From positions 1 to 62,365 of the IMG/VR virus record IMGVR_UViG_3300018868_000006: a DNA stretch of 62,365 nt. One strand, given 5' to 3'. A model generated the notes under the pieces. The model made no database searches. It was given only the letters and a program-made list of their open reading frames with translations, and was not told where the DNA came from. Made by a program: the position numbers and the translations under genes. This document shows, one piece after another, positions 1 through 62,365 of this stretch. The stretch is from a virus. The stretch's first letter is position 1; each line of letters begins with the position of its first letter.

Positions 1-224
1 AAGGTGAACATAGCAGAGCCTGGTTGAGGACGGCCAATGTACCCGCCTACTTCTTCAACGATACAAGTAGGCTTGTCCAAGTGATAATAGATCTCTTTTA
101 ATCTCGCACAGATATCTGGCTCAGTTTCTGGCATTTTGATAGCGCGTACCCCGTAGGCTAGTTTCCAAGCTATCCCGCCCGATTTCCCCGGATCGATAGC
201 AATGAACTCTTTTGGATGGTTCAT
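1..224 (-). CDS. RuvC-like Holliday junction resolvase, N-terminal part
   Basis: The reading frame begins with ATG at 224 and runs off the left edge, so only 74 codons are visible. The N-terminus reads IAIDPGKSGGIAW, the first RNase H-fold strand with the catalytic Asp (residue 11), followed about 46 residues later by IVEEVGG, which fits the second acidic catalytic position. This arrangement is typical of phage RuvC-like enzymes that resolve branched DNA before packaging or during recombination. The start overlaps the stop of the upstream HTH gene as ATGA, so the two are translationally coupled. The catalytic C-terminal part lies outside the window. Another RNase H-fold nuclease cannot be excluded. 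Confidence 0.75.
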   Translation of the reverse strand, partial: MNHPKEFIAIDPGKSGGIAWKLAYGVRAIKMPETEPDICARLKEIYYHLDKPTCIVEEVGGYIGRPQPGSAMFT

Positions 225-526
225 AAGATTCTAATTTTTTCCTTAACTTTTTCCCGGCTCAGCCAAGCCGAGAGGTCTGATTCGGTCACTCGCGGGCGTC
301 CACCCGCTTTGGAGTGCGGCAGGGGATTTACCGCCCTGCGGAAATAATTCTGAATAGATCTGCGGGAAACGCCGAGACGTTTCATTAAATCTGGAATTCT
401 GTAAATGGATTCGTGTGGAAGAGTTTTCGGCCATCCATTTTCGTCTACTGGCTCAAGCTCGACAGCTAGGTGTCCACTGGGCATTGTTAACACTCTGACG
501 GACTTTGTTTCGAGGACGAGTTTCAT
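221..526 (-). CDS. MerR/excisionase-type helix-turn-helix protein
   Basis: A protein of 101 residues. Residues 41-90 form a winged-helix DNA-binding unit: YRIPDLMKRLGVSRRSIQNY is the helix-turn-helix, and GGRPRVTESDLSAWL is the wing and last helix. This is the pattern of excisionase-like and MerR-like N-terminal domains, where the host usually has a tyrosine or serine recombinase nearby, as here (integrase 0.6 kb away). The N-terminal 40 residues look like a small beta-rich extension. It is the first gene of a leftward unit with the RuvC-like gene. A perfect inverted repeat lies just upstream of its start and may be its own operator. Regulator and recombination directionality factor are both possible. 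Confidence 0.7.
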   Translation of the reverse strand: MKLVLETKSVRVLTMPSGHLAVELEPVDENGWPKTLPHESIYRIPDLMKRLGVSRRSIQNYFRRAVNPLPHSKAGGRPRVTESDLSAWLSREKVKEKIRIL

Positions 527-540
527 TGGCGGTCTGTCTT

Positions 541-562
541 TTGTAAGTTCTGGAACTTACAA
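541..562. repeat. perfect inverted repeat upstream of the HTH gene
   Basis: TTGTAAGTTC-TG-GAACTTACAA, two perfect 10-base arms separated by 2 bases, lies 15 bases upstream of the leftward HTH gene start. The compact near-continuous symmetry is what a dimeric HTH or RHH protein binds, so it is a candidate operator. A related partial element (TTAGTAACTTACAG) lies next to the candidate attP near 2447, so an integrase or excisionase arm-type site is another possibility. Confidence 0.5.
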
Positions 563-656
563 GTCCAGCACTTTTTGAGATATTTTTTAATCGATAAGTT
601 TCGTATCATTTTAGGGTTTGTACGAGTAGTAGTAATTCACAGCAAGCAAACTATAA

Positions 657-699
657 GGTGTTTAACACCATGTGTTTAGGGTGTTTAACACCCCTAAAA
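657..699. promoter_or_regulatory. paired GGTGTTTAACACC operators
   Basis: The 13-base palindrome GGTGTTTAACACC (6-base arms around one T) occurs exactly at 657-669 and again at 680-692, centres 23 bases apart, about two helical turns. The second copy sits in a larger imperfect palindrome (TTTAGGGTGTT...AACACCCCTAAA, 675-699). A half site (GTGTTTA) lies between them. Each copy contains TTAACA, close to a -35 box. The sites precede the 738 ribbon-helix-helix gene, suggesting cooperative autorepression by a small dimeric repressor. Confidence 0.6.
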
Positions 700-737
700 C
701 TATTTTAGTTTTTACCGAGTGTCTGGTATGAGGACTA

Positions 738-920
738 ATGCCCAACAAGCGTCACCCAACCCGAAAATACATTGGTTTTTGGGGAACGAGTTTTTTAAAA
801 CAAAAATTAGTAATGCTTGCGACGCAGAAAAAAATGACACTGTCGCGTCTTATGACTAAAGTATTATGGAAACATCTAGAAAAATATAAACTTCTGGTCT
901 TGTTTTTTTACGACCTCTAA
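738..920 (+). CDS. small ribbon-helix-helix-like DNA-binding protein
   Basis: A protein of 60 residues, very basic at the N-terminus (MPNKRHPTRK). A short strand is followed by two predicted helices (LKQKLVMLATQKKM and LSRLMTKVLWKHLEKY), the layout of the CopG/Arc ribbon-helix-helix fold. A GAGG ribosome site precedes the ATG. It lies directly downstream of the paired 13-base palindromes, so autoregulation is likely, and it is convergent with a second RHH-like gene (939-1118) that also begins MPN. Together with the HTH gene and integrase it forms the lysogeny-control region. Family assignment is from pattern only. Confidence 0.5.
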   Translation: MPNKRHPTRKYIGFWGTSFLKQKLVMLATQKKMTLSRLMTKVLWKHLEKYKLLVLFFYDL

Positions 921-938
921 CTCAATTCAAAAAAAAAA

Positions 939-1118
939 CTATTTCTGTTTTTCGTTTTTCTGTTCCTGTCTTTTGTCCCACTCCTTCAGCAACAATGCTC
1001 GAATATATTCCGAAGTAGACTGGCCTCGGCTTTCGGCTTCTTTGGCCACCCAAACAAGCAGGTGTTTTTGTAAAACAAATGTTGCGGTTGTCTGATTAGG
1101 CTTTCTGTGATTTGGCAT
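939..1118 (-). CDS. ribbon-helix-helix protein overlapping integrase 3' end
   Basis: A 59-residue frame from ATG 1118 to TAG at 939. It reads MPNHRKPNQTTATFVLQK, then two helices (LLVWVAKEAESRGQS and TSEYIRALLLKEWDKR). The strand, then A-x5-G-x-S-x-SEYIR, is the usual CopG/Arc ribbon-helix-helix signature. The start lies 23 bases inside the end of the integrase gene, so it is co-transcribed and possibly translationally coupled. It ends 19 bases from the convergent RHH-like gene across a run of nine A residues. Likely role: regulator of integrase or immunity. Confidence 0.65.
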   Translation of the reverse strand: MPNHRKPNQTTATFVLQKHLLVWVAKEAESRGQSTSEYIRALLLKEWDKRQEQKNEKQK

Positions 1119-2316
1119 GGCCTTTAATGGGAATTACGTTGTCGACCAACTTTGGTCGTATTTCAAAGTATTTCTTTGCTACCTCCTGGTTTAAAGACTC
1201 ACCATTTACGGTGATGGTCTTATATGTTCCCAAAAGCATCCCTGGGGAGTGACCGCAGGCGAGGGCAGTTTGGGCAGCGTTCTGGGTGTATGCGAGGTGA
1301 TACGAAGCAAATGAATGTCTCATACCATTGTCGATCCACTTCGATGGCAGTCTCGGGTTTTCCTGAGACGCCAACCAAGGAGAAATTAAAGTCGTTGGGT
1401 AACGTGATTTTGTTGAAGCAAGAATGTTTCCCTTAAGATCCTTATAGGGGGCAAGCCATTCAGCAAGGTTTGGCATAAGGGGAGCCAATCGACTTTGATT
1501 GGTCTTAGTGATTTCTCGGTCAAGACGAATGTTGCCGCCAACCCAATCGATGTTTTCCCACTTCAAGCGCGCCAGCTCGGCAGAACGAATGCCAGCAAAC
1601 AATCCGATCGCAAGGAAGGGGACGAGGTTCTTATCGCACAAGGTGAGCATCGCCTCGGCCTGTTCGGCGGAGTAAATCTCAACGGGTGGCTTTTTGAATT
1701 TAATCTCCTCTGATTTCTCGGCAGCGTGTTTACGCTCGTCGGACAAATAGCCTTTTCTACGGGCGTAGTTAAACAGGACGATAATTGCTGAACGCTGATT
1801 GTGCCTAGTGCGAGGAGCGTAGGTAGGGTCGGCAAGGTACTCGTCGATATCGTGTGGAGTTACCAGGGAGATAGGCTTGGACATTTTTGAAGCAAACCGC
1901 CTTAAGAGAGCTCGCATTGTGATCTTCTGAGAATTGGAGTTAAGTGAGCTTTCGTTTTTGGCCAGGAACTCTTCCACGAGTGCTGGAACACGGATTTCCT
2001 TCGTTTCTGCTGGATTGGTTTGGAGATAGGCTTTTACCGCCCGGTCGAGAGGGACGCCGTTGAGCATCGTTTCGCAGGCTCGATAGTATTGGAGATCCCG
2101 CATAGTAATTCCCTCGGCTGGCAAAGCTGATCCGTCAGCCAGTTGCTCCACGATTACTTTTGCCTCTCGCTTGGCTTCGGCAAGAGACGCCAGCCCGCGG
2201 CGCATTCTTTGTTTTCCCACCCTCCAGCACACGAAATAAGTGAAATATTTGTCACGAACTTTGCACTCGTAGATGCGAACTTCAGCCCAACCTTTCTTAA
2301 TAATCAGCGCTTTCAT
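1096..2316 (-). CDS. int: tyrosine recombinase / phage integrase
   Basis: A protein of 406 residues from ATG 2316. A longer frame starting TTG at 2349 is possible but would run through the TTGAC motif cluster. The N-terminus carries an arm-binding-like segment, the middle is a SAM-like core-binding domain (VPALVEEFLAKNESSL...YLADPTYAPRTRHNQ), and the C-terminus is catalytic. The box I Arg is in FAGIRSAELARLKW, box II is GMRHSFASYHL, then CGHSPGMLLGTYK supplies the His and the nucleophilic Tyr. It catalyses site-specific integration between attP and attB. A tRNA 5'-end fragment about 150 bases upstream is a plausible attP core. An RHH gene overlaps its 3' end. Confidence 0.92.
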   Translation of the reverse strand: MKALIIKKGWAEVRIYECKVRDKYFTYFVCWRVGKQRMRRGLASLAEAKREAKVIVEQLADGSALPAEGITMRDLQYYRACETMLNGVPLDRAVKAYLQTNPAETKEIRVPALVEEFLAKNESSLNSNSQKITMRALLRRFASKMSKPISLVTPHDIDEYLADPTYAPRTRHNQRSAIIVLFNYARRKGYLSDERKHAAEKSEEIKFKKPPVEIYSAEQAEAMLTLCDKNLVPFLAIGLFAGIRSAELARLKWENIDWVGGNIRLDREITKTNQSRLAPLMPNLAEWLAPYKDLKGNILASTKSRYPTTLISPWLASQENPRLPSKWIDNGMRHSFASYHLAYTQNAAQTALACGHSPGMLLGTYKTITVNGESLNQEVAKKYFEIRPKLVDNVIPIKGHAKSQKA

Positions 2317-2463
2317 TTCTTGACAGATAGTATTGACAGTCTTGACCAACGCAAAGGAAATCTTTGCCTATTTTTGCCGATTGCGTTTCCGAGGTTTCCT
2401 ATGTATTCTGCTTTTACTGAAGGGCTTATCGGAAATTGTTGGAAGTTAGTAACTTACAGAAGC

Positions 2464-2484
2464 GGGGTCATAGCTCAATTGGCA
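2464..2484 (+). other. candidate attP core: 5' end of a tRNA gene
   Basis: GGGGTCATAGCTCAATTGG followed by CA matches the 5' end of a tRNA: seven acceptor-stem bases, the invariant TA, GCTC of the D stem and the AATTGGCA D loop. The sequence then departs from a tRNA, with no D-stem closure, anticodon arm or T-loop, so it is only a fragment. A tRNA fragment beside an integrase gene is the classic appearance of a phage attachment site that reconstitutes the host tRNA on integration. This is an inference; the host tRNA is not in the window. Confidence 0.5.
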
Positions 2485-2536
2485 AAAAGTAGAAAGCACT
2501 GACAAACAGCTAATTACCGAAATCAATTAAAAATTC

Positions 2537-2562
2537 TTGACGTTTTCTTGACCGATTTTAAT
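2537..2562 (+). promoter_or_regulatory. TTGAC promoter/operator before terminase
   Basis: TTGACG at 2537 and TTGACC at 2548 form a direct repeat, and TTTAAT at 2557-2562 resembles a -10 box. The second half at the GTCAA offset reads GACCG, an imperfect dyad. The terminase start (TTG 2570) would lie almost at the transcription start, giving a leaderless or nearly leaderless message. Confidence 0.35.
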
Positions 2563-2569
2563 CTCGCAA

Positions 2570-3121
2570 TTGAGTGTGAACCAAGGTTTTGAGAGATATG
2601 GCCGAGTCTGGCCCGCTGGAACCACCGACGTAACAATCGAGTTAGTGGCCTTCCGCGAAAACTTTTCTCCAGAGCGGGGAGGTTTGGGCAAATATGCGCA
2701 TTTTCGCAACGTTGTTGAATTACTTTGGCCTTACGACAAGAAGAAAAACAAAGGCGGTTTCCAATGGAACCCTTGGGCGGAAAGAATATTTGAAGCCGCC
2801 TGTCAGCATAATTATCTCGGCGTCTCGGGTCCGAAATCTTCAAGCAAAACTCATTGCATTGGCATCTGGGGTTTAGTCAATTGGCTCTGTGATCCTTTTA
2901 ACACATTAGTTTTGGTCACCACAACGTCGGTTCGTGAGGCTCGCAAAAGAATGTGGGGAGTAATCCGTGAGAGGCACATTCAAGTCCCAGGACTCCCCGG
3001 TAAGATTATCGATTCAATGGGCAAACTCATTATGGAGGAGGCTGGAAGTGATCGGTCTTCTATTACGCTTATCCCTTCGGCCAAGGATAAGGAGAAGGAA
3101 GCAACCGAGAAGCTGATCTGA
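2570..3121 (+). CDS. terL: terminase large subunit, N-terminal ATPase part (interrupted)
   Basis: A 183-residue product ending at an in-frame TGA (3119-3121). It holds the start of the packaging ATPase: FQWNPWAERIFEAACQ, the P-loop-like segment GPKSSSKT (residues 87-94) and the following TLVLVTTTS strand. The same frame continues without any shift through LKNKR into VFLLVDEATD, the Walker B segment, in the next entry. The terminase is therefore cut between Walker A and Walker B by one codon. The start is TTG 2570 or GTG 2576, with no Shine-Dalgarno site. The gene is inactive unless TGA is read through, is a sequencing error, or the gene is decayed. Confidence 0.85.
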   Translation: MSVNQGFERYGRVWPAGTTDVTIELVAFRENFSPERGGLGKYAHFRNVVELLWPYDKKKNKGGFQWNPWAERIFEAACQHNYLGVSGPKSSSKTHCIGIWGLVNWLCDPFNTLVLVTTTSVREARKRMWGVIRERHIQVPGLPGKIIDSMGKLIMEEAGSDRSSITLIPSAKDKEKEATEKLI

Positions 3122-3136
3122 TTAAAGAACAAAAGA

Positions 3137-4294
3137 GTGTTCTTGCTAGTGGACGAGGCCACGGACGTATCGCCAGCCATCTTCGAGGCCATTCATAACC
3201 TCGACTCCAACCCCTATTTCCAATGTATCGCCCTTGGAAACTTCGCCTCTGCATACGACCCTTTTGGTCAGTTTATTACCCCGACGGTTACTTGGAACGG
3301 GGTAAACGCTGAGATGGACGAGTGGGACACTACCCGAGGCAAATGCATCCATCTCGACGGGGAGCGAACACCCAATATCGACTCAGACGACGAGTGGCCA
3401 TTCCTACTCACAACCAAGCAACTTCGCGAGGCAAGGGATTACCAAGGGGAAAACTCGCTATCATACTGGCGGTTCATCCGTTCTTTCCCATCCCCCATCG
3501 GGGCAGAGCAGAACATTTATTCAGAAGCCGATATCCGAAGATACGAAGGTGAGGCACTACCCATATGGGATGGGTCTCCTACCAAGGTTGCGGGGTTTGA
3601 CCCAGCCTTCACCAACGGGGGAGATCGAAGCGTTTTGTACATCGGCTCTTACGGGAAGACGAATGTAGGGGTACCTGCGGTATCCTTTGGGAAGTCTTAT
3701 CTTTTGCGGGAAGACTCTACCAAGGCTAATGAGCCTAGAAACTTTCAGATTGCCCGCCAGGTGCGTGAAATATGCGAAAAGGAGGGAGTTAGGCCGGAAC
3801 ACCTTGCGGTCGATGCTACCGGCGCTGGAGACCCGTTTTGTGACATCTTAAGCGAAATGTGGTCACCAAGGATCTTTAGGGTCAAGTTTGGCGAAAAGCC
3901 TACAACAATGCCAACAAGCGGGGTGTCCCCTGTTAAGGCTAACGAGAAGTTTACGAATCGAGTTACAGAACTTTGGTATGTTGGTGTAGAATTTTTGAGG
4001 TCGGGGCAGCTCAAGGGAATTACTTCGGATCTCGCCAGGGAGCTTACTGCTCGAAAATACAGCACGTCTTCAGGCGGAAAGTTGGTGGTAGAGCCTAAAA
4101 AGGACATGAAAGCCAGGATGGGCAAATCTCCCGACTTAGCAGATGCCGCTTTTCTTATGTTGGACATCTGTCGTCAAAGACTGAACGCCTACGCTGGGGG
4201 CAAGCTCGTTATGAATCGGGGAGAAGGATGGCTGAAATCAGCTATAAAATTAGACGTAAGCTCGTTTGGAGATCGTCAAATCCTTGGAGCTTAA
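3137..4294 (+). CDS. terL: terminase large subunit, C-terminal ATPase/nuclease part
   Basis: This is the continuation of the terminase in the same frame, after an in-frame TGA at 3119. The fragment opens directly at Walker B (VFLLVDEATDVSP), too deep in the fold for a natural start. The nuclease half is complete: GFDPAFTNGGDRS carries the first RNase H-fold Asp, AVDATGAGDPF the middle strand and DLADAAFLMLD the C-terminal acidic cluster. Fragment plus N-terminal part would give about 574 codons, a normal TerL size. It cuts and translocates genome DNA into proheads with the portal. GTG 3137 is a formal start only; a separate functional nuclease polypeptide is conceivable but unproven. Confidence 0.85.
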   Translation: MFLLVDEATDVSPAIFEAIHNLDSNPYFQCIALGNFASAYDPFGQFITPTVTWNGVNAEMDEWDTTRGKCIHLDGERTPNIDSDDEWPFLLTTKQLREARDYQGENSLSYWRFIRSFPSPIGAEQNIYSEADIRRYEGEALPIWDGSPTKVAGFDPAFTNGGDRSVLYIGSYGKTNVGVPAVSFGKSYLLREDSTKANEPRNFQIARQVREICEKEGVRPEHLAVDATGAGDPFCDILSEMWSPRIFRVKFGEKPTTMPTSGVSPVKANEKFTNRVTELWYVGVEFLRSGQLKGITSDLARELTARKYSTSSGGKLVVEPKKDMKARMGKSPDLADAAFLMLDICRQRLNAYAGGKLVMNRGEGWLKSAIKLDVSSFGDRQILGA

Positions 4295-4301
4295 ACACCT
4301 C

Positions 4302-4328
4302 TTGACGAAAATCCGTCAATGTTAGACT
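4302..4328 (+). promoter_or_regulatory. promoter with perfect TTGAC-N8-GTCAA dyad, portal gene
   Basis: TTGACG (4302-4307) and CGTCAA (4314-4319) form a perfect dyad, and TAGACT (4323-4328), 15 bases after the first hexamer, fits a -10 box. The portal GTG at 4338 is about 10 bases downstream, so the message has almost no leader. A dimeric repressor on the dyad would block the -35 region. Confidence 0.5.
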
Positions 4329-4337
4329 AGCTGGATA

Positions 4338-6545
4338 GTGTCTATCGAACTCGAGACGATCTCCGATTCTGGGAAAGCCCCTAGGACAAGAATTAAGGAC
4401 GCCAAAAGCGCTCATGCAATTTACACGTCCATACGGAACGCCGACGATGCCTCGTCAATCGATCGTCAAAAAATTCAGTCGATGCTCGACGGAGAGCCGC
4501 CGTATTCACCTCAACAGTTAAAGTCATTGGGGCAGGGGTATCGTGCAAATTTAAACTTTGGTGAGGCTGCCGCAGCTCTCGAAACATCCCTTTCTGCTTA
4601 TTCCGATTTAGTTAATTCCGTTGATAGGCTGGCCTCGGTGAAAACATCCGAGGGAGATCCCGCCCAGAGGGTAGAGTGGGAAAGCATCATTGCCGAAGAG
4701 TTCCACCGAACAATAACGGATTGGGACGAGTTTTTCTATAAGCAACAAATGCTGGCACATCAATTTGTCTCGCAGGGTGTTGGCGTTGCTTACTTCGAGG
4801 ATAACCGCAGTTGGAAGTGGAGCGTGTGCGGTCTCAAAGACTTTAAAGTTCCACGCGGAACACCCGCCTGCGACACCAAGGTCGAGGTAGCCACAATCGA
4901 GCGACATTACCTAGTCGGTGAGTTGTACCAATTTATTGAGAACCCAAAGATTGCGACTGAACTTGGCTGGAACGTGGAAGAAACTCGCAGAGCCATTCTG
5001 TTATCCACGGACAATGGGACAAGTTCCAATTCTCGCGATTGGGAGCGTCTGCAAGAAGAGCTTAAAAACAATGATCTGATGTACTCTCATGCACGATCCA
5101 AAATTGTTCGGTGCGTCCACTATTTCGTCAAGGAATTCGATGGGACGATCTCCCACTACATTGGTACTCGGGCTGGAGATACTGATGATTTTCTATTTAA
5201 GAAGCCAAGTCGATTCCAACACGCAAATGAGGCTTTTGTATTATTCTCCTACGGGATCGGCACGAATGGTCTTCTCCATAGTGTGAGAGGCTTGGGCTAC
5301 AAGCTGTTCCCCTTCATCCAGCTTTCTAATCGTATGCGGAACGCAATTGTCGACGGAGCTATGCTCTCTTCCGCCTTGATGATCCAGCCAGCTACTGGTG
5401 AAGACGTCAGCAACCTTTCTTTGATGTACAATGGCCCGCTCTCAATTCTGCCTCCCGGTATTAATGTTGTTGATAAAACTATGCCTAATCTGGCTGGTAA
5501 TGTTCTTCCGATTGTCCGAGATCTTGAAGTTGTCCGTCAAAACAATACTGGTACTTATAATCCAAAACAGGTTATGCCCGACGGGGATGCTCGAACTGCA
5601 ACCGAAGTTCAAGCTCAACTTGCACAGCAATCGCTTCTGTCGGCTCAGGCAATGAACCTTTATTATATCCCTTTCCAGAAGCTCCTCGCCGAGCAGTTCC
5701 GACGTCTGGCTACTGTGAATTATCGTTCTGACGAGCCAGGTGGCGAAGAGGCTATTGCTTTCCGCAAGAGGATTGAAGCTCGTGGTGTGCCTTGGAAGGC
5801 AGTTCAGAAGGTGTATCGTGTTCAAGCTGTTCGAGCGATTGGGGCTGGAAGCCCCGGAGCCCGTATGCTGGCCTTTAACGAATTTATGGCGATTATGCCG
5901 AGGTTTGACGAGGTGGGTCAGAGAAATCTTATTCGTGACAGGGTAGCCGCAAGAGTTGGTTACGATCAGGTCGATCGATACCTACCTAAGGGGGAAGTAG
6001 AACGCATTCCGATTGATGCCAAAATTGCGGAACTCGAAAACGATGCGATGCAAGGTGGCCGTGGCGTAAGCGTAAATCCTTGTGAAAACCACGCAGTCCA
6101 CGCCAAAGTTCACTTGGAAGACGCAAATCGTTTCTTGCAGGCTCTGCAACAGAATCAGGTCGACCCTAAAGTTGCGATGTCATATTTACAAGTACAGTAC
6201 CCGCATAGCACGGCACACGTTGAACAGTTGGCTTCAGACCCCTCAAGAAGAGAGGAAGTTGGAGTAGCAAAACAGATTCTCAATCAGATGCGGGAAGCCG
6301 TTGAGAATATCGGCAAACAACTCGCTGCCCAAGCGCAAAGAGAGGCGAGAGCTCGAGCCTCAGAGCAGGGCGGTCAAGTTGACCCCAAGACACAACTAGC
6401 AATTCAGAAAGCTCAAATTGACTCTCAAATTAAACTTCAAGAATCCCAACTAGATCAAAGGCTCAAGGCGGCCGATGTTCAGCAGAAAATGGCAATTAGA
6501 GATGCGGAAGCCGCCCAGAAGATACGACAGAAAAGTCTTGCCTAA
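4338..6545 (+). CDS. portal protein
   Basis: A protein of 735 residues, a normal podovirus portal size. It follows terminase and precedes scaffold and capsid genes. The N-terminal half reads like head-to-tail connectors: SAYSDLVNSVDRLASVK, HQFVSQGVGVAYFED, then the clip and wing region (VLFSYGIGTNGLLHSVRG). The TATEVQAQLAQQSLLSAQAM segment is the long stem/crown helix area. The C-terminal 100 residues are Gln/Ala/Lys-rich coiled coil (LAIQKAQIDSQIKLQESQLDQ), fitting the barrel helices of podovirus portals. It forms the dodecameric DNA entry channel. The start is GTG with no Shine-Dalgarno site, just behind a promoter-like dyad. Confidence 0.85.
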   Translation: MSIELETISDSGKAPRTRIKDAKSAHAIYTSIRNADDASSIDRQKIQSMLDGEPPYSPQQLKSLGQGYRANLNFGEAAAALETSLSAYSDLVNSVDRLASVKTSEGDPAQRVEWESIIAEEFHRTITDWDEFFYKQQMLAHQFVSQGVGVAYFEDNRSWKWSVCGLKDFKVPRGTPACDTKVEVATIERHYLVGELYQFIENPKIATELGWNVEETRRAILLSTDNGTSSNSRDWERLQEELKNNDLMYSHARSKIVRCVHYFVKEFDGTISHYIGTRAGDTDDFLFKKPSRFQHANEAFVLFSYGIGTNGLLHSVRGLGYKLFPFIQLSNRMRNAIVDGAMLSSALMIQPATGEDVSNLSLMYNGPLSILPPGINVVDKTMPNLAGNVLPIVRDLEVVRQNNTGTYNPKQVMPDGDARTATEVQAQLAQQSLLSAQAMNLYYIPFQKLLAEQFRRLATVNYRSDEPGGEEAIAFRKRIEARGVPWKAVQKVYRVQAVRAIGAGSPGARMLAFNEFMAIMPRFDEVGQRNLIRDRVAARVGYDQVDRYLPKGEVERIPIDAKIAELENDAMQGGRGVSVNPCENHAVHAKVHLEDANRFLQALQQNQVDPKVAMSYLQVQYPHSTAHVEQLASDPSRREEVGVAKQILNQMREAVENIGKQLAAQAQREARARASEQGGQVDPKTQLAIQKAQIDSQIKLQESQLDQRLKAADVQQKMAIRDAEAAQKIRQKSLA

Positions 6546-6551
6546 ATAGTA

Positions 6552-6569
6552 TTGACCTTCTAGCGTCAA
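6552..6569 (+). promoter_or_regulatory. perfect TTGAC-N8-GTCAA dyad
   Basis: TTGAC (6552-6556), eight bases, GTCAA (6565-6569) is a perfect dyad, identical in geometry to the one before the portal gene. It ends 6 bases before the ATG of the next gene, so it may act as an operator or block translation initiation rather than serve as a standard promoter. Confidence 0.45.
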
Positions 6570-6575
6570 GACACA

Positions 6576-6863
6576 ATGAAAATACAAGATTGGGCGAAAC
6601 GAGAAGATCTTCAATTAGAATGGAAAAATCTCTGGGATAACAACGAGACACTTAAAAAAGGTTTAGATGTTTTAAAGGATGTTGCTCTACCAGCCGAGGG
6701 AAGAGCTCCGCAAGGTGTTGATACGATTCAGTACAATGCCTTGATGAATGCACGTCGCGAAGGGTATTACGATGCTCTCCGTAACATCGAGGCTCTGAAA
6801 GAAATTGTTAAACCAAACGTAGTCAATCCAGAACCTTGGGAAAACCTCAAAAAGGAAGATTAA
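6576..6863 (+). CDS. small head-region protein of unknown function
   Basis: A protein of 95 residues between portal and scaffold. It is charged, mostly helical, without signal peptide or membrane segment. It opens MKIQDWAKREDLQLEWKNLW and ends in a Pro/Trp tail (VVNPEPWENLKKED). Small proteins at this position in podoviruses are often head-completion or scaffold helpers, but I recognise no family. It starts with ATG, without a Shine-Dalgarno site and right after a TTGAC-N8-GTCAA dyad. The stop is separated from the next gene by 3 bases. Confidence 0.75.
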   Translation: MKIQDWAKREDLQLEWKNLWDNNETLKKGLDVLKDVALPAEGRAPQGVDTIQYNALMNARREGYYDALRNIEALKEIVKPNVVNPEPWENLKKED

Positions 6864-6866
6864 TTT

Positions 6867-8153
6867 ATGTCCACAGAAACCGTAGCGGCACCCGAAGCAG
6901 TCTCGCAACCAACAGCTCCAGCAACACCGACTCCTGCACCAGCGCCAGTTGTTTCTTTTGCTGACGCACTCGACAAAGCTTTAGGGGTAAGCGAACCGTC
7001 TAAAACCCCCATCAATGAAAAGGCGGCGGCTAAAGCTGTAAAAGCAGAGCCCGCCCCAACACCAGCTCCAGTTGCCAAGGTTGAGGAACCGAAGTCTGAA
7101 ACCAAAACTCCAGCATCGATCCTTGATAAGCTTGGTACTTTAGGGATAGAACCCAAGGAAGAGGTAAAGACAGAGACTAAGCCAGAAGAACCTTTGGCAG
7201 AAGTAAGCCAAGAAGCATCTACTCCGGCCGCACAGACTGCCTTTGCCAAACTGACTAAAGAGTTGAGGGAAGCAAAAGCCAAACTCAAAGACTTTGAGTC
7301 CAAAGTCGCTAATCGCACTGAGGCTGTTGAGGATAAGGGAGGGGATGTCAAAACCGATTCTCAGCTTTCTGAGTACCAAGCGAAAATTGAGCAGTTCCAA
7401 AAAGAGCGGGACGAGCTTGAGGGCGAGTTGAGGATTTCAAGGGTAGAGGCTACTCGCGAGTACAAAACCACAATTGGCGAACCGATTAAACAAACTACCC
7501 AGACGATTACGGATATCGCAAAAGTATACGAACTTAAAGCCTCCCCAATTCTGGATGCTGCACTAGAAACCGATGGGGCGAAGCGGAGAACCCTCCTCAA
7601 GGAACTTACGAGTGAGATGGATCCCGTAGACGCTTTGGCCGTAAGAACTAAAGTTGATGAGTTGGCGTTACTTAATGCCAAGCGTGATGAAGTCGTTCGA
7701 GAAAGCAAATCAGCTTTAGAGGCAATTGCCAAGCGCGATGCCGAAGCAGAAAAGGCAAGCCGTGATCAGTACGATCAAGAAGCTAGGAAAGCTTTTGGAG
7801 ACGTCTGGAATTCCTTTCAGGAGGAGATGCCTTTGCTCAAAAAGATTGAAGGCAACGAACCTTGGAATAAAACGATCGACGAACTCCGCTCAAATGCCGA
7901 GAAGCTGGATTCCGAGCCGCTGGACCACAAGCAGAGAGCTGCCTTAACTTATCAGGCGGTTACCCTCCCACTAGTTGTGCAGGTATTCAAAGATTACGTA
8001 TCTAAAACCAATCAGGAACTCGCGAGCCTCAAGGACAATTTGTCTGAGTATCGGAAAGCAACCCCTGGTGTTGGCTCTGGCGCGGCACCAGCCAAGTCGG
8101 AAAAACTTGATAAAGGTCTTAGCTTCTTAGAAGCCCTCGAAAAAGGTTTGTAA
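6867..8153 (+). CDS. scaffolding-like protein
   Basis: A protein of 428 residues with an AAGGAAG ribosome site. The N-terminal 110 residues are low-complexity Ala/Pro/Thr/Glu (VSQPTAPATPTPAPAPVV), followed by a long highly charged helical and coiled-coil stretch (residues 120-330), and a short C-terminus with a Gly/Ala linker and KLDKGLSFLEALEKGL. No catalytic motif is visible. Position (portal, small gene, this gene, capsid) and composition are those of podovirus scaffolding proteins, which guide prohead assembly and exit before packaging. The call rests on composition and synteny, not on sequence similarity I can compute. Confidence 0.65.
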   Translation: MSTETVAAPEAVSQPTAPATPTPAPAPVVSFADALDKALGVSEPSKTPINEKAAAKAVKAEPAPTPAPVAKVEEPKSETKTPASILDKLGTLGIEPKEEVKTETKPEEPLAEVSQEASTPAAQTAFAKLTKELREAKAKLKDFESKVANRTEAVEDKGGDVKTDSQLSEYQAKIEQFQKERDELEGELRISRVEATREYKTTIGEPIKQTTQTITDIAKVYELKASPILDAALETDGAKRRTLLKELTSEMDPVDALAVRTKVDELALLNAKRDEVVRESKSALEAIAKRDAEAEKASRDQYDQEARKAFGDVWNSFQEEMPLLKKIEGNEPWNKTIDELRSNAEKLDSEPLDHKQRAALTYQAVTLPLVVQVFKDYVSKTNQELASLKDNLSEYRKATPGVGSGAAPAKSEKLDKGLSFLEALEKGL

Positions 8154-8156
8154 TCC

Positions 8157-10154
8157 GTGGACGATACGCCCTTCGTAAACGATGGGGCAGACACGTCCTT
8201 GCGGAAGGCGGTCAGTCTCCTTAACAAGATTGAGGCTAAGACTGGGTCGGCCACCATTACTGGCCCAGTCACGGTCACTAACGAAGTTGAGATTAAAAAC
8301 GATGCGAACAATCCTCTACCCGTAAGCGACAACAACGGTTCTCTGACCGTTGACGGCACAGTCGAACTTGGCTCAACGAGTCTTGCTGCCCTAGAGAACA
8401 TCAGCGTCACCTTTCCAGCGACTCAGAATGTAAATGTCACCAATGCTGGGTTAAGTGTTTCGGTATCGAATCTTCCGGCGACTCAGCCCGTCTCGCTTGC
8501 CTCAGTTCCTTCGCACCCAGTCACTGGCACGTTTTGGCAAGCTACTCAGCCCGTCTCCCTAGCCTCCGCTCCCGTTACCCCAGTCACTGATAACGGCGGA
8601 TCATTGACTGTGGATGGGACAGTCACTGTCAACGACATGACCAGCGGGAACGCAAAGACAAAAGTCGTAGATTCAGCCGGAGCTGACGTGTCCTACATTA
8701 CTGCTGGCACGGCTGGAACTCCGTCTCCAAATGTGCTTACCGTGCAGGGGATTAGTGGCGGAGTTTCTCTGCCTATCTCTGGCACGGTGACGGCGAACCT
8801 TTCCGCAACAGACTTTTCTGAGCTTGAAAACATCGCTATAAACACACAGAGTCTTTCCTCCATTGGTGGAACCTACGAATCAGCCGCCACGACAGACACT
8901 GGAACGTTTTCAGTCTTAGCATTTATCAAACGTGGAATGCAGAATTGGACAAGCCTTCTTGCAAAAATTCCAGCTCTTGTTTCTGGAAGAATTCCAGTTG
9001 ATGGGTCTGGTGTAACTCAACCAATCTCGGCTTCTTCGCTCCCACTTCCATCTGGTGCTTCGACTGCGGCTAAACAACCAGCTCTTGGGACTGCTGGAAC
9101 TCCCTCATCCGACGTAATCACTGTTCAAGGAGCTTCTGCTGGAACAGCTTTAAATACTAAGGAAACTCAGCCTACTGGTGATTACGTTATTAACTCTGGT
9201 CCGTTAAGTTTTGTCGCACCTAATAATGTTGTCACCACGACCTCAACTTTCGACGCAGGAGCAAATGCGGATTATGTAGTGCTCTCCGCTAGTTTTGGTG
9301 GGCCAAGTGGTGGACATCTAATTGATGTATCAACCGACGGTACTTATTGGCAAAGCGGAACATACAATTCAATCTATTATGATGCGCCAGCATTAAGTTC
9401 GACTGATACATATAGTTACAGAGGAGCGACCGGTTCATTGTACGGAGGCACCCAAACCAGCTATTCCGGACGTTATATTATAAACTGCGTCCAGGCTGTT
9501 CCTTTTCAGAACTATTCTGCAAGTTTCCGTTATTTTAGAATTACAACAGCGGCTACATACGGTTCGCTTAGGTACAGGTTTACATCTTACAAAAGTATTA
9601 AAAACTCGATTACTGGGGCTAACGCCGGATCAATAACAACCGTCAATGGACGTGTTGACGTTGGTTATGTTTCGGCCTTACCAACGCTTAGTGCGACTGT
9701 TACTCAAGCAACAGCTACAAACTTAAAGACTCAGGCTGAAAACTACCAAGGGGGGACTGCTGTTGGGTCTGCTAATCCTCTCCAAGTCACTCTTGCAAAT
9801 ACTGCGGCCAACGCAACAGCCGTTAAAGTTGACGGATCTGCCGTAACTCAACCAGTTAGCGGAACCGTTACGATTAATAATTCTCAAGGTGCAACCGTAA
9901 CTCAGAGCACGTTTACTAGTACAACTGCATCTACTTCCTTGGTTGCAGCGAGTGCAAATAGAAAAACCCTAACGGTTTTCAACGAAGGAGCAGGGATGCT
10001 TTACGTTTCAGTCGGAGCAACGTGTACAAGTACCTCTTATCAGGTGAGGCTGTCAGCCGGGGACTACTGGGAGTGTCCGTCCAATCAAACTTCACTGGCT
10101 CACACGGCAGTGTTTGCTACATCCGGAAATGCTAGAGTAACAGAAGTGGTTTAA
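8157..10154 (+). CDS. repeat-rich virion protein (decoration or head fibre)
   Basis: A protein of 665 residues, GTG start, 3 bases after the scaffold stop. The first 340 residues repeat short beta units around NGSLTVDGTV, TQPVSLAS and GTAGTPSPNVLTVQG. A central globular domain follows (residues 345-480, aromatic-rich), and the C-terminus (ANRKTLTVFNEGAGMLYVSVG ending RVTEVV) resembles a capping beta domain often seen on phage surface proteins. No enzyme motif is present. It is probably exposed on the capsid or a head fibre. The repeats are diverged, not identical. Confidence 0.6.
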   Translation: MDDTPFVNDGADTSLRKAVSLLNKIEAKTGSATITGPVTVTNEVEIKNDANNPLPVSDNNGSLTVDGTVELGSTSLAALENISVTFPATQNVNVTNAGLSVSVSNLPATQPVSLASVPSHPVTGTFWQATQPVSLASAPVTPVTDNGGSLTVDGTVTVNDMTSGNAKTKVVDSAGADVSYITAGTAGTPSPNVLTVQGISGGVSLPISGTVTANLSATDFSELENIAINTQSLSSIGGTYESAATTDTGTFSVLAFIKRGMQNWTSLLAKIPALVSGRIPVDGSGVTQPISASSLPLPSGASTAAKQPALGTAGTPSSDVITVQGASAGTALNTKETQPTGDYVINSGPLSFVAPNNVVTTTSTFDAGANADYVVLSASFGGPSGGHLIDVSTDGTYWQSGTYNSIYYDAPALSSTDTYSYRGATGSLYGGTQTSYSGRYIINCVQAVPFQNYSASFRYFRITTAATYGSLRYRFTSYKSIKNSITGANAGSITTVNGRVDVGYVSALPTLSATVTQATATNLKTQAENYQGGTAVGSANPLQVTLANTAANATAVKVDGSAVTQPVSGTVTINNSQGATVTQSTFTSTTASTSLVAASANRKTLTVFNEGAGMLYVSVGATCTSTSYQVRLSAGDYWECPSNQTSLAHTAVFATSGNARVTEVV

Positions 10155-10159
10155 TACCT

Positions 10160-10777
10160 ATGCTAGAAAAAGCACCAGTTCGTCCGCCTTTCCCGATGTC
10201 TGGGTACAACGCGAGCAATAAACGAACTTATGCTCCCGATGGTTGCTGGGATTACTTTAGTACCGGTGGTGGTGGCACAATCTCATCGGTCCTTGGGCAA
10301 ATGACACTATTCCCCTTTTACATTAGATATGACGTTCCAGCTAGTGCTCTTGAAATGAAAAGTTCCTATGCAGCAAACGGCTACGGCACAAGCGGAAACT
10401 CAAATACTGCGGTTTGGGGGATGTATCGTGTTGGCTCAAGTTTATATGACTCCTCGCTTTATGAATCCGTAACCATTGTCGATAGCACCTCCACATATAT
10501 GACTCCGACTAAAACGCAGACGATGTCTCTAGCATACCCGAAAGGATGGTATATTGCTTCGATTGTATTTATCGCTGCAACTGCTGGATCTGGGTCAGTA
10601 AGTTCAGCTTTTGCAAAGAATGAACCAGTTTTTGGTTCTCTCACCAATTACTCAATTGCTGGCGCAAGTATGGGACACGTTGGGATTACTGGACAAACAT
10701 CCGGATTACCCTCAAACCTTAACTCCGTAACACTTTCAAATATATATTACCACGCTCCTATATCTCTAAGATACTGA
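10160..10777 (+). CDS. virion-associated protein of unknown function
   Basis: A protein of 205 residues, rich in Ser, Thr, Gly and Tyr, with alternating hydrophobic residues suggesting a single beta-sandwich (GGGGTISSVLGQMTLFPFYIRYDVP near residue 40 to NIYYHAPISLRY at the end). No signal peptide, no cysteine motif. It lies between the repeat-rich virion protein and another structural-type gene, one base before the latter's ATG region, in the head block. Likely a capsid decoration or head-fibre component by context only. Confidence 0.6.
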   Translation: MLEKAPVRPPFPMSGYNASNKRTYAPDGCWDYFSTGGGGTISSVLGQMTLFPFYIRYDVPASALEMKSSYAANGYGTSGNSNTAVWGMYRVGSSLYDSSLYESVTIVDSTSTYMTPTKTQTMSLAYPKGWYIASIVFIAATAGSGSVSSAFAKNEPVFGSLTNYSIAGASMGHVGITGQTSGLPSNLNSVTLSNIYYHAPISLRY

Positions 10778-10778
10778 T

Positions 10779-11591
10779 ATGCCCACCGTCCTCCCATTAA
10801 AGATCCGTAAAGCTCCGACGATTTACGAGGTCGCTACATTTCACGCAGACACGGCTCCCTTTAAAACCGGCAATCGAGCCAAGCTCCGAACATCCCCACG
10901 TACTGGAACGTTTTATTCTAGTGCTGGGTCTGGTAAATATGTTGAAAACTGCGGGGCAACAGGTTTTGAGTTTGTGAAGCCCTCAAGTGGCACACCGACG
11001 TATAGATATTACCCAAGTATGAATAGGTATAACTGGAATGACGATTTCATTTATGGGACACCCACATACGCCGACTCTGGCCACTCTAACTATGCTTTTT
11101 GGCAGTCTGTATCCCCAAATCTCTATTCGTTTCTCAACACTTATCACTCGGGTGGCTTGCCGACCAACAAGCTTATTAGGGTATGGGTATCCTGGGATAA
11201 GTACGTTTCCGTATCTCCTAGAGCTTTTGAGTATTTCCCCGAGCTTGATGAGGAACAGTGGCAATATGAGAAGCGTCGAAGTTACTCGTATCTCGCTACA
11301 TCTCCCGCTGGTGTTTGCTGTCGGTATGCTATCTTTAGTTAGTTCTTTAACAGATTATCGGCCCGTACTGCTTAAATTCGGTGGAACTGTTGGGAGATAC
11401 CCAAGACAATACCGAGCCAAGGGCGCAACGCTTTGCGTCAAGGTGTAGAGACTACTGGAGGCTTAGGAAGCCTTAATGACCAGCCTGAACAAGCAGGGTG
11501 TCTAACGACATCAAGATATAGTCCAATCCACCCGGTGACGGGTCGGTATAAATGCGATTCTCATTTGGGATCGGGTCAAAGCATAGATTAG
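10779..11591 (+). CDS. structural-region gene split by a group I intron
   Basis: Unspliced, the frame codes for 187 residues and stops at 11342. The proposed intron (11328-11567) would join exon 1 (183 codons, ending CCRY) to a 24-base exon 2 (GSGQSID then TAG at 11589-11591), giving 190 residues. The protein is aromatic, Ser/Pro/Gly-rich and probably beta (RYYPSMNRYNWNDDFIYG), with no recognised family. It lies between two virion genes and the major capsid gene, so a structural role is likely. Because the intron sits close to the 3' end, an unspliced product differs only in its last few residues. The splice joint is predicted, not shown. Confidence 0.6.
11328..11567 (+). ncRNA. group I self-splicing intron, ORF-less
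   Basis: The segment carries the conserved group I core. P7 is GACTA (11450-11454, inside GTGTAGAGACTA) pairing with TAGTC (11519-11523, inside AAGATATAGTCC). P4 is TCGGT (11378-11382) with ACCGA (11411-11415). P5 is TTGGG with CCCAA (11390-11404). P6 is CGCAA with TTGCG (11424-11437). P8 is CCTG with CAGG (11484-11497). P9 is ACCCG-GTGA-CGGGT (11530-11543). P1 pairs exon CGGTAT plus intron G with the guide CGTACTG (11364-11370), placing the essential U.G at 11327/11365. P10 pairs exon-2 GGATCG with the guide (one mismatch), placing the final G at 11567. No homing endonuclease is encoded inside. Confidence 0.88.
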
Positions 11592-11594
11592 GTA

Positions 11595-11621
11595 TTGACA
11601 GAATTCAAAGTGAGTTACGAT
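11595..11621 (+). promoter_or_regulatory. promoter candidate for the major capsid gene
   Basis: TTGACA (11595-11600), a 15-base spacer and TACGAT (11616-11621), the same spacing as at the portal and 34.7-kb promoters. It follows the spliced stop codon by 4 bases. The 215-base interval from 11592 to the capsid ATG otherwise holds a GC-rich leader with no gene I can support. Confidence 0.45.
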
Positions 11622-11806
11622 TTCTTTAGCTGTTAGGAATTGGCATGGGCGTACTCGCGGGCCGCCACCGCGTTAGCTAAGACCAAAACGAGCGCGGGCA
11701 ATAAAAGCTCTGGGATGCCGCCAGGGGAACCAAACATAGGAACTGCCATTACCTTCGGCAATGGACTTACAGTTCTTAACTCACTTTTGAAAGGATATTT
11801 AATAAT

Positions 11807-13129
11807 ATGGCTACGACTTATACAAATATCGAACAGTTGCTGGTTTCTGAAAGTTCCCGCATCGGTGACGATATTTATCGCAAGACAGTTGATACGAGCC
11901 CCTGGCTCAAATTGGTGAAACAAGATGCTTGGCCGGATGAGATGGGCGATTCCGTCTCTGTCTTGGTTTACGAGCGTTCGCTCCCTTACAATACTGACGG
12001 GTCTGCTAAAGTTAGCTGGTCCTCTACTGTAACGCAAAACGGTGCCGCCTATGGCTCATCGGATTTTGCGAGTGGGACCAACACCCTCAACAATACTGGA
12101 AATGACTCGGCCTCGGCCTCGGCATTCCCCACTTCACCCGCCAGCACCATTGACTTCGGTCAGACGCTTCGGACTTACGGGTTGTTCCACGCGGCACTCG
12201 AATCCCCGAACATCTCGCTGAACGATCTGCGCTTCCCGATGAAACGGAAAGAACAGCTCGCCAACATCATGCAGATTCTCACCGAATCTACTACTGAAGT
12301 CTGGATTCAGCGCTATCGCGATCAGTACATCTCGATCGCCCAGAACAAGTTGGTGGCTACCACAGACACCACCGCCTATACTGGGTTCGATACAACGATT
12401 ACTGGTGTTCAGCGTAACACGACTGGTTCAACCTCGGCAGCTCAGTCTTCGGCTGGCTTCTTGAACGGAGCTACTCCGCTCGCTGGTGGAACTCAGTTGA
12501 CCCAAACCATCCTTGATCGGGTGTATATGGATCTTCTCCGTAACGGAGCGGGTGCAAACGCCTACGATCGGAATAACGGAGCCCCTGTGTTCTTGGCGAT
12601 TATGTCGCCCGAAACCAGTGACTCCCTAATTCGCGCTAACGCGGATATCCGTCAGGACTTCCGTTGGAGCGATCGGGTTAGCGAATTGCTTGCTCCTCTT
12701 GGTGTGCAGCGCAGCTACCGCAACTTCCATCACTTGGTTGATGCGTTTGCTCCTCGCTACAAGATCACAAGCAATGCGTTCGTTCGTGTGTACCCCTTCA
12801 TCAAGGTTGCAAACGATCTTGGTAACGCCCGCCAAGGCTTCAAGTATGAGCTTAACTCTGAATACTTGAACGCTGCGTGGGAAGATACCATCATCTTTGT
12901 TCCCGATGTGTTCACGAGCTTGGTTCCCAAGCCCTTGAGCATCGGTAATGGGATGGAGTTCAACGCACAAAACTATCGTGGTGAGTTCACTTGGAGGAAC
13001 ATCCTCGATCGCGAAAAAAATCCAGATGGCACAGTAGGCTACTTCCGGGCTGTATTCAGCAACGGTGGCAAGCCCATCTTCCCCCATCAGGGCTACGTGA
13101 TCCGTCACTTGCGCAACACCATCGCCTAA
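11807..13129 (+). CDS. major capsid protein
   Basis: A protein of 440 residues with a good ribosome site (GAAAGGAT) and a 185-base leader behind a promoter-like element. It starts MATTYTNIEQLLVSESSRIGD and shows even, moderately hydrophobic composition without low complexity, including IDFGQTLRTYGLFHAALESP and a C-terminal RGEFTWRNILDREKNPDG region. It is in the standard position after scaffold, is the only long gene in a segment ending in a strong terminator, and has the size of an HK97-fold capsid subunit. It builds the icosahedral shell. The fold cannot be proven from the sequence alone. Confidence 0.8.
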   Translation: MATTYTNIEQLLVSESSRIGDDIYRKTVDTSPWLKLVKQDAWPDEMGDSVSVLVYERSLPYNTDGSAKVSWSSTVTQNGAAYGSSDFASGTNTLNNTGNDSASASAFPTSPASTIDFGQTLRTYGLFHAALESPNISLNDLRFPMKRKEQLANIMQILTESTTEVWIQRYRDQYISIAQNKLVATTDTTAYTGFDTTITGVQRNTTGSTSAAQSSAGFLNGATPLAGGTQLTQTILDRVYMDLLRNGAGANAYDRNNGAPVFLAIMSPETSDSLIRANADIRQDFRWSDRVSELLAPLGVQRSYRNFHHLVDAFAPRYKITSNAFVRVYPFIKVANDLGNARQGFKYELNSEYLNAAWEDTIIFVPDVFTSLVPKPLSIGNGMEFNAQNYRGEFTWRNILDREKNPDGTVGYFRAVFSNGGKPIFPHQGYVIRHLRNTIA

Positions 13130-13151
13130 TTAGAGAAAGGGGAACATTTAT

Positions 13152-13454
13152 ATGCCTCTTCCTATCTCTAATAAAACGCTGGATCAAGTTGAAGCAGCCA
13201 ACATTCGTGCCGCCCTTAACGGCGGCTCGGATTGGGGCACTTCTGGAACCACGATTGCTTCCGTTGGAGCCGCTACGGGTGGTGCTGCCACTACCCTCAG
13301 TGCTCTTACGGCTGCTTCTGGAACTGTTAGTGCAACATCAACCCTTGTTGATGTCACGGCTACTCCTACGCAGGCGACCATCAACGCTAACTTTCAGACT
13401 TTGGCGACAAAGCTGAATGTTGTGTTGAACCTCCTTCGCAACTTAAACGCCTAA
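13152..13454 (+). CDS. small Ala/Thr-rich capsid-associated protein
   Basis: A protein of 100 residues, extremely rich in Ala, Thr, Ser and Gly (SVGAATGGAATTLSALTAAS), preceded by GAGAAAGGGGAAC as ribosome site. The C-terminus is helical (INANFQTLATKLNVVLNLLRNL). It lies 22 bases after the capsid gene and before a terminator, so it is made with the capsid protein at high level. A head-decoration or head-fibre subunit role fits the position. No family recognised. Confidence 0.7.
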   Translation: MPLPISNKTLDQVEAANIRAALNGGSDWGTSGTTIASVGAATGGAATTLSALTAASGTVSATSTLVDVTATPTQATINANFQTLATKLNVVLNLLRNLNA

Positions 13455-13466
13455 GTTAATAATGGA

Positions 13467-13495
13467 GGCTCCTAGGGTTCTATCCCCTAGGGGCC
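13467..13495 (+). terminator. rho-independent terminator after the capsid operon
   Basis: An 11-base-pair stem, GGCTCCTAGGG pairing with CCCTAGGGGCC (one T.G pair), with a 7-base loop, followed by a T-rich tract (TTCACCTTTTCTT). It ends the capsid transcription unit and would insulate high capsid expression from the lysis genes. Confidence 0.8.
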
Positions 13496-13508
13496 TTCAC
13501 CTTTTCTT

Positions 13509-13841
13509 ATGCTGGCCAATCAAGTCGTAGTTCCGAAAAGCAAACAAGTCGCTGACGAGACTGGCGCACGAGAAGCGCCCGTTTCTAACGACCTTGTAGT
13601 TTTTCCGGTTCCCAATGGTTTTGTTCCCCCCGACGGCGTACAACCAGGGCAATCTTTTGAAGTTGTTGCTCGGGTTCAATACACCAAAGGCCAAATGATT
13701 CTCGAAGCGATTGAAGGGAATGAAGTTCGTATGGCTTCTACCATCAAGCGAGCAAAGATCCAAAAAGATGCTTCTTTTGAGAATGCAGTTGAGCAGGGGT
13801 TAAGCGAAACCGAGACAGGTGGAAGTGCGGGGATGGCTTGA
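13509..13841 (+). CDS. hypothetical protein, head-lysis junction
   Basis: A protein of 110 residues beginning MLANQVVVPKSKQVADETG. The middle (VVFPVPNGFVPPDGVQPGQSFEVVARVQYTKG) is beta-rich with a PPDG turn and reads like a small OB- or SH3-like barrel. The C-terminus is acidic and ends GGSAGMA. No membrane segment. It starts 14 bases after the capsid terminator without a clear ribosome site, and its end overlaps the next gene by 23 bases. Function not recognised. Confidence 0.65.
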   Translation: MLANQVVVPKSKQVADETGAREAPVSNDLVVFPVPNGFVPPDGVQPGQSFEVVARVQYTKGQMILEAIEGNEVRMASTIKRAKIQKDASFENAVEQGLSETETGGSAGMA

Positions 13842-14109
13842 TCTGACGGCAGCTATTGCCGAGCAAGCTATTGCGGATCTCGATCTCGCAATATCACCTT
13901 GCAAAGCAAAGCGAAAGCCAGATTGGGCGTTTACCCCAGAACACTTCCGTGAGTTCTTTGGGATGACGGAAGACTTGTTTCGGGTATGCGGCTTTCGGCT
14001 GAACCCAGAAGCAGTTCGTGATCGGCTAAATAAGAGACTAACAAAACTGGATAAAATACATGCCTCGCAAGGAAATAAACGAAATACTAGTAGAGCTAGC
14101 CGCCATTAA
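13819..14109 (+). CDS. hypothetical protein
   Basis: A protein of 96 residues from GTG 13819, overlapping the previous gene by 23 bases and the following gene by 50 bases. It is helical and charged (WLDLTAAIAEQAIADLDLAI, then FREFFGMTEDLFRVCGFRL and AVRDRLNKRLTKLDKIHAS), with a very basic Ser/Arg tail. The long overlap with the better-supported gene at 14060 makes the extreme C-terminus uncertain. No family recognised. Confidence 0.55.
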   Translation: MEVRGWLDLTAAIAEQAIADLDLAISPCKAKRKPDWAFTPEHFREFFGMTEDLFRVCGFRLNPEAVRDRLNKRLTKLDKIHASQGNKRNTSRASRH

Positions 14110-14290
14110 CGGAAAATTGGACGGTATTGCCGATCTTATTAAGAGGCATGACGACCATCTTTCTGGTCACGACGGCAGGCTCCGACACGTAGAGAAGAAT
14201 ATGAACGTTGCGTTTGGGTGGGCTGGTGCAATTGGGTTTTGTGCTTCCGTCGTAGGTACTTGGTTGTGGGAAAAGCTTGGAGTCAAATAA
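14060..14290 (+). CDS. coiled-coil plus membrane protein, XhlA/holin-like
   Basis: A protein of 76 residues. The N-terminal 45 residues form an amphipathic coiled coil with a heptad-like pattern (INEILVELAAINGKLDGIADL). A single membrane segment follows (AFGWAGAIGFCASVVGTWLW, about residues 49-69). This layout is that of XhlA-type lysis accessory proteins and of several phage holins. It is the first gene of the lysis cluster, upstream of a lipoprotein spanin candidate and an endolysin. Alternatively it is a membrane-associated structural protein. Confidence 0.6.
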   Translation: MPRKEINEILVELAAINGKLDGIADLIKRHDDHLSGHDGRLRHVEKNMNVAFGWAGAIGFCASVVGTWLWEKLGVK

Positions 14291-14314
14291 CATCTGTTGC
14301 GTCTAGACAAAAGT

Positions 14315-14728
14315 ATGTCAAAATCAGCTATGGGCGCCGTAACGATCCTAGCCTGTCTCATTCTTTCTGGTTGCACCACAGTTTCTAGTAAAGGATTACC
14401 TAATTTTTCAACTACTGAGGCAAGGTTGGATGCCGCCTCAGCCGTAGCCAACCCCGAGGCCAAGAAGCACATAGAGGCCGCTAGAGAGCAATTAAAAGCC
14501 GCTAAAGAGGCTTGCTATGCCAATACCGAGTCTTTGGAGCAGGCGATTAAGGAAAAGAACGAAGCTGTTAAGGACGCAGTTGTTTGGAAGGAAAAACAAA
14601 GGAAGGCTTTAAAGGAACTTTGGATCTACCGAGGTGCTATTATTGCCTTAGTGCTTTGGGTTTTCCGTGGGTTTCTTTTCAGCGGGGCTATGGCAATTGC
14701 TCGTAAGTTTGTGGGGATACCCTGGTGA
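14315..14728 (+). CDS. lipoprotein with C-terminal membrane anchor, u-spanin-like
   Basis: A 137-residue protein from ATG 14315. The lipobox LSGC puts the acylated cysteine at residue 20 after a basic N-terminus and hydrophobic core. Residues 35-100 are an alpha-helical, charged coiled-coil-like periplasmic segment (HIEAAREQLKAAKEACYAN). A membrane segment lies near the C-terminus (GAIIALVLWVFRGFLFSGAM). An outer-membrane lipid anchor plus an inner-membrane anchor on one chain is the unimolecular spanin layout, which fuses the two membranes at lysis. A TTG at 14297 could extend the N-terminus by six residues. Its last 4 bases overlap the next gene. Confidence 0.6.
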   Translation: MSKSAMGAVTILACLILSGCTTVSSKGLPNFSTTEARLDAASAVANPEAKKHIEAAREQLKAAKEACYANTESLEQAIKEKNEAVKDAVVWKEKQRKALKELWIYRGAIIALVLWVFRGFLFSGAMAIARKFVGIPW

Positions 14729-15066
14729 TCCATTGGCTTCGTAGCAACTTCCAAGGGCTATTGGCTCTCGGCGTCGCTATCATCGTATTTTTCTTTCTAG
14801 GCCCAATCCTTCAGGGTTTCGACACAACCGCTGGGGTCGTTGACTTGGGTTCGCTCCACGTCCTCGCATTTGGAGCTGTACGATTCCTTTTCTGCACATT
14901 CTTAAGTTGGTCGGTGCTTCAGATGGATTGGAAAATCCTTGATCGTTATGTCGATAAAGGAGTGCTCAAGGACGACTGGAAAGAAGCTTGTCCCAAGACA
15001 AGGCTGACAATCTTCTCGTTTGTTTTTGGGATCCTCCTGATCGCAGCAATTATTTCATGCAAATAA
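14725..15066 (+). CDS. membrane protein, holin candidate
   Basis: A protein of 113 residues, GTG start overlapping the lipoprotein stop (GTGA). Three hydrophobic segments are visible: LLALGVAIIVFFFLGPILQ, LHVLAFGAVRFLFCTFLSWSV and IFSFVFGILLIAAIIS. A charged cytoplasmic-looking stretch (DWKILDRYVDKGVLKDDWKE) lies between the second and third. It sits between the spanin-like and endolysin genes, the usual place for a holin that permeabilises the inner membrane. It resembles no holin family that I can name, so the role is contextual. Confidence 0.6.
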   Translation: MIHWLRSNFQGLLALGVAIIVFFFLGPILQGFDTTAGVVDLGSLHVLAFGAVRFLFCTFLSWSVLQMDWKILDRYVDKGVLKDDWKEACPKTRLTIFSFVFGILLIAAIISCK

Positions 15067-15587
15067 TATATGTTGCGCTTTTTATTGCGTTTCTTTCCGA
15101 CTCTTTGGCTAGCCCAGGAGTTGAGGCGTCGCGGGTTCTCGTCATTGAACAAGCCCGCAAAAGTATCGGTATTCGGGAAAAATCGGGACGCAACGACGGG
15201 CCCGTGGTGGACGAGATCCTTGCATCCGTAAACCTTGAAGGCACCAAAGCGCCGTGGTGCGCCGCATTCATCGTGTGGGTTGGTGACAAAGCCTTTGGGT
15301 CAACGTTACTCAATCCCTACCCTCGATCGGCTTGGAGCCCGATATTTCTCACGAAACCAACCTGGGATAGACAGAGGAAGGGAACCCCACTCAAGGCCGC
15401 CGATGTCTTTGGAATCTGGTTCAACTCGATGGGTCGCGTGGCGCACGTTGGCTTTGTGGAGAAAAACGAGGGGGATTGGCTCGTGACGATTGAGGGCAAT
15501 ACAAATGGTGGCGGGAGCCGGGACGGGGACGGCGTTTACAGGCGAAGACGTCTAGCTGCAAATGTCCTAGGCAGAGGGTGGCTATGA
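15057..15587 (+). CDS. secreted CHAP-domain endolysin
   Basis: A 176-residue protein from ATG 15057, chosen because it begins a signal sequence (MQIIYVALFIAFLSDSLAS); upstream in-frame starts would bury it. The mature part is a CHAP/NlpC-like cysteine amidase: Cys68 in GTKAPWCAAFIVW, His130 in GRVAHVGFVEK and the polar residue in IEGNTNGGG. It cleaves peptidoglycan in the periplasm. A host-Sec-exported or signal-arrest endolysin is implied by the hydrophobic N-terminus. It overlaps the holin-like gene by 10 bases and the nuclease gene by ATGA. Confidence 0.8.
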   Translation: MQIIYVALFIAFLSDSLASPGVEASRVLVIEQARKSIGIREKSGRNDGPVVDEILASVNLEGTKAPWCAAFIVWVGDKAFGSTLLNPYPRSAWSPIFLTKPTWDRQRKGTPLKAADVFGIWFNSMGRVAHVGFVEKNEGDWLVTIEGNTNGGGSRDGDGVYRRRRLAANVLGRGWL

Positions 15588-16009
15588 GCCTTCGGATTGG
15601 GGCAATCGGCGTTCAGAAAGTAGCCGCAAAGCTTCTCGAACAAGGCTTTCTTGTCAGTACTCCCATAATCGACGATGGGTACGATCTAATTACTGATTGG
15701 AAGGGGAAGCTGTGCCGAGTTCAGGTTAAAAGCACGATGGGCGCATCGGATGCACACGCTCGCAATAAAATGAAGTTCTTAGCTGTTCGCGGAGCTGGTT
15801 ATGGGTATGGAGCGTATTTGAAGATCAATAAAGAGAAGATGAAATACAAACCAAACGTATGTGATGCGTTTGTGTTTTACCATATTCCGCAAGACGCTGT
15901 CTTTGCTGTCCCCAGCAACAAGCTCCCAAAAACTAAATCGATTTACTTCTCACCCAATTCCTCTTGGAGAGACAACTGGGCTGTCTTGCGAAATTTTAGG
16001 AAAGGCTAG
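15584..16009 (+). CDS. PD-(D/E)XK-type nuclease
   Basis: A protein of 141 residues, ATG overlapping the endolysin stop. The start reads GAIGVQKVAAKLLEQGFLVSTP, then DDGYDLI (Asp34) and CRVQVKST (Gln47-x-Lys49), the order of helix, D, and (D/E/Q)xK of the restriction-endonuclease fold. It resembles the PD-(D/E)XK family that includes group I intron homing enzymes of the I-Ssp6803I type and related cellular DUF4365/Mrr-like proteins. It lies in the lysis cluster, where a nuclease is unexpected, about 4 kb from the intron. It could be a free-standing homing endonuclease, a Holliday-type resolvase or an anti-host nuclease. Confidence 0.6.
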   Translation: MSLRIGAIGVQKVAAKLLEQGFLVSTPIIDDGYDLITDWKGKLCRVQVKSTMGASDAHARNKMKFLAVRGAGYGYGAYLKINKEKMKYKPNVCDAFVFYHIPQDAVFAVPSNKLPKTKSIYFSPNSSWRDNWAVLRNFRKG

Positions 16010-16018
16010 AATTTGTTT

Positions 16019-18409
16019 ATGGCCAACGAATCTGATTTAACCCTATTTGATGGTCAGTATAATTGGACTAGGGGGATGGATTCGTCGTTAGCCCCTCAAA
16101 TAGCTGACCCAAATTCCGTAAGACTTGGGATTAATGTGACTTTTCGTGGCGGGCGCGCAAAGACTAGACCCGGCTTTCAGCAAATCTTTTTGACCGACGA
16201 TCCCGATTACCCCGGAAGTCTTGCCCTTTATTCTACTGGCCGAGATGCCCAAAACGCAAAAACTGGTAACTATTTCCAAGGAGCTTTCTTTTACGTCAAC
16301 AAAACAGATCCTAACAAATCGTGCTTAATCGTTTGCTCGGGAGGATATGTGTTTAGAATACGCCCAGTTGAGGGATATGTAGCTCGGTTACCCGTTTCGG
16401 AGTACTCGGTCATCGACAACGCAGGGACATTTCGTTGGGACTCCACAAGAAGGGTTTACTATTGCCAAGCGGAAAAATACCTAATCATCCAAAACGGGCT
16501 CGATAAGCCCTTGATATTTGACGGAGAGGTAGTTTACCAGGTTGGCGTAGGATCACTTGATACTATCGGGAATATTGCATCCGTGCCTGTTGGAACCTTT
16601 ATGACTTACGGGCAGGGGAGACTCTTTGTGGTTAACCCAGAAAAAGATAGTTTTACGGCTGGCGATATTGTTTACGGGGGGTCAACAAACCAAGTTGCGT
16701 TAAACTTTTCCAGTATCGGGGCTACGGCGATCCTACAAACTGTAGCGAACCACGGCTTTGCAGATAATTCTGTTGTTACAATTTCTGGCCACAGCTCTTC
16801 GCCTGATATCAATGGTACTTGGCGCATTACCCTTTTAAGCGCAAACACCTTCTCTATTCCAGTTGGGCTTTCAACAAGGGGTACAGGAGGGTTTGCCTCA
16901 GTTGCGCTTACAGGCAGAGATTCAGATTTACTTAGGTTTACTGAAACAACGTATTTAAATGAAGGTGGTAGTTTTCAAATCCCATCTCAGATGGGGAGCA
17001 TCCGAGGAATGATCTTTCAGCCAATCTCCGATACGGCTACTGGGCAAGGCGACCTTTTGGTGTTTGGGGAAAAGGGAGCAGTTTCTTTTGCCGTAGCAAA
17101 CCCTAGAGATGACTGGAAAAACCTTTCTGGCTTTATGCGGGTTGCTCTCGACAACATCGGCCTTGTTGCGGATCGATCGCTTGTAACGATCAACAACGAT
17201 ATTTTCTTCAGAAGCCTCGACGGTCTAAGAAGCTATCGCCACGCAAGAGCTCAAATTGAAGGTTATAATACTACTCCCCTTAGCTCAGAGATGGACTCGG
17301 TTATGGATTACGACACCGAAGGTCTCCTTGGCGATAGCTCGGCTGTTTATTTTGATAATCGACTTTTATATACTGTAAGTCCCCGCGAAAATTACGACAA
17401 CATCGAGGACGAGCCGATTAAGTTAAGACCCATTTCCCATCGCGGCTTGGGGGTACTAGATTTTAACTCGATGGGAAGCTCAGGAAATAAGCGACCCGCT
17501 ATTTTTGATGGTGTGTGGACAGGTGTCGATACCCTTCAACTTGTAACTGGGGTCACTCGAAGGCTTCCAAGATGTTTCGTTTTTGCTTATGACACCGACT
17601 CTAACAGCAATTTGCTTTGGGAGAATTATCCTTGGGCTCTATTTGATTTTCCACTTGGAGCCTCTAGCCGGAAGATTCCGTGTGCAATTGAGACGAGATC
17701 TTTCGACTTCAAAACCCCCTTTAACTTAAAGAAACTAACCCGAGGGGATCTTTGGATTGCGGAGTTATCTGGGGACACTCTTGTTAACGCTTATTGGAGA
17801 CCAGACGAAAACCCTTGTTGGTTTAATTGGCATACCTTTAATACGTGTGCCGAAACTGAAACTTGTCTTACTGGGATTGCCAACACTTCCGCAGTTTCTG
17901 GGATAAGTGTTGTTTCGTTTTCTGGCCGTACCCAAGAGTTGGCCACAACCTGGAAGATATCGTTTACCGATCCTTCTACTCAATTCTATGTTCGCCTAGG
18001 GAACACCCGAACTTCGTTTCTTGAGTTAAACACTACAAACCAAACTTGGGCAACAACTACCGCCGACACGCTTCGAACAGCTATGCAAAGCGCAGGGATG
18101 CCAGTAACAAGTGTAGTCAGGGAAAATAACGACTTCACGATTGTCTTCTCAGAATCAGTTGAAGCACCAATAGCAATTCCAGCTCCGTCGACCTGCCAGT
18201 TGTACCAACCCGCTAATGTACGGGACCAATACCGATCTCAAATTCGCCTGCCCACCCCATCCAACGAATGTGTTACTGCAAACAATACTTTGGCTAAAGT
18301 TGGCCACACCTTTCAATTCCGTTTTGAGTGGGAAGGGCAATTCGCAATTTCAAAGGTTATGTTTACTGCTTCGAGGCTTATCGAGCAGGTTGGAGGATCT
18401 TGCCCATGA
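16019..18409 (+). CDS. tail nozzle / stabilisation-like protein
   Basis: A protein of 796 residues from ATG 16019 (a TTG lies 6 bases upstream). The start NESDLTLFDGQYNWTRGMDSSLAP followed by VRLGINVTFRGGRAKTRPGFQQ is the pattern shared by podovirus tail nozzle or tubular proteins, which open with a variable list and a gene-specific RPGF turn. The body alternates WD-like beta blades and an Ig-like insert (NHGFADNSVVTISGHSSSPDINGTW). No catalytic motif. It probably closes the tail tip and holds DNA. The T7 gp12 and P22 gp10 roles are analogies, not demonstrated homology. Confidence 0.65.
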   Translation: MANESDLTLFDGQYNWTRGMDSSLAPQIADPNSVRLGINVTFRGGRAKTRPGFQQIFLTDDPDYPGSLALYSTGRDAQNAKTGNYFQGAFFYVNKTDPNKSCLIVCSGGYVFRIRPVEGYVARLPVSEYSVIDNAGTFRWDSTRRVYYCQAEKYLIIQNGLDKPLIFDGEVVYQVGVGSLDTIGNIASVPVGTFMTYGQGRLFVVNPEKDSFTAGDIVYGGSTNQVALNFSSIGATAILQTVANHGFADNSVVTISGHSSSPDINGTWRITLLSANTFSIPVGLSTRGTGGFASVALTGRDSDLLRFTETTYLNEGGSFQIPSQMGSIRGMIFQPISDTATGQGDLLVFGEKGAVSFAVANPRDDWKNLSGFMRVALDNIGLVADRSLVTINNDIFFRSLDGLRSYRHARAQIEGYNTTPLSSEMDSVMDYDTEGLLGDSSAVYFDNRLLYTVSPRENYDNIEDEPIKLRPISHRGLGVLDFNSMGSSGNKRPAIFDGVWTGVDTLQLVTGVTRRLPRCFVFAYDTDSNSNLLWENYPWALFDFPLGASSRKIPCAIETRSFDFKTPFNLKKLTRGDLWIAELSGDTLVNAYWRPDENPCWFNWHTFNTCAETETCLTGIANTSAVSGISVVSFSGRTQELATTWKISFTDPSTQFYVRLGNTRTSFLELNTTNQTWATTTADTLRTAMQSAGMPVTSVVRENNDFTIVFSESVEAPIAIPAPSTCQLYQPANVRDQYRSQIRLPTPSNECVTANNTLAKVGHTFQFRFEWEGQFAISKVMFTASRLIEQVGGSCP

Positions 18410-18588
18410 GCGAGGAGTGCCAAGCACTTGAATGCGGATGCTTCCAAGGCGTCTTCTCGGATATTGTATTTGGTGTCGTAGAAGTCCGAGATTATTTAGC
18501 TGACGAAAACAATATCCCATTTGTTATCGAGAACCCCGAACAATCAGGGTTTCAGACTATTGATGGCGAATATCTGGAGCTAAACTAA
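18406..18588 (+). CDS. small cysteine-containing tail-region protein
   Basis: A 60-residue protein from ATG 18406, overlapping the nozzle-like stop (ATGA) and followed by a TAATG overlap with the next gene. It contains ECGCFQGVF near the N-terminus and ends VIENPEQSGFQTIDGEYLEL. No membrane segment. The tight coupling with the nozzle and first collar gene suggests a tail component. The family is unrecognised. Confidence 0.6.
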   Translation: MSEECQALECGCFQGVFSDIVFGVVEVRDYLADENNIPFVIENPEQSGFQTIDGEYLELN

Positions 18589-19382
18589 TGTCTACCCGCA
18601 TCAGCAGCCTTACTACAGAGGCAAACCCACAGACAAACATTCTCCTGCCTTGTTTGGTATCTGGAGTTACACGGAAGGTTACGCTAAACTCAGTTCTTAA
18701 TTCCGTTACTGGTGGAACAGTAATAGCTGCGAATGTAACTGGTGGTTCTGGTATATCGGTTGCAATCGAGGGGACTGGGGATGCAAAGAGTTTAACTGTT
18801 TCCTTTAATGTGCCCGGGGTAATTGTTCCTTTCGCTGGGGGAGCCACAACCGAACCTTCGGGTTGGCTTTTCTGCAACGGACAAGCAATTTCTAGATCCG
18901 ACTACTCCTCTTTGTTTGGCGTGGTCGGCACTACCTATGGTAGCGGAAACGGCACAACTACATTCAACATCCCAGACCTACGTGGACGAATTCCATTTGG
19001 CGTTGCCGCAAATTCTTCAACAGCAAGTCCTTTAAATGGAGCAACCTTTGGTTCTGGAAACTTTCACACCTTAGCCTCTTCAGGCGGACAAGAAAACCAT
19101 CTAATAACCGCCGCCCAAACTCCAGTTAAAGATCATACTCATTCTGCCTCTGGTTCGATGACTGTGTTCGGTGACTACTCCGATACCCAAAATTGGGATG
19201 ACCCAAATGTTGGCCCACCAGAAAACTATTCAGATTATGGAAACTTGGGTGAAATTGCTCCCGGCACTCAAAAAACTATATCCTCTACTGCCAGTTCTTC
19301 TGCTCTCGCCCCTGTTGCAGCCGCCCTACCGCATTCAAATATTCCCCCAGTAATAGTTCTAAGTTACCTAATAAAGACATAA
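18588..19382 (+). CDS. tail collar-domain protein (copy 1 of 3)
   Basis: A protein of 264 residues. Residues about 80-150 are a phage tail collar (Tail_Collar, microcystin-dependent-like) domain: PSGWLFCNGQAISRSDYSSL, then TFNIPDLRGRIPFGV. A beta-rich N-terminus and a C-terminal tail with HTHSASGSMT and LPHSNIPPVIVLSYLIKT follow. Such proteins are short-fibre or baseplate-collar components. Two paralogues with the same order follow directly, so one origin by duplication is clear. TAATG coupling to the previous gene. Confidence 0.85.
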   Translation: MSTRISSLTTEANPQTNILLPCLVSGVTRKVTLNSVLNSVTGGTVIAANVTGGSGISVAIEGTGDAKSLTVSFNVPGVIVPFAGGATTEPSGWLFCNGQAISRSDYSSLFGVVGTTYGSGNGTTTFNIPDLRGRIPFGVAANSSTASPLNGATFGSGNFHTLASSGGQENHLITAAQTPVKDHTHSASGSMTVFGDYSDTQNWDDPNVGPPENYSDYGNLGEIAPGTQKTISSTASSSALAPVAAALPHSNIPPVIVLSYLIKT

Positions 19383-19384
19383 TT

Positions 19385-20134
19385 ATGCCAAACTTTAAAG
19401 TGACCAACTTAACAACTGCAAATGCTGTTGCAGAGGATTCTGTTTTACCTTGTCTCCAGAACGGAGTCACAAAACAAATATCTGTTCTTCAGATTAAAAA
19501 CTTCTTTGACGATGGAACAGTAACTCAAATATCGTCAGGGGAGGCTATACGTTGTGACCCAAACCCAATTACGGTCAGTGGTACTATATCGTTCTCAAGC
19601 CCCGGCTTAATGTCGCTTTATGCTGGCTCATCTGACCCTAGTGGTTGGCTTATTTGTGATGGTAGGTCTTTGGCTGTTTCGCAGTACTCAGACTTATTTA
19701 GCTCTATTGGTTATACTTATGGCGGCTCGGGAGCCAATTTTAACATACCCAACTTAGTTGGACGCTCTGTTTTTGGCTTAGACAACATGGAACTAGGCGC
19801 AGCTGGTAGGGTTACGGTTGCTGGCTCTTCCACGCTTGGGCAGACCGCTGGTAGCAGGCAACACACACTTTCAGCCGATCAAACACCGCTTGTGAGCCAT
19901 ACGCATTCATTCTCGGGGAGCTTTAACTTCAACGCAGACCCAAAAAGGACTGGTAATAATTCTAGCCATGCGACGGGATTCCCACGATCTAGCTTTAATA
20001 CTAGCAGTGGAGGAGCCAACACGTCTTTAACCTTAAGCATTAACACTTCATCTTCAGCTACAGGAGCAAATGCGCCAGAGGCGCACCCAAACCTACCGCC
20101 CTTCTTGCTCTTAAACTGGATTATAAAAATATGA
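19385..20134 (+). CDS. tail collar-domain protein (copy 2 of 3)
   Basis: A protein of 249 residues with the same layout as its left neighbour: an N-terminal segment (LPCLQNGVTKQISVL, matching the LPCLVSGVTRKVTL of copy 1), the collar core SGWLICDGRSLAVSQYSDLF with NFNIPNLVGRSVFGL, then HTHSFSGSFNF and a C-terminal HPNLPPFLLLNWIIKI. It overlaps copy 3 by ATGA. Divergence among the three copies is large, which suggests different roles or a heterotrimer. Confidence 0.85.
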   Translation: MPNFKVTNLTTANAVAEDSVLPCLQNGVTKQISVLQIKNFFDDGTVTQISSGEAIRCDPNPITVSGTISFSSPGLMSLYAGSSDPSGWLICDGRSLAVSQYSDLFSSIGYTYGGSGANFNIPNLVGRSVFGLDNMELGAAGRVTVAGSSTLGQTAGSRQHTLSADQTPLVSHTHSFSGSFNFNADPKRTGNNSSHATGFPRSSFNTSSGGANTSLTLSINTSSSATGANAPEAHPNLPPFLLLNWIIKI

Positions 20135-20898
20135 ATATATCTTATTTACCCGAAGTCGTTAGCCCAACAGGCGATCTGACCATCCCAGTAGTCTCGCAAG
20201 GACAATCTAAAAAAGTATTACTTAGTACCCTAGGGACTACTTTTTCTGGCTCTGGAAACGTTTCAAGGGTTGTTTCGGGTAACAATATTATGTTAAACCC
20301 GTCCACAATTACAAAAACAGGGGTTGCTAACTTCTATTTTCCAGGCTCTCTTTATCCTCTCCCAAGCACAAACATCCCGGCTGGTTGGCTTCTTTGCCAA
20401 GGTCAGGAAGTTTCTCGGGTGGCTTATAAGAACTTATTTGATGTCATTGGTGTAAGTTATGGGCCGGGAGACAATCGAATCACCTTCAATTTACCCGATC
20501 TACGAGGTCGAACCATTGTCGGGCTTGAAACTATGGGTGGCTCCGTTTCCTCGGGGCGTTTAACTAATTCTAGACCTGGCAACCTAGATGCGTCTGTTCG
20601 AGGCAACACAGGCGGGAATCAATCCCATACCCTTATAAGCCAAGAGGTCGGCTTACAATCTCACAACCATACTCATAGCCTAACTGCAAGTTTTGGAGGG
20701 GATGTGGAGAGGGGTAATACGGGAAATGGTGGGGATGGGGGTGAATCTGGTCGCTTCCCCCCTGGTTCGAGCCTAGGCAGTTCGCGTGCAGTAACCCTAA
20801 ACTACTCTTTTACAAATAACGCAGCTTCGAACTCCTCAGCAACAAGTCATCCAAATCTCCCACCCCTTGTCTTTTTAAATTGGGTGATAAAGTTCTGA
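20131..20898 (+). CDS. tail collar-domain protein (copy 3 of 3)
   Basis: A protein of 255 residues, paralogue of the two preceding genes: GWLLCQGQEVSRVAYKNLFDV, FNLPDLRGRTIVGLETMGG, HNHTHSLTASFGGD and a C-terminal HPNLPPLVFLNWVIKF. The second half has a Gly-rich loop (GNTGNGGDGGESGRFPPG). Same probable role as a short tail fibre or collar protein; the tandem trio ends here. Confidence 0.85.
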   Translation: MNISYLPEVVSPTGDLTIPVVSQGQSKKVLLSTLGTTFSGSGNVSRVVSGNNIMLNPSTITKTGVANFYFPGSLYPLPSTNIPAGWLLCQGQEVSRVAYKNLFDVIGVSYGPGDNRITFNLPDLRGRTIVGLETMGGSVSSGRLTNSRPGNLDASVRGNTGGNQSHTLISQEVGLQSHNHTHSLTASFGGDVERGNTGNGGDGGESGRFPPGSSLGSSRAVTLNYSFTNNAASNSSATSHPNLPPLVFLNWVIKF

Positions 20899-20899
20899 T

Positions 20900-21268
20900 A
20901 TGGCTCTAATTTCTGGCTCGCTTCCTCCTCAAACCTGTTACGGAACGCCCCAGCAACTATTGGATTTGTTTGCGCAATATCTCTCGCCACCCACGCAAAA
21001 TGTAGTTTTAGAAGGTACGCTTACCTATGATTTTCCAGTTAACCCAAACTCGACTGTTGGGAGCAACAGCACGGCAACCTTAAGTGTGGCTGGGGCAAGC
21101 GTGGGAGACCCTGTTTTGGTGGGACTACCTTCAAGCCCTACGTCGGGCGTTGTGTTTGATGCTTATGTGGCTTCCCCCAACAGCGTAACAGTAAGATGTA
21201 ACTACCTAACCACAACCGCCAACCCAGGATCACAAACCTTTAAGATCAAGGTTTTCAAGGTTTCCTAA
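20900..21268 (+). CDS. small beta-rich tail-region protein
   Basis: A protein of 122 residues. It ends with a beta domain (STATLSVAGASVGDPVLVGLP, then VVFDAYVASPNSVTVRCNY, NPGSQTFKIKVFKV) that is common at the tip of phage fibres. The N-terminal 35 residues are a helical QLLDLFAQYLSPPTQN segment. It is likely a virion component with the collar genes. No exact family recognised. Confidence 0.65.
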   Translation: MALISGSLPPQTCYGTPQQLLDLFAQYLSPPTQNVVLEGTLTYDFPVNPNSTVGSNSTATLSVAGASVGDPVLVGLPSSPTSGVVFDAYVASPNSVTVRCNYLTTTANPGSQTFKIKVFKVS

Positions 21269-22552
21269 ATGCCGCTCACCCTTCTTGAAGCCAAGGCGGC
21301 GCTTTCACCTTTTGTCGATAATGGCGTTTGCCCAACTGATTCTCGAGTTGTAGCCAGAATTAACGAGGCACAGCGAAGACTACATAGTCTTCGTGCTTGG
21401 CTTGGCGTTCTCGCAAGGTATTCCGTCACCGTCGTTAATAATCAGTTTACCCTCCCGCCAGCTACCTCAAACATCACTACTCCCGCTGGTTTTGGTCTTG
21501 AGAGTGCAATGCGAGTTTCCTCGACAACTTCTGCGGAAGGTTTTCTGACCAACGGGATTCAAGCATACTTAACCGACACCACAGACGTCCTACCCCTAAA
21601 CTTTGTCCCGTCATCAAGCGATTTTCGAACCTACTCAATTGAGGGTCAGGCTCCAGCTCGAGTCGAGATTACTGGTAAATTAAACTTTGTAGCGGCCGCT
21701 TCGGATACTGACCTTCTGATTATTGACGACGTGGATGCCCTCAAGCTTATGATTTTGGCTCTGTACCGCGAGGAGAACAATCAACTTGAATTAGCCCAAG
21801 CTCTCGAAAATAAAGCAGTCGAACGTTTAACTTCTAAAACAGATCAAGCTCTAGAATCTGCGAGGAGGATTAATTTCCAAACCAAACGAGCCAGCACGAT
21901 CCCAAACAGCCTGGGAGATATGCGAGCCAAGCTTGCTTTAGACTTAAACCTAGGGATTAGAACTTCCGACGCTGAAATGGTTGAATTACTCAATACTGCG
22001 GAGGAAGCCTTGTTCGCCAGAGGGTGCTGGTATGGGACGATTGAGACCTACCGAGTCAACGTCACCAACACCAATGAGATTCTTTTGCCCACCCAAATTG
22101 GGACTGTGCTTGGGATTACTATGGGAGGATCTTCCGTTTCCGTATTTGATCGAAGATATGATTTCCATGAAAACGGTCCTGGTTACCAAGAAAAAGATAC
22201 CTCGGGTTATGATATGCTTATCGATCGAGGTGAAGTCTATGTAAACAATGAGTGGAAGCGGCGTTATTTTATCCGAGATTCAAAAGCTGTTGAATGCGTG
22301 AACATCTTGGCCAAGAAAAGGTGGTTACCTAAGTATCGAGATAGCGAAAAGATGGATATACGGAACTACCCCGCGATCAAAGAAATGGTGCAGGCTCTAA
22401 AAAGCCAAGAGCCAGAAAAAGTCGTTTTCTACGAAAACAAAGCAATCGCGTTATTGCAAAAAGAACTTTCAGAGATGCGAGGAGGAGCCAAGGGACACAT
22501 TCAAGTGCAAATGAAGAACTTTGCATTGAGCGAAATCCCTTCCTTAATGTAA
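21269..22552 (+). CDS. head-to-tail adaptor-like protein, internally duplicated
   Basis: A protein of 427 residues in two related halves. Residues 1-215 contain LTLLEAKAALSPFVDNG, then DSRVVARINEAQRRLHSLRAWLGVLARYSVTVVNNQFTLP. Residues 218-427 contain MRAKLALDLNLGIRTSDAEM, then LLNTAEEALFARGCWYGTIETYRVNVTNTNEILLP. The helix-strand order matches T7 gp11-like tail tubular adaptors, which form the ring between portal and nozzle. A two-domain version is unusual, and would let a ring of fewer subunits span the same interface. Stop and start are coupled to the small following gene by TAATG. Confidence 0.6.
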   Translation: MPLTLLEAKAALSPFVDNGVCPTDSRVVARINEAQRRLHSLRAWLGVLARYSVTVVNNQFTLPPATSNITTPAGFGLESAMRVSSTTSAEGFLTNGIQAYLTDTTDVLPLNFVPSSSDFRTYSIEGQAPARVEITGKLNFVAAASDTDLLIIDDVDALKLMILALYREENNQLELAQALENKAVERLTSKTDQALESARRINFQTKRASTIPNSLGDMRAKLALDLNLGIRTSDAEMVELLNTAEEALFARGCWYGTIETYRVNVTNTNEILLPTQIGTVLGITMGGSSVSVFDRRYDFHENGPGYQEKDTSGYDMLIDRGEVYVNNEWKRRYFIRDSKAVECVNILAKKRWLPKYRDSEKMDIRNYPAIKEMVQALKSQEPEKVVFYENKAIALLQKELSEMRGGAKGHIQVQMKNFALSEIPSLM

Positions 22553-22731
22553 TGGCCTTTCAAGTTACACCCGTTTGCGACGAGATTGCGCCGACGTTAA
22601 CAACGTTGTGTGAAGACGTAGCCTCTACGGCTGTAGCTTTGTGTGCGTCGCTTAACTCTTGGCAGAGCTACACGCTTATCCCTGGCGAGAAATGGAACAA
22701 TGTTTACCTTATGTGGAACTTTGCCGAATGA
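22552..22731 (+). CDS. small protein between adaptor and fibre
   Basis: A 59-residue frame, ATG coupled to the adaptor stop (TAATG) and ending in ATGA with the fibre start. It reads MAFQVTPVCDEIAPTLTTLC and ends YLMWNFAE, with three cysteines and an aromatic C-terminus. It is short but held by coupling on both sides, which supports it as a real gene. Function unknown. Confidence 0.6.
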   Translation: MAFQVTPVCDEIAPTLTTLCEDVASTAVALCASLNSWQSYTLIPGEKWNNVYLMWNFAE

Positions 22732-25727
22732 GTACGCTCTTTGATCGCACGATTGCCGAGAGCTATAAAGAGCTCTTAAAGACGGCCTCAACCGACGGCG
22801 TAAACTCGTCTCTAACGATTGTCGAGGATGGGGACGCAACAGCTTCAGCCCTCCAGATTTCAACGACAACAGTCAAGTCTTCTGGAAGTCTCGAGGTTGT
22901 AGGTCCCGCAACTCTTGCTTCAACTCTCTCGGTTACTGGCGCCTCCACGCTTACTGGAAATGTCTCAATGGGTGGGGATCTGACAGTTGCTGGAAATGCT
23001 GTTATCCAGGGGACTCTGACGGCTAATGGTGGAACTTTGACACTTGGTGACGCAGACACGGACAACGTTGTTTTTAACGCTGACATCAACTCTCACATTC
23101 TCCCCAATACGGATAACACGTACGACCTAGGCTCTGCCGCCAAGAGCTGGAGAAACCTCCACATCGACGGCACAGCTACACTTAACAATCTCTCAATTAC
23201 TGGTTCTCAGACTGTGTCCGCAACAACCCAGTCAACGGACAAGGACACAGGCGCTCTAGTGATCGAGGGAGGTGTTGGGATTGAGAAGAACGCCAACATT
23301 GGCGGAACCCTTGGGGTCACTGGGTCAACCACGCTTTCCAATACTTTGGGGGTTTCGGGAGCCACCACACTTTCCTCCACACTCGGCGTCTCCGATACGA
23401 TTTCCGCAACTAAAGCTACTGGGACAGGACTGGCCGTCACCAGCAACGCGACTATCGGGGGAACCCTCGGGGTTACTGGTGCTTCAACTCTCACGGGGAA
23501 CGCCTCGCTCGGCGGAACCTTGGGGGTCACCGGGGATGTTGCAGTCAACACCAACAAGTTCGTCGTAACGGCCGCCAGCGGAAACACTTCAGTCGCTGGC
23601 ACTCTCGGGGTTACCAACGCGACAACGCTTTCCAGCACACTCGGTGTAACGGGTAACACCACCCTAACAGGAAACCTTACGGCTAACGCCAACACGACCC
23701 TAGGTGACGCAAACACCGATACGGTTACCTTCAACGCCAGAGCCGCCTCCAATCTTGTTCCCGCAACCGATGACACCCACGACCTAGGTTCTTCAACTTT
23801 GGAGTGGAAAGATCTTTACGTCGACGGCACGGCAAAAGTCGACACCTTAACTGTGGACGAGAATGCAACAGTTGCTGGAAACCTAACAGTTACTGGCGAT
23901 CTGACGATCAATGGTGCGACGACCAACATCAACACGACAAACCTTGTGGTTGAGGACAAAAACGTAATTCTCGGGGACGTCGCCACACCGACCAACACCA
24001 CAGCCGACGGCGGCGGGATCACTCTTAAGGGAACAACCGACAAGACCCTCAACTGGGTCAACGCCACCAATGCCTGGACATCGAGCGAAGATTTCAACCT
24101 AGTTTCGGGGAAGGTATACGAGATCAACGGAACTTCGGTTCTTTCTGCAACTTCGCTCGGTAGCGGAGTTACTGGTTCGTCGCTGACCAGCGTTGGAGCC
24201 ATCGGGACGGGAACGTGGCAGGGAACAATTGTCGACCCGACCTACGGCGGAACTGGGGTCAACAACGCTGGGAAGACTGTCACCTTAGGCGGAAGCTTAA
24301 CGACAAGCGGAGCTCACACGACCACCTTGACTACGACTGGCAACACCAGCGTAACCCTCCCAACCACGGGAACCTTAGCCACCCTAGCCGGAACCGAAAC
24401 GCTCACCAACAAATCGATCAACCTCGCTAACAACACCCTGACGGCTACGTCCTCTCAGATTGCCTCTGCCGTCACAGATGAAACTGGAAGCGGAAGCCTA
24501 GTATTTGCAAACTCCCCAACGCTCACGACTCCAAATATTTCTTCAATCGTTAACACGGGAACTTTGTCGCTACCTACAAGCACCGACACTTTGGTTGGGA
24601 GAGCGACGACCGACACGCTAACCAACAAGACAATTAATCTTTCCAGCAACACCCTCTTGGCTACTTCGGCTCAACTAGCGACTGCTATATCTGACGAGAC
24701 TGGAACCGGGTCACTGGTATTTGCAAATAGCCCAACCCTAGTTACCCCAACCCTTGGGGCAGCGAGTGCGACGTCGCTCTCTTTGACCAACGCTTTATCA
24801 GTAGCCAACGGAGGAACTGGGCGCACAACTGCTGGTCCAGCAAATACATTTGTTGGGGTTAATTCCGACGGCACAGCCTTCGAAAATAAGACACTAACCT
24901 CAGGCACTGGGATTAGTATCTCCGACGTTGCTGGGACTGTCACAATTACAAATACTGGGGGCGGGGGAAGTGGAGGAGGGGGGTCAGCAAGTGGAGCTGT
25001 TGCGATCTATCGCTACAACGCTACCGCTGGGCAAACAGTATTCAGCGGAGCTGACACCTCAACGCCTTCAACAAGCCTTGTCTATACGCCAAAGTATCTA
25101 AGCGTTTATCTGAACGGAGTGAAACTTGACGATTCCGACTTCACGGCCACCAACGGAACTTCAATCACTCTTAGTGTGGCTTGCGCCGTTAACGACGACG
25201 TTGACATAGTTGCTTTTGGTGCTGTTCCGCAACTGGCTAGCCCCGGCCTAGCTAATTACGTTGTTGGGACAAACTCGGGCGGAACCTCTTTGGAATATAA
25301 ACAGATTGTGGCTGGGAATGGTGTGTCAATTGCTCAAGGGGTTGGCTCTTTAACTATTTCTGCTTCTGGAGCTAGCCCGATATCAGCAGCTTTGGCCTCC
25401 TTTCGATATATCGCAAGCGCGAACCAAACTCTCTTTACAGGCGTCGACACCAACGGCAATCCCTTACTCTTCACCCCTGGGTTTATTTACGTCTTTATAA
25501 ACGGAATTCTGTTGGCTCCTACATTGGATTACACAACCACAGGATCTGGAACAATTACGCTAGTCAGCGGATGCTCGGCATCTGACTTTGTGGACATCCT
25601 AGCCTTTGGGCAGGTCACGACTATTGGGATAGCTGACAACTCTGTGACCTATGCTAAATTAGATTCCACAGCAAAAGGAACACTAACAGGAAAATCAATC
25701 GCAATGACTATTGTATTTGGAGGATAA
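22728..25727 (+). CDS. long tail fibre with tandem repeats
   Basis: A 999-residue protein from ATG 22728 (coupled by ATGA; a TTG frame upstream is less likely). Residues 40-400 are tandem repeats of a 10-13 residue unit like TLGVTGATTLSSTLG, then a middle segment (residues 440-540) with a GVTGSSLTSVG turn. A second repeat, TNKSINLANNTLTATSSQIASAVTDETGSGSLVFANSPTL, occurs twice (SSNTLLATSAQLATAISDETGTGSLVF). Then comes a GGGGSGGGGS hinge and C-terminal beta domains with YTPKYLSVYLNGVKL and FTPGFIYVFINGILL, also duplicated. Typical of phage tail fibres; the C-terminal tip probably binds the host surface. Confidence 0.75.
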   Translation: MSTLFDRTIAESYKELLKTASTDGVNSSLTIVEDGDATASALQISTTTVKSSGSLEVVGPATLASTLSVTGASTLTGNVSMGGDLTVAGNAVIQGTLTANGGTLTLGDADTDNVVFNADINSHILPNTDNTYDLGSAAKSWRNLHIDGTATLNNLSITGSQTVSATTQSTDKDTGALVIEGGVGIEKNANIGGTLGVTGSTTLSNTLGVSGATTLSSTLGVSDTISATKATGTGLAVTSNATIGGTLGVTGASTLTGNASLGGTLGVTGDVAVNTNKFVVTAASGNTSVAGTLGVTNATTLSSTLGVTGNTTLTGNLTANANTTLGDANTDTVTFNARAASNLVPATDDTHDLGSSTLEWKDLYVDGTAKVDTLTVDENATVAGNLTVTGDLTINGATTNINTTNLVVEDKNVILGDVATPTNTTADGGGITLKGTTDKTLNWVNATNAWTSSEDFNLVSGKVYEINGTSVLSATSLGSGVTGSSLTSVGAIGTGTWQGTIVDPTYGGTGVNNAGKTVTLGGSLTTSGAHTTTLTTTGNTSVTLPTTGTLATLAGTETLTNKSINLANNTLTATSSQIASAVTDETGSGSLVFANSPTLTTPNISSIVNTGTLSLPTSTDTLVGRATTDTLTNKTINLSSNTLLATSAQLATAISDETGTGSLVFANSPTLVTPTLGAASATSLSLTNALSVANGGTGRTTAGPANTFVGVNSDGTAFENKTLTSGTGISISDVAGTVTITNTGGGGSGGGGSASGAVAIYRYNATAGQTVFSGADTSTPSTSLVYTPKYLSVYLNGVKLDDSDFTATNGTSITLSVACAVNDDVDIVAFGAVPQLASPGLANYVVGTNSGGTSLEYKQIVAGNGVSIAQGVGSLTISASGASPISAALASFRYIASANQTLFTGVDTNGNPLLFTPGFIYVFINGILLAPTLDYTTTGSGTITLVSGCSASDFVDILAFGQVTTIGIADNSVTYAKLDSTAKGTLTGKSIAMTIVFGG

Positions 25728-25731
25728 TTCT

Positions 25732-26085
25732 ATGGCAGCACCCAACATCGTAAATGTAGCAACGATTACTGGCAAAACAGCAGTCCAGGCTATCACAACT
25801 TCTGCAACCGCTATCGTTACAAACACGTCTGGAAGTAACAAGGTATTCAAAATAAATGCTCTCTACGTTAGCAACATAGACGGTGTAAATAGTGCTACTG
25901 CAAATGTAGACATATTTAGATCATCCGTAGCCTATCGGATTGCCAACACGATTACTGTTCCAGCCGACGCAACATTAGATGTCGTCACTAAGGCAATCTA
26001 TTTAGAGGAAGGAGACAGCCTTCGCCTTACGGCGAGTGCTTCAAGCAGGCTTGAAGCCGTCTGTTCTTACGAGGAAATTTCCTAA
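25732..26085 (+). CDS. tail-tip associated beta protein
   Basis: A protein of 117 residues from ATG 25732 with a GGAGGATAATTCT ribosome site. It reads VATITGKTAVQAITTSATAIVTN, then NKVFKINALYVSNIDG and LEEGDSLRLTASASSRLEAVCSYEEIS, a compact beta-sandwich pattern common in phages next to fibre genes. No signal or membrane segment. Its stop overlaps the next start (TAATG). Confidence 0.7.
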   Translation: MAAPNIVNVATITGKTAVQAITTSATAIVTNTSGSNKVFKINALYVSNIDGVNSATANVDIFRSSVAYRIANTITVPADATLDVVTKAIYLEEGDSLRLTASASSRLEAVCSYEEIS

Positions 26086-27038
26086 TGGCTAATTGGAATG
26101 GGGGTGTTCTTGGCGTTGCCAATAACCCTACCCAACTGCTTGCTTCTGGGCGGTGGAGTCTGCCAGAAGTGTTTGTAGCTAATCTGAATGGGAATTGGCC
26201 ATCTATGGCTCCTCCATCGGTTGAGTACCTTGTGATTGCTGGGGGTGGTGGCGGTGGATCTGGATACGGTGGTGGCGGAGGTGGGGCTGGTGGTTATAGA
26301 GCATCCACCTTGTCGGTTAGCGGTGGGGTCAACTATACGATTACGGTGGGGGCAGGGGCTGGTGGCGCACCAGCTAATGTTGCTCCAGACGGGTCTCCTT
26401 CTGTTTTCAGTACGATTACTTCAGCTGGGGGTGGTGGTGGTGGTGGCTATAGCGCTGTTCCTGGGGGAAGCGGAGGTTCTGGCGGTGGCGGCGGGTCTCA
26501 CGATTGTTTCGGTGGCTCAAGTGGATGTACAGTAGCGGGGGGTTCTGGGAACACGCCTGCTACTTCACCAAGCCAGGGGAACAATGGCGGTCTTGGCGGC
26601 AGAAGCGGAAGCCCTCTTGGAGGAGGTGGCGGAGGAGGTAGCGGCGGCGTTGGTGGAAACTATGTTGCCCACCAAGGAGGCGCTGGCGGTGCTGGGACAC
26701 CTTCTTCGATTACTGGGACGAGTGTTACTCGTGCTGGCGGTGGTGGAGGTGGTGGTGGAGTTGGGGCAACGGGTAATTCGGGAGGAAGCGGAGGGGGTGG
26801 CAACGGATCAAGTGCGTCTACCGGCACTGGCGGTGACGCAACAATAAACACGGGTAGCGGTGGTGGCGGGGGCGGACAACTTGGTGGAGGAACTGGTGGG
26901 TCTGGGGCAAAAGGGGTAGTGATTATTCGCCACTCTGACGCATTCCCAGCGGCCACAACTACTGGAAGCCCGACGCTAACAACCGCTGGTGGGTTCAGAA
27001 TCTACACCTTTAACGATTCGGGAACCATTCTCTGGTAA
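26085..27038 (+). CDS. glycine-rich tail tip / adhesin-like protein
   Basis: A protein of 317 residues. The N-terminus is globular (GGVLGVANNPTQLLASGRW), followed by about 200 residues of Gly-Gly-Gly repeats with aromatic or Ser breaks, and a closing VVIIRHSDAFPAATTTGSPTLTT block. Polyglycine helices packed in a lattice are seen in phage adhesins of T-even type, where loop residues decide the receptor. The role here is inferred from composition and from its place among fibre genes. The GC of this gene is higher because of the GGN codons. Confidence 0.7.
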   Translation: MANWNGGVLGVANNPTQLLASGRWSLPEVFVANLNGNWPSMAPPSVEYLVIAGGGGGGSGYGGGGGGAGGYRASTLSVSGGVNYTITVGAGAGGAPANVAPDGSPSVFSTITSAGGGGGGGYSAVPGGSGGSGGGGGSHDCFGGSSGCTVAGGSGNTPATSPSQGNNGGLGGRSGSPLGGGGGGGSGGVGGNYVAHQGGAGGAGTPSSITGTSVTRAGGGGGGGGVGATGNSGGSGGGGNGSSASTGTGGDATINTGSGGGGGGQLGGGTGGSGAKGVVIIRHSDAFPAATTTGSPTLTTAGGFRIYTFNDSGTILW

Positions 27039-27042
27039 TTTT

Positions 27043-27423
27043 ATGGCGTACTTTGCACAGCTAAATTCAGATAACTTAGTCCAACAAGTAATTTCAGTAA
27101 ACAACTCTGTTGTAAACGAGCCAGACTACGCATTCCCACAAACGGAACCATTCGGCCAGGTGTTTATAAATCAAACCCTCAAGATTCCCGGAACTTGGAA
27201 ACAAACATCTTTTAACAAATCGTTCCGCAAAAACTATGCTGGCATCGGTTACACATACGATTCAGCTAGGGATGCCTTCATCCCACCTAAACCTTTCCCA
27301 AGCTGGATTCTTAACGAGGAGACGTGCTTGTGGGAATCTCCAATCCCATACCCCCAAGATGGTGGGGGACACATCTGGGATGAAGAGAGCAAAACCTGGG
27401 TAGTCACCCCATTGACTAACTAA
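27043..27423 (+). CDS. conserved phage protein (AYFAQL-type)
   Basis: A protein of 126 residues from ATG 27043. AYFAQLNSDNLVQQVISVNN, then WKQTSFNKSFRKNYAGIGYTYD and FIPPKPFPSWILNEETCLWESP form a pattern I know from many tail-region proteins of aquatic phages, where they are usually annotated hypothetical. No signal or membrane segment. Likely a tail-fibre-associated or structural component. A longer start at 26989 lies inside the Gly-rich gene and is rejected. Confidence 0.7.
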   Translation: MAYFAQLNSDNLVQQVISVNNSVVNEPDYAFPQTEPFGQVFINQTLKIPGTWKQTSFNKSFRKNYAGIGYTYDSARDAFIPPKPFPSWILNEETCLWESPIPYPQDGGGHIWDEESKTWVVTPLTN

Positions 27424-27444
27424 AAGTAAGGATAACATAGACCC

Positions 27445-28170
27445 ATGAGCAAAGCTCGCGACCTTTCTAAACTTCTAACAGATGGCCTAAGTTCGGTTCT
27501 AGCCGATAACAGCATTGGCCTCCCAAAACTTTCCAATATCACAACCGATCGGCTTGTTGGTCGAGATAGTGCTGGTACTGGAGCTATCGAGCAAATCTCA
27601 GTATCTGGCGGACTTGAATTCACGGATGCTACAGGCCTTCGCACTACTGCCTTTACTGGGGATGTGACAAAAGCCGCTGCCGGGACAGTTCTTACGATTG
27701 CCACCGATGCAGTCACCACAGCCAAAATCCTTAACGGAAACGTCACCGCCGCAAAGGTTAACACGAGTGAAGTAGCCGTTCTTGGAGCTGCTCAACAGTA
27801 CACTCGCACACACAACTTCACGGCAACTCCCTTAACGTTTGCATCTACGGTTGCTTGGGATCTGTCTTTGGCTCAAGTAGCTGTTCTCACTTTGACTGGA
27901 CCCGCGACGATGGGAACTCCAAGCGCCATTGCCGCTGGCGCGGTGTACATCTTGATTGTCAAACAAGACGCAGGTGGGGGGAAAACGCTATCATTCCCGT
28001 TCGGGTCTACTGGTGTCACAGGATATCGGTTCGCTGGAGCCACTACTTCATCTGGCGCACCAACGCTCAGCACTGGTGGCGGCAAGATCGACGTCATTAC
28101 CTTTGTTGCAAACACTCACACCGACGGAACAACACACCTTTACGGCGTATCGTCGTTGAACTACGCGTAA
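27445..28170 (+). CDS. tail fibre-like protein
   Basis: A protein of 241 residues. It opens with a fibre-like repeat (LSKLLTDGLSSVLADNSIGLPKLSN), and its C-terminal half (AVLGAAQQYTRTHNFTATPL, then AWDLSLAQVAVLTLTGPATM) is a self-contained beta domain that recurs in gene 33498-33884. AAGGATAAC lies in the right place for a ribosome site. It forms the first member of a duplicated pair with the gene that follows. Confidence 0.7.
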   Translation: MSKARDLSKLLTDGLSSVLADNSIGLPKLSNITTDRLVGRDSAGTGAIEQISVSGGLEFTDATGLRTTAFTGDVTKAAAGTVLTIATDAVTTAKILNGNVTAAKVNTSEVAVLGAAQQYTRTHNFTATPLTFASTVAWDLSLAQVAVLTLTGPATMGTPSAIAAGAVYILIVKQDAGGGKTLSFPFGSTGVTGYRFAGATTSSGAPTLSTGGGKIDVITFVANTHTDGTTHLYGVSSLNYA

Positions 28171-28173
28171 GGT

Positions 28174-31100
28174 ATGTCTTGGCCAGTTCTCCCGCTTGGT
28201 CTGCTCGGTAGCCAAGCGTCTACTAGCGACAACGATACCTATCAGGTAAGCCGTAGCTTGCGTTTTAATGTTTCTGACTCAACGTATTTAAGTCGCACTC
28301 CAGCCAGTTCTGGAAATCGCAAGACTTGGACATTTAGTGCTTGGGTGAAGAGATCAACAATTGGGTCAGCCCAAGCTAATTATATTCTTGGTAGTGCTCA
28401 GGCTCCATCTGGAACTAATGGTGTATATTTCGGGTTTGGCTCTGATACATTGTTCTTTGGGGACTACGCAACAAGTGGGTGGGATTGGTATCTCCAATCA
28501 TCAAGTCTATTTAGAGATACCTCAGCTTGGTATCATGTGGTTGCTCAATACGACTCAACTCAAGCCACGGCATCCGAGAGAGCGAAGCTATATGTTAACG
28601 GAGTTAGGCTAACCGCATTTGATGGAGCAAGCACCTACCCAGGCCCTAGTGCTGATAGCAGATTTAATCAAGCATCTGTTGGAATGGCTATTGGAAGACT
28701 TGGGACGTATGATGGTAATTACTTTAACGGTTATATAGCAGAAGTTCAATTCATCGACGGACAAGCTCTCACCCCATCGTCCTTCGGAGAAACCGACGCA
28801 ACAACTGGAAGATGGAAAGCCAAAGCTTTTACCGGGACATATGGAGTAAATGGGTTTTATCTTCCGTTCTCCAACACAACTACTGGGTCGAATAGCGTTT
28901 TATTTAGTGAGGATTTTAGTGCGGCGATGTACCCGAAGGACGCCTCTAGTGTCACAACTAATACAACTACTGCACCAAATGGGGCAACTACTGCTGATAC
29001 CTTTACTGAAAACTCAGCAACGGCAACTCATCGTTTTTATTTTAATAACTTAACTTACACTAACGGGGTTACCTTTACTTCTTCAATTTACGTAAAAGCC
29101 AATACTCGATCGGCAGTAGCTCTTGAGAATTGGAATGGGACAGTCGCAAACTATTGTTTTGCGGATCTTTCTAATGGAACTATTATTTCGGGGTCTCATG
29201 CTTCAGCCGCGATTACCTCTGTCGGAAACGGATGGTACAGAATCTCCGTATCAAATGTAGGGACTGGTGCTGCGGCGTGTGGGAGTGCGTTTTATATCAT
29301 GAACAACGCTATTGCTGGATCTCTTAGCTATACTGGAAATGGTACTGGTTCTATTTTTATTTGGGGTCTGCAAACGGAAGCATCTTCAACAGTTGGGCCG
29401 TACTTTGCGACAAATGGTACTGCGATTGGGTCTACTTTGCTACTCGGCGCAGACGCCTCAGTTTCAACGGGTGGCTACAACAACTGGGTAGCAAATAACC
29501 TCTCCGTAACCCCCGGAACTGGTAACGACAGCCTTGTAGATTCACCGACAAATTTCGGGTCTATCTCAACGACTCTTGTGGATGATACTTACCAGATCAG
29601 TAAAAGTCTTAGGTTTAACTCGGCTGATTCCGCCTTTTTAACTAGAACACCTTCGGTTGCTAGTAACCGCACGACTTGGACGTGGAGTGGGTGGGTTAAA
29701 CGGAGTAGCCTTGGCGGCGCGCATATATTGATGGAAGGTGGGAGTCAGGGGACTACTGATTCGGCTTTTTATTTTGATAGCAATAACAATCTTGATTTCT
29801 TCAATAGAATAACAACATCGGTTTTGGGCAGGCGAATAACTAGCCAAGTATTTAGGGACATTGGCTCATGGTTTCATTTAGTTGTAGTTTGGGATTCAGC
29901 CAACGCAACAGCCTCAGAAAGAATAAGGATTTACGTCAACGGCTCACAAATAACATCGTTTTCTTCACAAACAAATCCAGGCCCAAGCGAACTCTCATCG
30001 ATTAATAACACCGTCCTGCAAAAAATAGGCGCAACAGGAGCTTCAACCCCGACTGGAGGATATTTTGGAGGCTATCTAGCAGAAGTTCACTTCGTCGACG
30101 GACAAGCCTTAACCCCATCCAGCTTTGGAACTCGTGACGTCAACACCTACCTCTGGAAACCCAAGGCTTATACTGGGACTTACGGAACGAATGGGTTCTA
30201 TTTACCTTTTACAAATCAAGGAACCACGCAAAATCTTTTGACACATTCAGAGGACTTTTCTAATGCAGCGTGGACAAAGCATCAATCAACTGTAACAGTA
30301 AATGCAGCTGTAGCACCAAACGGAACAACAACTGCCGATAAGCTAATTGAAACAGCCACGGTAGGAGATCATCAACTCAATCGAGCGTATACAGCTGTTG
30401 ATAACACTACCTATACTCTTTCTGCTTACGCTAAAGCTGGCGAGCGTACTGTCTTCCGCTTATACCTACAAAATAAAGCTGGAACATATAACTTTTCAGA
30501 CTTTGATGTAGTTACTGGAACTATTCCACTTACGTCAGGTGTCGTTCCTGCGATTTCTGCTGTTGGTGATGGGTGGTATCGTTGCTCGGTGACTGCCAAC
30601 GCGGGAACTGGAGCTTTTGCTTCCCCTCTGGCGATTTTATCATACGGAACAGGAACTGCTGGAAGTGGTACAAACGGACTTTTTGTTTGGGGCGCGCAAC
30701 TTGAGGCAAGCTCCTCAACTGGACCCTATATGGTTACGGGGGCATCTGCTCAGACTTCAACACTTGCTATTGGCGCAGATGCCTCTGTTTCAACGGGGGG
30801 TTACAATAACTGGGTAGCAAATAACCTCTCCGTCGAGGCTGGGGTTGGGAACGATAGCCTAGTTGATTCTCCAACCTACTATGGAACAGATAACGGAGCT
30901 GGGGGTGAGGCGAGGGGGGATTATTGTACGCTAGATCCTCTTTCAATAACAGGCGGTACCTTTACGAATGGAAATCTACGGTATGCCGGTCCGGGTGACT
31001 GGAGAAGAACAAACAGCACGATGAGCATGTCTGCTGGAAAATGGTATTTTGAAGTTACTCTTGCTAATGCTCCATATCCAGGAAGAACTGCCAGTACTGC

Positions 31101-33057
31101 TTACAACGCGTTTGGTCTTAGCCCTTCAAATGTAACAAACTCATCAATAGGCCCCGGTTCAGTAACCGACGCCTTGGTGCTTTTTGATAGCGGGTTTTTC
31201 AAGAACTTTGCTGGAGCCACCACGGATGGAGGAACTGCTTTTCTAGCGGGGGATGTGCTTTCAGTTTCGGTCGATCTTGACGCGAACACGTTTGTTTTTC
31301 GAAGAAACAATGTACAAATCACCAGTGGGACAATTGGGGGTACACCTGGGAGAAGTCTTACGCCTTGTATCCTAAGCTATTCGAATGAGTACGGCGTAAT
31401 GGATGTGAACTTCGGCCAACGCCCCTTCATCCACGCTGCACCCTCCGGCTTTAAGGCATTACGGGACTACAACAAACTACCCGTGCCTACCGGGGGAGAG
31501 GTGCGGGGGAATTATGCGACGCTAAATCCATTGGATTTTTCTTGCCCAGGGACGATCAGCAATGGAAATCTTCAGTATGTTCAATCTACCCTTAATCCAA
31601 GGGGCGGAAGGTCAACAATGGCCGTTAGTTCTGGGAAATGGTATTGGGAGGTGACAAATAACGGAGGTAATAATTGCCCTGGAATTATTAGAGATATTGG
31701 AGCTCTCACGTCATACATAGGATCAAACGCAGATGGGTGGGGTTATTTTATTGACGGGCAAAAATACAATAACGGCACTGGGACAAATTATGGGGCATCC
31801 TACACGACAAATGATGTTATAGGCATTGCACTAAATATGGATGCGGGGACTCTTGTCTTTTACAAAAACGGAGTTTCGCAGGGGACAGCATTTAGCGGTC
31901 TTTCTGGAACTATGTCTCCAGCATTTTCTTCGTCCAATGGGTCTGCCGTTTCTTTTACTGTAAACTTCGGCCAACGCCCCTGGGCTTACGATGCCCCATT
32001 TGGTTTCAAGCCTCTCTGCACCACGTTACTACCTCAACCGACCATCCAGAAGTCGAGCACGGCGATGGATGTGGTTACTTATACTGGTAATAGTGGAACG
32101 CAGACAATCAGCAGTCTTGGCTTTAGCCCCGATCTAGTGTGGTTAAAACGCCGAAACCTAGCAGATAGTAATGGACTCTTTGATTCTGTTCGCGGGGCTG
32201 GATGGCGGCTTCAATCAAACGACACTACTGCTGAAGTCTTGCGTACCGATGTTTTGACATCCTTCGACTCAAACGGATTCTCAATTACAGGAAGTGACAC
32301 TCAGTCAAACTTTCTTAACAGCACCTATGTTGCTTGGGCATGGGACGCAGGCTCATCTAGCGCAACTAACACATCTGGATCTATAACCAGCACAGTTAGG
32401 GCAAATCCAATAGCTGGGGTTAGTGTGGTTACTTATGCTGGGAATAGTACAGGTGGCGCCACCATCGGACACGGTTTAGGTGCTTCCCCTAAGTTAATAA
32501 TATTTAAATGTCGCAACTTCACGTATCAATGGTTGACGTACCACGGAAGTCTACCTAATACGTCCATACTAGCTTTAGATAGTACCGCTGCCGCAGCCCC
32601 AGGTTTTTCAACTTTCCTCAATTCGACCAATCCTTCTTCTACTGTTGTTACCCTTGGCAGCACAGTAGGAGTAAATGAGTCGAGTCGTACTTACGTCGCC
32701 TACTGCTTCGCCGAAGTCGAAGGCTTCAGCAAGATTGGTTCTTACACTGGTAACGGAAGTGCAGATGGTCCGTTTGTATACTGCGGGTTTAGACCGAGAT
32801 GGATTATGTACAAACGTACTGACACAACTGGCAACTGGAACATCATCGATACCGCCCGGGATACGTACAACCCCGAGCAGACCTTATTGCGAGCAAACTT
32901 GCCTAACCCTGACGAATCAAATGCTGTGTATGCACAAGACTTTACTGCTAATGGTTGGAAGATTCGCTCTACCAATGTTGATATAAATGTCGACACTAAA
33001 ACCTACATCTTTGCAGCCTTCGCTGAATCCCCCTTCAAATACGCCAGAGCAAGATAA
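28174..33057 (+). CDS. giant modular lectin-type tail fibre
   Basis: A protein of 1627 residues starting MSWPVLPLGLLGS. It is built from duplicated modules. Two LamG-like lectin domains lie at about residues 25-200 (SLRFNVSDSTYLSRTP, ERAKLYVNGVRLTAF) and 475-640 (SLRFNSADSAFLTRTP, ERIRIYVNGSQI). Each is followed by a SEDFS(A/N)A-type carbohydrate-binding-like domain. Then two SPRY-like domains (GKWYFEVTLANAPY and GKWYWEVTNNGG, each ending VNFGQRP). The C-terminal 340 residues are repeats of YTGN...SPDLVWLK type. It probably recognises host glycans, and the modules make it a recombination hot spot. Confidence 0.75.
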   Translation: MSWPVLPLGLLGSQASTSDNDTYQVSRSLRFNVSDSTYLSRTPASSGNRKTWTFSAWVKRSTIGSAQANYILGSAQAPSGTNGVYFGFGSDTLFFGDYATSGWDWYLQSSSLFRDTSAWYHVVAQYDSTQATASERAKLYVNGVRLTAFDGASTYPGPSADSRFNQASVGMAIGRLGTYDGNYFNGYIAEVQFIDGQALTPSSFGETDATTGRWKAKAFTGTYGVNGFYLPFSNTTTGSNSVLFSEDFSAAMYPKDASSVTTNTTTAPNGATTADTFTENSATATHRFYFNNLTYTNGVTFTSSIYVKANTRSAVALENWNGTVANYCFADLSNGTIISGSHASAAITSVGNGWYRISVSNVGTGAAACGSAFYIMNNAIAGSLSYTGNGTGSIFIWGLQTEASSTVGPYFATNGTAIGSTLLLGADASVSTGGYNNWVANNLSVTPGTGNDSLVDSPTNFGSISTTLVDDTYQISKSLRFNSADSAFLTRTPSVASNRTTWTWSGWVKRSSLGGAHILMEGGSQGTTDSAFYFDSNNNLDFFNRITTSVLGRRITSQVFRDIGSWFHLVVVWDSANATASERIRIYVNGSQITSFSSQTNPGPSELSSINNTVLQKIGATGASTPTGGYFGGYLAEVHFVDGQALTPSSFGTRDVNTYLWKPKAYTGTYGTNGFYLPFTNQGTTQNLLTHSEDFSNAAWTKHQSTVTVNAAVAPNGTTTADKLIETATVGDHQLNRAYTAVDNTTYTLSAYAKAGERTVFRLYLQNKAGTYNFSDFDVVTGTIPLTSGVVPAISAVGDGWYRCSVTANAGTGAFASPLAILSYGTGTAGSGTNGLFVWGAQLEASSSTGPYMVTGASAQTSTLAIGADASVSTGGYNNWVANNLSVEAGVGNDSLVDSPTYYGTDNGAGGEARGDYCTLDPLSITGGTFTNGNLRYAGPGDWRRTNSTMSMSAGKWYFEVTLANAPYPGRTASTAYNAFGLSPSNVTNSSIGPGSVTDALVLFDSGFFKNFAGATTDGGTAFLAGDVLSVSVDLDANTFVFRRNNVQITSGTIGGTPGRSLTPCILSYSNEYGVMDVNFGQRPFIHAAPSGFKALRDYNKLPVPTGGEVRGNYATLNPLDFSCPGTISNGNLQYVQSTLNPRGGRSTMAVSSGKWYWEVTNNGGNNCPGIIRDIGALTSYIGSNADGWGYFIDGQKYNNGTGTNYGASYTTNDVIGIALNMDAGTLVFYKNGVSQGTAFSGLSGTMSPAFSSSNGSAVSFTVNFGQRPWAYDAPFGFKPLCTTLLPQPTIQKSSTAMDVVTYTGNSGTQTISSLGFSPDLVWLKRRNLADSNGLFDSVRGAGWRLQSNDTTAEVLRTDVLTSFDSNGFSITGSDTQSNFLNSTYVAWAWDAGSSSATNTSGSITSTVRANPIAGVSVVTYAGNSTGGATIGHGLGASPKLIIFKCRNFTYQWLTYHGSLPNTSILALDSTAAAAPGFSTFLNSTNPSSTVVTLGSTVGVNESSRTYVAYCFAEVEGFSKIGSYTGNGSADGPFVYCGFRPRWIMYKRTDTTGNWNIIDTARDTYNPEQTLLRANLPNPDESNAVYAQDFTANGWKIRSTNVDINVDTKTYIFAAFAESPFKYARAR

Positions 33058-33070
33058 GGAGAACACATAT

Positions 33071-33493
33071 ATGTGGATAACAACCAACAACCAAATCATT
33101 TCCTCCCCAAGAGGAATAACAATCAACGAAATTCAGCACCCCCAGACCGTATTCCAATACTGGTCAAAGGAGGAGCTGGCGGCCATAGGTGTCAAACCCT
33201 ATCACCCAGCATATCCCCCAGCTGGCGAGAGGGTAACCTCATCGTCTACGGAGGAGCGTGACGGGGAAATCTACGAAGTTCTGACGACTGAGGTGGTACC
33301 GCCAGCCCCGGATACTCGCTCTTATTCGGAGAAAAGAGCATCGGAATACCCCAGCTTATCTGAGCTAAACGTAGCTCTCTGGGAAAAGGTCGTCGAGGGT
33401 CGGTCTGAATCCGCTGATGCTTTGGAAGCAAAGCGCCAGGAGATCAAGGCTAAGTACCCGAAGCCCGTGGTCACACCAGAGCCCGTAGAGTAA
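33071..33493 (+). CDS. tail fibre chaperone/assembly-like protein
   Basis: A protein of 140 residues from ATG 33071 behind AAGGAGAACAC. The C-terminus, YPSLSELNVALWEKVVEG then ALEAKRQEIKAKYPKP, is the short helix with YP and KYPKP seen at the end of many phage tail-assembly proteins that follow a fibre gene. The N-terminus carries WITTNNQIISSPRG and FQYWSKEELAAIGVKPYHPAY. It is likely needed for trimerisation of the fibre just upstream. A longer start at 32987 would lie within the fibre gene. Confidence 0.6.
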   Translation: MWITTNNQIISSPRGITINEIQHPQTVFQYWSKEELAAIGVKPYHPAYPPAGERVTSSSTEERDGEIYEVLTTEVVPPAPDTRSYSEKRASEYPSLSELNVALWEKVVEGRSESADALEAKRQEIKAKYPKPVVTPEPVE

Positions 33494-33497
33494 CTCC

Positions 33498-33884
33498 TTG
33501 AACTTCGGAGAGTTCCCAGCAGGCGTTGCCGTTTTGGGTTGGCAACAGGAGTACACGGCCGCTCACAACTTTAAGGCAACTACGCTGACGGATGGAGCAA
33601 CGATTGCTTGGGATCTTGCATCCAATCAGGTTGCTAAGGTCGTTCTTGGCGGAAACCGAACTTTGCAAAACCCAACCTTTGCCAAGGATGGTGGTGTTTA
33701 TGTGCTGTTTGTGACCCAAGATGCCACGGGTTCTAGAACTTTGAACTACGGATCAAACTATCGGTGGTCTAACGGGAATATTCCACCAACCCTTACAGCA
33801 ATCCCGAATCGGACAGATATTTTAACCTTTGTATCTTTCGATGGGAAAATGTACGGATCCGCAGTATCGAACTTCACACAATAA
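33498..33884 (+). CDS. tail beta-domain protein, paralogue of 27445 C-terminus
   Basis: A protein of 128 residues, probable TTG start at 33498 (4 bases after the previous stop). It reads VAVLGWQQEYTAAHNFKATTLT, then AWDLASNQVAKVVLGGNRTLQ and TDILTFVSFDGKMYGSAVSNF, and aligns by eye with the C-terminal half of the 27445-28170 protein (VAVLGAAQQYTRTHNFTATPL, AWDLSLAQVAVLTL, DVITFVANTHTDGT). The upstream coiled part present there is missing. The two copies flank the 1627-residue fibre. Confidence 0.6.
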   Translation: MNFGEFPAGVAVLGWQQEYTAAHNFKATTLTDGATIAWDLASNQVAKVVLGGNRTLQNPTFAKDGGVYVLFVTQDATGSRTLNYGSNYRWSNGNIPPTLTAIPNRTDILTFVSFDGKMYGSAVSNFTQ

Positions 33885-33888
33885 AAGT

Positions 33889-34689
33889 ATGCCGTGGCCT
33901 GTGTTGCCGTATGGGTTTATTGGCGGGGTTCGGAAGAATGCGGGTATCTACGGAAGGCAACCGCCAGAAACATTAAATATTCTTGTCGTGGGCGGCGGGG
34001 GTAATGGGAATTTCACAACGGCAAACGGAGGGGCCGCAGGTGGTGGTGGAGGTGTTTATGTTGCGTCTGTACCATCGGGAGCTTTATTAAGCCCAAACCC
34101 ATTCTACACAGTTGTTGTTGGGGGTAGGGGAGCATCGAGTCAATTTGCGTCGTACACCGCTACTGGAGGCCAGACGCCTAGTGGTTGCACAGGTGGAGCC
34201 CAGGGATCGCCTAATGGACACGGGGGTGGGGGCGGTTTCTCGTATGGTTCTGGCGTTAATGCGGGTAGTTGCGGGGGTGGCGCTGGTGGTTCTCACTCAG
34301 GTCCAGGGGTGGGTTCCCAGCAAATTGGAGCTGATTATTATCTTGGATACGCTTTGAACGGTTACGCTGTTGGATCAGTCATAAGCTCGTTGATAGGTAG
34401 TCCTTTTGTTGGAGTGGGTGGTATAGGAGCTTGGAGAAGTCCGTGGGGGCAAACCAACCAACCGCGCTATTTAAATAGCGGCGGTCAGGGAGCTGGTGGG
34501 GGAGGGCCAAGGGGAAATGCTTCTTATCTAGGATGCGGGGGTGGTGGAGGAGGTGGTTTGGGAACCGCTGGGGTTGTTGTAGTAAGTTACTCTGGAACTC
34601 AAGCTGGGCCCGGCGGGAGCGTAACTTACCACTCCCCATCAAACACAACCTACCACGTTTTTACTTCTAATGGAGTTCTTGAACTATAA
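33889..34689 (+). CDS. glycine-rich tail protein beginning MPWPVLPYGF
   Basis: A protein of 266 residues from ATG 33889. The start MPWPVLPYGFIGG mirrors MSWPVLPLGLLGS of the giant fibre, and the body is Gly-rich (GGGGNGNFTTANGG, GGGGGFSYGSG) like the 26085 protein, with a C-terminal VVVVSYSGTQAGPGG and TYHVFTSNGVLEL. It looks like a chimera of the fibre start and an adhesin-type polyglycine body. Likely a tail tip or adhesin. It closes the tail block. Confidence 0.65.
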   Translation: MPWPVLPYGFIGGVRKNAGIYGRQPPETLNILVVGGGGNGNFTTANGGAAGGGGGVYVASVPSGALLSPNPFYTVVVGGRGASSQFASYTATGGQTPSGCTGGAQGSPNGHGGGGGFSYGSGVNAGSCGGGAGGSHSGPGVGSQQIGADYYLGYALNGYAVGSVISSLIGSPFVGVGGIGAWRSPWGQTNQPRYLNSGGQGAGGGGPRGNASYLGCGGGGGGGLGTAGVVVVSYSGTQAGPGGSVTYHSPSNTTYHVFTSNGVLEL

Positions 34690-34698
34690 CTCACATTC

Positions 34699-34725
34699 TT
34701 GACAAATCGGTGTCTGACTTAAACT
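34699..34725 (+). promoter_or_regulatory. promoter with TTGAC-N8-GTC element, ejectosome operon
   Basis: TTGACA (34699-34704), 15-base spacer, TAAACT (34720-34725); GTC is at the dyad offset (34712-34714). It has the same geometry as the portal and capsid promoters and precedes the ATG at 34738 by 12 bases. Confidence 0.45.
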
Positions 34726-34737
34726 TAAGTAACCGCT

Positions 34738-35100
34738 ATGGCCGCATCAAAAATAGAAGAACTCCAATCTCTAGGTGAACTACAAGAACTTGTCGCGGCC
34801 GCAAAAGAAGACAATCACGATGTCCTGTTCCCTTCACATATCTTTAGAAAGAACGGAGAACTTATTGGGTATGCTGGGGTTTTCTCTATGCCCATTCTTA
34901 TGTGGTGGTTGGATTCAAAAAAGGGCAATGCCCGAGACACTTTAGAAATGCTCAAAGAAGTTGAAAACCTAGCAAGAGCGAAAAAAGTAAAGAGGTATGT
35001 AACAATCTGTGCCGAAAGTTCGCCATACTTCAAACATATGAATCGGCTTGGTTACTCAAAACTAGGAAAAACAGTCATGTTCCAAAAGGAGATTATCTAA
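34738..35100 (+). CDS. GNAT-like internal virion protein (T7 gp13-like)
   Basis: A protein of 120 residues. HIFRKNGELIGYAGVFSMPILMWW, then LEMLKEVENLARAKKVKRYVTIC and YFKHMNRLGYSKLGKTVMFQ follows the fold order of a GNAT-type N-acyltransferase (strand, beta-bulge, helix, final helix-strand with GY). It lacks a clear acetyl-CoA loop of the R/Q-x-x-G-x-G/A type. T7 gp13, needed for ejection, is of this fold and sits at the same place before the internal virion proteins. So a structural role is more likely than acetylation. Confidence 0.6.
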   Translation: MAASKIEELQSLGELQELVAAAKEDNHDVLFPSHIFRKNGELIGYAGVFSMPILMWWLDSKKGNARDTLEMLKEVENLARAKKVKRYVTICAESSPYFKHMNRLGYSKLGKTVMFQKEII

Positions 35101-35101
35101 T

Positions 35102-35965
35102 ATGGGATGCTTTGGAGACGACCCAGATAAGCCGCAGTACGTAGCGGCGCAACTCGAGAAACTATCTTTACCAGATCGCCTCAAGGCTATTGATGAATTC
35201 ATAGCACAAAAAGACAAGTTTGGTGGCATCCAAGAAACTATTAAAGCTTCTGCTTCTGGTTACTTGGATAGCCTTGATGCCCTAAGACCTGGATACAAGG
35301 CAGGTCTTGAAAAGACCCAGCAAACCGCAGACTCTTTGGCTCAAGGACTGATGCCAGATGATGTTGCTTCGAAAGTTTCTAGATCTGCCGCCTTTAAAGG
35401 ACTGACGGCTGGCTTGGGAGGTTCGGGAAGATCTCAACTCGAAGCCAGAGACATGGCTAGAACAAGTTTTGATTTAATGGGCCAAGGGATAACGATGCAA
35501 CAAGGGTTACGCCAAGAGACAAGAGGTCTTATGCCGCTTCAAAGTATGAATCTTGCTTTCACTCCGCAAAACATTCGGCAAGAGGACGTATCTCTAGCCC
35601 AATACAATAATAATATCGCCAATCGGCAGGCAGAGCTAAACGCAAACGTATACAACCGTCAGCAAGACGCAAATTACGCATACCAATCTGAAAATGGCGG
35701 TTCCCCATGGGCGGGTATTGCAGGAAGTGTCATCGGAGCTGGTCTCGGTGTTCTCGCAGCACCCGCAACTGGTGGAATGTCTATCCCGCTAGGTATGAGT
35801 ATGGGCGGTGCGATTGGTGGCCAGTTAGGTGGTGCTAAAGGAATGCAGGCCGGAGCAACTGGTATGTCGGTAGGCAATATGGGTATTGCTGGAGTCTCTT
35901 CCTACAACCAAGGAAGAAATCAAATGTTTAGCAATTACAAAGGTCCGTTTATTTGGGACTACTAA
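35102..35965 (+). CDS. internal virion protein with glycine zippers (gp14-like)
   Basis: A protein of 287 residues, ATG 1 base after the previous stop. The first 200 residues are helical and charged (LSLPDRLKAIDEFIAQKDKF, NIANRQAELNANVYNRQQDANYAYQ). The last 90 contain a glycine-rich hydrophobic stretch (GIAGSVIGAGLGVLAAPATGG, GMSMGGAIGGQLGG), the kind of glycine zipper that inserts into membranes. In T7-type phages, gp14 forms the outer-membrane part of the ejection channel. Its position between gp13-like and gp15/gp16-like genes fits. Confidence 0.6.
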   Translation: MGCFGDDPDKPQYVAAQLEKLSLPDRLKAIDEFIAQKDKFGGIQETIKASASGYLDSLDALRPGYKAGLEKTQQTADSLAQGLMPDDVASKVSRSAAFKGLTAGLGGSGRSQLEARDMARTSFDLMGQGITMQQGLRQETRGLMPLQSMNLAFTPQNIRQEDVSLAQYNNNIANRQAELNANVYNRQQDANYAYQSENGGSPWAGIAGSVIGAGLGVLAAPATGGMSIPLGMSMGGAIGGQLGGAKGMQAGATGMSVGNMGIAGVSSYNQGRNQMFSNYKGPFIWDY

Positions 35966-35968
35966 CAG

Positions 35969-37036
35969 ATGACGCCTCGCGAACAGATTGCCATTACCTC
36001 GGGTCTCGCCCAAAGCGTAGCGAGCAATATCTTTATGGCTCAACGTGCAAATATAGCACAAAAAGATTTGAGCCTTCGGGAGAAGTCTTACGCAGAGGGG
36101 ATTCGGCAGGCGGATCGTAATTTCGAGATGGAGACCAAGCGTCTTGAGATGACTGGGAAATACCAAGACGCTCAAATGCAGGCCTGGAACCGCCAAGCTT
36201 TGGATTTCGAAACCGACACAACAACCGCCCCCATAGTTGCCGACTATGCGTTGCAACTCGAAAGCCTCCACGGAGATCCAGATGCAATTGAGAAATGGTC
36301 TCCAGATATGAGCGTGATTGACCAAGCACCAGAAAATCTTAGGCCTAGGATGCGAGCCAAGCTTTCTATGGCTGGCCGAGAGCTCCGAGACAAGGCTTTG
36401 GCTTCTAGTACAGAATATAAAGACCGCAGCGAAAGGGGTGCTTTACTGCTAAAGGGCTCGAAATACCTAACGCCAGACAACGGATTTACAGAGGAAGCAA
36501 GAGGAGTTTCTGAAATGCTTGGGAGAAAACTCCTTCGTCGCCAGCCCTTGACTCAAGAAGAAGAGATGATGGCCGCATCTTTGACAAGTAAGGTTGAAAA
36601 GGAAGTTCAGAAGCGTGACCCCGATCTTATCAAGGCTCGGTACAAATACGGAACAGAACTTACAATTGAAGGTCTCAAGACAGCCACCATTGAGTTTAAC
36701 GAAGCCAGCAAGAGCTACAGAGACGCAACAGCCAACCCAGTTATTCCAGCAAGCGTTAAGCAACAACTCAAAGAAGAAAGAGATCTGGCTGCGACTAAGC
36801 TTCAAATCGCAAAGAAAACTGCTGGCATATCCGACAAGTTACCCGGTGAAACCGATGAAGAGGAAACTGAGCAAAAACCAAAACAGGAGGAAAAGACAAA
36901 GAAATCGGGAGTGGCGCCAGAAAGCCCGCTCAAGAGAGCACTCAAGCCTTACCCAAGTGTCCCAAGCAAGCCATCTTCTTTAAGATCTTTGCCTGGGATG
37001 GAGGGAAGTGCTGGTATCAACTCAGTTGAGGCATAA
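35969..37036 (+). CDS. helical internal virion protein (gp15-like)
   Basis: A protein of 355 residues, almost entirely helical and charged. It begins MTPREQIAITSGLAQSVASN, has long amphipathic helices (SLREKSYAEGIRQADRNFEME, KEERDLAATKLQIAKKTAGI) and ends in a Lys/Glu/Pro-rich linker (EEETEQKPKQEEKTKKSG). No membrane segment or enzyme motif. It is flanked by the glycine-zipper protein and the giant protein, as T7 gp15 is between gp14 and gp16. The role in the ejection tube is by analogy. Confidence 0.55.
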   Translation: MTPREQIAITSGLAQSVASNIFMAQRANIAQKDLSLREKSYAEGIRQADRNFEMETKRLEMTGKYQDAQMQAWNRQALDFETDTTTAPIVADYALQLESLHGDPDAIEKWSPDMSVIDQAPENLRPRMRAKLSMAGRELRDKALASSTEYKDRSERGALLLKGSKYLTPDNGFTEEARGVSEMLGRKLLRRQPLTQEEEMMAASLTSKVEKEVQKRDPDLIKARYKYGTELTIEGLKTATIEFNEASKSYRDATANPVIPASVKQQLKEERDLAATKLQIAKKTAGISDKLPGETDEEETEQKPKQEEKTKKSGVAPESPLKRALKPYPSVPSKPSSLRSLPGMEGSAGINSVEA

Positions 37037-37038
37037 TC

Positions 37039-40000
37039 GTGGCTGACGAGACGCTCGTGCCATGGACGGACTACGAAAACGACCTAGGCTATAAAGATCT
37101 TCCAGTCCAAGAAAAGATAGGACTATTTAAAGAGTGGCGTGACGCCACAGTAGATAGGTCAATGGCTCTTGGCCTCGTGACGACTCAAGAAGACGAGAAC
37201 TATCTTAACGATTATCTTGAGAAAGCGTATGACGGAATCCTTGACACACAAAGCAAAACGGATGTTTTAAAAAACGCCGCGGCTCGCTCACTTTTAAACA
37301 CAGAACAAGCCGCCCTTGTGGCGTCTATGGCTTCTGGCTTCCTAGACCCGAAGAATGAAGCCTCAGTTAAACTGGCTGAGATCAACAAGCAACTAGAGAG
37401 CTATCCGTCCTCAAGCATGGTTCGAAAGATTGGGTCTGACAAAGTAGGTGTGTTGGAGGGGTTAACTAAAAGCCCAATAGCTCTTGCCGAACTTCTTATC
37501 GAAAACCTGCCAGCTCAATTTGCAACAGCAGCACTTGCTGATGCCGCTGGTACGGCGGTAGGTGCGGCGGTGGCAGGTCCGGGGGGAGCGGTTGTTGGGG
37601 GTACGGCGGGTATGGTTTCTTCCGCAGGTGGTCAGTCATTGATGCTTGAGTACTCTGGATCGTTGCTTGAACAACTCTCAGAAAGTGGTGTGGATGTTCA
37701 GGATCCAGCTCAAGTTAGAGACGCTTTCGAAAACAAAGAGCTAATGGGGAAAGTTAACGAGAAGGCTCTTAAGAAAGGTGTTCCTCCTGGCCTATTCGAC
37801 GCGGCTTCAGCACTACTAGCAAAGGCACTCGGTGGGAAGTTTGCGGCGTCTCTTAAAGTAACCAAAGGCTTTACACCTACTGTTAAGTTACTTGCAAAAG
37901 AAGCAATCAAAGATACGACGTTGCAAGCTGGTCTCGGGGTGGCTGGCGAAGCTGGTGGACAGCTATTGTCTGAAGGCAAAATCACAAGTGCTAACCAAGT
38001 TGCATTAGAAGGTATTCTCGAAGTCCCTGGGTCTGCTTACGGCTTTGCCCGTGGGTTTGGTACTGAAGGTTTGAAAGCTGTGGTGGACAAGTTGAGCCAA
38101 GACCCAATTGCTGATATGCGGGCAAGAGAACTTGCGGAAAAAATGCAGGCTGATGGGACTATCCCAGAAGTTGAGAACCTCGCAAGGTCTGGGGCTCCTC
38201 AGACAGCCGCAGCGGTAGCTCAAACAAGGGCGACATCTGCAAACCAAGATCTGGAGCAACTCGATCTGGATATGAACAAAGCGGAGGCCGCTAAAGTGTT
38301 TGGTAGCGAAGAGCCAGCAACACCCGAAGCAGAAGCCCCCACATTGTCGCCAGAAGTTGAATCGGTAGCACCAACGGCAGAGACACCGATGGACGCACAG
38401 AATAGTCTCGAGGCCGCAAAGGTATGGGGTCGGATCAGATCTCGGCAACCAGTTCGAGGGGAAGATATTGAAAGGTTCGGTTTTGTTTTGCCCCAGCAAT
38501 GGTTGCTTAATCCTAAAACAAACGAATATGAGTTTAAGGCCGAGAAGAATGAAACAGAAAAACCTGCGGAAATTTCAGTCCAAGAAACAGCAACCGCCGA
38601 AGCAAAAGCTCCAGAAGCAGAAATGCCTCAAGCCCAAGCCATCGCTCCTGTGCAGACAGCCCAGCCCGAGTCTACTCAAGAAAGTCCAGAAGCTGTCGCT
38701 CCTCCATTAAGTACTCAGGCGCCAAAAACCAAACAAGCCGAACTTCCCAAGTGGGAAGAAGTCCAAAAGAACAAGAACCAGATACGCTTTTTGCGATCTA
38801 CATTAAGCAAAGTAAACAAGGCCTTGCCTGAGGGTCAGAAGATCGAGGAGAAAGCTGGGTGGAAACGCGGCGATTACTTGAATGCTCTTGAGACGCAGTA
38901 CGGGAAGGTAGCTGGGCTAGAAAAGAATATCGATGCTGTGCCTGGGATGGCCGCGGAAGTAAATCCGCTTGAGGCTATGAACTCCGATGAGAAGCGGAGA
39001 GCTAAGAAGAAAGCAAACCTTCGGCAAAAGCTCTACTCCGTTCGGGACAGCAAGTTGAACGAAGGCCAGCAGTCGTGGAAGGAGATGGCTTTCTCAAACA
39101 TCCGTCGGATTGCGAAAGAAGTATCTGAGAGATACACAAACATACCGAACGTTGATGACTACATTTTCGATGACCTTCTTCGCAAGGTAGCCAACTACCT
39201 TCAAAAGAAGAATACCTTTACCGAAGAAGAGCTGACATCAGAAGCAGTTAGCCCAATTCTAGCGAGTTGGGCAGAAGATTCCGCTAAAGACGCAAGGGGA
39301 AGTGCCGACATCCAAGCACTCATGCGCAACTCCCCGATAATTGAGCAAACAGAGACCTCAGATAGGCCAGCTAGGACTCAAATGGAGCTGGATGAGGAGG
39401 AACAGGCGGCTGGCGAGACAAAGCAAGCCAGAGTAGAGAGCGGGGCTAATGAACCTAGGGCGTCTAGAATCCTCCGTGAGAACGGATATAACCCAGCCCG
39501 TGAGAAACTTGGCCCAGACCAGAAACTCATTCTTGATTGGCTGGTTCACAAACTAAGTGGTGGGCCAACGCCTTCAGGTATTGAGACAAAGAACCTTCAG
39601 TCGTATGAGGATTTGGCGAAGTTCCTAAGCGAGCTGAACAAGAAAAAGGTTTCCGCAAAAGCCGTATCCAAGATGGCTAAAGAGGCTCAAACGGCGCTTG
39701 CCGCGGAGCTAAATAACTCTGGAATAGGGGTCTCGACCGACCAGATCTCTACGGCTCTAACCCCAGAGGGTGAGAAGGCAAGGGCGAGAGCAAAGGAAAA
39801 AGCTGAAGCCAAAGAAAAAGTTAAGAAAGACAAGGCCGAGGCTCAAGAGTTGGCCGATCGAGGGAGGAACGTAACCCAGAATCAATACTTAGCCGAAAAA
39901 CTTATCGAATTCCCCTTCAGCTCTACACCAGAGCAAAGGAGCAGACTTGCTTCCGAGGTTCTTACCCCTCTTGAAGAGGGTAACTTGGAGGAGGCTTCGG

Positions 40001-43000
40001 TAGAACAAAGACTTGAGAACATTAAGAAAGGACAACCAAATGAACCAATCGTTAAACAGCCCGAGCCTAGCAAACCTGTTTCCAGACGACGCAAACGCAC
40101 AGGAGTTCGTGAACAACCTAGCGTTCAGCAACCATCTGGATCAGGCGATACACAATCACGGGGGACACCCGCATCTGTCGGATCTACTGCGAGCGAAAGC
40201 GAAACCAACCAGAATTCTGGAAGCCGTACACGACCTAGCCGAAGACAACCCGGAGTGGGCAAAGAACAGCCAGCAACTTCGGGAAATGTTCCCAGCCTCA
40301 AAGTCGACGCAGGCTTCGAAAACTTAGACATATCGAAAGCCGCGCGGGCAGCGTTAAACGATTTGTTTAACACCCTTAGGGCAATCCGATTCCCTGGGGA
40401 ACTAAAGGTCGGGCAAACAGATAACCCAGTCTACGTTCTTAAGAGTGATAGGCAGGGGCTTTCCATATACGTAAGCCCAGAGGCTTTGCTTGCCCAGAAA
40501 CGTCAGCTCATCCGCAAATTCGGCAAGGAGGAGGGAGCTAAGAGATGGGTGAACTGGCAACTGATGGCTGTTGCGACGCACGAGACAGTTCACAACGTCC
40601 ATCTTAAACAGCTTGAGAAAGAAGCGGGTCAGCTTGGCCTTACTTTCGACCAGCACCTTAAGAACGAGGCCAAGCGAGTAGCTCGTCTGCTCAACAAGAA
40701 TCGCAGGCTCAAGAAGCTAGTGGCTCGGCTTTACAACAACGATGAGGGCAAGTTTGCAAACGACGAACAGCAATACTTTGAATTCATTCGGATGATGGTC
40801 GAGAACGAAACTGTTGGGAGCGTCACTGAGGACAACACAATAACGACCGAAGAGCTTGCGGCCTTTATGGACGACATTGAGAGGAAATCTCTAAGCGACT
40901 TTATTGATTCAATCATTCAGGCGATCACCAACATCGCGGCTCGCCTAGTAGGTGTAAGGGACAACGATGCCCGGTACCTCATTAACACGACCCGCCTCCT
41001 TAGGCAGAAGTCCTTAAATATTTTACGCCCGCCGATGCAAGAGAAGGCAGGTAACGCCTACGTCGAGCCTAAGAAAACGGGGTCAAGGTTTGAGAAGCCT
41101 CCCGTGACTCCCGAGGTTGAGAACAGCGGGTTATTTACGGCTAGGAAAGAATTTCTCCAGGAGTACGCCAAAGAACTTGGGATCAAGGTACCGACGGCAA
41201 AGATTACTGGCGTAAGGTTCAACCCGAAGACAAGAAAGAGCGAAGAGTTTAAGACATACGTACCCACTTGGAACAAAGCTCAATACGTCGAAGCCATCCA
41301 AGCAAAACTCAAGGAGCTAGGGCAGAAAGCTAAAGCAGCTCGAAGTGAGGTTATCGGTGCGGCAATCCCGACCGATCGCCCTTACTGGATGAAGAACGAT
41401 GGAGAAGTTCTTGAAGTTCCAGAAGAGGCTTTGATTGATTTAAACGCTATCGGCACACACGCCGAGACAGCCATCGAATGGCTCAACGAAAACCAACCAG
41501 AAGATCCTTTCTTATTGGAGTGGAGGCTTGTCGATACCTACAGCAAGAAGGAACAGCAAGAGAAGCCAGTCGAGGAGATGTTGAAGCGTGGTTGGTTACG
41601 GGTTGTGGGTGACGGGTTCAATCTGTATTTCGAGGGTAGCCCAAGCAAAACTCAACTAGACAAACTTCTTGAAGCCGCGATTGAAGACGAAGTTAAGCTT
41701 ATTCAGGATCTTACTTCGATCAGCGGTAGACCTCGGAGCAAGGTTGTATACGAACCACCGCAGTCAGACGTTATCGGAGCTCCCGCTATGCCGAGAAGGG
41801 GATTCCTTTCGAACCAGCGCAACGGAAGCCAGAAGAAAAGCAGGCTTCCAGACAGCATTGAGGAGCTGGCCTTTGAGCGAGAAGTTCCTGGCGGATCCCA
41901 CCCAGTTGCGATTTACCAAGATGTCGACGGCAATCGGTTTATCGTCAAGGCCGACCAAAGCCGGGAGCAGTTTGAGAACGAGGTCGCAGCGGAGAATGTA
42001 TATCGCGTCCTCAACTACCCGGTTGCCGACTCCAAACTTATTGAGGTAGATGGCAAGCCAGCCAAAATTGCTGCCTACCTTGCCGATGGCCAGAGCTTGA
42101 GGGAGTTTCGCCAGACCCATCAGAACAAACCCGAGCTTATCAAAAAGATCTATGACCAGATTGCGGATGGTCTTCTGATCGATGCTTTCTTGTTTAACTA
42201 CGATTCAGTCGGTGTGACCAAACAGGACAACGTGCTCATCCAGATGACGGAAACTCCGAACGAAGATGGAGACGACACGGAAACAATTTACACAACGTAT
42301 CGTGTAGACAGCGGCGGCACGTTTGACACCAAAGCTTTCGAAGAAGAGCCAAGAAACGAGCCCTTCTACTACGACTCGATCAAGGTGTTTAAGCAGAACT
42401 ACCCATACCTTAACCTGACTACCGACGACTTGATCGCCCAGCTTTCCGACCTTGTCCTTAACGCAGACGCTATCATAAACGCAGTACCCCAGCGTCTCCA
42501 GCAGTATATGGGCAATCGGCTTCAGTATATGGCCGACCAGCTATCGGCTGTTGATATCATCACTCCAGTAACTGGGGTTACGGAGAAGCAGACGGAAGAG
42601 TTCTTTGAGAGACTACGTGGCCAAATGGCTGCGGTAGAGGTAACCCGAAATAACAAGGGTAACCTAATCAACAAGGCTACGGGTAAGGAAAGTATGGTTT
42701 CGGGTATGGGGTATAAGGTTGTTCCAAAGTCCGAGTTTAGATACCGCCTCGAAAGAACCCCGCTGTTTAAGGCTTGGTTTGGTGATTGGGAGAACGCCCC
42801 AGAAAGCCGAGCCACCAGCAAGATCCTAGATGAAGCTGGCGAACCAGCCTTGATGTACCACGGGACTGGCTCGTATCTCCAAAGGTATAGCGACCTTTAC
42901 AAAGACGAACTCACCAACGCCATAAAGACTCCATCTTACCTCAGAAGGTTAGCAATGAATCGGTTCAAGGGTATTTGGACATCCACGATGCGAGAGTGGG

Positions 43001-46000
43001 CAGAACGATGGGCGACTAAGAATAATCCAGAGGGTCACTTCGAAGGCCAAGTGGTCATCCCTATGTACGTCAAATCGACCAAGCCTTTTGACCCAAGATC
43101 GCCAGAGAATATCGATCGGCTCCTTGAGGTGGTTAAAGGCCAAGGTTACACACCAGACCCAGAAGTTGAATTTGCTTTCCGATCTGGCCTGCACGATTGG
43201 CAAATTTTCGAAGGGAAGTTGGATTATCGGAAAGAAGACGGATCGCTGACTGGTCCAAGAAATATGCCAGATGTCGATGAGTTGAGGAAACAAGGGGTAA
43301 GCGAGGAAACGATCAAAAAGATGTGGGGCAAGACCTACGGATACCCAAGCCTCAAAAACATTATTGATCTTGGGTACGATGGCGTGTGGTTGAAAGAGGG
43401 CAGAGATGCAGAGGCAAGCCTAGCAATTGATGCCGCTCGGAAGCTAATGGCCGACCCGACGGATGCCAAGCTGAAGGCCGACTACGAACAAGCTTTGGCT
43501 AAGTACAACGAAAACTCTGCCTGGAACTTCTTGGCCTTCCGCCGGGATGGTGTGAAAAACGCAATGAACTCGGGTCGATTCAGCTCAATCCCAGAGCCTG
43601 CGGAAATGAAGAAGAGCCAACTAGCTCAGAAGCTAGAAGCCCTGATCACCAAAGACGGAGCCACGGGCAGAAACGTTCTTCGCTACAAGGGGCAGACGAT
43701 GTATTCGACCGACTCAGCCGCAGCCTTGGCCAGTTACGCGGTCGCTTCTGACTCAGCTCTGAACCGCCACAACATTGCAAAGATTAAGTTTAAAGGTCAG
43801 CCTAATACTTTCATTTTCCAGAGGAGGACAGCTCCCTCTGCAACGTCTGATCGAGCCTACCCAGTCAATGATATCCTCGGTGCGGCTGAAGTTCGGCCAA
43901 GGAGGTTTGGGGTAAAGCTTGAGAAGTTTGTTTCGAAAGACGTGATGGGTCTGCTCAAGAAGAAGAACTACGAAACCCTCCCAGATTCAGTCACGATCGA
44001 AGAAGCAAAGACGTATTTTGACAAGCACGGGCTGGAGAAAAGTGCTTTGGCAAGTTTGATTGATGACGAAGGTGAGCCAATCCAGGCGGGGGCACAAGAA
44101 GCCTTAGGTATGCTGGTAATCAAAGGGTACAGAGAGGAAGCCAAGAAGAGGCCAGAGGCCGCGGCAGAAATGGCGGCATTCCTTGATCAGTTCTTGGAGA
44201 AGAGCACGAAGACCGCTCGTGCATTGCGGGCGTACCAGTTCATTTCGCTTCTTGGACCCGAAGGTATGGAGGCTCTTTACTACAAGAAGGCTCGTAAGCG
44301 CGACGCATTAATGAGGGAGAGCTTCAAAGAATTTATTAAGAAGGCTCAAGACAAACTCAACCCGCTTGCCCAAGACGCATTAGAGAAGGTCTTGAAGGAT
44401 TTGGAGCAGGTTATTAATAAGGCCACAAATCTCTCCAAGTCCAATAACAGGAAGATTGCCGCCAAGACAACTATGACGTTGTGGCAACAATTCTCCGACA
44501 GCGTCGCCAAGCGGATGACCGATAGTGTTACCGAGCGTCTTGCGGCGTTAGAGCCACAAGAAGGAGAAGGAGTCGTTGAGGGAGAGGGTGATGCTGTGAC
44601 GGTGGCGGGTAGCACCAACAAGCCTAAGACGATCAATCAGGAGGCGACCGCGGCTCTTCGCCGGATTAAGGGGATGATCGACAATCTTTCCAAGGAACAG
44701 GGGAAAGCAATTAAAGATGTTGAAGTCGAAGGCAACCCAGAAAACGAGAACGCATCCAATGAGCAGATTGAAGATCTCATTAAACTAAAACAGAAAGCAA
44801 AGACGATCTCTAGAATGTCCGACCTACTGGCTCTCTGGCCGAAAGCCTTACAAGCTTGGTCGCAAATTAAGGACTCGGTTCGAGAAGAAGTGGCCGCAAA
44901 TCCTAAGCTTGCCCCGATATTTAACGAGTATTTGAAGACCGCTTTAGACCAGCCGTTCACGCTTCCCCAAATCAAAACCCTTCTTAAGGCCTCGGATATC
45001 GACCTCAAGACTCTCATACGCGAACACTTCAGGAAGAATACGATGCAGAAACAGGCATCGGACTTAGCAAAACTCTTTATCGAACAAGCTAATTTGGGTG
45101 AGATATTCACCAAGACAACCGAGGCCGACCTGCTCCAAGCTCAAGGTGCTAATACCGAATCGACATCAGAAGTAGGTGTCACTCCGACCATTGCTGAGAA
45201 GCTTGAGACAGCGATTGCAAAGAGGATTGAGGAGCTAGTAAGAACAGAAGCAAACAAAGCACTTAACAATCTGATTAAGAGCCAAGCCGATAAGCGACTT
45301 GAGCCTAGCCTAAAAAGATTCCTAGACCGCCTTGTTAAAGCCACGTCGTTGGGGCTTATGGACAAAGATAATATAAATCTTTGGGCTCAATTTGCGGAAC
45401 AAGAAGGTCTTACCGATCCCAAACTTGCTGAAGAAGTATACAACCTTGCCGAGGAAGCAGAGACCAAGCCAGAGGGTTACCAAAGAAACGTTTATTACCA
45501 AAAAGCAATGCGAGCGATCTACGAAAAGACGGAAATGAACAAGTGGGATTTCACGCTTACCTGGTGGTACTCGTCTATCTTGTCGGGATACGACACGCAA
45601 CTAGCCAACTTATACGGCAATGCCTCGACGGCTTTCTGCGTCCTAATGCCAGAGCTTATCCACTCTTCGTTAACTGGAAACGCGGGGGCAGAGAAGAGAT
45701 CCGCACTTCTTCGTGGAATCCAAGTCGGATGGGCAGATTTTCTCAACATTATGGGGACGGGTACTTCTTGGACGAAACAAGTTCAACTGAGCATAAGTAG
45801 CCTGAAGGCAACCGATACTGGGGAAGTGTTAAGAGAGCGGGCAAAAGGATTGCCCCAAAAACTAGGGACTTACTCGACAACAGTATCGAGGTTTATGTCT
45901 GCTGTGGATTCCGTGTTCTACAATATGAACAAGGAGTATTACCTATACAAATACGCCTACAACAAGGCGCTGGAGCTTGGGTTAAGCCGCAAAGACGCTT

Positions 46001-47484
46001 CTGCCCAGGCTTTGGCTTCTGCTCTTCGGGATAGCAACTCGATGAAGAGCGCCCAGAGTGACGCATTAATGGAGGGTTTAAAGCCGGGAACAAAAGAATT
46101 TAAGCTGAGAACCTTTGAGATCCTTGATCAACAGCTTGGGCAAAACAAGACCGAGTCTGGCGAAAGTCGGAACGTGGACACGCAAGAGTTGCTTAACGAA
46201 TCTGTCTTGTCGGCTTTGACCAATACTTTCCAACAAGAACCAAAAGGCTTCTTGGGTAACGTAATCCACTCGTTGAATGTTTTGGCCGCCAAACAACCAG
46301 AAACAAGATTTGTAATTCCTTTCACAAGAATCGTTGGAAATGTTTGGAATATGTCTCTCGATATGGGCGTAGTCCCAGGCTTGATCAGATACTACGGACT
46401 CCCGACAGAGAAGCTCATTGGGCGTAGGCTTGGTAAATGGGATGATGTCAAAGGCGCTGAGCGTGAAATGATTAGGGGAAGGGCATTGGCTGGTTTGTTG
46501 TTCTTGACCTTAGCAGCTGGTCTTCAGGCTTTCGGGTACGATAAAGATTACGAAAAAGCTTGGTGGAGAATCAACGGATCTGGCCCAGATGACCCCGCGG
46601 CTAAGCTGGCGTTATCTAAGACTGGTTGGAAACCTTGGAGCATTAAGGTTGGAAACGCTTACATCAGCTACTTGCCTACTCCTTTGGCGATCCCGCTCGC
46701 TTTCTTGGGTGAAATTACAGACAACCACCATTACAAGAAAACAGGAGCAAAGGCTTTGTTTAACACGACATCAGCAGTAAGTATGAGAGCCATCCTTGTT
46801 CCCTTCGATATGTTGTTTCTTTCAGGTTTGTCCGACTTATTCAAGAGCACAGACAGCTCGCAACCAGAGCAGGCGAAGGCCAGAGCTCTAGCCTTTGCTG
46901 GGCGTCTTGGGAGTTCCTTGCTCATTCCAAATATTATTCGAGATATTGACCAGAAGATCATACCCAAGATTCTTAACGTGTTTGGAGTCGAGACGGATAT
47001 GGATAAGAGGACGGCAAGAAATGGGCTAATGAATGGCATCTTTATTGCGAATACCCCAGTCCTCCGGGAGCTTTATGGGAAACCTGATGTAGATATGCTC
47101 GGTAACAAAATTCCGATTACTTCCCGTATCGCAACAGCTAGGAAGCCAGATCCGCTTGTAGAAACATTGGCTTCGAAGAACGCTTTCCCTAACCCCCCGA
47201 GGAGAGAGCTTTTGTTAGGTATGATCCCTATGGAAGAGGATCAATACTACCAATACAAAGTGGATCGGGGAACAATGTTGAACCAAACATTGAATACGCC
47301 CGAGATGGTTCAGCAACTAAAGGAATCTTCTTCGTTTGTTGCTCAAGAGATTGTTAAGAAAGTTACCTCTTCGGCTACTGAATACGCCAAGAATATGGCG
47401 ATCAAACGAATGGTTGATTCAAACGACGAGAGAATACAAAAACTTCAGAGTTTGGGCGAGTGGATTCAAAACCAAGAAGAATAA
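37039..47484 (+). CDS. giant polyvalent ejection protein, 3481 residues
   Basis: GTG start, 2 bases after the previous stop. A Gly-rich hydrophobic segment near residues 150-220 suggests membrane insertion. HETVH (1181-1185) in LMAVATHETVHNVHL is a zinc-metallopeptidase motif. A kinase-like segment spans 1615-1765: VK (Lys1637), NYDSVG...QDNVL and RVDSGG (Asp1757). An ADP-ribosyltransferase-like domain follows at about 1905-2130, FKAWFGDW and YHGTG (1940-1944), GYDGVWLKEG. The last 600 residues are helical with hydrophobic stretches (LLFLTLAAGLQAFGY). Polyvalent proteins of this type are injected with the genome and act in the new host. It takes the place of T7 gp16. Confidence 0.8.
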   Translation: MADETLVPWTDYENDLGYKDLPVQEKIGLFKEWRDATVDRSMALGLVTTQEDENYLNDYLEKAYDGILDTQSKTDVLKNAAARSLLNTEQAALVASMASGFLDPKNEASVKLAEINKQLESYPSSSMVRKIGSDKVGVLEGLTKSPIALAELLIENLPAQFATAALADAAGTAVGAAVAGPGGAVVGGTAGMVSSAGGQSLMLEYSGSLLEQLSESGVDVQDPAQVRDAFENKELMGKVNEKALKKGVPPGLFDAASALLAKALGGKFAASLKVTKGFTPTVKLLAKEAIKDTTLQAGLGVAGEAGGQLLSEGKITSANQVALEGILEVPGSAYGFARGFGTEGLKAVVDKLSQDPIADMRARELAEKMQADGTIPEVENLARSGAPQTAAAVAQTRATSANQDLEQLDLDMNKAEAAKVFGSEEPATPEAEAPTLSPEVESVAPTAETPMDAQNSLEAAKVWGRIRSRQPVRGEDIERFGFVLPQQWLLNPKTNEYEFKAEKNETEKPAEISVQETATAEAKAPEAEMPQAQAIAPVQTAQPESTQESPEAVAPPLSTQAPKTKQAELPKWEEVQKNKNQIRFLRSTLSKVNKALPEGQKIEEKAGWKRGDYLNALETQYGKVAGLEKNIDAVPGMAAEVNPLEAMNSDEKRRAKKKANLRQKLYSVRDSKLNEGQQSWKEMAFSNIRRIAKEVSERYTNIPNVDDYIFDDLLRKVANYLQKKNTFTEEELTSEAVSPILASWAEDSAKDARGSADIQALMRNSPIIEQTETSDRPARTQMELDEEEQAAGETKQARVESGANEPRASRILRENGYNPAREKLGPDQKLILDWLVHKLSGGPTPSGIETKNLQSYEDLAKFLSELNKKKVSAKAVSKMAKEAQTALAAELNNSGIGVSTDQISTALTPEGEKARARAKEKAEAKEKVKKDKAEAQELADRGRNVTQNQYLAEKLIEFPFSSTPEQRSRLASEVLTPLEEGNLEEASVEQRLENIKKGQPNEPIVKQPEPSKPVSRRRKRTGVREQPSVQQPSGSGDTQSRGTPASVGSTASESETNQNSGSRTRPSRRQPGVGKEQPATSGNVPSLKVDAGFENLDISKAARAALNDLFNTLRAIRFPGELKVGQTDNPVYVLKSDRQGLSIYVSPEALLAQKRQLIRKFGKEEGAKRWVNWQLMAVATHETVHNVHLKQLEKEAGQLGLTFDQHLKNEAKRVARLLNKNRRLKKLVARLYNNDEGKFANDEQQYFEFIRMMVENETVGSVTEDNTITTEELAAFMDDIERKSLSDFIDSIIQAITNIAARLVGVRDNDARYLINTTRLLRQKSLNILRPPMQEKAGNAYVEPKKTGSRFEKPPVTPEVENSGLFTARKEFLQEYAKELGIKVPTAKITGVRFNPKTRKSEEFKTYVPTWNKAQYVEAIQAKLKELGQKAKAARSEVIGAAIPTDRPYWMKNDGEVLEVPEEALIDLNAIGTHAETAIEWLNENQPEDPFLLEWRLVDTYSKKEQQEKPVEEMLKRGWLRVVGDGFNLYFEGSPSKTQLDKLLEAAIEDEVKLIQDLTSISGRPRSKVVYEPPQSDVIGAPAMPRRGFLSNQRNGSQKKSRLPDSIEELAFEREVPGGSHPVAIYQDVDGNRFIVKADQSREQFENEVAAENVYRVLNYPVADSKLIEVDGKPAKIAAYLADGQSLREFRQTHQNKPELIKKIYDQIADGLLIDAFLFNYDSVGVTKQDNVLIQMTETPNEDGDDTETIYTTYRVDSGGTFDTKAFEEEPRNEPFYYDSIKVFKQNYPYLNLTTDDLIAQLSDLVLNADAIINAVPQRLQQYMGNRLQYMADQLSAVDIITPVTGVTEKQTEEFFERLRGQMAAVEVTRNNKGNLINKATGKESMVSGMGYKVVPKSEFRYRLERTPLFKAWFGDWENAPESRATSKILDEAGEPALMYHGTGSYLQRYSDLYKDELTNAIKTPSYLRRLAMNRFKGIWTSTMREWAERWATKNNPEGHFEGQVVIPMYVKSTKPFDPRSPENIDRLLEVVKGQGYTPDPEVEFAFRSGLHDWQIFEGKLDYRKEDGSLTGPRNMPDVDELRKQGVSEETIKKMWGKTYGYPSLKNIIDLGYDGVWLKEGRDAEASLAIDAARKLMADPTDAKLKADYEQALAKYNENSAWNFLAFRRDGVKNAMNSGRFSSIPEPAEMKKSQLAQKLEALITKDGATGRNVLRYKGQTMYSTDSAAALASYAVASDSALNRHNIAKIKFKGQPNTFIFQRRTAPSATSDRAYPVNDILGAAEVRPRRFGVKLEKFVSKDVMGLLKKKNYETLPDSVTIEEAKTYFDKHGLEKSALASLIDDEGEPIQAGAQEALGMLVIKGYREEAKKRPEAAAEMAAFLDQFLEKSTKTARALRAYQFISLLGPEGMEALYYKKARKRDALMRESFKEFIKKAQDKLNPLAQDALEKVLKDLEQVINKATNLSKSNNRKIAAKTTMTLWQQFSDSVAKRMTDSVTERLAALEPQEGEGVVEGEGDAVTVAGSTNKPKTINQEATAALRRIKGMIDNLSKEQGKAIKDVEVEGNPENENASNEQIEDLIKLKQKAKTISRMSDLLALWPKALQAWSQIKDSVREEVAANPKLAPIFNEYLKTALDQPFTLPQIKTLLKASDIDLKTLIREHFRKNTMQKQASDLAKLFIEQANLGEIFTKTTEADLLQAQGANTESTSEVGVTPTIAEKLETAIAKRIEELVRTEANKALNNLIKSQADKRLEPSLKRFLDRLVKATSLGLMDKDNINLWAQFAEQEGLTDPKLAEEVYNLAEEAETKPEGYQRNVYYQKAMRAIYEKTEMNKWDFTLTWWYSSILSGYDTQLANLYGNASTAFCVLMPELIHSSLTGNAGAEKRSALLRGIQVGWADFLNIMGTGTSWTKQVQLSISSLKATDTGEVLRERAKGLPQKLGTYSTTVSRFMSAVDSVFYNMNKEYYLYKYAYNKALELGLSRKDASAQALASALRDSNSMKSAQSDALMEGLKPGTKEFKLRTFEILDQQLGQNKTESGESRNVDTQELLNESVLSALTNTFQQEPKGFLGNVIHSLNVLAAKQPETRFVIPFTRIVGNVWNMSLDMGVVPGLIRYYGLPTEKLIGRRLGKWDDVKGAEREMIRGRALAGLLFLTLAAGLQAFGYDKDYEKAWWRINGSGPDDPAAKLALSKTGWKPWSIKVGNAYISYLPTPLAIPLAFLGEITDNHHYKKTGAKALFNTTSAVSMRAILVPFDMLFLSGLSDLFKSTDSSQPEQAKARALAFAGRLGSSLLIPNIIRDIDQKIIPKILNVFGVETDMDKRTARNGLMNGIFIANTPVLRELYGKPDVDMLGNKIPITSRIATARKPDPLVETLASKNAFPNPPRRELLLGMIPMEEDQYYQYKVDRGTMLNQTLNTPEMVQQLKESSSFVAQEIVKKVTSSATEYAKNMAIKRMVDSNDERIQKLQSLGEWIQNQEE

Positions 47485-47640
47485 TCCTTTGGTGAGAAGC
47501 CAAGGCAAGAAACCAAGAAACAACCCAAACAAAAGAATGCAAGCCCCCGATACAAAATGAGCAAAGATACGAACTAATACATCATACGAATAATACAAAC
47601 ATCCGTAGACAATTCCGACCTCTTGACGATTTACCTTCAT
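47419..47640 (-). CDS. small membrane protein, antisense to the giant gene end
   Basis: A 73-residue frame from ATG 47640 with a strong ribosome site (AAAGGAGGATATT) at ideal spacing. It reads MKVNRQEVGIVYGCLYYSYD, then two membrane segments (SGACILLFGLFLGFLPWLL and GLFFLVLNPLAQTLKFLYSLVV). It is leftward, opposite to the giant gene, whose last 66 bases it overlaps. The strong site is like those of the early leftward genes, so it could be an early immunity or superinfection-exclusion factor. A perfect rightward TATAAT overlaps its start codon. Function unknown. Confidence 0.6.
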   Translation of the reverse strand: MKVNRQEVGIVYGCLYYSYDVLVRIFAHFVSGACILLFGLFLGFLPWLLTKGLFFLVLNPLAQTLKFLYSLVV

Positions 47641-47693
47641 ATAATATCCTCCTTTAATAACGAAACATAATAAGAAATCAATACACAAAACAT

Positions 47694-48188
47694 ATGGGCT
47701 TAGGTACGCAATCTCCTGGTGATCAGAAACTTCAGGCTCTCTTTGGTAAGGGAGTTTTATCTGGCAAGACGGGACTCATTGTCCAAGCCGCTTCTACGGC
47801 TGGGATAAGCCCCGAACTTTTTGCGGCTGTCATTGCTCACGAAACTGGTCGAGGGACAAGCAACGCTATTCAAAACTACAACAACCCCGCTGGGATTATG
47901 GATCCTAAAAGTAAATGGACTAAACTTAAGAAGTTTGATTCGTTGGGTGAGGGGTTGCTTTATTCGGCTAAGAACCTTAAGCGAAGGCTCGATCAGGTTG
48001 GTGGCGATGTGGATAAACTAGCTGATGTCTATGCCCCGAAAGGCGCGGCCAACGACCCAACAGGTTTGAACAACAACTGGTTGTCGGGGGTCAACAAATT
48101 CTACAGTGAACTTGCAACCAAAGAAACGCCTTCGGCCAATGTCGAGCAAGGTAGTAAGCCAGAACTAGCATCAACAGCCGCGAAATAA
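47694..48188 (+). CDS. lysozyme-like virion-associated muralytic protein
   Basis: A protein of 164 residues. IVQAASTAGISPELFAAVIAHETGRGTSNAIQNYNNPAGIM, then FDSLGEGLLYSAKNLKRRLDQ and VYAPKGAANDPTGLNNNWLSGVN is the lysozyme/glucosaminidase-like arrangement: Glu in AHETGRG, Asn-Pro-Ala-Gly, and the helix with EGL. It probably cuts peptidoglycan during genome entry, a task done in T7 by the N-terminal transglycosylase of gp16, which I do not see in the giant protein. The Ser/Thr/Glu-rich tail may anchor it in the virion. A TTGACG with TATAAT lies 49-70 bases upstream. Confidence 0.7.
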   Translation: MGLGTQSPGDQKLQALFGKGVLSGKTGLIVQAASTAGISPELFAAVIAHETGRGTSNAIQNYNNPAGIMDPKSKWTKLKKFDSLGEGLLYSAKNLKRRLDQVGGDVDKLADVYAPKGAANDPTGLNNNWLSGVNKFYSELATKETPSANVEQGSKPELASTAAK

Positions 48189-48191
48189 TAA

Positions 48192-48210
48192 CTGGCGTTA
48201 GAACCGCCAG
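48192..48210 (-). terminator. hairpin between convergent genes
   Basis: CTGGCG, 7-base loop, CGCCAG. Read leftward, the stem is followed by TTATTATTT, so it fits a terminator for the leftward gene; read rightward it is followed by AAGAAAAAC and is less convincing. Confidence 0.5.
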
Positions 48211-48218
48211 AAGAAAAA

Positions 48219-48512
48219 CTAGTCGTGCCATTTGATGGTTAGCTCAATGCCATCACCATTAAAATCTGGATCTGCCCATAGTTCGAAAGATTGATGCTTT
48301 TTGCATAAATCAATAAACTCTGACAAAGCCTTACGACTCACCTGGAACGACCCGTTGCCATCAAGAACGGCGGCACCGAGGAAAAACTTTAGAAGCTTTG
48401 TCCCGGCGTCACTTGCCCCATTAAGAAGGACAAGGTCAACTTCTTCTCTCTCTTCATCTTCGTCCTCCTCCCTAGGGCTAACTTCATCTATATCGTCGTA
48501 TTCGTCCACCAA
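48219..48512 (-). CDS. acidic small protein
   Basis: A protein of about 97 residues, TTG (48512) or GTG (48509) start. The first 30 residues are almost all Asp/Glu (DEYDDIDEVSPREEDEDEEREE), followed by a mixed domain (VDLVLLNGASDAGTKLLKFF, LSEFIDLCKKHQSFELWADPD). Strong N-terminal acidity in a phage protein can mimic DNA and inhibit host nucleases or RNA polymerase, but nothing proves that here. It is the end of the leftward block and has its own divergent promoter. Confidence 0.55.
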   Translation of the reverse strand: MVDEYDDIDEVSPREEDEDEEREEVDLVLLNGASDAGTKLLKFFLGAAVLDGNGSFQVSRKALSEFIDLCKKHQSFELWADPDFNGDGIELTIKWHD

Positions 48513-48523
48513 ACAAGGTTGAG

Positions 48524-48552
48524 TCTATAACAAAGTGTGTCAAGATACCCAA
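48524..48552 (-). promoter_or_regulatory. leftward promoter candidate
   Basis: Read leftward, TTGGGT (48552-48547), 17 bases, TATAGA (48529-48524), with TCTTGACA (48544-48537) inside the spacer. The divergent rightward gene at 48535 starts in it. It may drive the acidic small protein. Confidence 0.4.
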
Positions 48553-48891
48553 GTGCGATTAAAAGATAAAACAATAACACCGCCAACTGGATTCTTCTAT
48601 AAAGACCACGATACCAAAGCAATTATTACTGCTGTCACATTTGATGAGTTGTTAGCGAATGTAAATCGCCACCGCCACCTAAACGGACTTGTCCTGAACG
48701 GAAACCAAGAGCAGATGATACACGATCAGATCTGCGACAAAATTGATAAGAGCTTATGTGAAGGTGTTGGGTTAGGGGACATCGTTCATACCTTTGCCCA
48801 ACCTATTGCAAAAGCTATCGACCAAGTCGCTGGCACAAACATCCAAAGTTGTGGAGCTTGTGCCAAGCGACGGGCGATGCTCAACTCCTAA
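48535..48891 (+). CDS. conserved phage protein with Cys pairs
   Basis: A protein of 118 residues, GTG start. TPPTGFFYKDHDTKAIITAVTFDELLANVNRHRHLNGL and MIHDQICDKIDKSLC, then SCGACAKRRAMLNS is a common phage hypothetical pattern: an aromatic, proline-led N-terminus, a central His/Arg helix and a C-terminal C-x2-C pair, with C-x5-C in the middle that could bind zinc. No family name is certain. It is the only rightward gene between the lysozyme-like gene and the early block. Confidence 0.65.
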   Translation: MCQDTQVRLKDKTITPPTGFFYKDHDTKAIITAVTFDELLANVNRHRHLNGLVLNGNQEQMIHDQICDKIDKSLCEGVGLGDIVHTFAQPIAKAIDQVAGTNIQSCGACAKRRAMLNS

Positions 48892-48893
48892 AT

Positions 48894-49202
48894 CTAAGGT
48901 TCAATAACTGGAGTTACCTCGAAGGGAGCGGTAAACTCAATCGGTGTGATTAGGCTTGGAGTCAAAAGAAGTAGGGTGCTTGCCTTTAGGCCAACACCAT
49001 AATCGTTTGATACGCTACCCAAGAAGTCAGGACTCCCAATAGGTCCGTAATCATTGTTGGGTGAATTGAGGAACTCTGGCGAACCCCAAGGTCCGTAGTC
49101 ATTAGCTGTTGAATATAGCAGATCTGGGTTGGCCGAGATCAAAACTTCCTGAGCCACAAGCGGGCTGGCAAGAGTCGCTATCATCAAAAGAATCTTTACC
49201 AT
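48894..49202 (-). CDS. secreted protein with NDYG repeats
   Basis: A protein of 102 residues with a signal peptide (MVKILLMIATLASPLVAQ). The mature part has three near-copies of NDYGPWGSPEFLNS (NDYGPIGSPDFLGS, then NDYGVGLK), and ends in a Pro/Thr/Glu segment. AAAGGAGAACC is a good ribosome site. An exported phage repeat protein may act in the envelope, for example in superinfection exclusion. No known family. Confidence 0.65.
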   Translation of the reverse strand: MVKILLMIATLASPLVAQEVLISANPDLLYSTANDYGPWGSPEFLNSPNNDYGPIGSPDFLGSVSNDYGVGLKASTLLLLTPSLITPIEFTAPFEVTPVIEP

Positions 49203-49429
49203 TGGTTCTCCTTTCCTTCATTGAAGATATCCTCCCACGATATAGGTAGGGTCTTTTCTTTGGTCGGCCACTCTCGATCGATCTCGAGTTGTAACCAATC
49301 CATACAGACTCCAGCAGATTCCACGGCACACTCCTTGTGGCCGTGTTCGCAAACGTGGGTGGCAGGTTCATCCGCTCCCCACATCCAGTAACCTAGTTTA
49401 TCTTCTCTAGTCTTTAGTTCTTCTTTCAA
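49196..49429 (-). CDS. hypothetical protein with Cys/His cluster
   Basis: A protein of 77 residues with a TTG start behind AAGGATAAC. WMWGADEPATHVCEHGHKECAVESAGVCMDW contains three Cys and two His in a short window, so zinc binding is possible. It overlaps the secreted protein's start by 7 bases. No family recognised. Confidence 0.6.
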   Translation of the reverse strand: MKEELKTREDKLGYWMWGADEPATHVCEHGHKECAVESAGVCMDWLQLEIDREWPTKEKTLPISWEDIFNEGKENQW

Positions 49430-49430
49430 G

Positions 49431-49811
49431 TTATCCTTTTGTTAACGGGTCTTGTCCAAACGCAACGACCATATCGTACCAGAATTGGCAGTAAGCGTTG
49501 AGCTTATGCTTCTGGTGTTTGGACTCCCCAATCATTCCCTTAAAGCTGGTGTAATCCACAGAGTTGCCAAGCCTTGCTAACACCTTGGGCAAGTCATTCG
49601 GGTGGATGAAGATGCGGTAAGTATAATCCACATCTTCACGCATTGAGATCTCGGGGGTGATCTTGAGGGATAATCCCCGGATCTCATTGATCAGTCTCTT
49701 CATATCGTCTTCGCTTCGTCCTCGAACATGAATCACGGATTCATACTCTGGGAACTGATAAGCTTTCTTGTTCGACATCGAATAAAAACCGAACTTGGTT
49801 GCTATCCACAT
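49431..49811 (-). CDS. MWIATKFGFYS-type conserved phage protein
   Basis: A protein of 126 residues overlapping the methyltransferase 3' end by 10 bases. The start IATKFGFYSMSNKK, the strand ESVIHVRGRSEDDMKRLINEI and the WYDMVVAFGQDP end recall a widespread small bacterial and phage family with an HVRxR strand whose function is not known. The second half contains YRIFIHPNDLPKVLARLG. No enzyme motif. Confidence 0.6.
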   Translation of the reverse strand: MWIATKFGFYSMSNKKAYQFPEYESVIHVRGRSEDDMKRLINEIRGLSLKITPEISMREDVDYTYRIFIHPNDLPKVLARLGNSVDYTSFKGMIGESKHQKHKLNAYCQFWYDMVVAFGQDPLTKG

Positions 49812-51643
49812 ATTGATGCCTCCTTAATTTTGTTGCCGATCCATTCCATGCAGGGAACTGCCATCGAATTCCCTAACGCTTTGTAGCGTGGACCGTCGGG
49901 GCATTGATCGGCTGGCTTACCCCTCCAAGGAATTAGTGTATGCTCATCTGGAAATCCTTGCAAACGCTCGCACTCTTTGGGGGTGAGGCGGCGGACTGCC
50001 ATTCTGTCTGCTGGATTAATCACACCTCCCGTATGATTAATGTCAGAGGCAGAGGATGAAAGTGTCTGCGAAGTATGATTGATTGTCTTGTTGTAACAAT
50101 CAACCGCAACAGCCACTTGGTTATCCCCCATTTCCTTCCGTAAGGTAGGGGACATCTCCTTCACGAATCTGCTTTCGTTGCCCTCTCTGGATGCAATACC
50201 AGGTTCAAAGGCAATTGCCTCTTGAACAAGTGGGACATTCCCACCGCCTGTTCCGTACCTTGAAACACAAGACGGGGCAACATCGAGGGGTCCAGTAACT
50301 CGAGAGTCATTGGGGTGATTCTCATATAGGACTGCATGCTTGTCGCCCTTGGTCAGGGTGGGGCAGGGGTCACCTGGCTTACCGATACCTAGCCCGTTAC
50401 CTTTGCCGTCTTGCTTGTCGCCACGCTTGCCAGCATTTCTGGTGGCTTGGTCGTGGATAGGGATAGCAACGGCGTGGGGTCCTCGGGCTACCAGAGGATC
50501 CATTGTTTCGCATTGCTCAATGTGCGGTTTGTACTGAGCGTTCTCGCCTTGGTTAAAGGCAGCACGATCAATCACAATAGGAGACCCAACTAAACCAGAT
50601 CCCCCTTGGGAAAATAGTTCTTGGTTGGAGTAACCGATTGTTCTTCCTGAGCTAGATCCACCCGATTGCATTATTGTTGGATGAACTCCTGAGCCATCCC
50701 AATGAGACTTCTTTGTGGCAACCAAGTCGGTAGCATCCTTGTAATCCCTAGCCTTCATCGTGGATGCCGAGCCGTCATCGGTATATTCCCCAAAGGCTTG
50801 CATCCTAAACGCAGTAGCTTGTTGAACAGCCGTGATCTCGCTTATTGCTTCTGAGCTACATCCTCCTCGGCTCCCTTTGCATTGGGTGATTGTCGGACTG
50901 ACAATGCTAGCCTCGAGAACAGCATTAACTTGCTGGGTTACTTCGCTTGATTGGGGGCTTCGGCTTGGGTCGTTACTAGCTGTAAGGCTTGGCGCAACAT
51001 TGGGGGCAATTCCTTTCCTCGTTTCTCGGCTCGGCGCAGTATCCCTGCGCAAGCCTTCCCACTCAAATAGAACCTTGGCTGGATCTCCTTGGTCTCGAGG
51101 ACATGCGACAAGGAAACAACGCTTGCGTCGTTGGGCCACACCGAAATATTGGGCGTCAAGGCATCGCCAAGCGATTGACCTTTTGGGACCATACACACAA
51201 CCTGCGTCTGCCCATTTTTCCCCTGGCGGTTTGAGTTCACCATCTTCCCCGGCAAGTGCTCCCAGAAAGCAACCGAACCCGTTGTCCCTTGAGGAAAGGA
51301 CACCGGGGACGTTCTCCCAGAGGATCCACTTTGGGTTGAAGTGATCTGCGATGTTGACGAAGGTGAGTGAGAGACCACCTCTTGGGTCGGCCAATCCTTT
51401 CCTGAGTCCCGCGACGCTGAACGCTTGACACGGTGTTCCTCCGACCAAAACGTCAATTGCTTCTTCGAATTTCCATGATTCATATTTAGTCATATCTCCT
51501 AGGTTGGGAACCTCTGGCCAGTGGTGCTTCAGCACCGCTGACGGGAAAGGTTCGATTTCTGAAAAGGCGACGGGCTTCCACCCAAGTTTCTCCCAGGCAA
51601 CGGAGGCCGCCTCAATGCCTGAACAAACAGACAAGTATCTCAT
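49802..51643 (-). CDS. C5 cytosine DNA methyltransferase
   Basis: A protein of 613 residues. Motif I is LSVCSGIEAASVAW. Motif IV is GGTPCQAFSVAG with the catalytic Cys72. Motif VI is ENV (110-112). Motif VIII is QRRKR (171-175). Motif IX is RRLTPKECERLQGFP and motif X KALGNSM. The insert between VIII and IX, the target recognition domain, is about 350 residues and unusually made of repeats around P-T/S-(L/I/C)-(T/M) (APSLTA, SPTITQC, HPTIMQS, CPTLTKGDKH, APSCVSRYG). It methylates cytosine to protect the genome or alter expression. Motif X lacks a known partner restriction gene in this window. ATGA-coupled to the GP88-family gene. Confidence 0.93.
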   Translation of the reverse strand: MRYLSVCSGIEAASVAWEKLGWKPVAFSEIEPFPSAVLKHHWPEVPNLGDMTKYESWKFEEAIDVLVGGTPCQAFSVAGLRKGLADPRGGLSLTFVNIADHFNPKWILWENVPGVLSSRDNGFGCFLGALAGEDGELKPPGEKWADAGCVYGPKRSIAWRCLDAQYFGVAQRRKRCFLVACPRDQGDPAKVLFEWEGLRRDTAPSRETRKGIAPNVAPSLTASNDPSRSPQSSEVTQQVNAVLEASIVSPTITQCKGSRGGCSSEAISEITAVQQATAFRMQAFGEYTDDGSASTMKARDYKDATDLVATKKSHWDGSGVHPTIMQSGGSSSGRTIGYSNQELFSQGGSGLVGSPIVIDRAAFNQGENAQYKPHIEQCETMDPLVARGPHAVAIPIHDQATRNAGKRGDKQDGKGNGLGIGKPGDPCPTLTKGDKHAVLYENHPNDSRVTGPLDVAPSCVSRYGTGGGNVPLVQEAIAFEPGIASREGNESRFVKEMSPTLRKEMGDNQVAVAVDCYNKTINHTSQTLSSSASDINHTGGVINPADRMAVRRLTPKECERLQGFPDEHTLIPWRGKPADQCPDGPRYKALGNSMAVPCMEWIGNKIKEASICG

Positions 51644-52359
51644 GCGGTTACTGCCTTTCTGGAGTAGCCAGTAAAGCCACTCTTCTTTCGTAGTAAGCTC
51701 CTAGCCTTGGATGCTTCCGACCCAGCGGGCTGTGTCCCGTGGATCAAGAGAGCAAACGATTTCTCGTTGGGTCCGTAGGCAAGGCTGTCATCGTGATCGA
51801 TCTCAAGGCCGCGGATGTTTGCGTCCTCTTCGCTGAAGGCCACATACGAAGTCTTGAGGTTGTGCTTAATGGCTAGGTCATCGTGAGTTCCGCCAAGGCT
51901 GGCAGTCAGCCGAATGTTTGACGGCAATTTGTCAAGACGAGCCAACCAAAAAGGAATCGATTTGGTGTAGGCGTAAAACAAAACGTGAGGGTTTCTGTTG
52001 GCAACCTCAAGCCAAGCGTCGAAGTAGGCTAGGCTAAAGAAGTCTCCACCTTCGTGAATCCGAACACGCTTGGCTTTCTTGGGCAGTGCCGAAGAAAGCA
52101 AGTCAGCCATCTCGAGGGTAGTCTTGTGGTGTAACGATGCGAGATTAGCCCACCGCATCTTTCTTGCATTCTCATATTGGCTTTCGCCAGACGAAGAGAA
52201 GCAACGAAACTTTGTGTGCGGTCCGTCAGTAATCTTGCCAGTAACTGGGTGAGCCTTCGACAAACACTCCTTGGCACAAGGGCAGGTGTGCCCAGCGGGG
52301 AGGTTGAAGATGTGCGTACCCTTAAGCTTAGCATTACCTTTGACGTATCTTGGACTCAT
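51640..52359 (-). CDS. GP88-family phage protein
   Basis: A protein of 239 residues from ATG 52359, which overlaps the previous stop by ATGA (the TTG at 52413 is less likely). FNLPAGHTCPCAKECLSKAHP is a Cys-rich motif; RVRIHEGGDFFSLAYFDAW, then VLFYAYTKSIPFWLARLDKLPSNIRLTASLGG are the strands conserved in the GP88 family of mycobacteriophage and other phages, whose biochemistry is unknown. The cysteines could bind iron-sulfur or zinc. Its coupling to the methyltransferase is notable, since this gene order may link them in DNA modification. Confidence 0.7.
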   Translation of the reverse strand: MSPRYVKGNAKLKGTHIFNLPAGHTCPCAKECLSKAHPVTGKITDGPHTKFRCFSSSGESQYENARKMRWANLASLHHKTTLEMADLLSSALPKKAKRVRIHEGGDFFSLAYFDAWLEVANRNPHVLFYAYTKSIPFWLARLDKLPSNIRLTASLGGTHDDLAIKHNLKTSYVAFSEEDANIRGLEIDHDDSLAYGPNEKSFALLIHGTQPAGSEASKARSLLRKKSGFTGYSRKAVTA

Positions 52360-52676
52360 AAGGATGGGACTTGCTGAACACGAAACGTTGGGAAGGTTGC
52401 TTCTGTGTAGCACCCATCCACGAGGGTGGCGGGTTCTTTGACACCGACGGCTGAGAGAACTTCGATTAGTTTGTAAACGTCTAATGTTCTCTTCATTCCA
52501 TCGGATGCCTTAACGATCCACGAGTTACCCTCGAAGAGTCGGTTGCCCGTCTCCTGGTAGGTAAGCTTGAGGATGGGGAGTACTGCTTCCCGTACTTTCT
52601 CTGCTTGGTTTCTCTTGGCGGTTGCTTCGCCAAACGTGTCGATCTGTTCCGTGGTTAACGGAATTATAGATTTCAT
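52356..52676 (-). CDS. hypothetical protein
   Basis: A protein of 106 residues from ATG 52676, behind GAAAGGACACC. The sequence reads MKSIIPLTTEQIDTFGEATAK, then KVREAVLPILKLTYQETGN and SWIVKASDGMKRTLDVYKLIE, a helix-strand-helix mix without known motif. A longer frame (52706) lacks a ribosome site. It is coupled to the GP88-family gene by ATGA. Confidence 0.6.
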   Translation of the reverse strand: MKSIIPLTTEQIDTFGEATAKRNQAEKVREAVLPILKLTYQETGNRLFEGNSWIVKASDGMKRTLDVYKLIEVLSAVGVKEPATLVDGCYTEATFPTFRVQQVPSL

Positions 52677-52695
52677 TGTGGTGTCCTTTCTTTGG

Positions 52696-53184
52696 TTAAG
52701 CGGCAAGGCGTAGGCGATGAGGCTTCTGCCTCATATGTCTCTTACGACCTAGGAATAATTGGATATCCCTCGGTTGTTCCTTGCTTTTGGGTTTCTTGCA
52801 AACGGATGCGGTGAAGTTCTTAGCCTTGGCGTGTCGAACGGTGTGGGTGTTGACGCCCCACTTCCTTGCAATTTCGGAGATGGGTTTGCCAGCCTTGTAC
52901 ATTTCTTCCCACTCTTTCCATCGTTTCGATACGCTTGCCACATCCCGGTAGTACGTCTCCGAACCCTTGACGTTGACAAAGGTTGTATGAGATGTCCGTA
53001 CCTTGAGATGCTCAGCAAGTTCCTTGGCTAGATCTTCAGTAACCTTGCGGTAGCTGGCCAAGTCTTGTTCAGTTTTAAGAACAAGGTTGGTGAGGGTGGA
53101 TAGAGTACCTCGGAGCTGGTCGATCTCGTTCTTGAGGATCGGTACTTCCGATTGCTCTACTAGTTTCTTTAGTGTTTCTTTCAT
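52696..53184 (-). CDS. coiled-coil protein with resolvase-type HTH
   Basis: A protein of 162 residues. The first 60 residues are coiled coil (ILKNEIDQLRGTLSTLTNLVL). Residues 90-120 are WEEMYKAGKPISEIARKWGVNTHTVRHAKAKNF, a helix-turn-helix of resolvase/sigma-like type, followed by a very basic tail (KKPKSKEQ, RKRHMRQKPHRLRLAA). AAAGGAGAAAT gives a strong ribosome site. It is a candidate transcription regulator or terminase/DNA-junction helper in the early operon. Confidence 0.6.
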   Translation of the reverse strand: MKETLKKLVEQSEVPILKNEIDQLRGTLSTLTNLVLKTEQDLASYRKVTEDLAKELAEHLKVRTSHTTFVNVKGSETYYRDVASVSKRWKEWEEMYKAGKPISEIARKWGVNTHTVRHAKAKNFTASVCKKPKSKEQPRDIQLFLGRKRHMRQKPHRLRLAA

Positions 53185-53193
53185 ATTTCTCCT

Positions 53194-53382
53194 TTAATAG
53201 TTGTCAACCTTGCGAAGCTTTCTGCAAACACTTCTCAGGTCATTTGCAATTTCACGCCAGGTTGTTGCATCTCTTTTCCATTTCTTTATCTGGTCACTAG
53301 CACCAGAACTTCTTTCCAAACCTTGTGCAGATGCGTCACAAAGTTTCGCCAAGTAATTTACATCGCTTCCAAGTCTTCTCAT
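53194..53382 (-). CDS. small helical protein
   Basis: A protein of 62 residues, ATGA-coupled to the next upstream gene (53379). It is basic and alpha-helical (QIKKWKRDATTWREIANDLRSVCRKLRKV), no membrane segment, and no known family. Likely a small host-takeover peptide. Confidence 0.55.
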   Translation of the reverse strand: MRRLGSDVNYLAKLCDASAQGLERSSGASDQIKKWKRDATTWREIANDLRSVCRKLRKVDNY

Positions 53383-53564
53383 TTGGTTTTACCTTTGAGA
53401 AACAATTGTTCAACAAGGTGTACCATCCCTTGCCAATACCCAACGTCGTAGCTCATATAACAGGAAGACATTCTTGTCCCTTCGGAGTTCTCAAGAACAT
53501 CTTCTGCTTTCTTAAGCTTTTCCTTAAAGGTCTTATATATTTCACCCACTTGTTTCTTTGTCAT
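53379..53564 (-). CDS. small helical protein
   Basis: A protein of 61 residues with a GGGAGGAACT ribosome site. MTKKQVGEIYKTFKEKLKKAEDVLEN is a charged helix; CYMSYDVGYWQGMVHLVEQLFL is a second segment with two aromatic pairs. Function unknown. ATGA coupling to the gene downstream. Confidence 0.55.
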   Translation of the reverse strand: MTKKQVGEIYKTFKEKLKKAEDVLENSEGTRMSSCYMSYDVGYWQGMVHLVEQLFLKGKTK

Positions 53565-53573
53565 AGTTCCTCC

Positions 53574-53735
53574 CTATTCCTTTACGAACGGAAAAGCTTT
53601 TTCCATTTCGTCGATTGATCTTTGATGTGCTTTCCAATCGTGGACTTCTATGTCGTCCCGATCTCTTGCTTGCTTGGCTCCAATCAAGTCACAGTAGGCG
53701 CAAGTGATTGCTAGCTTCTGTTCTTTTGTGATCAC
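53574..53735 (-). CDS. small protein with C-x2-C, GTG start
   Basis: A 53-residue frame from GTG 53735 (GTGA overlap with the preceding stop, GGAGAAG ribosome site) to TAG at 53574. It reads MITKEQKLAITCAYCDLIGAK, then HDWKAHQRSIDEMEKAFPF. One C-x2-C pair in an otherwise helical peptide. It is supported by coupling and ribosome site; function unknown. Confidence 0.5.
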   Translation of the reverse strand: MITKEQKLAITCAYCDLIGAKQARDRDDIEVHDWKAHQRSIDEMEKAFPFVKE

Positions 53736-54055
53736 GACTTCTCCGTGGCTATCTCTTCAGCCTTCTCTTGTGTCTTCTCGAACAACGCCTCCTGCGCTGC
53801 TTCGATAAGGGCGGGTGATGGGTCGGTGAGGGGAGTGTCCGATCCAGCGGGGTAGATGTCGGGGGTAATGAACTCAGCTTCTGAGTACTCACTTACCTCG
53901 ACAATCTTGCTGTCGTATTCACGATGTCCCCAGTATTCGTAGCTACCGATACCAACATCCTCTGATGTCGTGTTGTGGACGACTCCACCAATGGCTTGAT
54001 ACGAAGCCCCTTGGTATCGGAAGTCAGCCTCTGCGTAGTCGATGTCGATTCTCAT
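53732..54055 (-). CDS. hypothetical acidic protein
   Basis: A protein of 107 residues from ATG 54055 with GAAAGGAGTAACCC. MRIDIDYAEADFRYQGASYQA, then DVGIGSYEYWGHREYDSKIV, VSEYSEAEFITPDIY, and an acidic helical tail. Tyr-, Glu- and Asp-rich with a beta N-terminus. Frame 54112 has no ribosome site and is rejected. Not recognised. Confidence 0.6.
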   Translation of the reverse strand: MRIDIDYAEADFRYQGASYQAIGGVVHNTTSEDVGIGSYEYWGHREYDSKIVEVSEYSEAEFITPDIYPAGSDTPLTDPSPALIEAAQEALFEKTQEKAEEIATEKS

Positions 54056-54094
54056 TAGGGTTACTCCTTTCGTGTGGTTATGTATGGTCCTGTC

Positions 54095-54112
54095 GTGACA
54101 AGAAAATGTCAA
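54095..54112 (-). promoter_or_regulatory. leftward TTGAC-N8-GTCAC dyad
   Basis: Read leftward, TTGAC (54112-54108), eight bases, GTCAC (54099-54095). It precedes the gene starting at 54055 by 40 bases, so it is placed like a -35 element with an overlapping operator. Confidence 0.4.
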
Positions 54113-54122
54113 GACAAATGGT

Positions 54123-54392
54123 TTAGATGTGTTCGAGTATTTCTCCGATAGCCTCCATTGTGGGCATTACGGGTATGCCCTTGTTGTTCACACTCAAACC
54201 ACCCTTACCACCGAAGTATTTATTGAAGGCTCGTTCCACAATGCCGAACTCTGCTGTTCTGTATTCAATACCCATGTCCTTCAATTCCCTTGCAATATCA
54301 GCAATGCCAAGATTCCAATCCCATTCTTCGCATCGTTTCAGCCACTTGGCCTCTAGCTCTTTCGTCTTCTTATCTTTTAATGTTGTGTCCAT
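54123..54392 (-). CDS. hypothetical protein downstream of structured RNA
   Basis: A protein of 89 residues with AAAGGAGATAT as ribosome site. MDTTLKDKKTKELEAKWLKR, then WDWNLGIADIARELKDMGIEYRTAE and KYFGGKGGLSVNNKG. It is helical and charged, no known motif. It begins 32 bases downstream of the highly structured non-coding segment at 54424-54585, so it may be controlled by that RNA. Confidence 0.6.
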   Translation of the reverse strand: MDTTLKDKKTKELEAKWLKRCEEWDWNLGIADIARELKDMGIEYRTAEFGIVERAFNKYFGGKGGLSVNNKGIPVMPTMEAIGEILEHI

Positions 54393-54423
54393 ATATCTCC
54401 TTTATTGTTTTTAGTTAAGCGAC

Positions 54424-54585
54424 TCCTAGCGTTTGCCATGACCGCTCTCCCATGCATGGAATTGGATTGCTCCAGAAGCTCACGGCTCAATACCCAAGCT
54501 TTTTAATGAAAGGTGCGGAGCCTTTCGCTTGGTTCACTTTGAGTCCAACTATCCCGCGAGTAGTTGGCACAACGCTACGCTAGGA
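54424..54585 (-). ncRNA. highly structured RNA of unknown class
   Basis: Read leftward (minus strand), a closing 9-base-pair stem (54585-54577 with 54432-54424, TCCTAGCGT with ACGCTAGGA) encloses nested elements. A 7-base-pair hairpin CCAACTA...TAGTTGG (54567-54545) is next. A second arm has three co-linear stems: CTCAA...TTGAG (54543-54486), CCAAGC...GCTTGG (54532-54494) and GAAAGG...CCTTTC (54526-54508). The remaining 50 bases contain a CCATG...CATGG pair. No open frame fits it. Multi-branch order with long perfect stems points to a riboswitch-like or stand-alone RNA. I recognise no Rfam family. Confidence 0.6.
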
Positions 54586-54598
54586 ATCACCTCATGTT

Positions 54599-54910
54599 TT
54601 AGTTGGAAGCTCCGTTGCGGCCATCGCTTAAGCCAAGCTTGCTCAAGCTCATAGCGTAGAAGAATCCCCCAACAAGCTCACCGAGCAAGGCGATGTCGTC
54701 GGCATTGCTAGGTTCTGTCTTACGCAATTCCTTGTAGGCAATGGCACAAGCTTGACCCAAGACATACTTGCCACGGATATCTTTGAATAGTTCTACTGCA
54801 CTTGCCCGTCTCTCTTCATCTTTCAAACCTTTGTATTTGCTCTGGTAGTTCTTTGCGTAATCTCTGAGTGAAGCTTCTAGTTTACGTTTCGATACTTTCT
54901 TTTTCTTCAT
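54599..54910 (-). CDS. hypothetical helical protein
   Basis: A protein of 103 residues with AAAGGAGAAACCT. The N-terminus is Lys-rich (MKKKKVSKRKLEASLRDY), then helices (LKDEERRASAVELFKDIRGKY, DIALLGELVGGFFYAMSL). No signal peptide. It lies immediately upstream of the structured RNA. Function unknown. Confidence 0.6.
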   Translation of the reverse strand: MKKKKVSKRKLEASLRDYAKNYQSKYKGLKDEERRASAVELFKDIRGKYVLGQACAIAYKELRKTEPSNADDIALLGELVGGFFYAMSLSKLGLSDGRNGASN

Positions 54911-54931
54911 AGGTTTCTCCTTTGTTGTTAG

Positions 54932-55189
54932 TTATTTCTGTTTGTCTTCAGCTACTAGCTTGTCGATTAACTCTATGTCTTCGTCTGAAAACGGCAGAGT
55001 TGTTCCGACCACAAGCGGGATATGCCCACCTGAAACACGGCTAATCATCGCATCGATACAGGACAAGCCATTGAGAACGCAGTCAGTTATCTCAATCAAA
55101 GCTGCCCGCTTGGACGTATCTGGTCGGCGGTCTGCAATATGTTTTCGCAAGTCCTCGTTATCGATTTCAATACTGAGTTGTATCTTCAT
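54932..55189 (-). CDS. hypothetical protein
   Basis: A protein of 85 residues, ATGA-coupled to its upstream gene. It begins KIQLSIEIDNEDLRKHIADRR, then CVLNGLSCIDAMISRVSGGHIP and ends SDEDIELIDKLVAEDKQK. A mixed alpha/beta small protein without known motif. Confidence 0.6.
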   Translation of the reverse strand: MKIQLSIEIDNEDLRKHIADRRPDTSKRAALIEITDCVLNGLSCIDAMISRVSGGHIPLVVGTTLPFSDEDIELIDKLVAEDKQK

Positions 55190-55365
55190 TTGATTTCATC
55201 TACTCCTGTAACTTCCCAATCGTCGCACCAAGTGTGTTCTCTTTTCCACAAAGCCCCATCGATTTCATCGGCTTTGTCTCGTGCTTCGTATCGGTCTTTG
55301 GCTTTAACCTCAATTTCAAACTGCTGACTCTGGGTAGCTGTTACTCTCCATCTTTTTAATTTCAT
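55186..55365 (-). CDS. small beta-rich protein
   Basis: A 59-residue frame from ATG 55365 with AAAGGAGATAACTAA to a TGA that overlaps the next ATG. It reads KLKRWRVTATQSQQFEIEVK, then ADEIDGALWKREHTWCDDWEVTG: alternating hydrophobic strands followed by an acidic turn. The pattern WxVTA...FEIEVKA...A.EKA resembles a common DUF of small phage proteins with a repeated ferredoxin-like fold. Function unknown. Confidence 0.55.
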   Translation of the reverse strand: MKLKRWRVTATQSQQFEIEVKAKDRYEARDKADEIDGALWKREHTWCDDWEVTGVDEIK

Positions 55366-55379
55366 TTAGTTATCTCCTT

Positions 55380-55748
55380 TCAATAGAAGTCGAAATGGCT
55401 GGGTGTGTCAGATGGGACAACCCGGTAGCCCTTCTTGGGGTAACCTATTTGTCGGGCTTCTGCCAACGCTTCTTTCTTAGTTTCGTAAAAACAATCTTTG
55501 TATATATCTGTGTCATCGTCGCAACATTTGATGTCGCCCCAATCTCCGTAGACGCTTTGATCCTGGATCTTCCACATCTTCTTCTTCTTGGGTTTCATCA
55601 GAATGTCGCACTTGGATAATTCAGCCTCTCCGTCCAACCGAATGATAATCTTGGCTTTCGCAAAGCTATGGTTGTCGGTGAGGTAGACAGCTCCACCCGT
55701 AGTTACGTGGCGATGTAGTGTTATCTTTGTAGGTATCTTCTGTTTCAT
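55380..55748 (-). CDS. hypothetical protein with Cys-rich middle
   Basis: A protein of 122 residues, ATGA-coupled to the upstream gene. Two parts: a beta segment (KITLHRHVTTGGAVYLTDNHS) and a second (MWKIQDQSVYGDWGDIKCCDDDTDIYKDC) with three cysteines and an acidic loop, then GYPKKGYRVVPSD. It could be a small modifier of a host protein. No family recognised. Confidence 0.55.
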   Translation of the reverse strand: MKQKIPTKITLHRHVTTGGAVYLTDNHSFAKAKIIIRLDGEAELSKCDILMKPKKKKMWKIQDQSVYGDWGDIKCCDDDTDIYKDCFYETKKEALAEARQIGYPKKGYRVVPSDTPSHFDFY

Positions 55749-55960
55749 TTCCTACCTTTCTTGGGAACGATCCCAACTTTCTGCCCGAGGAAATCAATGT
55801 GGATGACATTCATGTTGTGCCTCTCGCACCACACTTGCATCCCCTCCTTGCTGAACCCAACGTTCAGTCTTGCCCAGCTTGCTGGGCTTTCTCCATCGGG
55901 TATACATTCAAGACACTTCTTACAATGGTAGAACCTTACGATGTCGGATTGTGCTTTCAT
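55745..55960 (-). CDS. small zinc-binding-like protein
   Basis: A protein of 71 residues. VRFYHCKKCLECIPDGESPASWARLNVGFSKEGMQVWCERHNMNVIHIDFLGQ has C-x2-C-x2-C and C-x2-H, the spacing of a small zinc ribbon. This short family occurs in phages and in host genomes. ATGA coupling. The leader (AGTAGCAACAATACAATG) is almost the same as that of the next gene. Confidence 0.6.
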   Translation of the reverse strand: MKAQSDIVRFYHCKKCLECIPDGESPASWARLNVGFSKEGMQVWCERHNMNVIHIDFLGQKVGIVPKKGRK

Positions 55961-55973
55961 TGTATTGTTGCTA

Positions 55974-56207
55974 CTACCGCAAGCCTCCGTCGTAAGCCTT
56001 GCCTATTTCAACTTCGTATACGTAACCACTATAATACTCAAACGAAGTCTTGAAGTTTGTGCTTTCGTCTGGTCGTCCGTCTTTCCATATCCGATAGCTT
56101 CTTTTCATTGTCTCCATAACTTCTTTCTTTGAATTACCGAGACAGCTAATGCCGTAGCCGAATATCTCTGGTATCTCTCCGTACCATAATTTGTTTTTTG
56201 ACTTCAT
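55974..56207 (-). CDS. hypothetical protein, partially repeated leader
   Basis: A protein of 77 residues from ATG 56207 (ATGA with the preceding gene). KNKLWYGEIPEIFGYGISCLGN, then MKRSYRIWKDGRPDESTNFK and SGYVYEVEIGKAYDGGLR. It shows the alternating strand/helix and the YGI-S core of small phage proteins annotated as hypothetical. The leader GTAGC-ACAATACAATG is shared with the 55745-55960 gene. Confidence 0.55.
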   Translation of the reverse strand: MKSKNKLWYGEIPEIFGYGISCLGNSKKEVMETMKRSYRIWKDGRPDESTNFKTSFEYYSGYVYEVEIGKAYDGGLR

Positions 56208-56422
56208 TGTATTGTCGCTACTCCTTGGTTGATTGTTACGTTGCTTGCCCATCCACGAATGACGCAGCGTGGTTGTGACCGACGCTCGTGGCTTTCGCAG
56301 GGGGTCTGGATCTTGATGTTACGAACTAAATGGCAGACGTCTTTGTAGTGCAAGGTCATAACCGTATGACCTTTCTGTCTGCTCGCTGGCTTGTTGTAGT
56401 GGACGAACCATCTGGATTTCAT
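56204..56422 (-). CDS. hypothetical protein
   Basis: A protein of 72 residues, MKSRWFVHYNKPASRQKGHTV, then MTLHYKDVCHLVRNIKIQTPCESH and QPRCVIRGWASNVTINQG: a short basic protein with three cysteines and a beta C-terminus. ATGA coupling to the gene downstream. Not recognised. Confidence 0.55.
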   Translation of the reverse strand: MKSRWFVHYNKPASRQKGHTVMTLHYKDVCHLVRNIKIQTPCESHERRSQPRCVIRGWASNVTINQGVATIQ

Positions 56423-56431
56423 ATGTGTTGC

Positions 56432-56674
56432 TTACAATCCGTCAGTTCCGTTTGACTCCATCGCCTCTCGCTCTAGGTAATCGGCTTCTATCTTTTTAGT
56501 AGTGAAGCGATCTGCCCAAGAGTATTCATCGCAAGCACAATCAGCTCCGCACTTAATGACTTTGCTTCCGTCTTTGTGGGACAACTCAAAGGTAAGATGT
56601 CCGTCGACATCAACAGCAAAGACTACTTCCCAATCTTTGATGGTGTATTGATGGTAGGTTTGTAGGTCGCTCAT
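56432..56674 (-). CDS. hypothetical protein
   Basis: A protein of 80 residues, ATGA-coupled to the coiled-coil gene upstream. YTIKDWEVVFAVDVDGHLTFELSH, then KCGADCACDEYSWADRFTTKKIE has four alternate cysteines within 13 residues and may bind a metal. No family recognised. Confidence 0.55.
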   Translation of the reverse strand: MSDLQTYHQYTIKDWEVVFAVDVDGHLTFELSHKDGSKVIKCGADCACDEYSWADRFTTKKIEADYLEREAMESNGTDGL

Positions 56675-56817
56675 CGGTCTTTCTTCAGCTTGAGGATTTC
56701 TTCCTTAAGCTTCTCGTTCTCAAGCCTCAACTTCTCGGACTTAAGGTCGTAGTATTCACGAGCACTCTCAGCCGCTACTTGCGATGACATCTGTGCCCGC
56801 CATTGGCCGAAGGTCAT
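56671..56817 (-). CDS. 48-residue coiled-coil peptide
   Basis: A short frame from ATG 56817 (coupled by ATGA on both sides): MTFGQWRAQMSSQVAAESAR, then YYDLKSEKLRLENEKLKEEILKLKK, a leucine-zipper-like helix. Tight coupling with both neighbours supports it as a real gene. A small dimeric regulator or inhibitor is possible. Confidence 0.5.
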   Translation of the reverse strand: MTFGQWRAQMSSQVAAESAREYYDLKSEKLRLENEKLKEEILKLKKDR

Positions 56818-57212
56818 ACATCCCACCCCGTGACCTTGATGTCCATTAGCTCATCCATCTGTTCGGTGGTTGGCACGTTGTCCACCCACACCACGAGATC
56901 TTGTATCTCCTGGACAGAGGATTGAGGGGAGATTGTTTGCCCCTCGTTCCCGGTGCCTACCACTAGGGTTCGTCCAACCAGATGCGATTGGCTTGCACCC
57001 TTGAGGGTATAGCAACCAGCCAGTTCCATATAGTGGTCGCCCTTCAGCAATCCTTCGTCGTCGCATAGAGCAACGTCTTCACCCCGTATGCCGAAGGAAG
57101 TGATGCAGCTACACCCAAGCAGGGCGTAGATTTCTTCGAGATCAAAGCCAGTCGTAGAGGTGTACTCGGTAACTGTCTTGGCTCTCGGGTCAATTAAGAT
57201 TCCTTTAACCAT
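56814..57212 (-). CDS. DUF3846-like protein
   Basis: A protein of 132 residues behind AAAGGAGAATACTAAT. GILIDPRAKTVTEYTSTTGFDLEEIYALLGCS, then DVALCDDEGLLKGDHYMEL and LVGRTLVVGTGNEGQ. The ILIDP...E(Y/L)..DD-G-L...G...VG layout resembles DUF3846, a small family common in phages and plasmids whose role is unknown. The leader is a near-copy of the one before 57228-57551. Confidence 0.6.
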   Translation of the reverse strand: MVKGILIDPRAKTVTEYTSTTGFDLEEIYALLGCSCITSFGIRGEDVALCDDEGLLKGDHYMELAGCYTLKGASQSHLVGRTLVVGTGNEGQTISPQSSVQEIQDLVVWVDNVPTTEQMDELMDIKVTGWDV

Positions 57213-57227
57213 ATTAGTATTCTCCTT

Positions 57228-57551
57228 TCATTCCGTATGTTTCTTGATGTCTGCCTTGAGGGCACGATACGCCACGATAACGTCGTGTAGTTTCTTCTCT
57301 TGATCGTGAACAATAGACAAAAGTTTGAATGTGGCGTTTATGTTGTGCCATAATTTACTTGCCACACGATCACTGCTTATGATGTCCATCCCACCCATAC
57401 CCTCGTTGTATTGTTGCCACTTGTTACAATCTTCATCATACATCCAACCAGTAATCAGGTGAACTAGACTGGATAAACCAGATGCCGTTTCGGGGTCATG
57501 CTGTTCTTCTGCCAGCTTAACAATTCGTAGTGCTGTTTCTTTTGTGAGCAT
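57228..57551 (-). CDS. hypothetical helical protein
   Basis: A protein of 107 residues coupled by TAATG to the upstream DUF6915-like gene. MLTKETALRIVKLAEEQHDPE, then LVHLITGWMYDEDCNKWQQYN and NINATFKLLSIVHDQEKKLHD. Alpha-helical with aromatic patches; no catalytic motif. The unit TGAAAGGAGAATACTAAT at its start is repeated before the next gene. Confidence 0.55.
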   Translation of the reverse strand: MLTKETALRIVKLAEEQHDPETASGLSSLVHLITGWMYDEDCNKWQQYNEGMGGMDIISSDRVASKLWHNINATFKLLSIVHDQEKKLHDVIVAYRALKADIKKHTE

Positions 57552-58015
57552 TAGTATTCTCCTTTCACCCCGTATGCACTTCGCATTGGGTTGGTTTCTT
57601 GTATGTCCTCGGCAAACGTGTGGCGTTTGTCGTTAACTAAATCGTGTTGGTCGACTGACATAGACTGGTAGTCCCGACTTTCTTCGGGAAGTTTCTGCGT
57701 CTTGCCCATCCAGACTTGTGGTTGGATGTGGCAAAACCAGTCTTGCATACTTGGGATTCTCCCAAGGTCTTCCGATACGTGTTGCTCTGCCACCCATCGT
57801 GTCGGAACTTTGCGTCCGTCACTATTGGTGATCGTATGACCGAAGATTCTCTCTGCCATAAAGCAACCCTCGGCGTGATGCCGTAGTGCCCTATGCCGGA
57901 AGTCGGCCATCATCATCTTGCTCTCGTCGAACCAATCGTGGATGGCTTGGTAATCCTCTGCCTTGCCACCCCATTTCTTTGCCGAGCTGACTGCGTGGTG
58001 GTAGGGGTTAGCCAT
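57551..58015 (-). CDS. DUF6915-like protein
   Basis: A protein of 154 residues. MANPYHHAVSSAKKWGGKAEDYQAIHDWFDESK, then RHRALRHHAEGCFMAERIFGHTI and EQHVSEDLGRIPSMQDWF follow the DUF6915 pattern closely, with many conserved His and Trp that could bind metal or a ligand. Phages and plasmids often carry it in early or accessory blocks. Function unknown. TAATG couplings on both sides show it is co-translated. Confidence 0.75.
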   Translation of the reverse strand: MANPYHHAVSSAKKWGGKAEDYQAIHDWFDESKMMMADFRHRALRHHAEGCFMAERIFGHTITNSDGRKVPTRWVAEQHVSEDLGRIPSMQDWFCHIQPQVWMGKTQKLPEESRDYQSMSVDQHDLVNDKRHTFAEDIQETNPMRSAYGVKGEY

Positions 58016-58521
58016 TAGTAGGTCTCTTCGGTTGTCTCTACGGACTCAACCCGTTGGTTGAAGGTGAGGTCAATCTTGTTGCCTTTGCCGAACTTGAATA
58101 CGAATTCTCCGTATGAACCTTCGTTGATCTCCCAACCTCCGTGGTTAGCCCCAAGTAAGTCGTAACAAATCTGTTCGACTAACTCCTCGATGTTCGGGGA
58201 TTTAGTAGTGGTGACCCACTCCTTCTTGGTTTCACAATAAGTTGTTGAGTCGTTTATACTTGCATCTGCAACTATAAGTTTCTTAATCATGTCTACATTA
58301 TTGATCCGTTGCTTACCCGCAAAGTAACGCACCTCATCTATCTGACCCGAATCTCCGCTACCAGAGAACTCTGCTTCAATTCGGGTGATTCTGAGTAGCT
58401 TAACAGCTGTGGCTAGTGCGGCTTTGTTCAGCTCTGCACTAGTGGCTCTCTTCTTTCTGTCCTTCGCCATCTGCTCCATAATACTTTTCATATCTATTCC
58501 TAATTCTTTATCTTTGCTCAT
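58015..58521 (-). CDS. DUF6878-like protein
   Basis: A protein of 168 residues from ATG 58521, chosen because AAAGGAGAAACAACA precedes it; earlier in-frame starts overlap the VWA gene. EAEFSGSGDSGQIDEVRYF, then GANHGGWEINEGSYGEFVFK is the DUF6878 signature (GSGDSGQI and GGWE-N-G-GEF). It lies between DUF6915-like and VWA genes, and these families tend to travel together in phages and plasmids. Confidence 0.7.
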   Translation of the reverse strand: MSKDKELGIDMKSIMEQMAKDRKKRATSAELNKAALATAVKLLRITRIEAEFSGSGDSGQIDEVRYFAGKQRINNVDMIKKLIVADASINDSTTYCETKKEWVTTTKSPNIEELVEQICYDLLGANHGGWEINEGSYGEFVFKFGKGNKIDLTFNQRVESVETTEETY

Positions 58522-58546
58522 TGTTGTTTCTCCTTTTCTTTCTTGG

Positions 58547-59902
58547 TTAGTAACCGCAAGAAACTTCACCGATGAGAAGGGGACCGCTCTGGGCTTGTCC
58601 TTGTGCAACCTTCTTGAGATACGAAACCGCATCTCCAATGTGTCGGTGCATAATGGCCTTGGCCTTGATGGCCAACACCCTTGCCTCTGCTGTTAGATGT
58701 GAGTAGGTGCTGTCTGTTCTGCCGTCGGTGACTTGTCCGTCGCATACCCATAGGAGTGGCTCGTTCTGGAAACGCTTGGACTTGATTGCCCAGCGTAAGG
58801 CTGGTCCGTCAACGCCGTTACCATAGCCGTGACGTGTGGGTAATTTGTCTACCATCTTGCCGTCCTTGGCTAGTACCCAGAAGTTGGGAACGTTCTTGCT
58901 CCCTTCCTTGTGGGCATAGAGGGCGACAGTAGCTCCAGGTGCTGCGTTAAGTATCTCTAGGATGTCCTCACTCCGAACGCTCATTGAACCCGAGCCGTCG
59001 ATCAACACGACACCGCCTGAGTTACGCTTCGTCCGATCAAAGATCCGACGATACGGGTCAGTCAGCATCCGATGGATACGGCGAGGGTTGCGCCCCGTAG
59101 GAGAGGCCAGCTTGACCTTGCCTAGGTTGCCGTTGTGTAACCGAGTCAAGGGTGCTGGGCCTTGGCAAAGGTCACCGAACTTGGCGTTCATATCTGCACT
59201 CAAGTGCTCATCATTACGTTTCTTGAAGGACGGAATAGTGCCTGTCTCTTCAGCCAAGGCAGCACATTTGTCCAACAACATTGCGATCCTCTCGGTCACG
59301 GCAAAGCCACGATTGAGAAGCTTGTTACGACTGCCCGGTATGGGTTTGTCGGAAGCAAGTTCGGAGCTATGCGTATCGAGAATCTCACCAATCGAGTCAG
59401 CAAGATTCTCGATCGACTCCAACATACTGGAGTCACCAAGTTCATCACACGCCTTGTCGATGCCCTTGAGCCAAGAGTCCCAACTGGCAGTACCATAAAC
59501 GGCAGACGTGCAATAAACTAGGCGTTTCATATCCTTAGCTTTCGCACAGGTGTATGCGTTGTTGCCGTCGTTGATATCTAGCAGATGGGTCTCGGGTTCG
59601 AAGTTGAGCTTCGACAAGACACGATTGATACGTGCTTCCTCGGCCGCAATCAGAGAATCAAAGGAAGCTTTGCCTCGTTTGATCCAAGGCTTCAGATCGG
59701 GTGGACTCAACCGAACGTGCATCAACTCGTGTGCTCGTATGTGTCGAGCTGTCTCGTCGTTGTCCAAGGGGACGTGCATTGTATTGGTTGCGATGCTTGT
59801 CTTGGGTGCACCACGAATGCCAGCACATCGGATGATGTCCCAACGTTCGTTAGCACCACGCTCACCGCCCATCTGGCGGATAAACTCTGGATATACTCTC
59901 AT
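58547..59902 (-). CDS. VWA protein with N-terminal HELMH metallopeptidase-like motif
   Basis: A protein of 451 residues with AAAGGAGAATCA. ARHIRAHELMHVRL (His58, Glu59, His62) is an HExxH motif in the first domain. The C-terminal third is a von Willebrand A domain: GGVVLIDGSGSMSV with the MIDAS Asp302-x-Ser304-x-Ser306, and LLWVCDGQVTDG, the D of the third loop. The middle is helical. It matches the layout of the cobaltochelatase/VWA proteins that partner MoxR ATPases. With the AAA+ gene next to it the pair forms a MoxR-VWA system, which usually remodels proteins. A phage role is unknown. Confidence 0.8.
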   Translation of the reverse strand: MRVYPEFIRQMGGERGANERWDIIRCAGIRGAPKTSIATNTMHVPLDNDETARHIRAHELMHVRLSPPDLKPWIKRGKASFDSLIAAEEARINRVLSKLNFEPETHLLDINDGNNAYTCAKAKDMKRLVYCTSAVYGTASWDSWLKGIDKACDELGDSSMLESIENLADSIGEILDTHSSELASDKPIPGSRNKLLNRGFAVTERIAMLLDKCAALAEETGTIPSFKKRNDEHLSADMNAKFGDLCQGPAPLTRLHNGNLGKVKLASPTGRNPRRIHRMLTDPYRRIFDRTKRNSGGVVLIDGSGSMSVRSEDILEILNAAPGATVALYAHKEGSKNVPNFWVLAKDGKMVDKLPTRHGYGNGVDGPALRWAIKSKRFQNEPLLWVCDGQVTDGRTDSTYSHLTAEARVLAIKAKAIMHRHIGDAVSYLKKVAQGQAQSGPLLIGEVSCGY

Positions 59903-59937
59903 TGATTCTCCTTTCTGTGAGGGTTAAAGGTTGCGGG

Positions 59938-60672
59938 TTAGTCGTTGCTCGGGGTGAGGGTGTCGACCTTGATGGCGTCGAGGAACTCACGAGCCGAGCC
60001 AGCAAACAACAAGTTCGCTGCACGTTCTGCACCTACCGACTTGCGGAGGTTGTCGAACGCATAGAAGGAACGAAGGTCAATACGACGATCGCCCAAGTCA
60101 GCGGCACGTTCGGCGTAAGCCCGAAGGTCAGACGACAAGCGGTTCAATGCTGTGACGTGTGGCTTGTTGACTCGAACACGGATAGGGAAGCGGGAACGAA
60201 TCGCCTCGGGCAAGTCGGTCAACTCCTCAAGGTTCGTCGTCATCACAACGCTGAAGCCTTTCTTAGGAGTTTCGGTCTCACCAGTCTGGGGATTCTCCCA
60301 CTTGCAGGATTCCGGGGAGTCGGTCATAGCAAGCAACGTGGCGAACACGTCACCGCCAGCCTTGTCGATCTCGTCGACAATCAAGCGACCACCTGAACGC
60401 CAAGCCTTAACAGCCTGACCCTCGTGCCAAGAGAAAGTACCTTTCTCGTTGGGCATCCAAGCACCAGTCACATCAGCGTTGGTCATATCTGGGGTGCAGA
60501 TAAGACGGAACGTCGGACGTTCTTGCGTTGCCATTGTCAGACCAGCGTAGGTCTTGCCAGTTCCAGGAGGTCCGTAAAGAACAAGGCGATCTACGCCAGC
60601 GTTCAATGCGTCCTCGATGTCTTTCCAGCAGTCGGTTGTTGTTGATTTCGTTTTGGTTTTTGGTGTAGGCAT
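59938..60672 (-). CDS. MoxR-type AAA+ ATPase
   Basis: A protein of 244 residues with AAAGGAGAAACCCACA. Walker A is GPPGTGKT (34-41), Walker B LIVDEIDK (97-104), sensor 1 the Asn147 in VVMTTNLEEL, and the Arg fingers are within IRSRFP (159-161). The insert with ADVTGAW and the lack of N- or C-terminal partner domains fit the MoxR clade. It hydrolyses ATP in a hexamer to remodel a client, here probably through the VWA protein that follows. The C-terminus (FYAFDNLRKSVGAERAANLLF) is the small lid domain. Confidence 0.85.
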   Translation of the reverse strand: MPTPKTKTKSTTTDCWKDIEDALNAGVDRLVLYGPPGTGKTYAGLTMATQERPTFRLICTPDMTNADVTGAWMPNEKGTFSWHEGQAVKAWRSGGRLIVDEIDKAGGDVFATLLAMTDSPESCKWENPQTGETETPKKGFSVVMTTNLEELTDLPEAIRSRFPIRVRVNKPHVTALNRLSSDLRAYAERAADLGDRRIDLRSFYAFDNLRKSVGAERAANLLFAGSAREFLDAIKVDTLTPSND

Positions 60673-60702
60673 TGTGGGTTTCTCCTTTGTGGGTTGTGGG
60701 TT

Positions 60703-61113
60703 TTACTGAGCTTGGTTGTTCTTGGTGTCTTGCTCGGACTTTCTTTTCCGATTCTCAAGAATGGTTTCTTTGATCTTGTCTCTGACTTCTTGCAATTCCT
60801 TGGGCATATCCATAGCGAATCCGCTATTGGCAAAGTCGTGGTCAGGAATGCAGGCCGTGGATGATGTGCAAAGCATCATCACGATTTGGGAGAACATCTC
60901 GTCGTTGCACTTGGCAATCAAACCAAGGGCAGACAAAGAGGCTTTCACCCTCTCGCAAGTCTTGGTTTCTTCGCCACCAGTTACCTTGGCGGCAATCATC
61001 CCAAGCATCTTCAAGAGATCGACGTCTGCTTTCTCTGCGGTAGTTCGAATGCTGATGCACTCGACGCCCGATGTGGCTTTCTCTTCACTCGTACCAATAT
61101 TGATTCTGCTCAT
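60703..61113 (-). CDS. hypothetical protein upstream of MoxR
   Basis: A protein of 136 residues. GVECISIRTTAEKADVDLLKMLGMI, then KTCERVKASLSALGLIAKCND and a C-terminal charged tail of Lys/Glu/Gln repeats (RDKIKETILENRKRKSEQD). It is first gene of the MoxR-VWA block, separated by 30 bases from the ATPase, and may be a client or adaptor of the pair. AAGGAGAAACAACT gives a good ribosome site. Confidence 0.6.
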   Translation of the reverse strand: MSRINIGTSEEKATSGVECISIRTTAEKADVDLLKMLGMIAAKVTGGEETKTCERVKASLSALGLIAKCNDEMFSQIVMMLCTSSTACIPDHDFANSGFAMDMPKELQEVRDKIKETILENRKRKSEQDTKNNQAQ

Positions 61114-61135
61114 AGTTGTTTCTCCTTATGGGTTG

Positions 61136-61178
61136 TCTTGACACGCAGCATCCCTGACTGAACAAGGATCTGTCAAGA
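61136..61178 (-). promoter_or_regulatory. inverted TCTTGACA sites, MoxR-VWA operon promoter
   Basis: TCTTGACA (61136-61143) and TGTCAAGA (61171-61178) are perfect 8-base inverted copies, 27 bases apart, in the only sizeable gap (81 bases) of this region. Read leftward from 61176, TTGAC-N8-GTTCA also fits the dyad. It is placed as a leftward promoter/operator for the 61113 gene and the MoxR-VWA block. Confidence 0.5.
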
Positions 61179-61194
61179 ATACATTCTTAGTTAT

Positions 61195-61452
61195 TCAAAC
61201 TGCTCGGCCGCCAGCGAACAGCACGTTCCGCAAGGTGGAACGCTGACCAATACGTCTGGAGTACCTACGCAAATCCACAAAGGTATCAGGTGCCATCAGC
61301 TCGATGGTTGCTCCTGTCTTGTGGGCGTACACCATCGCACCTTTGTATTTGGGTGTCGGGTGGCGGGTTGCACAAGCAAAGCAGTAGACAAGACCTAGGT
61401 CTCGTCGTGCTTTCTCGGTCGGCTTGTCACAACAAGGGCAGACGTCACTCAT
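61195..61452 (-). CDS. zinc-ribbon protein
   Basis: A protein of 85 residues from ATG 61452 (coupled by ATGA). SDVCPCCDKPTEKARRDLGLVYCFACATRHP has C-x2-C and C-x2-C 17 residues apart, a zinc ribbon. The rest, KGAMVYAHKTGATIELMAPD and DLRRYSRRIGQRSTLRN, is basic. It might bind DNA or RNA in the early stage of infection. No exact family. Confidence 0.6.
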   Translation of the reverse strand: MSDVCPCCDKPTEKARRDLGLVYCFACATRHPTPKYKGAMVYAHKTGATIELMAPDTFVDLRRYSRRIGQRSTLRNVLFAGGRAV

Positions 61453-61595
61453 ACTGAAACCTTTCGTACTCTGGCCTTGTCGTCCCACTCCCAGCCTTCT
61501 GCGACTAGGAAGTGGAACGCCTTGTTAAGGTTTCTGAACCTTTTGATAACTCTGAATCCCTTGATAACATTATTCCAATAGATCACTTCAAACAT
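61449..61595 (-). CDS. 48-residue basic peptide
   Basis: A frame from ATG 61595 with GAGGAGGTTAT as ribosome site to TGA overlapping the next ATG: MFEVIYWNNVIKGFRVIKRF, then LNKAFHFLVAEGWEWDDKARV. Small and basic with an aromatic core. The strong ribosome site supports translation. Function unknown. Confidence 0.55.
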   Translation of the reverse strand: MFEVIYWNNVIKGFRVIKRFRNLNKAFHFLVAEGWEWDDKARVRKVSV

Positions 61596-61786
61596 ATAAC
61601 CTCCTCATAGGGTTCGAAGATGCGTTGAGTCTCACGAGTAATGCGACTCACGATCTTGTTGAGTTTCTCGTTCTCTTGTTCGAGGAATAGATTCCTCTCC
61701 CGGAGAGAATCAATCTGAAGGAAGGCATCCCGTAGTTGGTACTCGGGGATGACTGGCAATGGCTGAACGAGTCGTAGGTGTGCCAT
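61583..61786 (-). CDS. small coiled-coil protein
   Basis: A protein of 67 residues starting MAHLRLVQPLPVIPEYQLRD, then ERNLFLEQENEKLNKIVSRI, a leucine-zipper-like coiled coil. It overlaps the 61595 gene start by 13 bases. It may be a small dimeric regulator or inhibitor. No family recognised. Confidence 0.55.
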   Translation of the reverse strand: MAHLRLVQPLPVIPEYQLRDAFLQIDSLRERNLFLEQENEKLNKIVSRITRETQRIFEPYEEVICLK

Positions 61787-61789
61787 ACA

Positions 61790-62029
61790 TCAGCCTTTCA
61801 AGGGGACGTATGTTCCGTCAGCCGCCATCAGTGCCATCTTGGAAGCGTCGGGGAAGTTCGAGATGATCTTCGCCCAATGCAATACTTCCTCACGGCAATC
61901 ACCGATGTACTTGTGACGGAGGCCAGACACGGCTCGTCCGTTTCGCAATACAATCCAATCGGTCTTGGGTTGTAGGCGGTTCAGTGTTCTGCGTAGGTTT
62001 TCGTTGTCTCTCCATTGTCCTAGTTTCAT
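61790..62029 (-). CDS. hypothetical basic protein
   Basis: A protein of 79 residues with an AAGGAGTCAAGACAT leader. MKLGQWRDNENLRRTLNRLQPK, then WIVLRNGRAVSGLRHKYIGDCREEVLHW. It is the first gene of the leftward block, divergent from the 62070 gene. No family recognised. Confidence 0.6.
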   Translation of the reverse strand: MKLGQWRDNENLRRTLNRLQPKTDWIVLRNGRAVSGLRHKYIGDCREEVLHWAKIISNFPDASKMALMAADGTYVPLKG

Positions 62030-62034
62030 ATGTC

Positions 62035-62063
62035 TTGACTCCTTATTGTCCTTCTGTTATAAG
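62035..62063 (+). promoter_or_regulatory. strong rightward promoter, leaderless transcript
   Basis: TTGACT (62035-62040), 17-base spacer, TATAAG (62058-62063). The ATG at 62070 lies 6 bases after the -10 box, so transcription should start at or next to the A of the start codon. GTC at the dyad offset (62048-62050) links it to the TTGAC-N8-GTCAA family. Confidence 0.65.
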
Positions 62064-62069
62064 TAGCCA

Positions 62070-62365
62070 ATGCCGAAGGACTTGGGCATTGACTGGAAGT
62101 TGATCGAGGCTGACTACTTAAGAGGTACTCGGCCTGTTGAAATCGCTGCTCTGTACAACATCAAGCAGTCCACTCTGGACGCTAAGATTCGTAGGAAGGG
62201 TTGGGCTACAAAGAGACTTGCATTAAGGGAGTCTCTTCAAGCCCGTCAGACTCAAAACACTATGCAAACGCTCTCAAATAAAGCGTCTGGATATCTTGAA
62301 AGGGTTGTAAAACAAGTCGACCGAGGGTTGGACGTGTTGGAAGCTCAACAACCCGCCACGACCAA
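62070..62365 (+). CDS. terminase small subunit-like HTH protein, N-terminal part
   Basis: The first 98 codons only; it runs off the right edge. IDWKLIEADYLRGTRPVEIAALYNI, then KQSTLDAKIRRKGWATKR is a resolvase/sigma-like helix-turn-helix found at the N-terminus of phage terminase small subunits (a scanning helix pair followed by a basic G-W turn). After it come 40 residues of coiled coil (MQTLSNKASGYLERVVKQVDRGLDV). It would bind the packaging site. Terminase large lies at the other end of this window, so the genome order closes only outside it. Confidence 0.55.
   Translation, partial: MPKDLGIDWKLIEADYLRGTRPVEIAALYNIKQSTLDAKIRRKGWATKRLALRESLQARQTQNTMQTLSNKASGYLERVVKQVDRGLDVLEAQQPATT

Follow-up and report, generated by a model that had tools for sequence, protein, structure and literature searches.

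A MoxR-type ATPase and a HExxH-bearing VWA protein encoded as a two-gene unit in viruses and in actinobacterial chromosomes

In the NorQ/NorD system, the client of which is nitric oxide reductase, a NorQ hexamer holds a finger of NorD in its pore while the linker is stretched (PMC13036017). Group 2.2 jumbo phages encode a MoxR ATPase together with a vWA protein that has an N-terminal metallopeptidase (ASV44729.1/ASV44728.2), and virion assembly has been proposed as the role of this pair (PMC7824862). The cobST genes are found in many tailed viruses, where they have been proposed to act through the CobN of the host (PMC8651126). Phage copies of such pairs had been described as rarely studied in the initial annotation of the DNA considered here; in view of the latter two reports, they are less neglected than claimed.

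The present study concerns a pair of this kind in the window, i.e., the whole stretch of DNA that was analysed, a 62,365-base IMG/VR record from an uncultivated virus. It has the same two-gene architecture as the jumbo-phage pair, to which it is likened by the published description and not by sequence. Unlike that pair, the family also occurs in smaller genomes (records of 62–72 kb) and in chromosomes. Because the combination of MoxR with a metallopeptidase-vWA protein was already described (PMC7824862), and because the HExxH segment has relatives in CobT-like proteins of actinophages, we regard the family as a branch of a known kind. It forms a new subfamily for which Pfam has no model. New here are the chromosomal copies in Acidimicrobiia, which lie next to lexA, the gene of a DNA-damage repressor, and nrdR.

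A two-gene core

The ATPase gene and the VWA/HELMH gene are intact, adjacent and co-oriented in an ORF check, as first annotated (Table 1). They are separated by 35 bases, and AAAGGAG precedes the start of the VWA gene. The record also encodes an integrase and one virion structural match; given the integrase, the virus may be temperate. Seven plus-strand ORFs of 385–798 aa at 3137-22549 (+), where the structural region should be, have no PHROGs match at 1e-5. The 613-aa C5 cytosine methyltransferase may contain a long insertion, since Pfam matches it in two separate stretches.

Table 1. Features of the window discussed in the text (all positions are window positions)
Feature	Position	Strand	Remarks
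Integrase	1096-2349	-	phrog_1, 1.8e-27
C5 cytosine methyltransferase, 613 aa	49802-51643	-	Pfam match in two stretches
DUF6915 protein	57551-58015	-	Pfam 1.2e-49; near relatives only, outside core
DUF6878 protein	58015-58539	-	Pfam 1.9e-26; near relatives only, outside core
Zincin-like/VWA partner, 451 aa	58547-59902	-	
MIDAS, DGSGSM, residues 302-307 (Asp302, Ser304, Ser306)	58982-58999	-	Asp388 further on
Glu88-Glu89 of EExRxN, candidate third metal ligand	59636-59641	-	invariant; model helix 81-98
HELMH (His58, Glu59, His62), predicted metal site	59717-59731	-	invariant 40/40
AAA+ ATPase, 244 aa, MoxR clade	59938-60672	-	AAA_5; midasin/NorQ/CbbQ-like
Sensor-1 Asn147	60232-60234	-	
Walker B, DEID	60364-60387	-	
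Walker A, GPPGTGKT	60550-60573	-	
Helical ORF (hel), 136 aa, upstream neighbour	60703-61113	-	near relatives only, outside core

Scanning with the single VWA protein, using patterns that avoided HExxH, retrieved six relatives, and a scan with a VWA alignment retrieved 64 loci. As the pattern of the latter contained the HE motif, the scan was repeated from the ATPase side, where an ATPase alignment gave 272 confirmed viral loci. Among the best 80 of these 272 ATPase-selected loci, every one had an adjacent VWA partner with HExxH...EExR and the MIDAS signature DxSxS (80/80). Wherever both genes were readable, the ATPase gene was directly upstream of the VWA gene on the same strand (63/63), and 28 of the 63 pairs have an intergenic spacing of -4 to +3 bases. 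The identities of the ATPase and the VWA protein correlate (Spearman 0.90, 29 pairs, permutation p 0.002), as shared descent would give as well. The pair is an inseparable core unit of two genes. Several MAG contigs that carry it are probably of viral origin, binned together with bacterial sequences. In a tblastn search of 50,697 phage records, three members of the family retrieved no relative.

The initial annotation had read the pair, the helical ORF upstream and the DUF6878 and DUF6915 proteins downstream as one five-gene machine for host takeover or defence. The five genes are indeed adjacent in the window, where Pfam confirms both DUFs, and they are adjacent again in four near relatives. 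However, of 144 loci, 10 had hel, 8 had DUF6878 and 8 had DUF6915 in the vicinity of the pair; all of these loci belong to close relatives of the window, most of them are duplicates in which two scans fetched the same contig, and in distant relatives the three genes were not found beside the pair. Moreover, DUF6915 is present in 112 phage records, none of which had the VWA protein at E 0.01. As the three genes are limited to near relatives and DUF6915 occurs without the VWA protein, the core is two genes; the synteny check thus upheld the MoxR-VWA pair, conserved in all of the 80 loci above, and not the larger set. PADLOC revealed no defence family apart from weak similarity of the generic AAA kind to IetA and others; the defence system was rejected on this ground, and we consider a five-gene machine of either sort extremely unlikely.

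In other viruses, the frequent neighbours of the pair are small genes, and the annotated recurrent ones are non-structural. Of 29 viral genomes, 15 encode a DUF1599 nucleotide-modification-associated protein near the pair, about 2.2 kb downstream (e.g. L012 7312-8004), and 12 have an Api92/DUF1281 protein as a neighbour. Counts from this neighbour search (BLAST against the genes of one genome), as from the box search described below (exact patterns), are lower bounds. In 16 of the 29 genomes, the gene immediately upstream of that of the ATPase (median offset -78 bases) encodes an unannotated protein of 120–170 aa, which at L041 4674-5195 and in relatives occupies the place of the window's helical ORF.

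The genomic setting bears on whether the pair could act in virion assembly or processing, as a chaperone and maturation protease for structural proteins. This is the role proposed for the jumbo-phage MoxR-vWA pair with its N-terminal metallopeptidase (PMC7824862). In the window, however, the pair belongs to a minus-strand block of small genes and the structural match is on the plus strand; elsewhere the annotated recurrent neighbours are of the non-structural kinds just described, and actinobacterial chromosomes hold the pair at lexA/nrdR amid housekeeping genes. The viral neighbours (DUF1599, Api92-like) speak against a role confined to the virion, as do the chromosomal copies, and we find this explanation quite unlikely.

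The ATPase and its VWA partner

The ATPase has Walker A and B motifs, the sensor-1 Asn, an Arg finger and an AAA_5/AAA_3 domain, as expected of the MoxR clade. Both Pfam matches are over the cut-off (AAA_5, 70.9 bits, 1.4e-19; the MoxR-type AAA_3, 30.9 bits with a cut-off of 27 bits), in agreement with the MoxR-type label originally assigned. Residues G34, G37, G39-T41, D100-E101, N147 and R161 are invariant in 29 relatives. Profile matches in the PDB are to midasin (1.2e-30), CbbQ and NorQ, and in the sequence alignment residues 30–154 extend along midasin across the region of the helix-2 beta-hairpin insert.

Alignments and an AlphaFold2 model divide the partner into an N-terminal metallopeptidase-like domain, a helical linker and a C-terminal VWA domain with a MIDAS. 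HELMH, including the Glu59 pointed out previously, occupies residues 58–62. Eleven residues, H58, E59, H62, E88, E89, R91, N93, D302, S304, S306 and D388, are invariant in 40 aligned members with identities down to 29%, and HExxH, EExRxN and DxSGSM are all invariant in the same alignment. Judged from these sequences, the conservation of HExxH and EExRxN is far beyond chance. The VWA domain combines the VWA fold with DxSxS and a distal Asp, as in VWA domains with a MIDAS; there is no clear equivalent of the MIDAS threonine in it, and N362 and D365 are invariant in the 40 sequences. HExxH followed by a downstream acidic motif is the sequence signature of zincin-like proteins, and the N-terminal domain is probably zincin-like, with a predicted metal site.

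The model was built from 40 sequences (mean pLDDT 85), a run with 7 sequences having been poor (pLDDT 57.6). It consists of three short strands, the HExxH helix, the EExR helix, further helical structure reaching to about residue 220 and the VWA domain from about residue 290. The best structural match of the latter is the VWA domain of NorD in the NorQ-NorD complex (Z 9.4, 153 aligned residues, rmsd 3.7), a ranking that is not decisive because other VWA domains are close behind at Z 9.1 and below. For the partner model, Foldseek against the PDB gave nothing at 0.001 or better, and MutS and ABC proteins (E above 0.001, TM near 0.13) were dismissed as noise. No solved metallopeptidase was matched by Foldseek or by a second structure comparison, which covered almost only residues 291–439. 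Similar viral models are those of a Gordonia phage CobT-like protein, halovirus VWFA proteins and a cyanophage metallopeptidase. In Pfam, no family was over its cut-off for the window VWA protein, and DUF2201 (PF13203/PF09967), a family of metallopeptidase-VWA proteins, had no match among 29 members at E 1. The sole library family found to hold the partner is phrog_33218 (PHROGs, unknown function; 1.5e-44), an unannotated family that was matched by all 29 members tested, in the window protein over the C-terminal 200 residues only.

The N-terminal segment is related to that of actinophage CobT-like proteins, with a profile score of 40 compared to a maximum of 19.8 among 60 shuffled controls. 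These VWA proteins (from DSL-LC01, Pumpernickel, GodonK, GMA2 and others) likewise have HExxH about 30 residues before E-E-x-R-x-E, followed by a VWA domain with DxSxS, and in DSL-LC01 an AAA+ gene adjoins the CobT-like gene, as in the present pair. They differ in their length (565–755 aa), in their linker and in sequence, with about 16–20% identity in a joint alignment, and the actinophage ATPases match the present ATPase weakly.

CobS and CobT themselves are likewise an AAA+ and VWA pair, and the VWA part of our protein aligns to CobT (hhalign E 1.3e-4). CobT has HDxxxH...EQxR where the present family has HExxH; a homology of the N-terminal parts looked good by eye and is not claimed, the score being 19.7 compared to up to 21.1 for 30 shuffled controls. 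The alignment of the VWA part would fit a viral cobaltochelatase, CobST, that uses the CobN of the host and raises cobalamin for ribonucleotide reduction, and viral CobST is widespread, with a role already proposed (PMC8651126). However, CobN/ChlH (PF02514) was absent from the 31 virus records and 16 actinobacterial genomes with the pair that were searched (0/47, with several of these incomplete and the virus hosts outside the search). In addition, Pfam CobT had no match among 29 members at E 1, and the window is without the large subunit of ribonucleotide reductase, which is encoded in some pair-carrying virus records. The missing CobN largely rules out the cobaltochelatase role, which we deem very unlikely.

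Both the AAA+ and the VWA parts have NorQ/NorD among their best solved matches. To our knowledge, NorD does not carry a HExxH domain. The same AAA+/VWA machine could operate without a protease, with HExxH as a metal- or client-binding site, and do no more than remodel an enzyme or load metal into it, in the manner of NorQD, CbbQO or RavA/ViaA. This would agree with NorQ/NorD and CbbQ as the closest solved structures and with the similar His/His/Glu set of the chelatase subunit CobT, although the N-terminal profile score for CobT does not exceed that of shuffled controls. A mere metal site, however, would not need Glu59, and 80/80 viral copies (best 80 of 272) retain the complete HExxH, glutamate included. 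We regard such a non-proteolytic machine as possible, if doubtful.

Copies in actinobacterial chromosomes

A profile search found the family in 11 of 198 Acidimicrobiia genomes. Nine of these and two genomes found earlier share one locus, with the order ATPase, VWA, a small LysM-like gene, nrdR, a PIG-L gene and the gene for DNA polymerase IV. Directly upstream, on the opposite strand, lexA is found in 7 of the 11 shared-locus genomes, and the contigs are up to 392 kb. The pair is flanked by housekeeping genes on both sides; in L077, LexA, NrdR, MiaA and HflX exceeded their NCBIfam cut-offs. For the small gene, a LysM match fell just short of the cut-off in L124, and two other copies gave none. 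In a tree of cellular and viral copies, rooted by midpoint only, the Acidimicrobiia clade has a support of 100/100.

A second chromosomal group (L070/L133) has a different location, with another VWA gene and a NERD-helicase as neighbours. Two MAG contigs titled Bifidobacterium breve (L069 and L072) hold an actinobacterial form close to L070, and their titles look wrong. L066, one of the MAG contigs that are probably viral, is placed by the tree on very short branches beside the viral L011. A bacterial paralogue of the VWA protein, L128 (G176:C30:1-13000), is without HExxH, so that catalysis may not be needed everywhere; the same genome also has a HELGH copy, L127 (G176:C36).

The shared locus raises the question of whether the pair is a stress or DNA-damage module whose target, in cells and perhaps also in phages, belongs to the SOS or replication network of proteins. 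The position of the pair between lexA and the LysM-like gene, followed by the nrdR, PIG-L and DNA polymerase IV genes, points in this direction. So do LexA-type boxes between lexA and the ATPase gene. Boxes are also found before the small LysM-like gene, here as two boxes 24–25 bases apart (L077 9371-9409, L078 9375-9413, L079 9330-9367 and relatives). In contrast, at four loci without an adjacent lexA (L078, L120, L121 and L123), exact patterns found no box immediately before the ATPase gene, which means that the boxes may serve lexA only. They are suggestive, and SOS control of the pair was not accepted on account of these four loci. The viral copies are also without such a context and the second chromosomal group lies elsewhere, and we hold a damage module to be rather unlikely. 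The short motif CGACCGTTGnGA is shared by most members of the clade; it precedes the ATPase gene by some tens of bases (L077 7233, L078 7233, L079 7149, also L119 and L121-L125), also at loci without an adjacent lexA. From its position, it is possibly a promoter element or an operator.

A candidate remodelling machine

The explanation that we prefer, and to which we give an even chance, is an ATP-driven remodeller resembling NorQD, in which the VWA partner has a metal-bound zincin-like domain and the client is not part of the virion. The 244-aa AAA+ protein would form a ring of the NorQ/CbbQ/midasin type, on which the partner would dock through its C-terminal VWA domain. Hydrolysis of ATP could then make the VWA domain and the N-terminal zincin-like domain shift against each other and tug at the helical linker, as reported for NorQD (PMC13036017). 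A divalent metal, presumably held at His58, His62 and Glu88/89 of the N-terminal domain, would be used to bind the client protein and, somewhat more probably than otherwise, also to cut it. A job outside the virion is suggested because bacterial chromosomes hold the pair among housekeeping genes. A more specific proposal is that of an unnamed family of ATP-driven metalloproteases in viruses and actinobacterial chromosomes. Its VWA-tethered zincin would be driven by a NorQ-like ring onto one specific client in DNA damage or nucleotide control, as hinted by the lexA/nrdR neighbourhood, and the viral copies would control the same client in the host; this we consider unlikely.

In conclusion, the pair belongs to a large family, with 272 viral loci confirmed by a single scan, that is without a Pfam model and without a tblastn relative, for three queries, in 50,697 phage records. 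Its unit is the pair and not a five-gene set, and the absence of CobN sets this MoxR-VWA-metallopeptidase pair apart from cobalamin synthesis. The copies beside lexA and nrdR provide a cellular setting for testing the function of the viral pairs, which has so far been conjectural.
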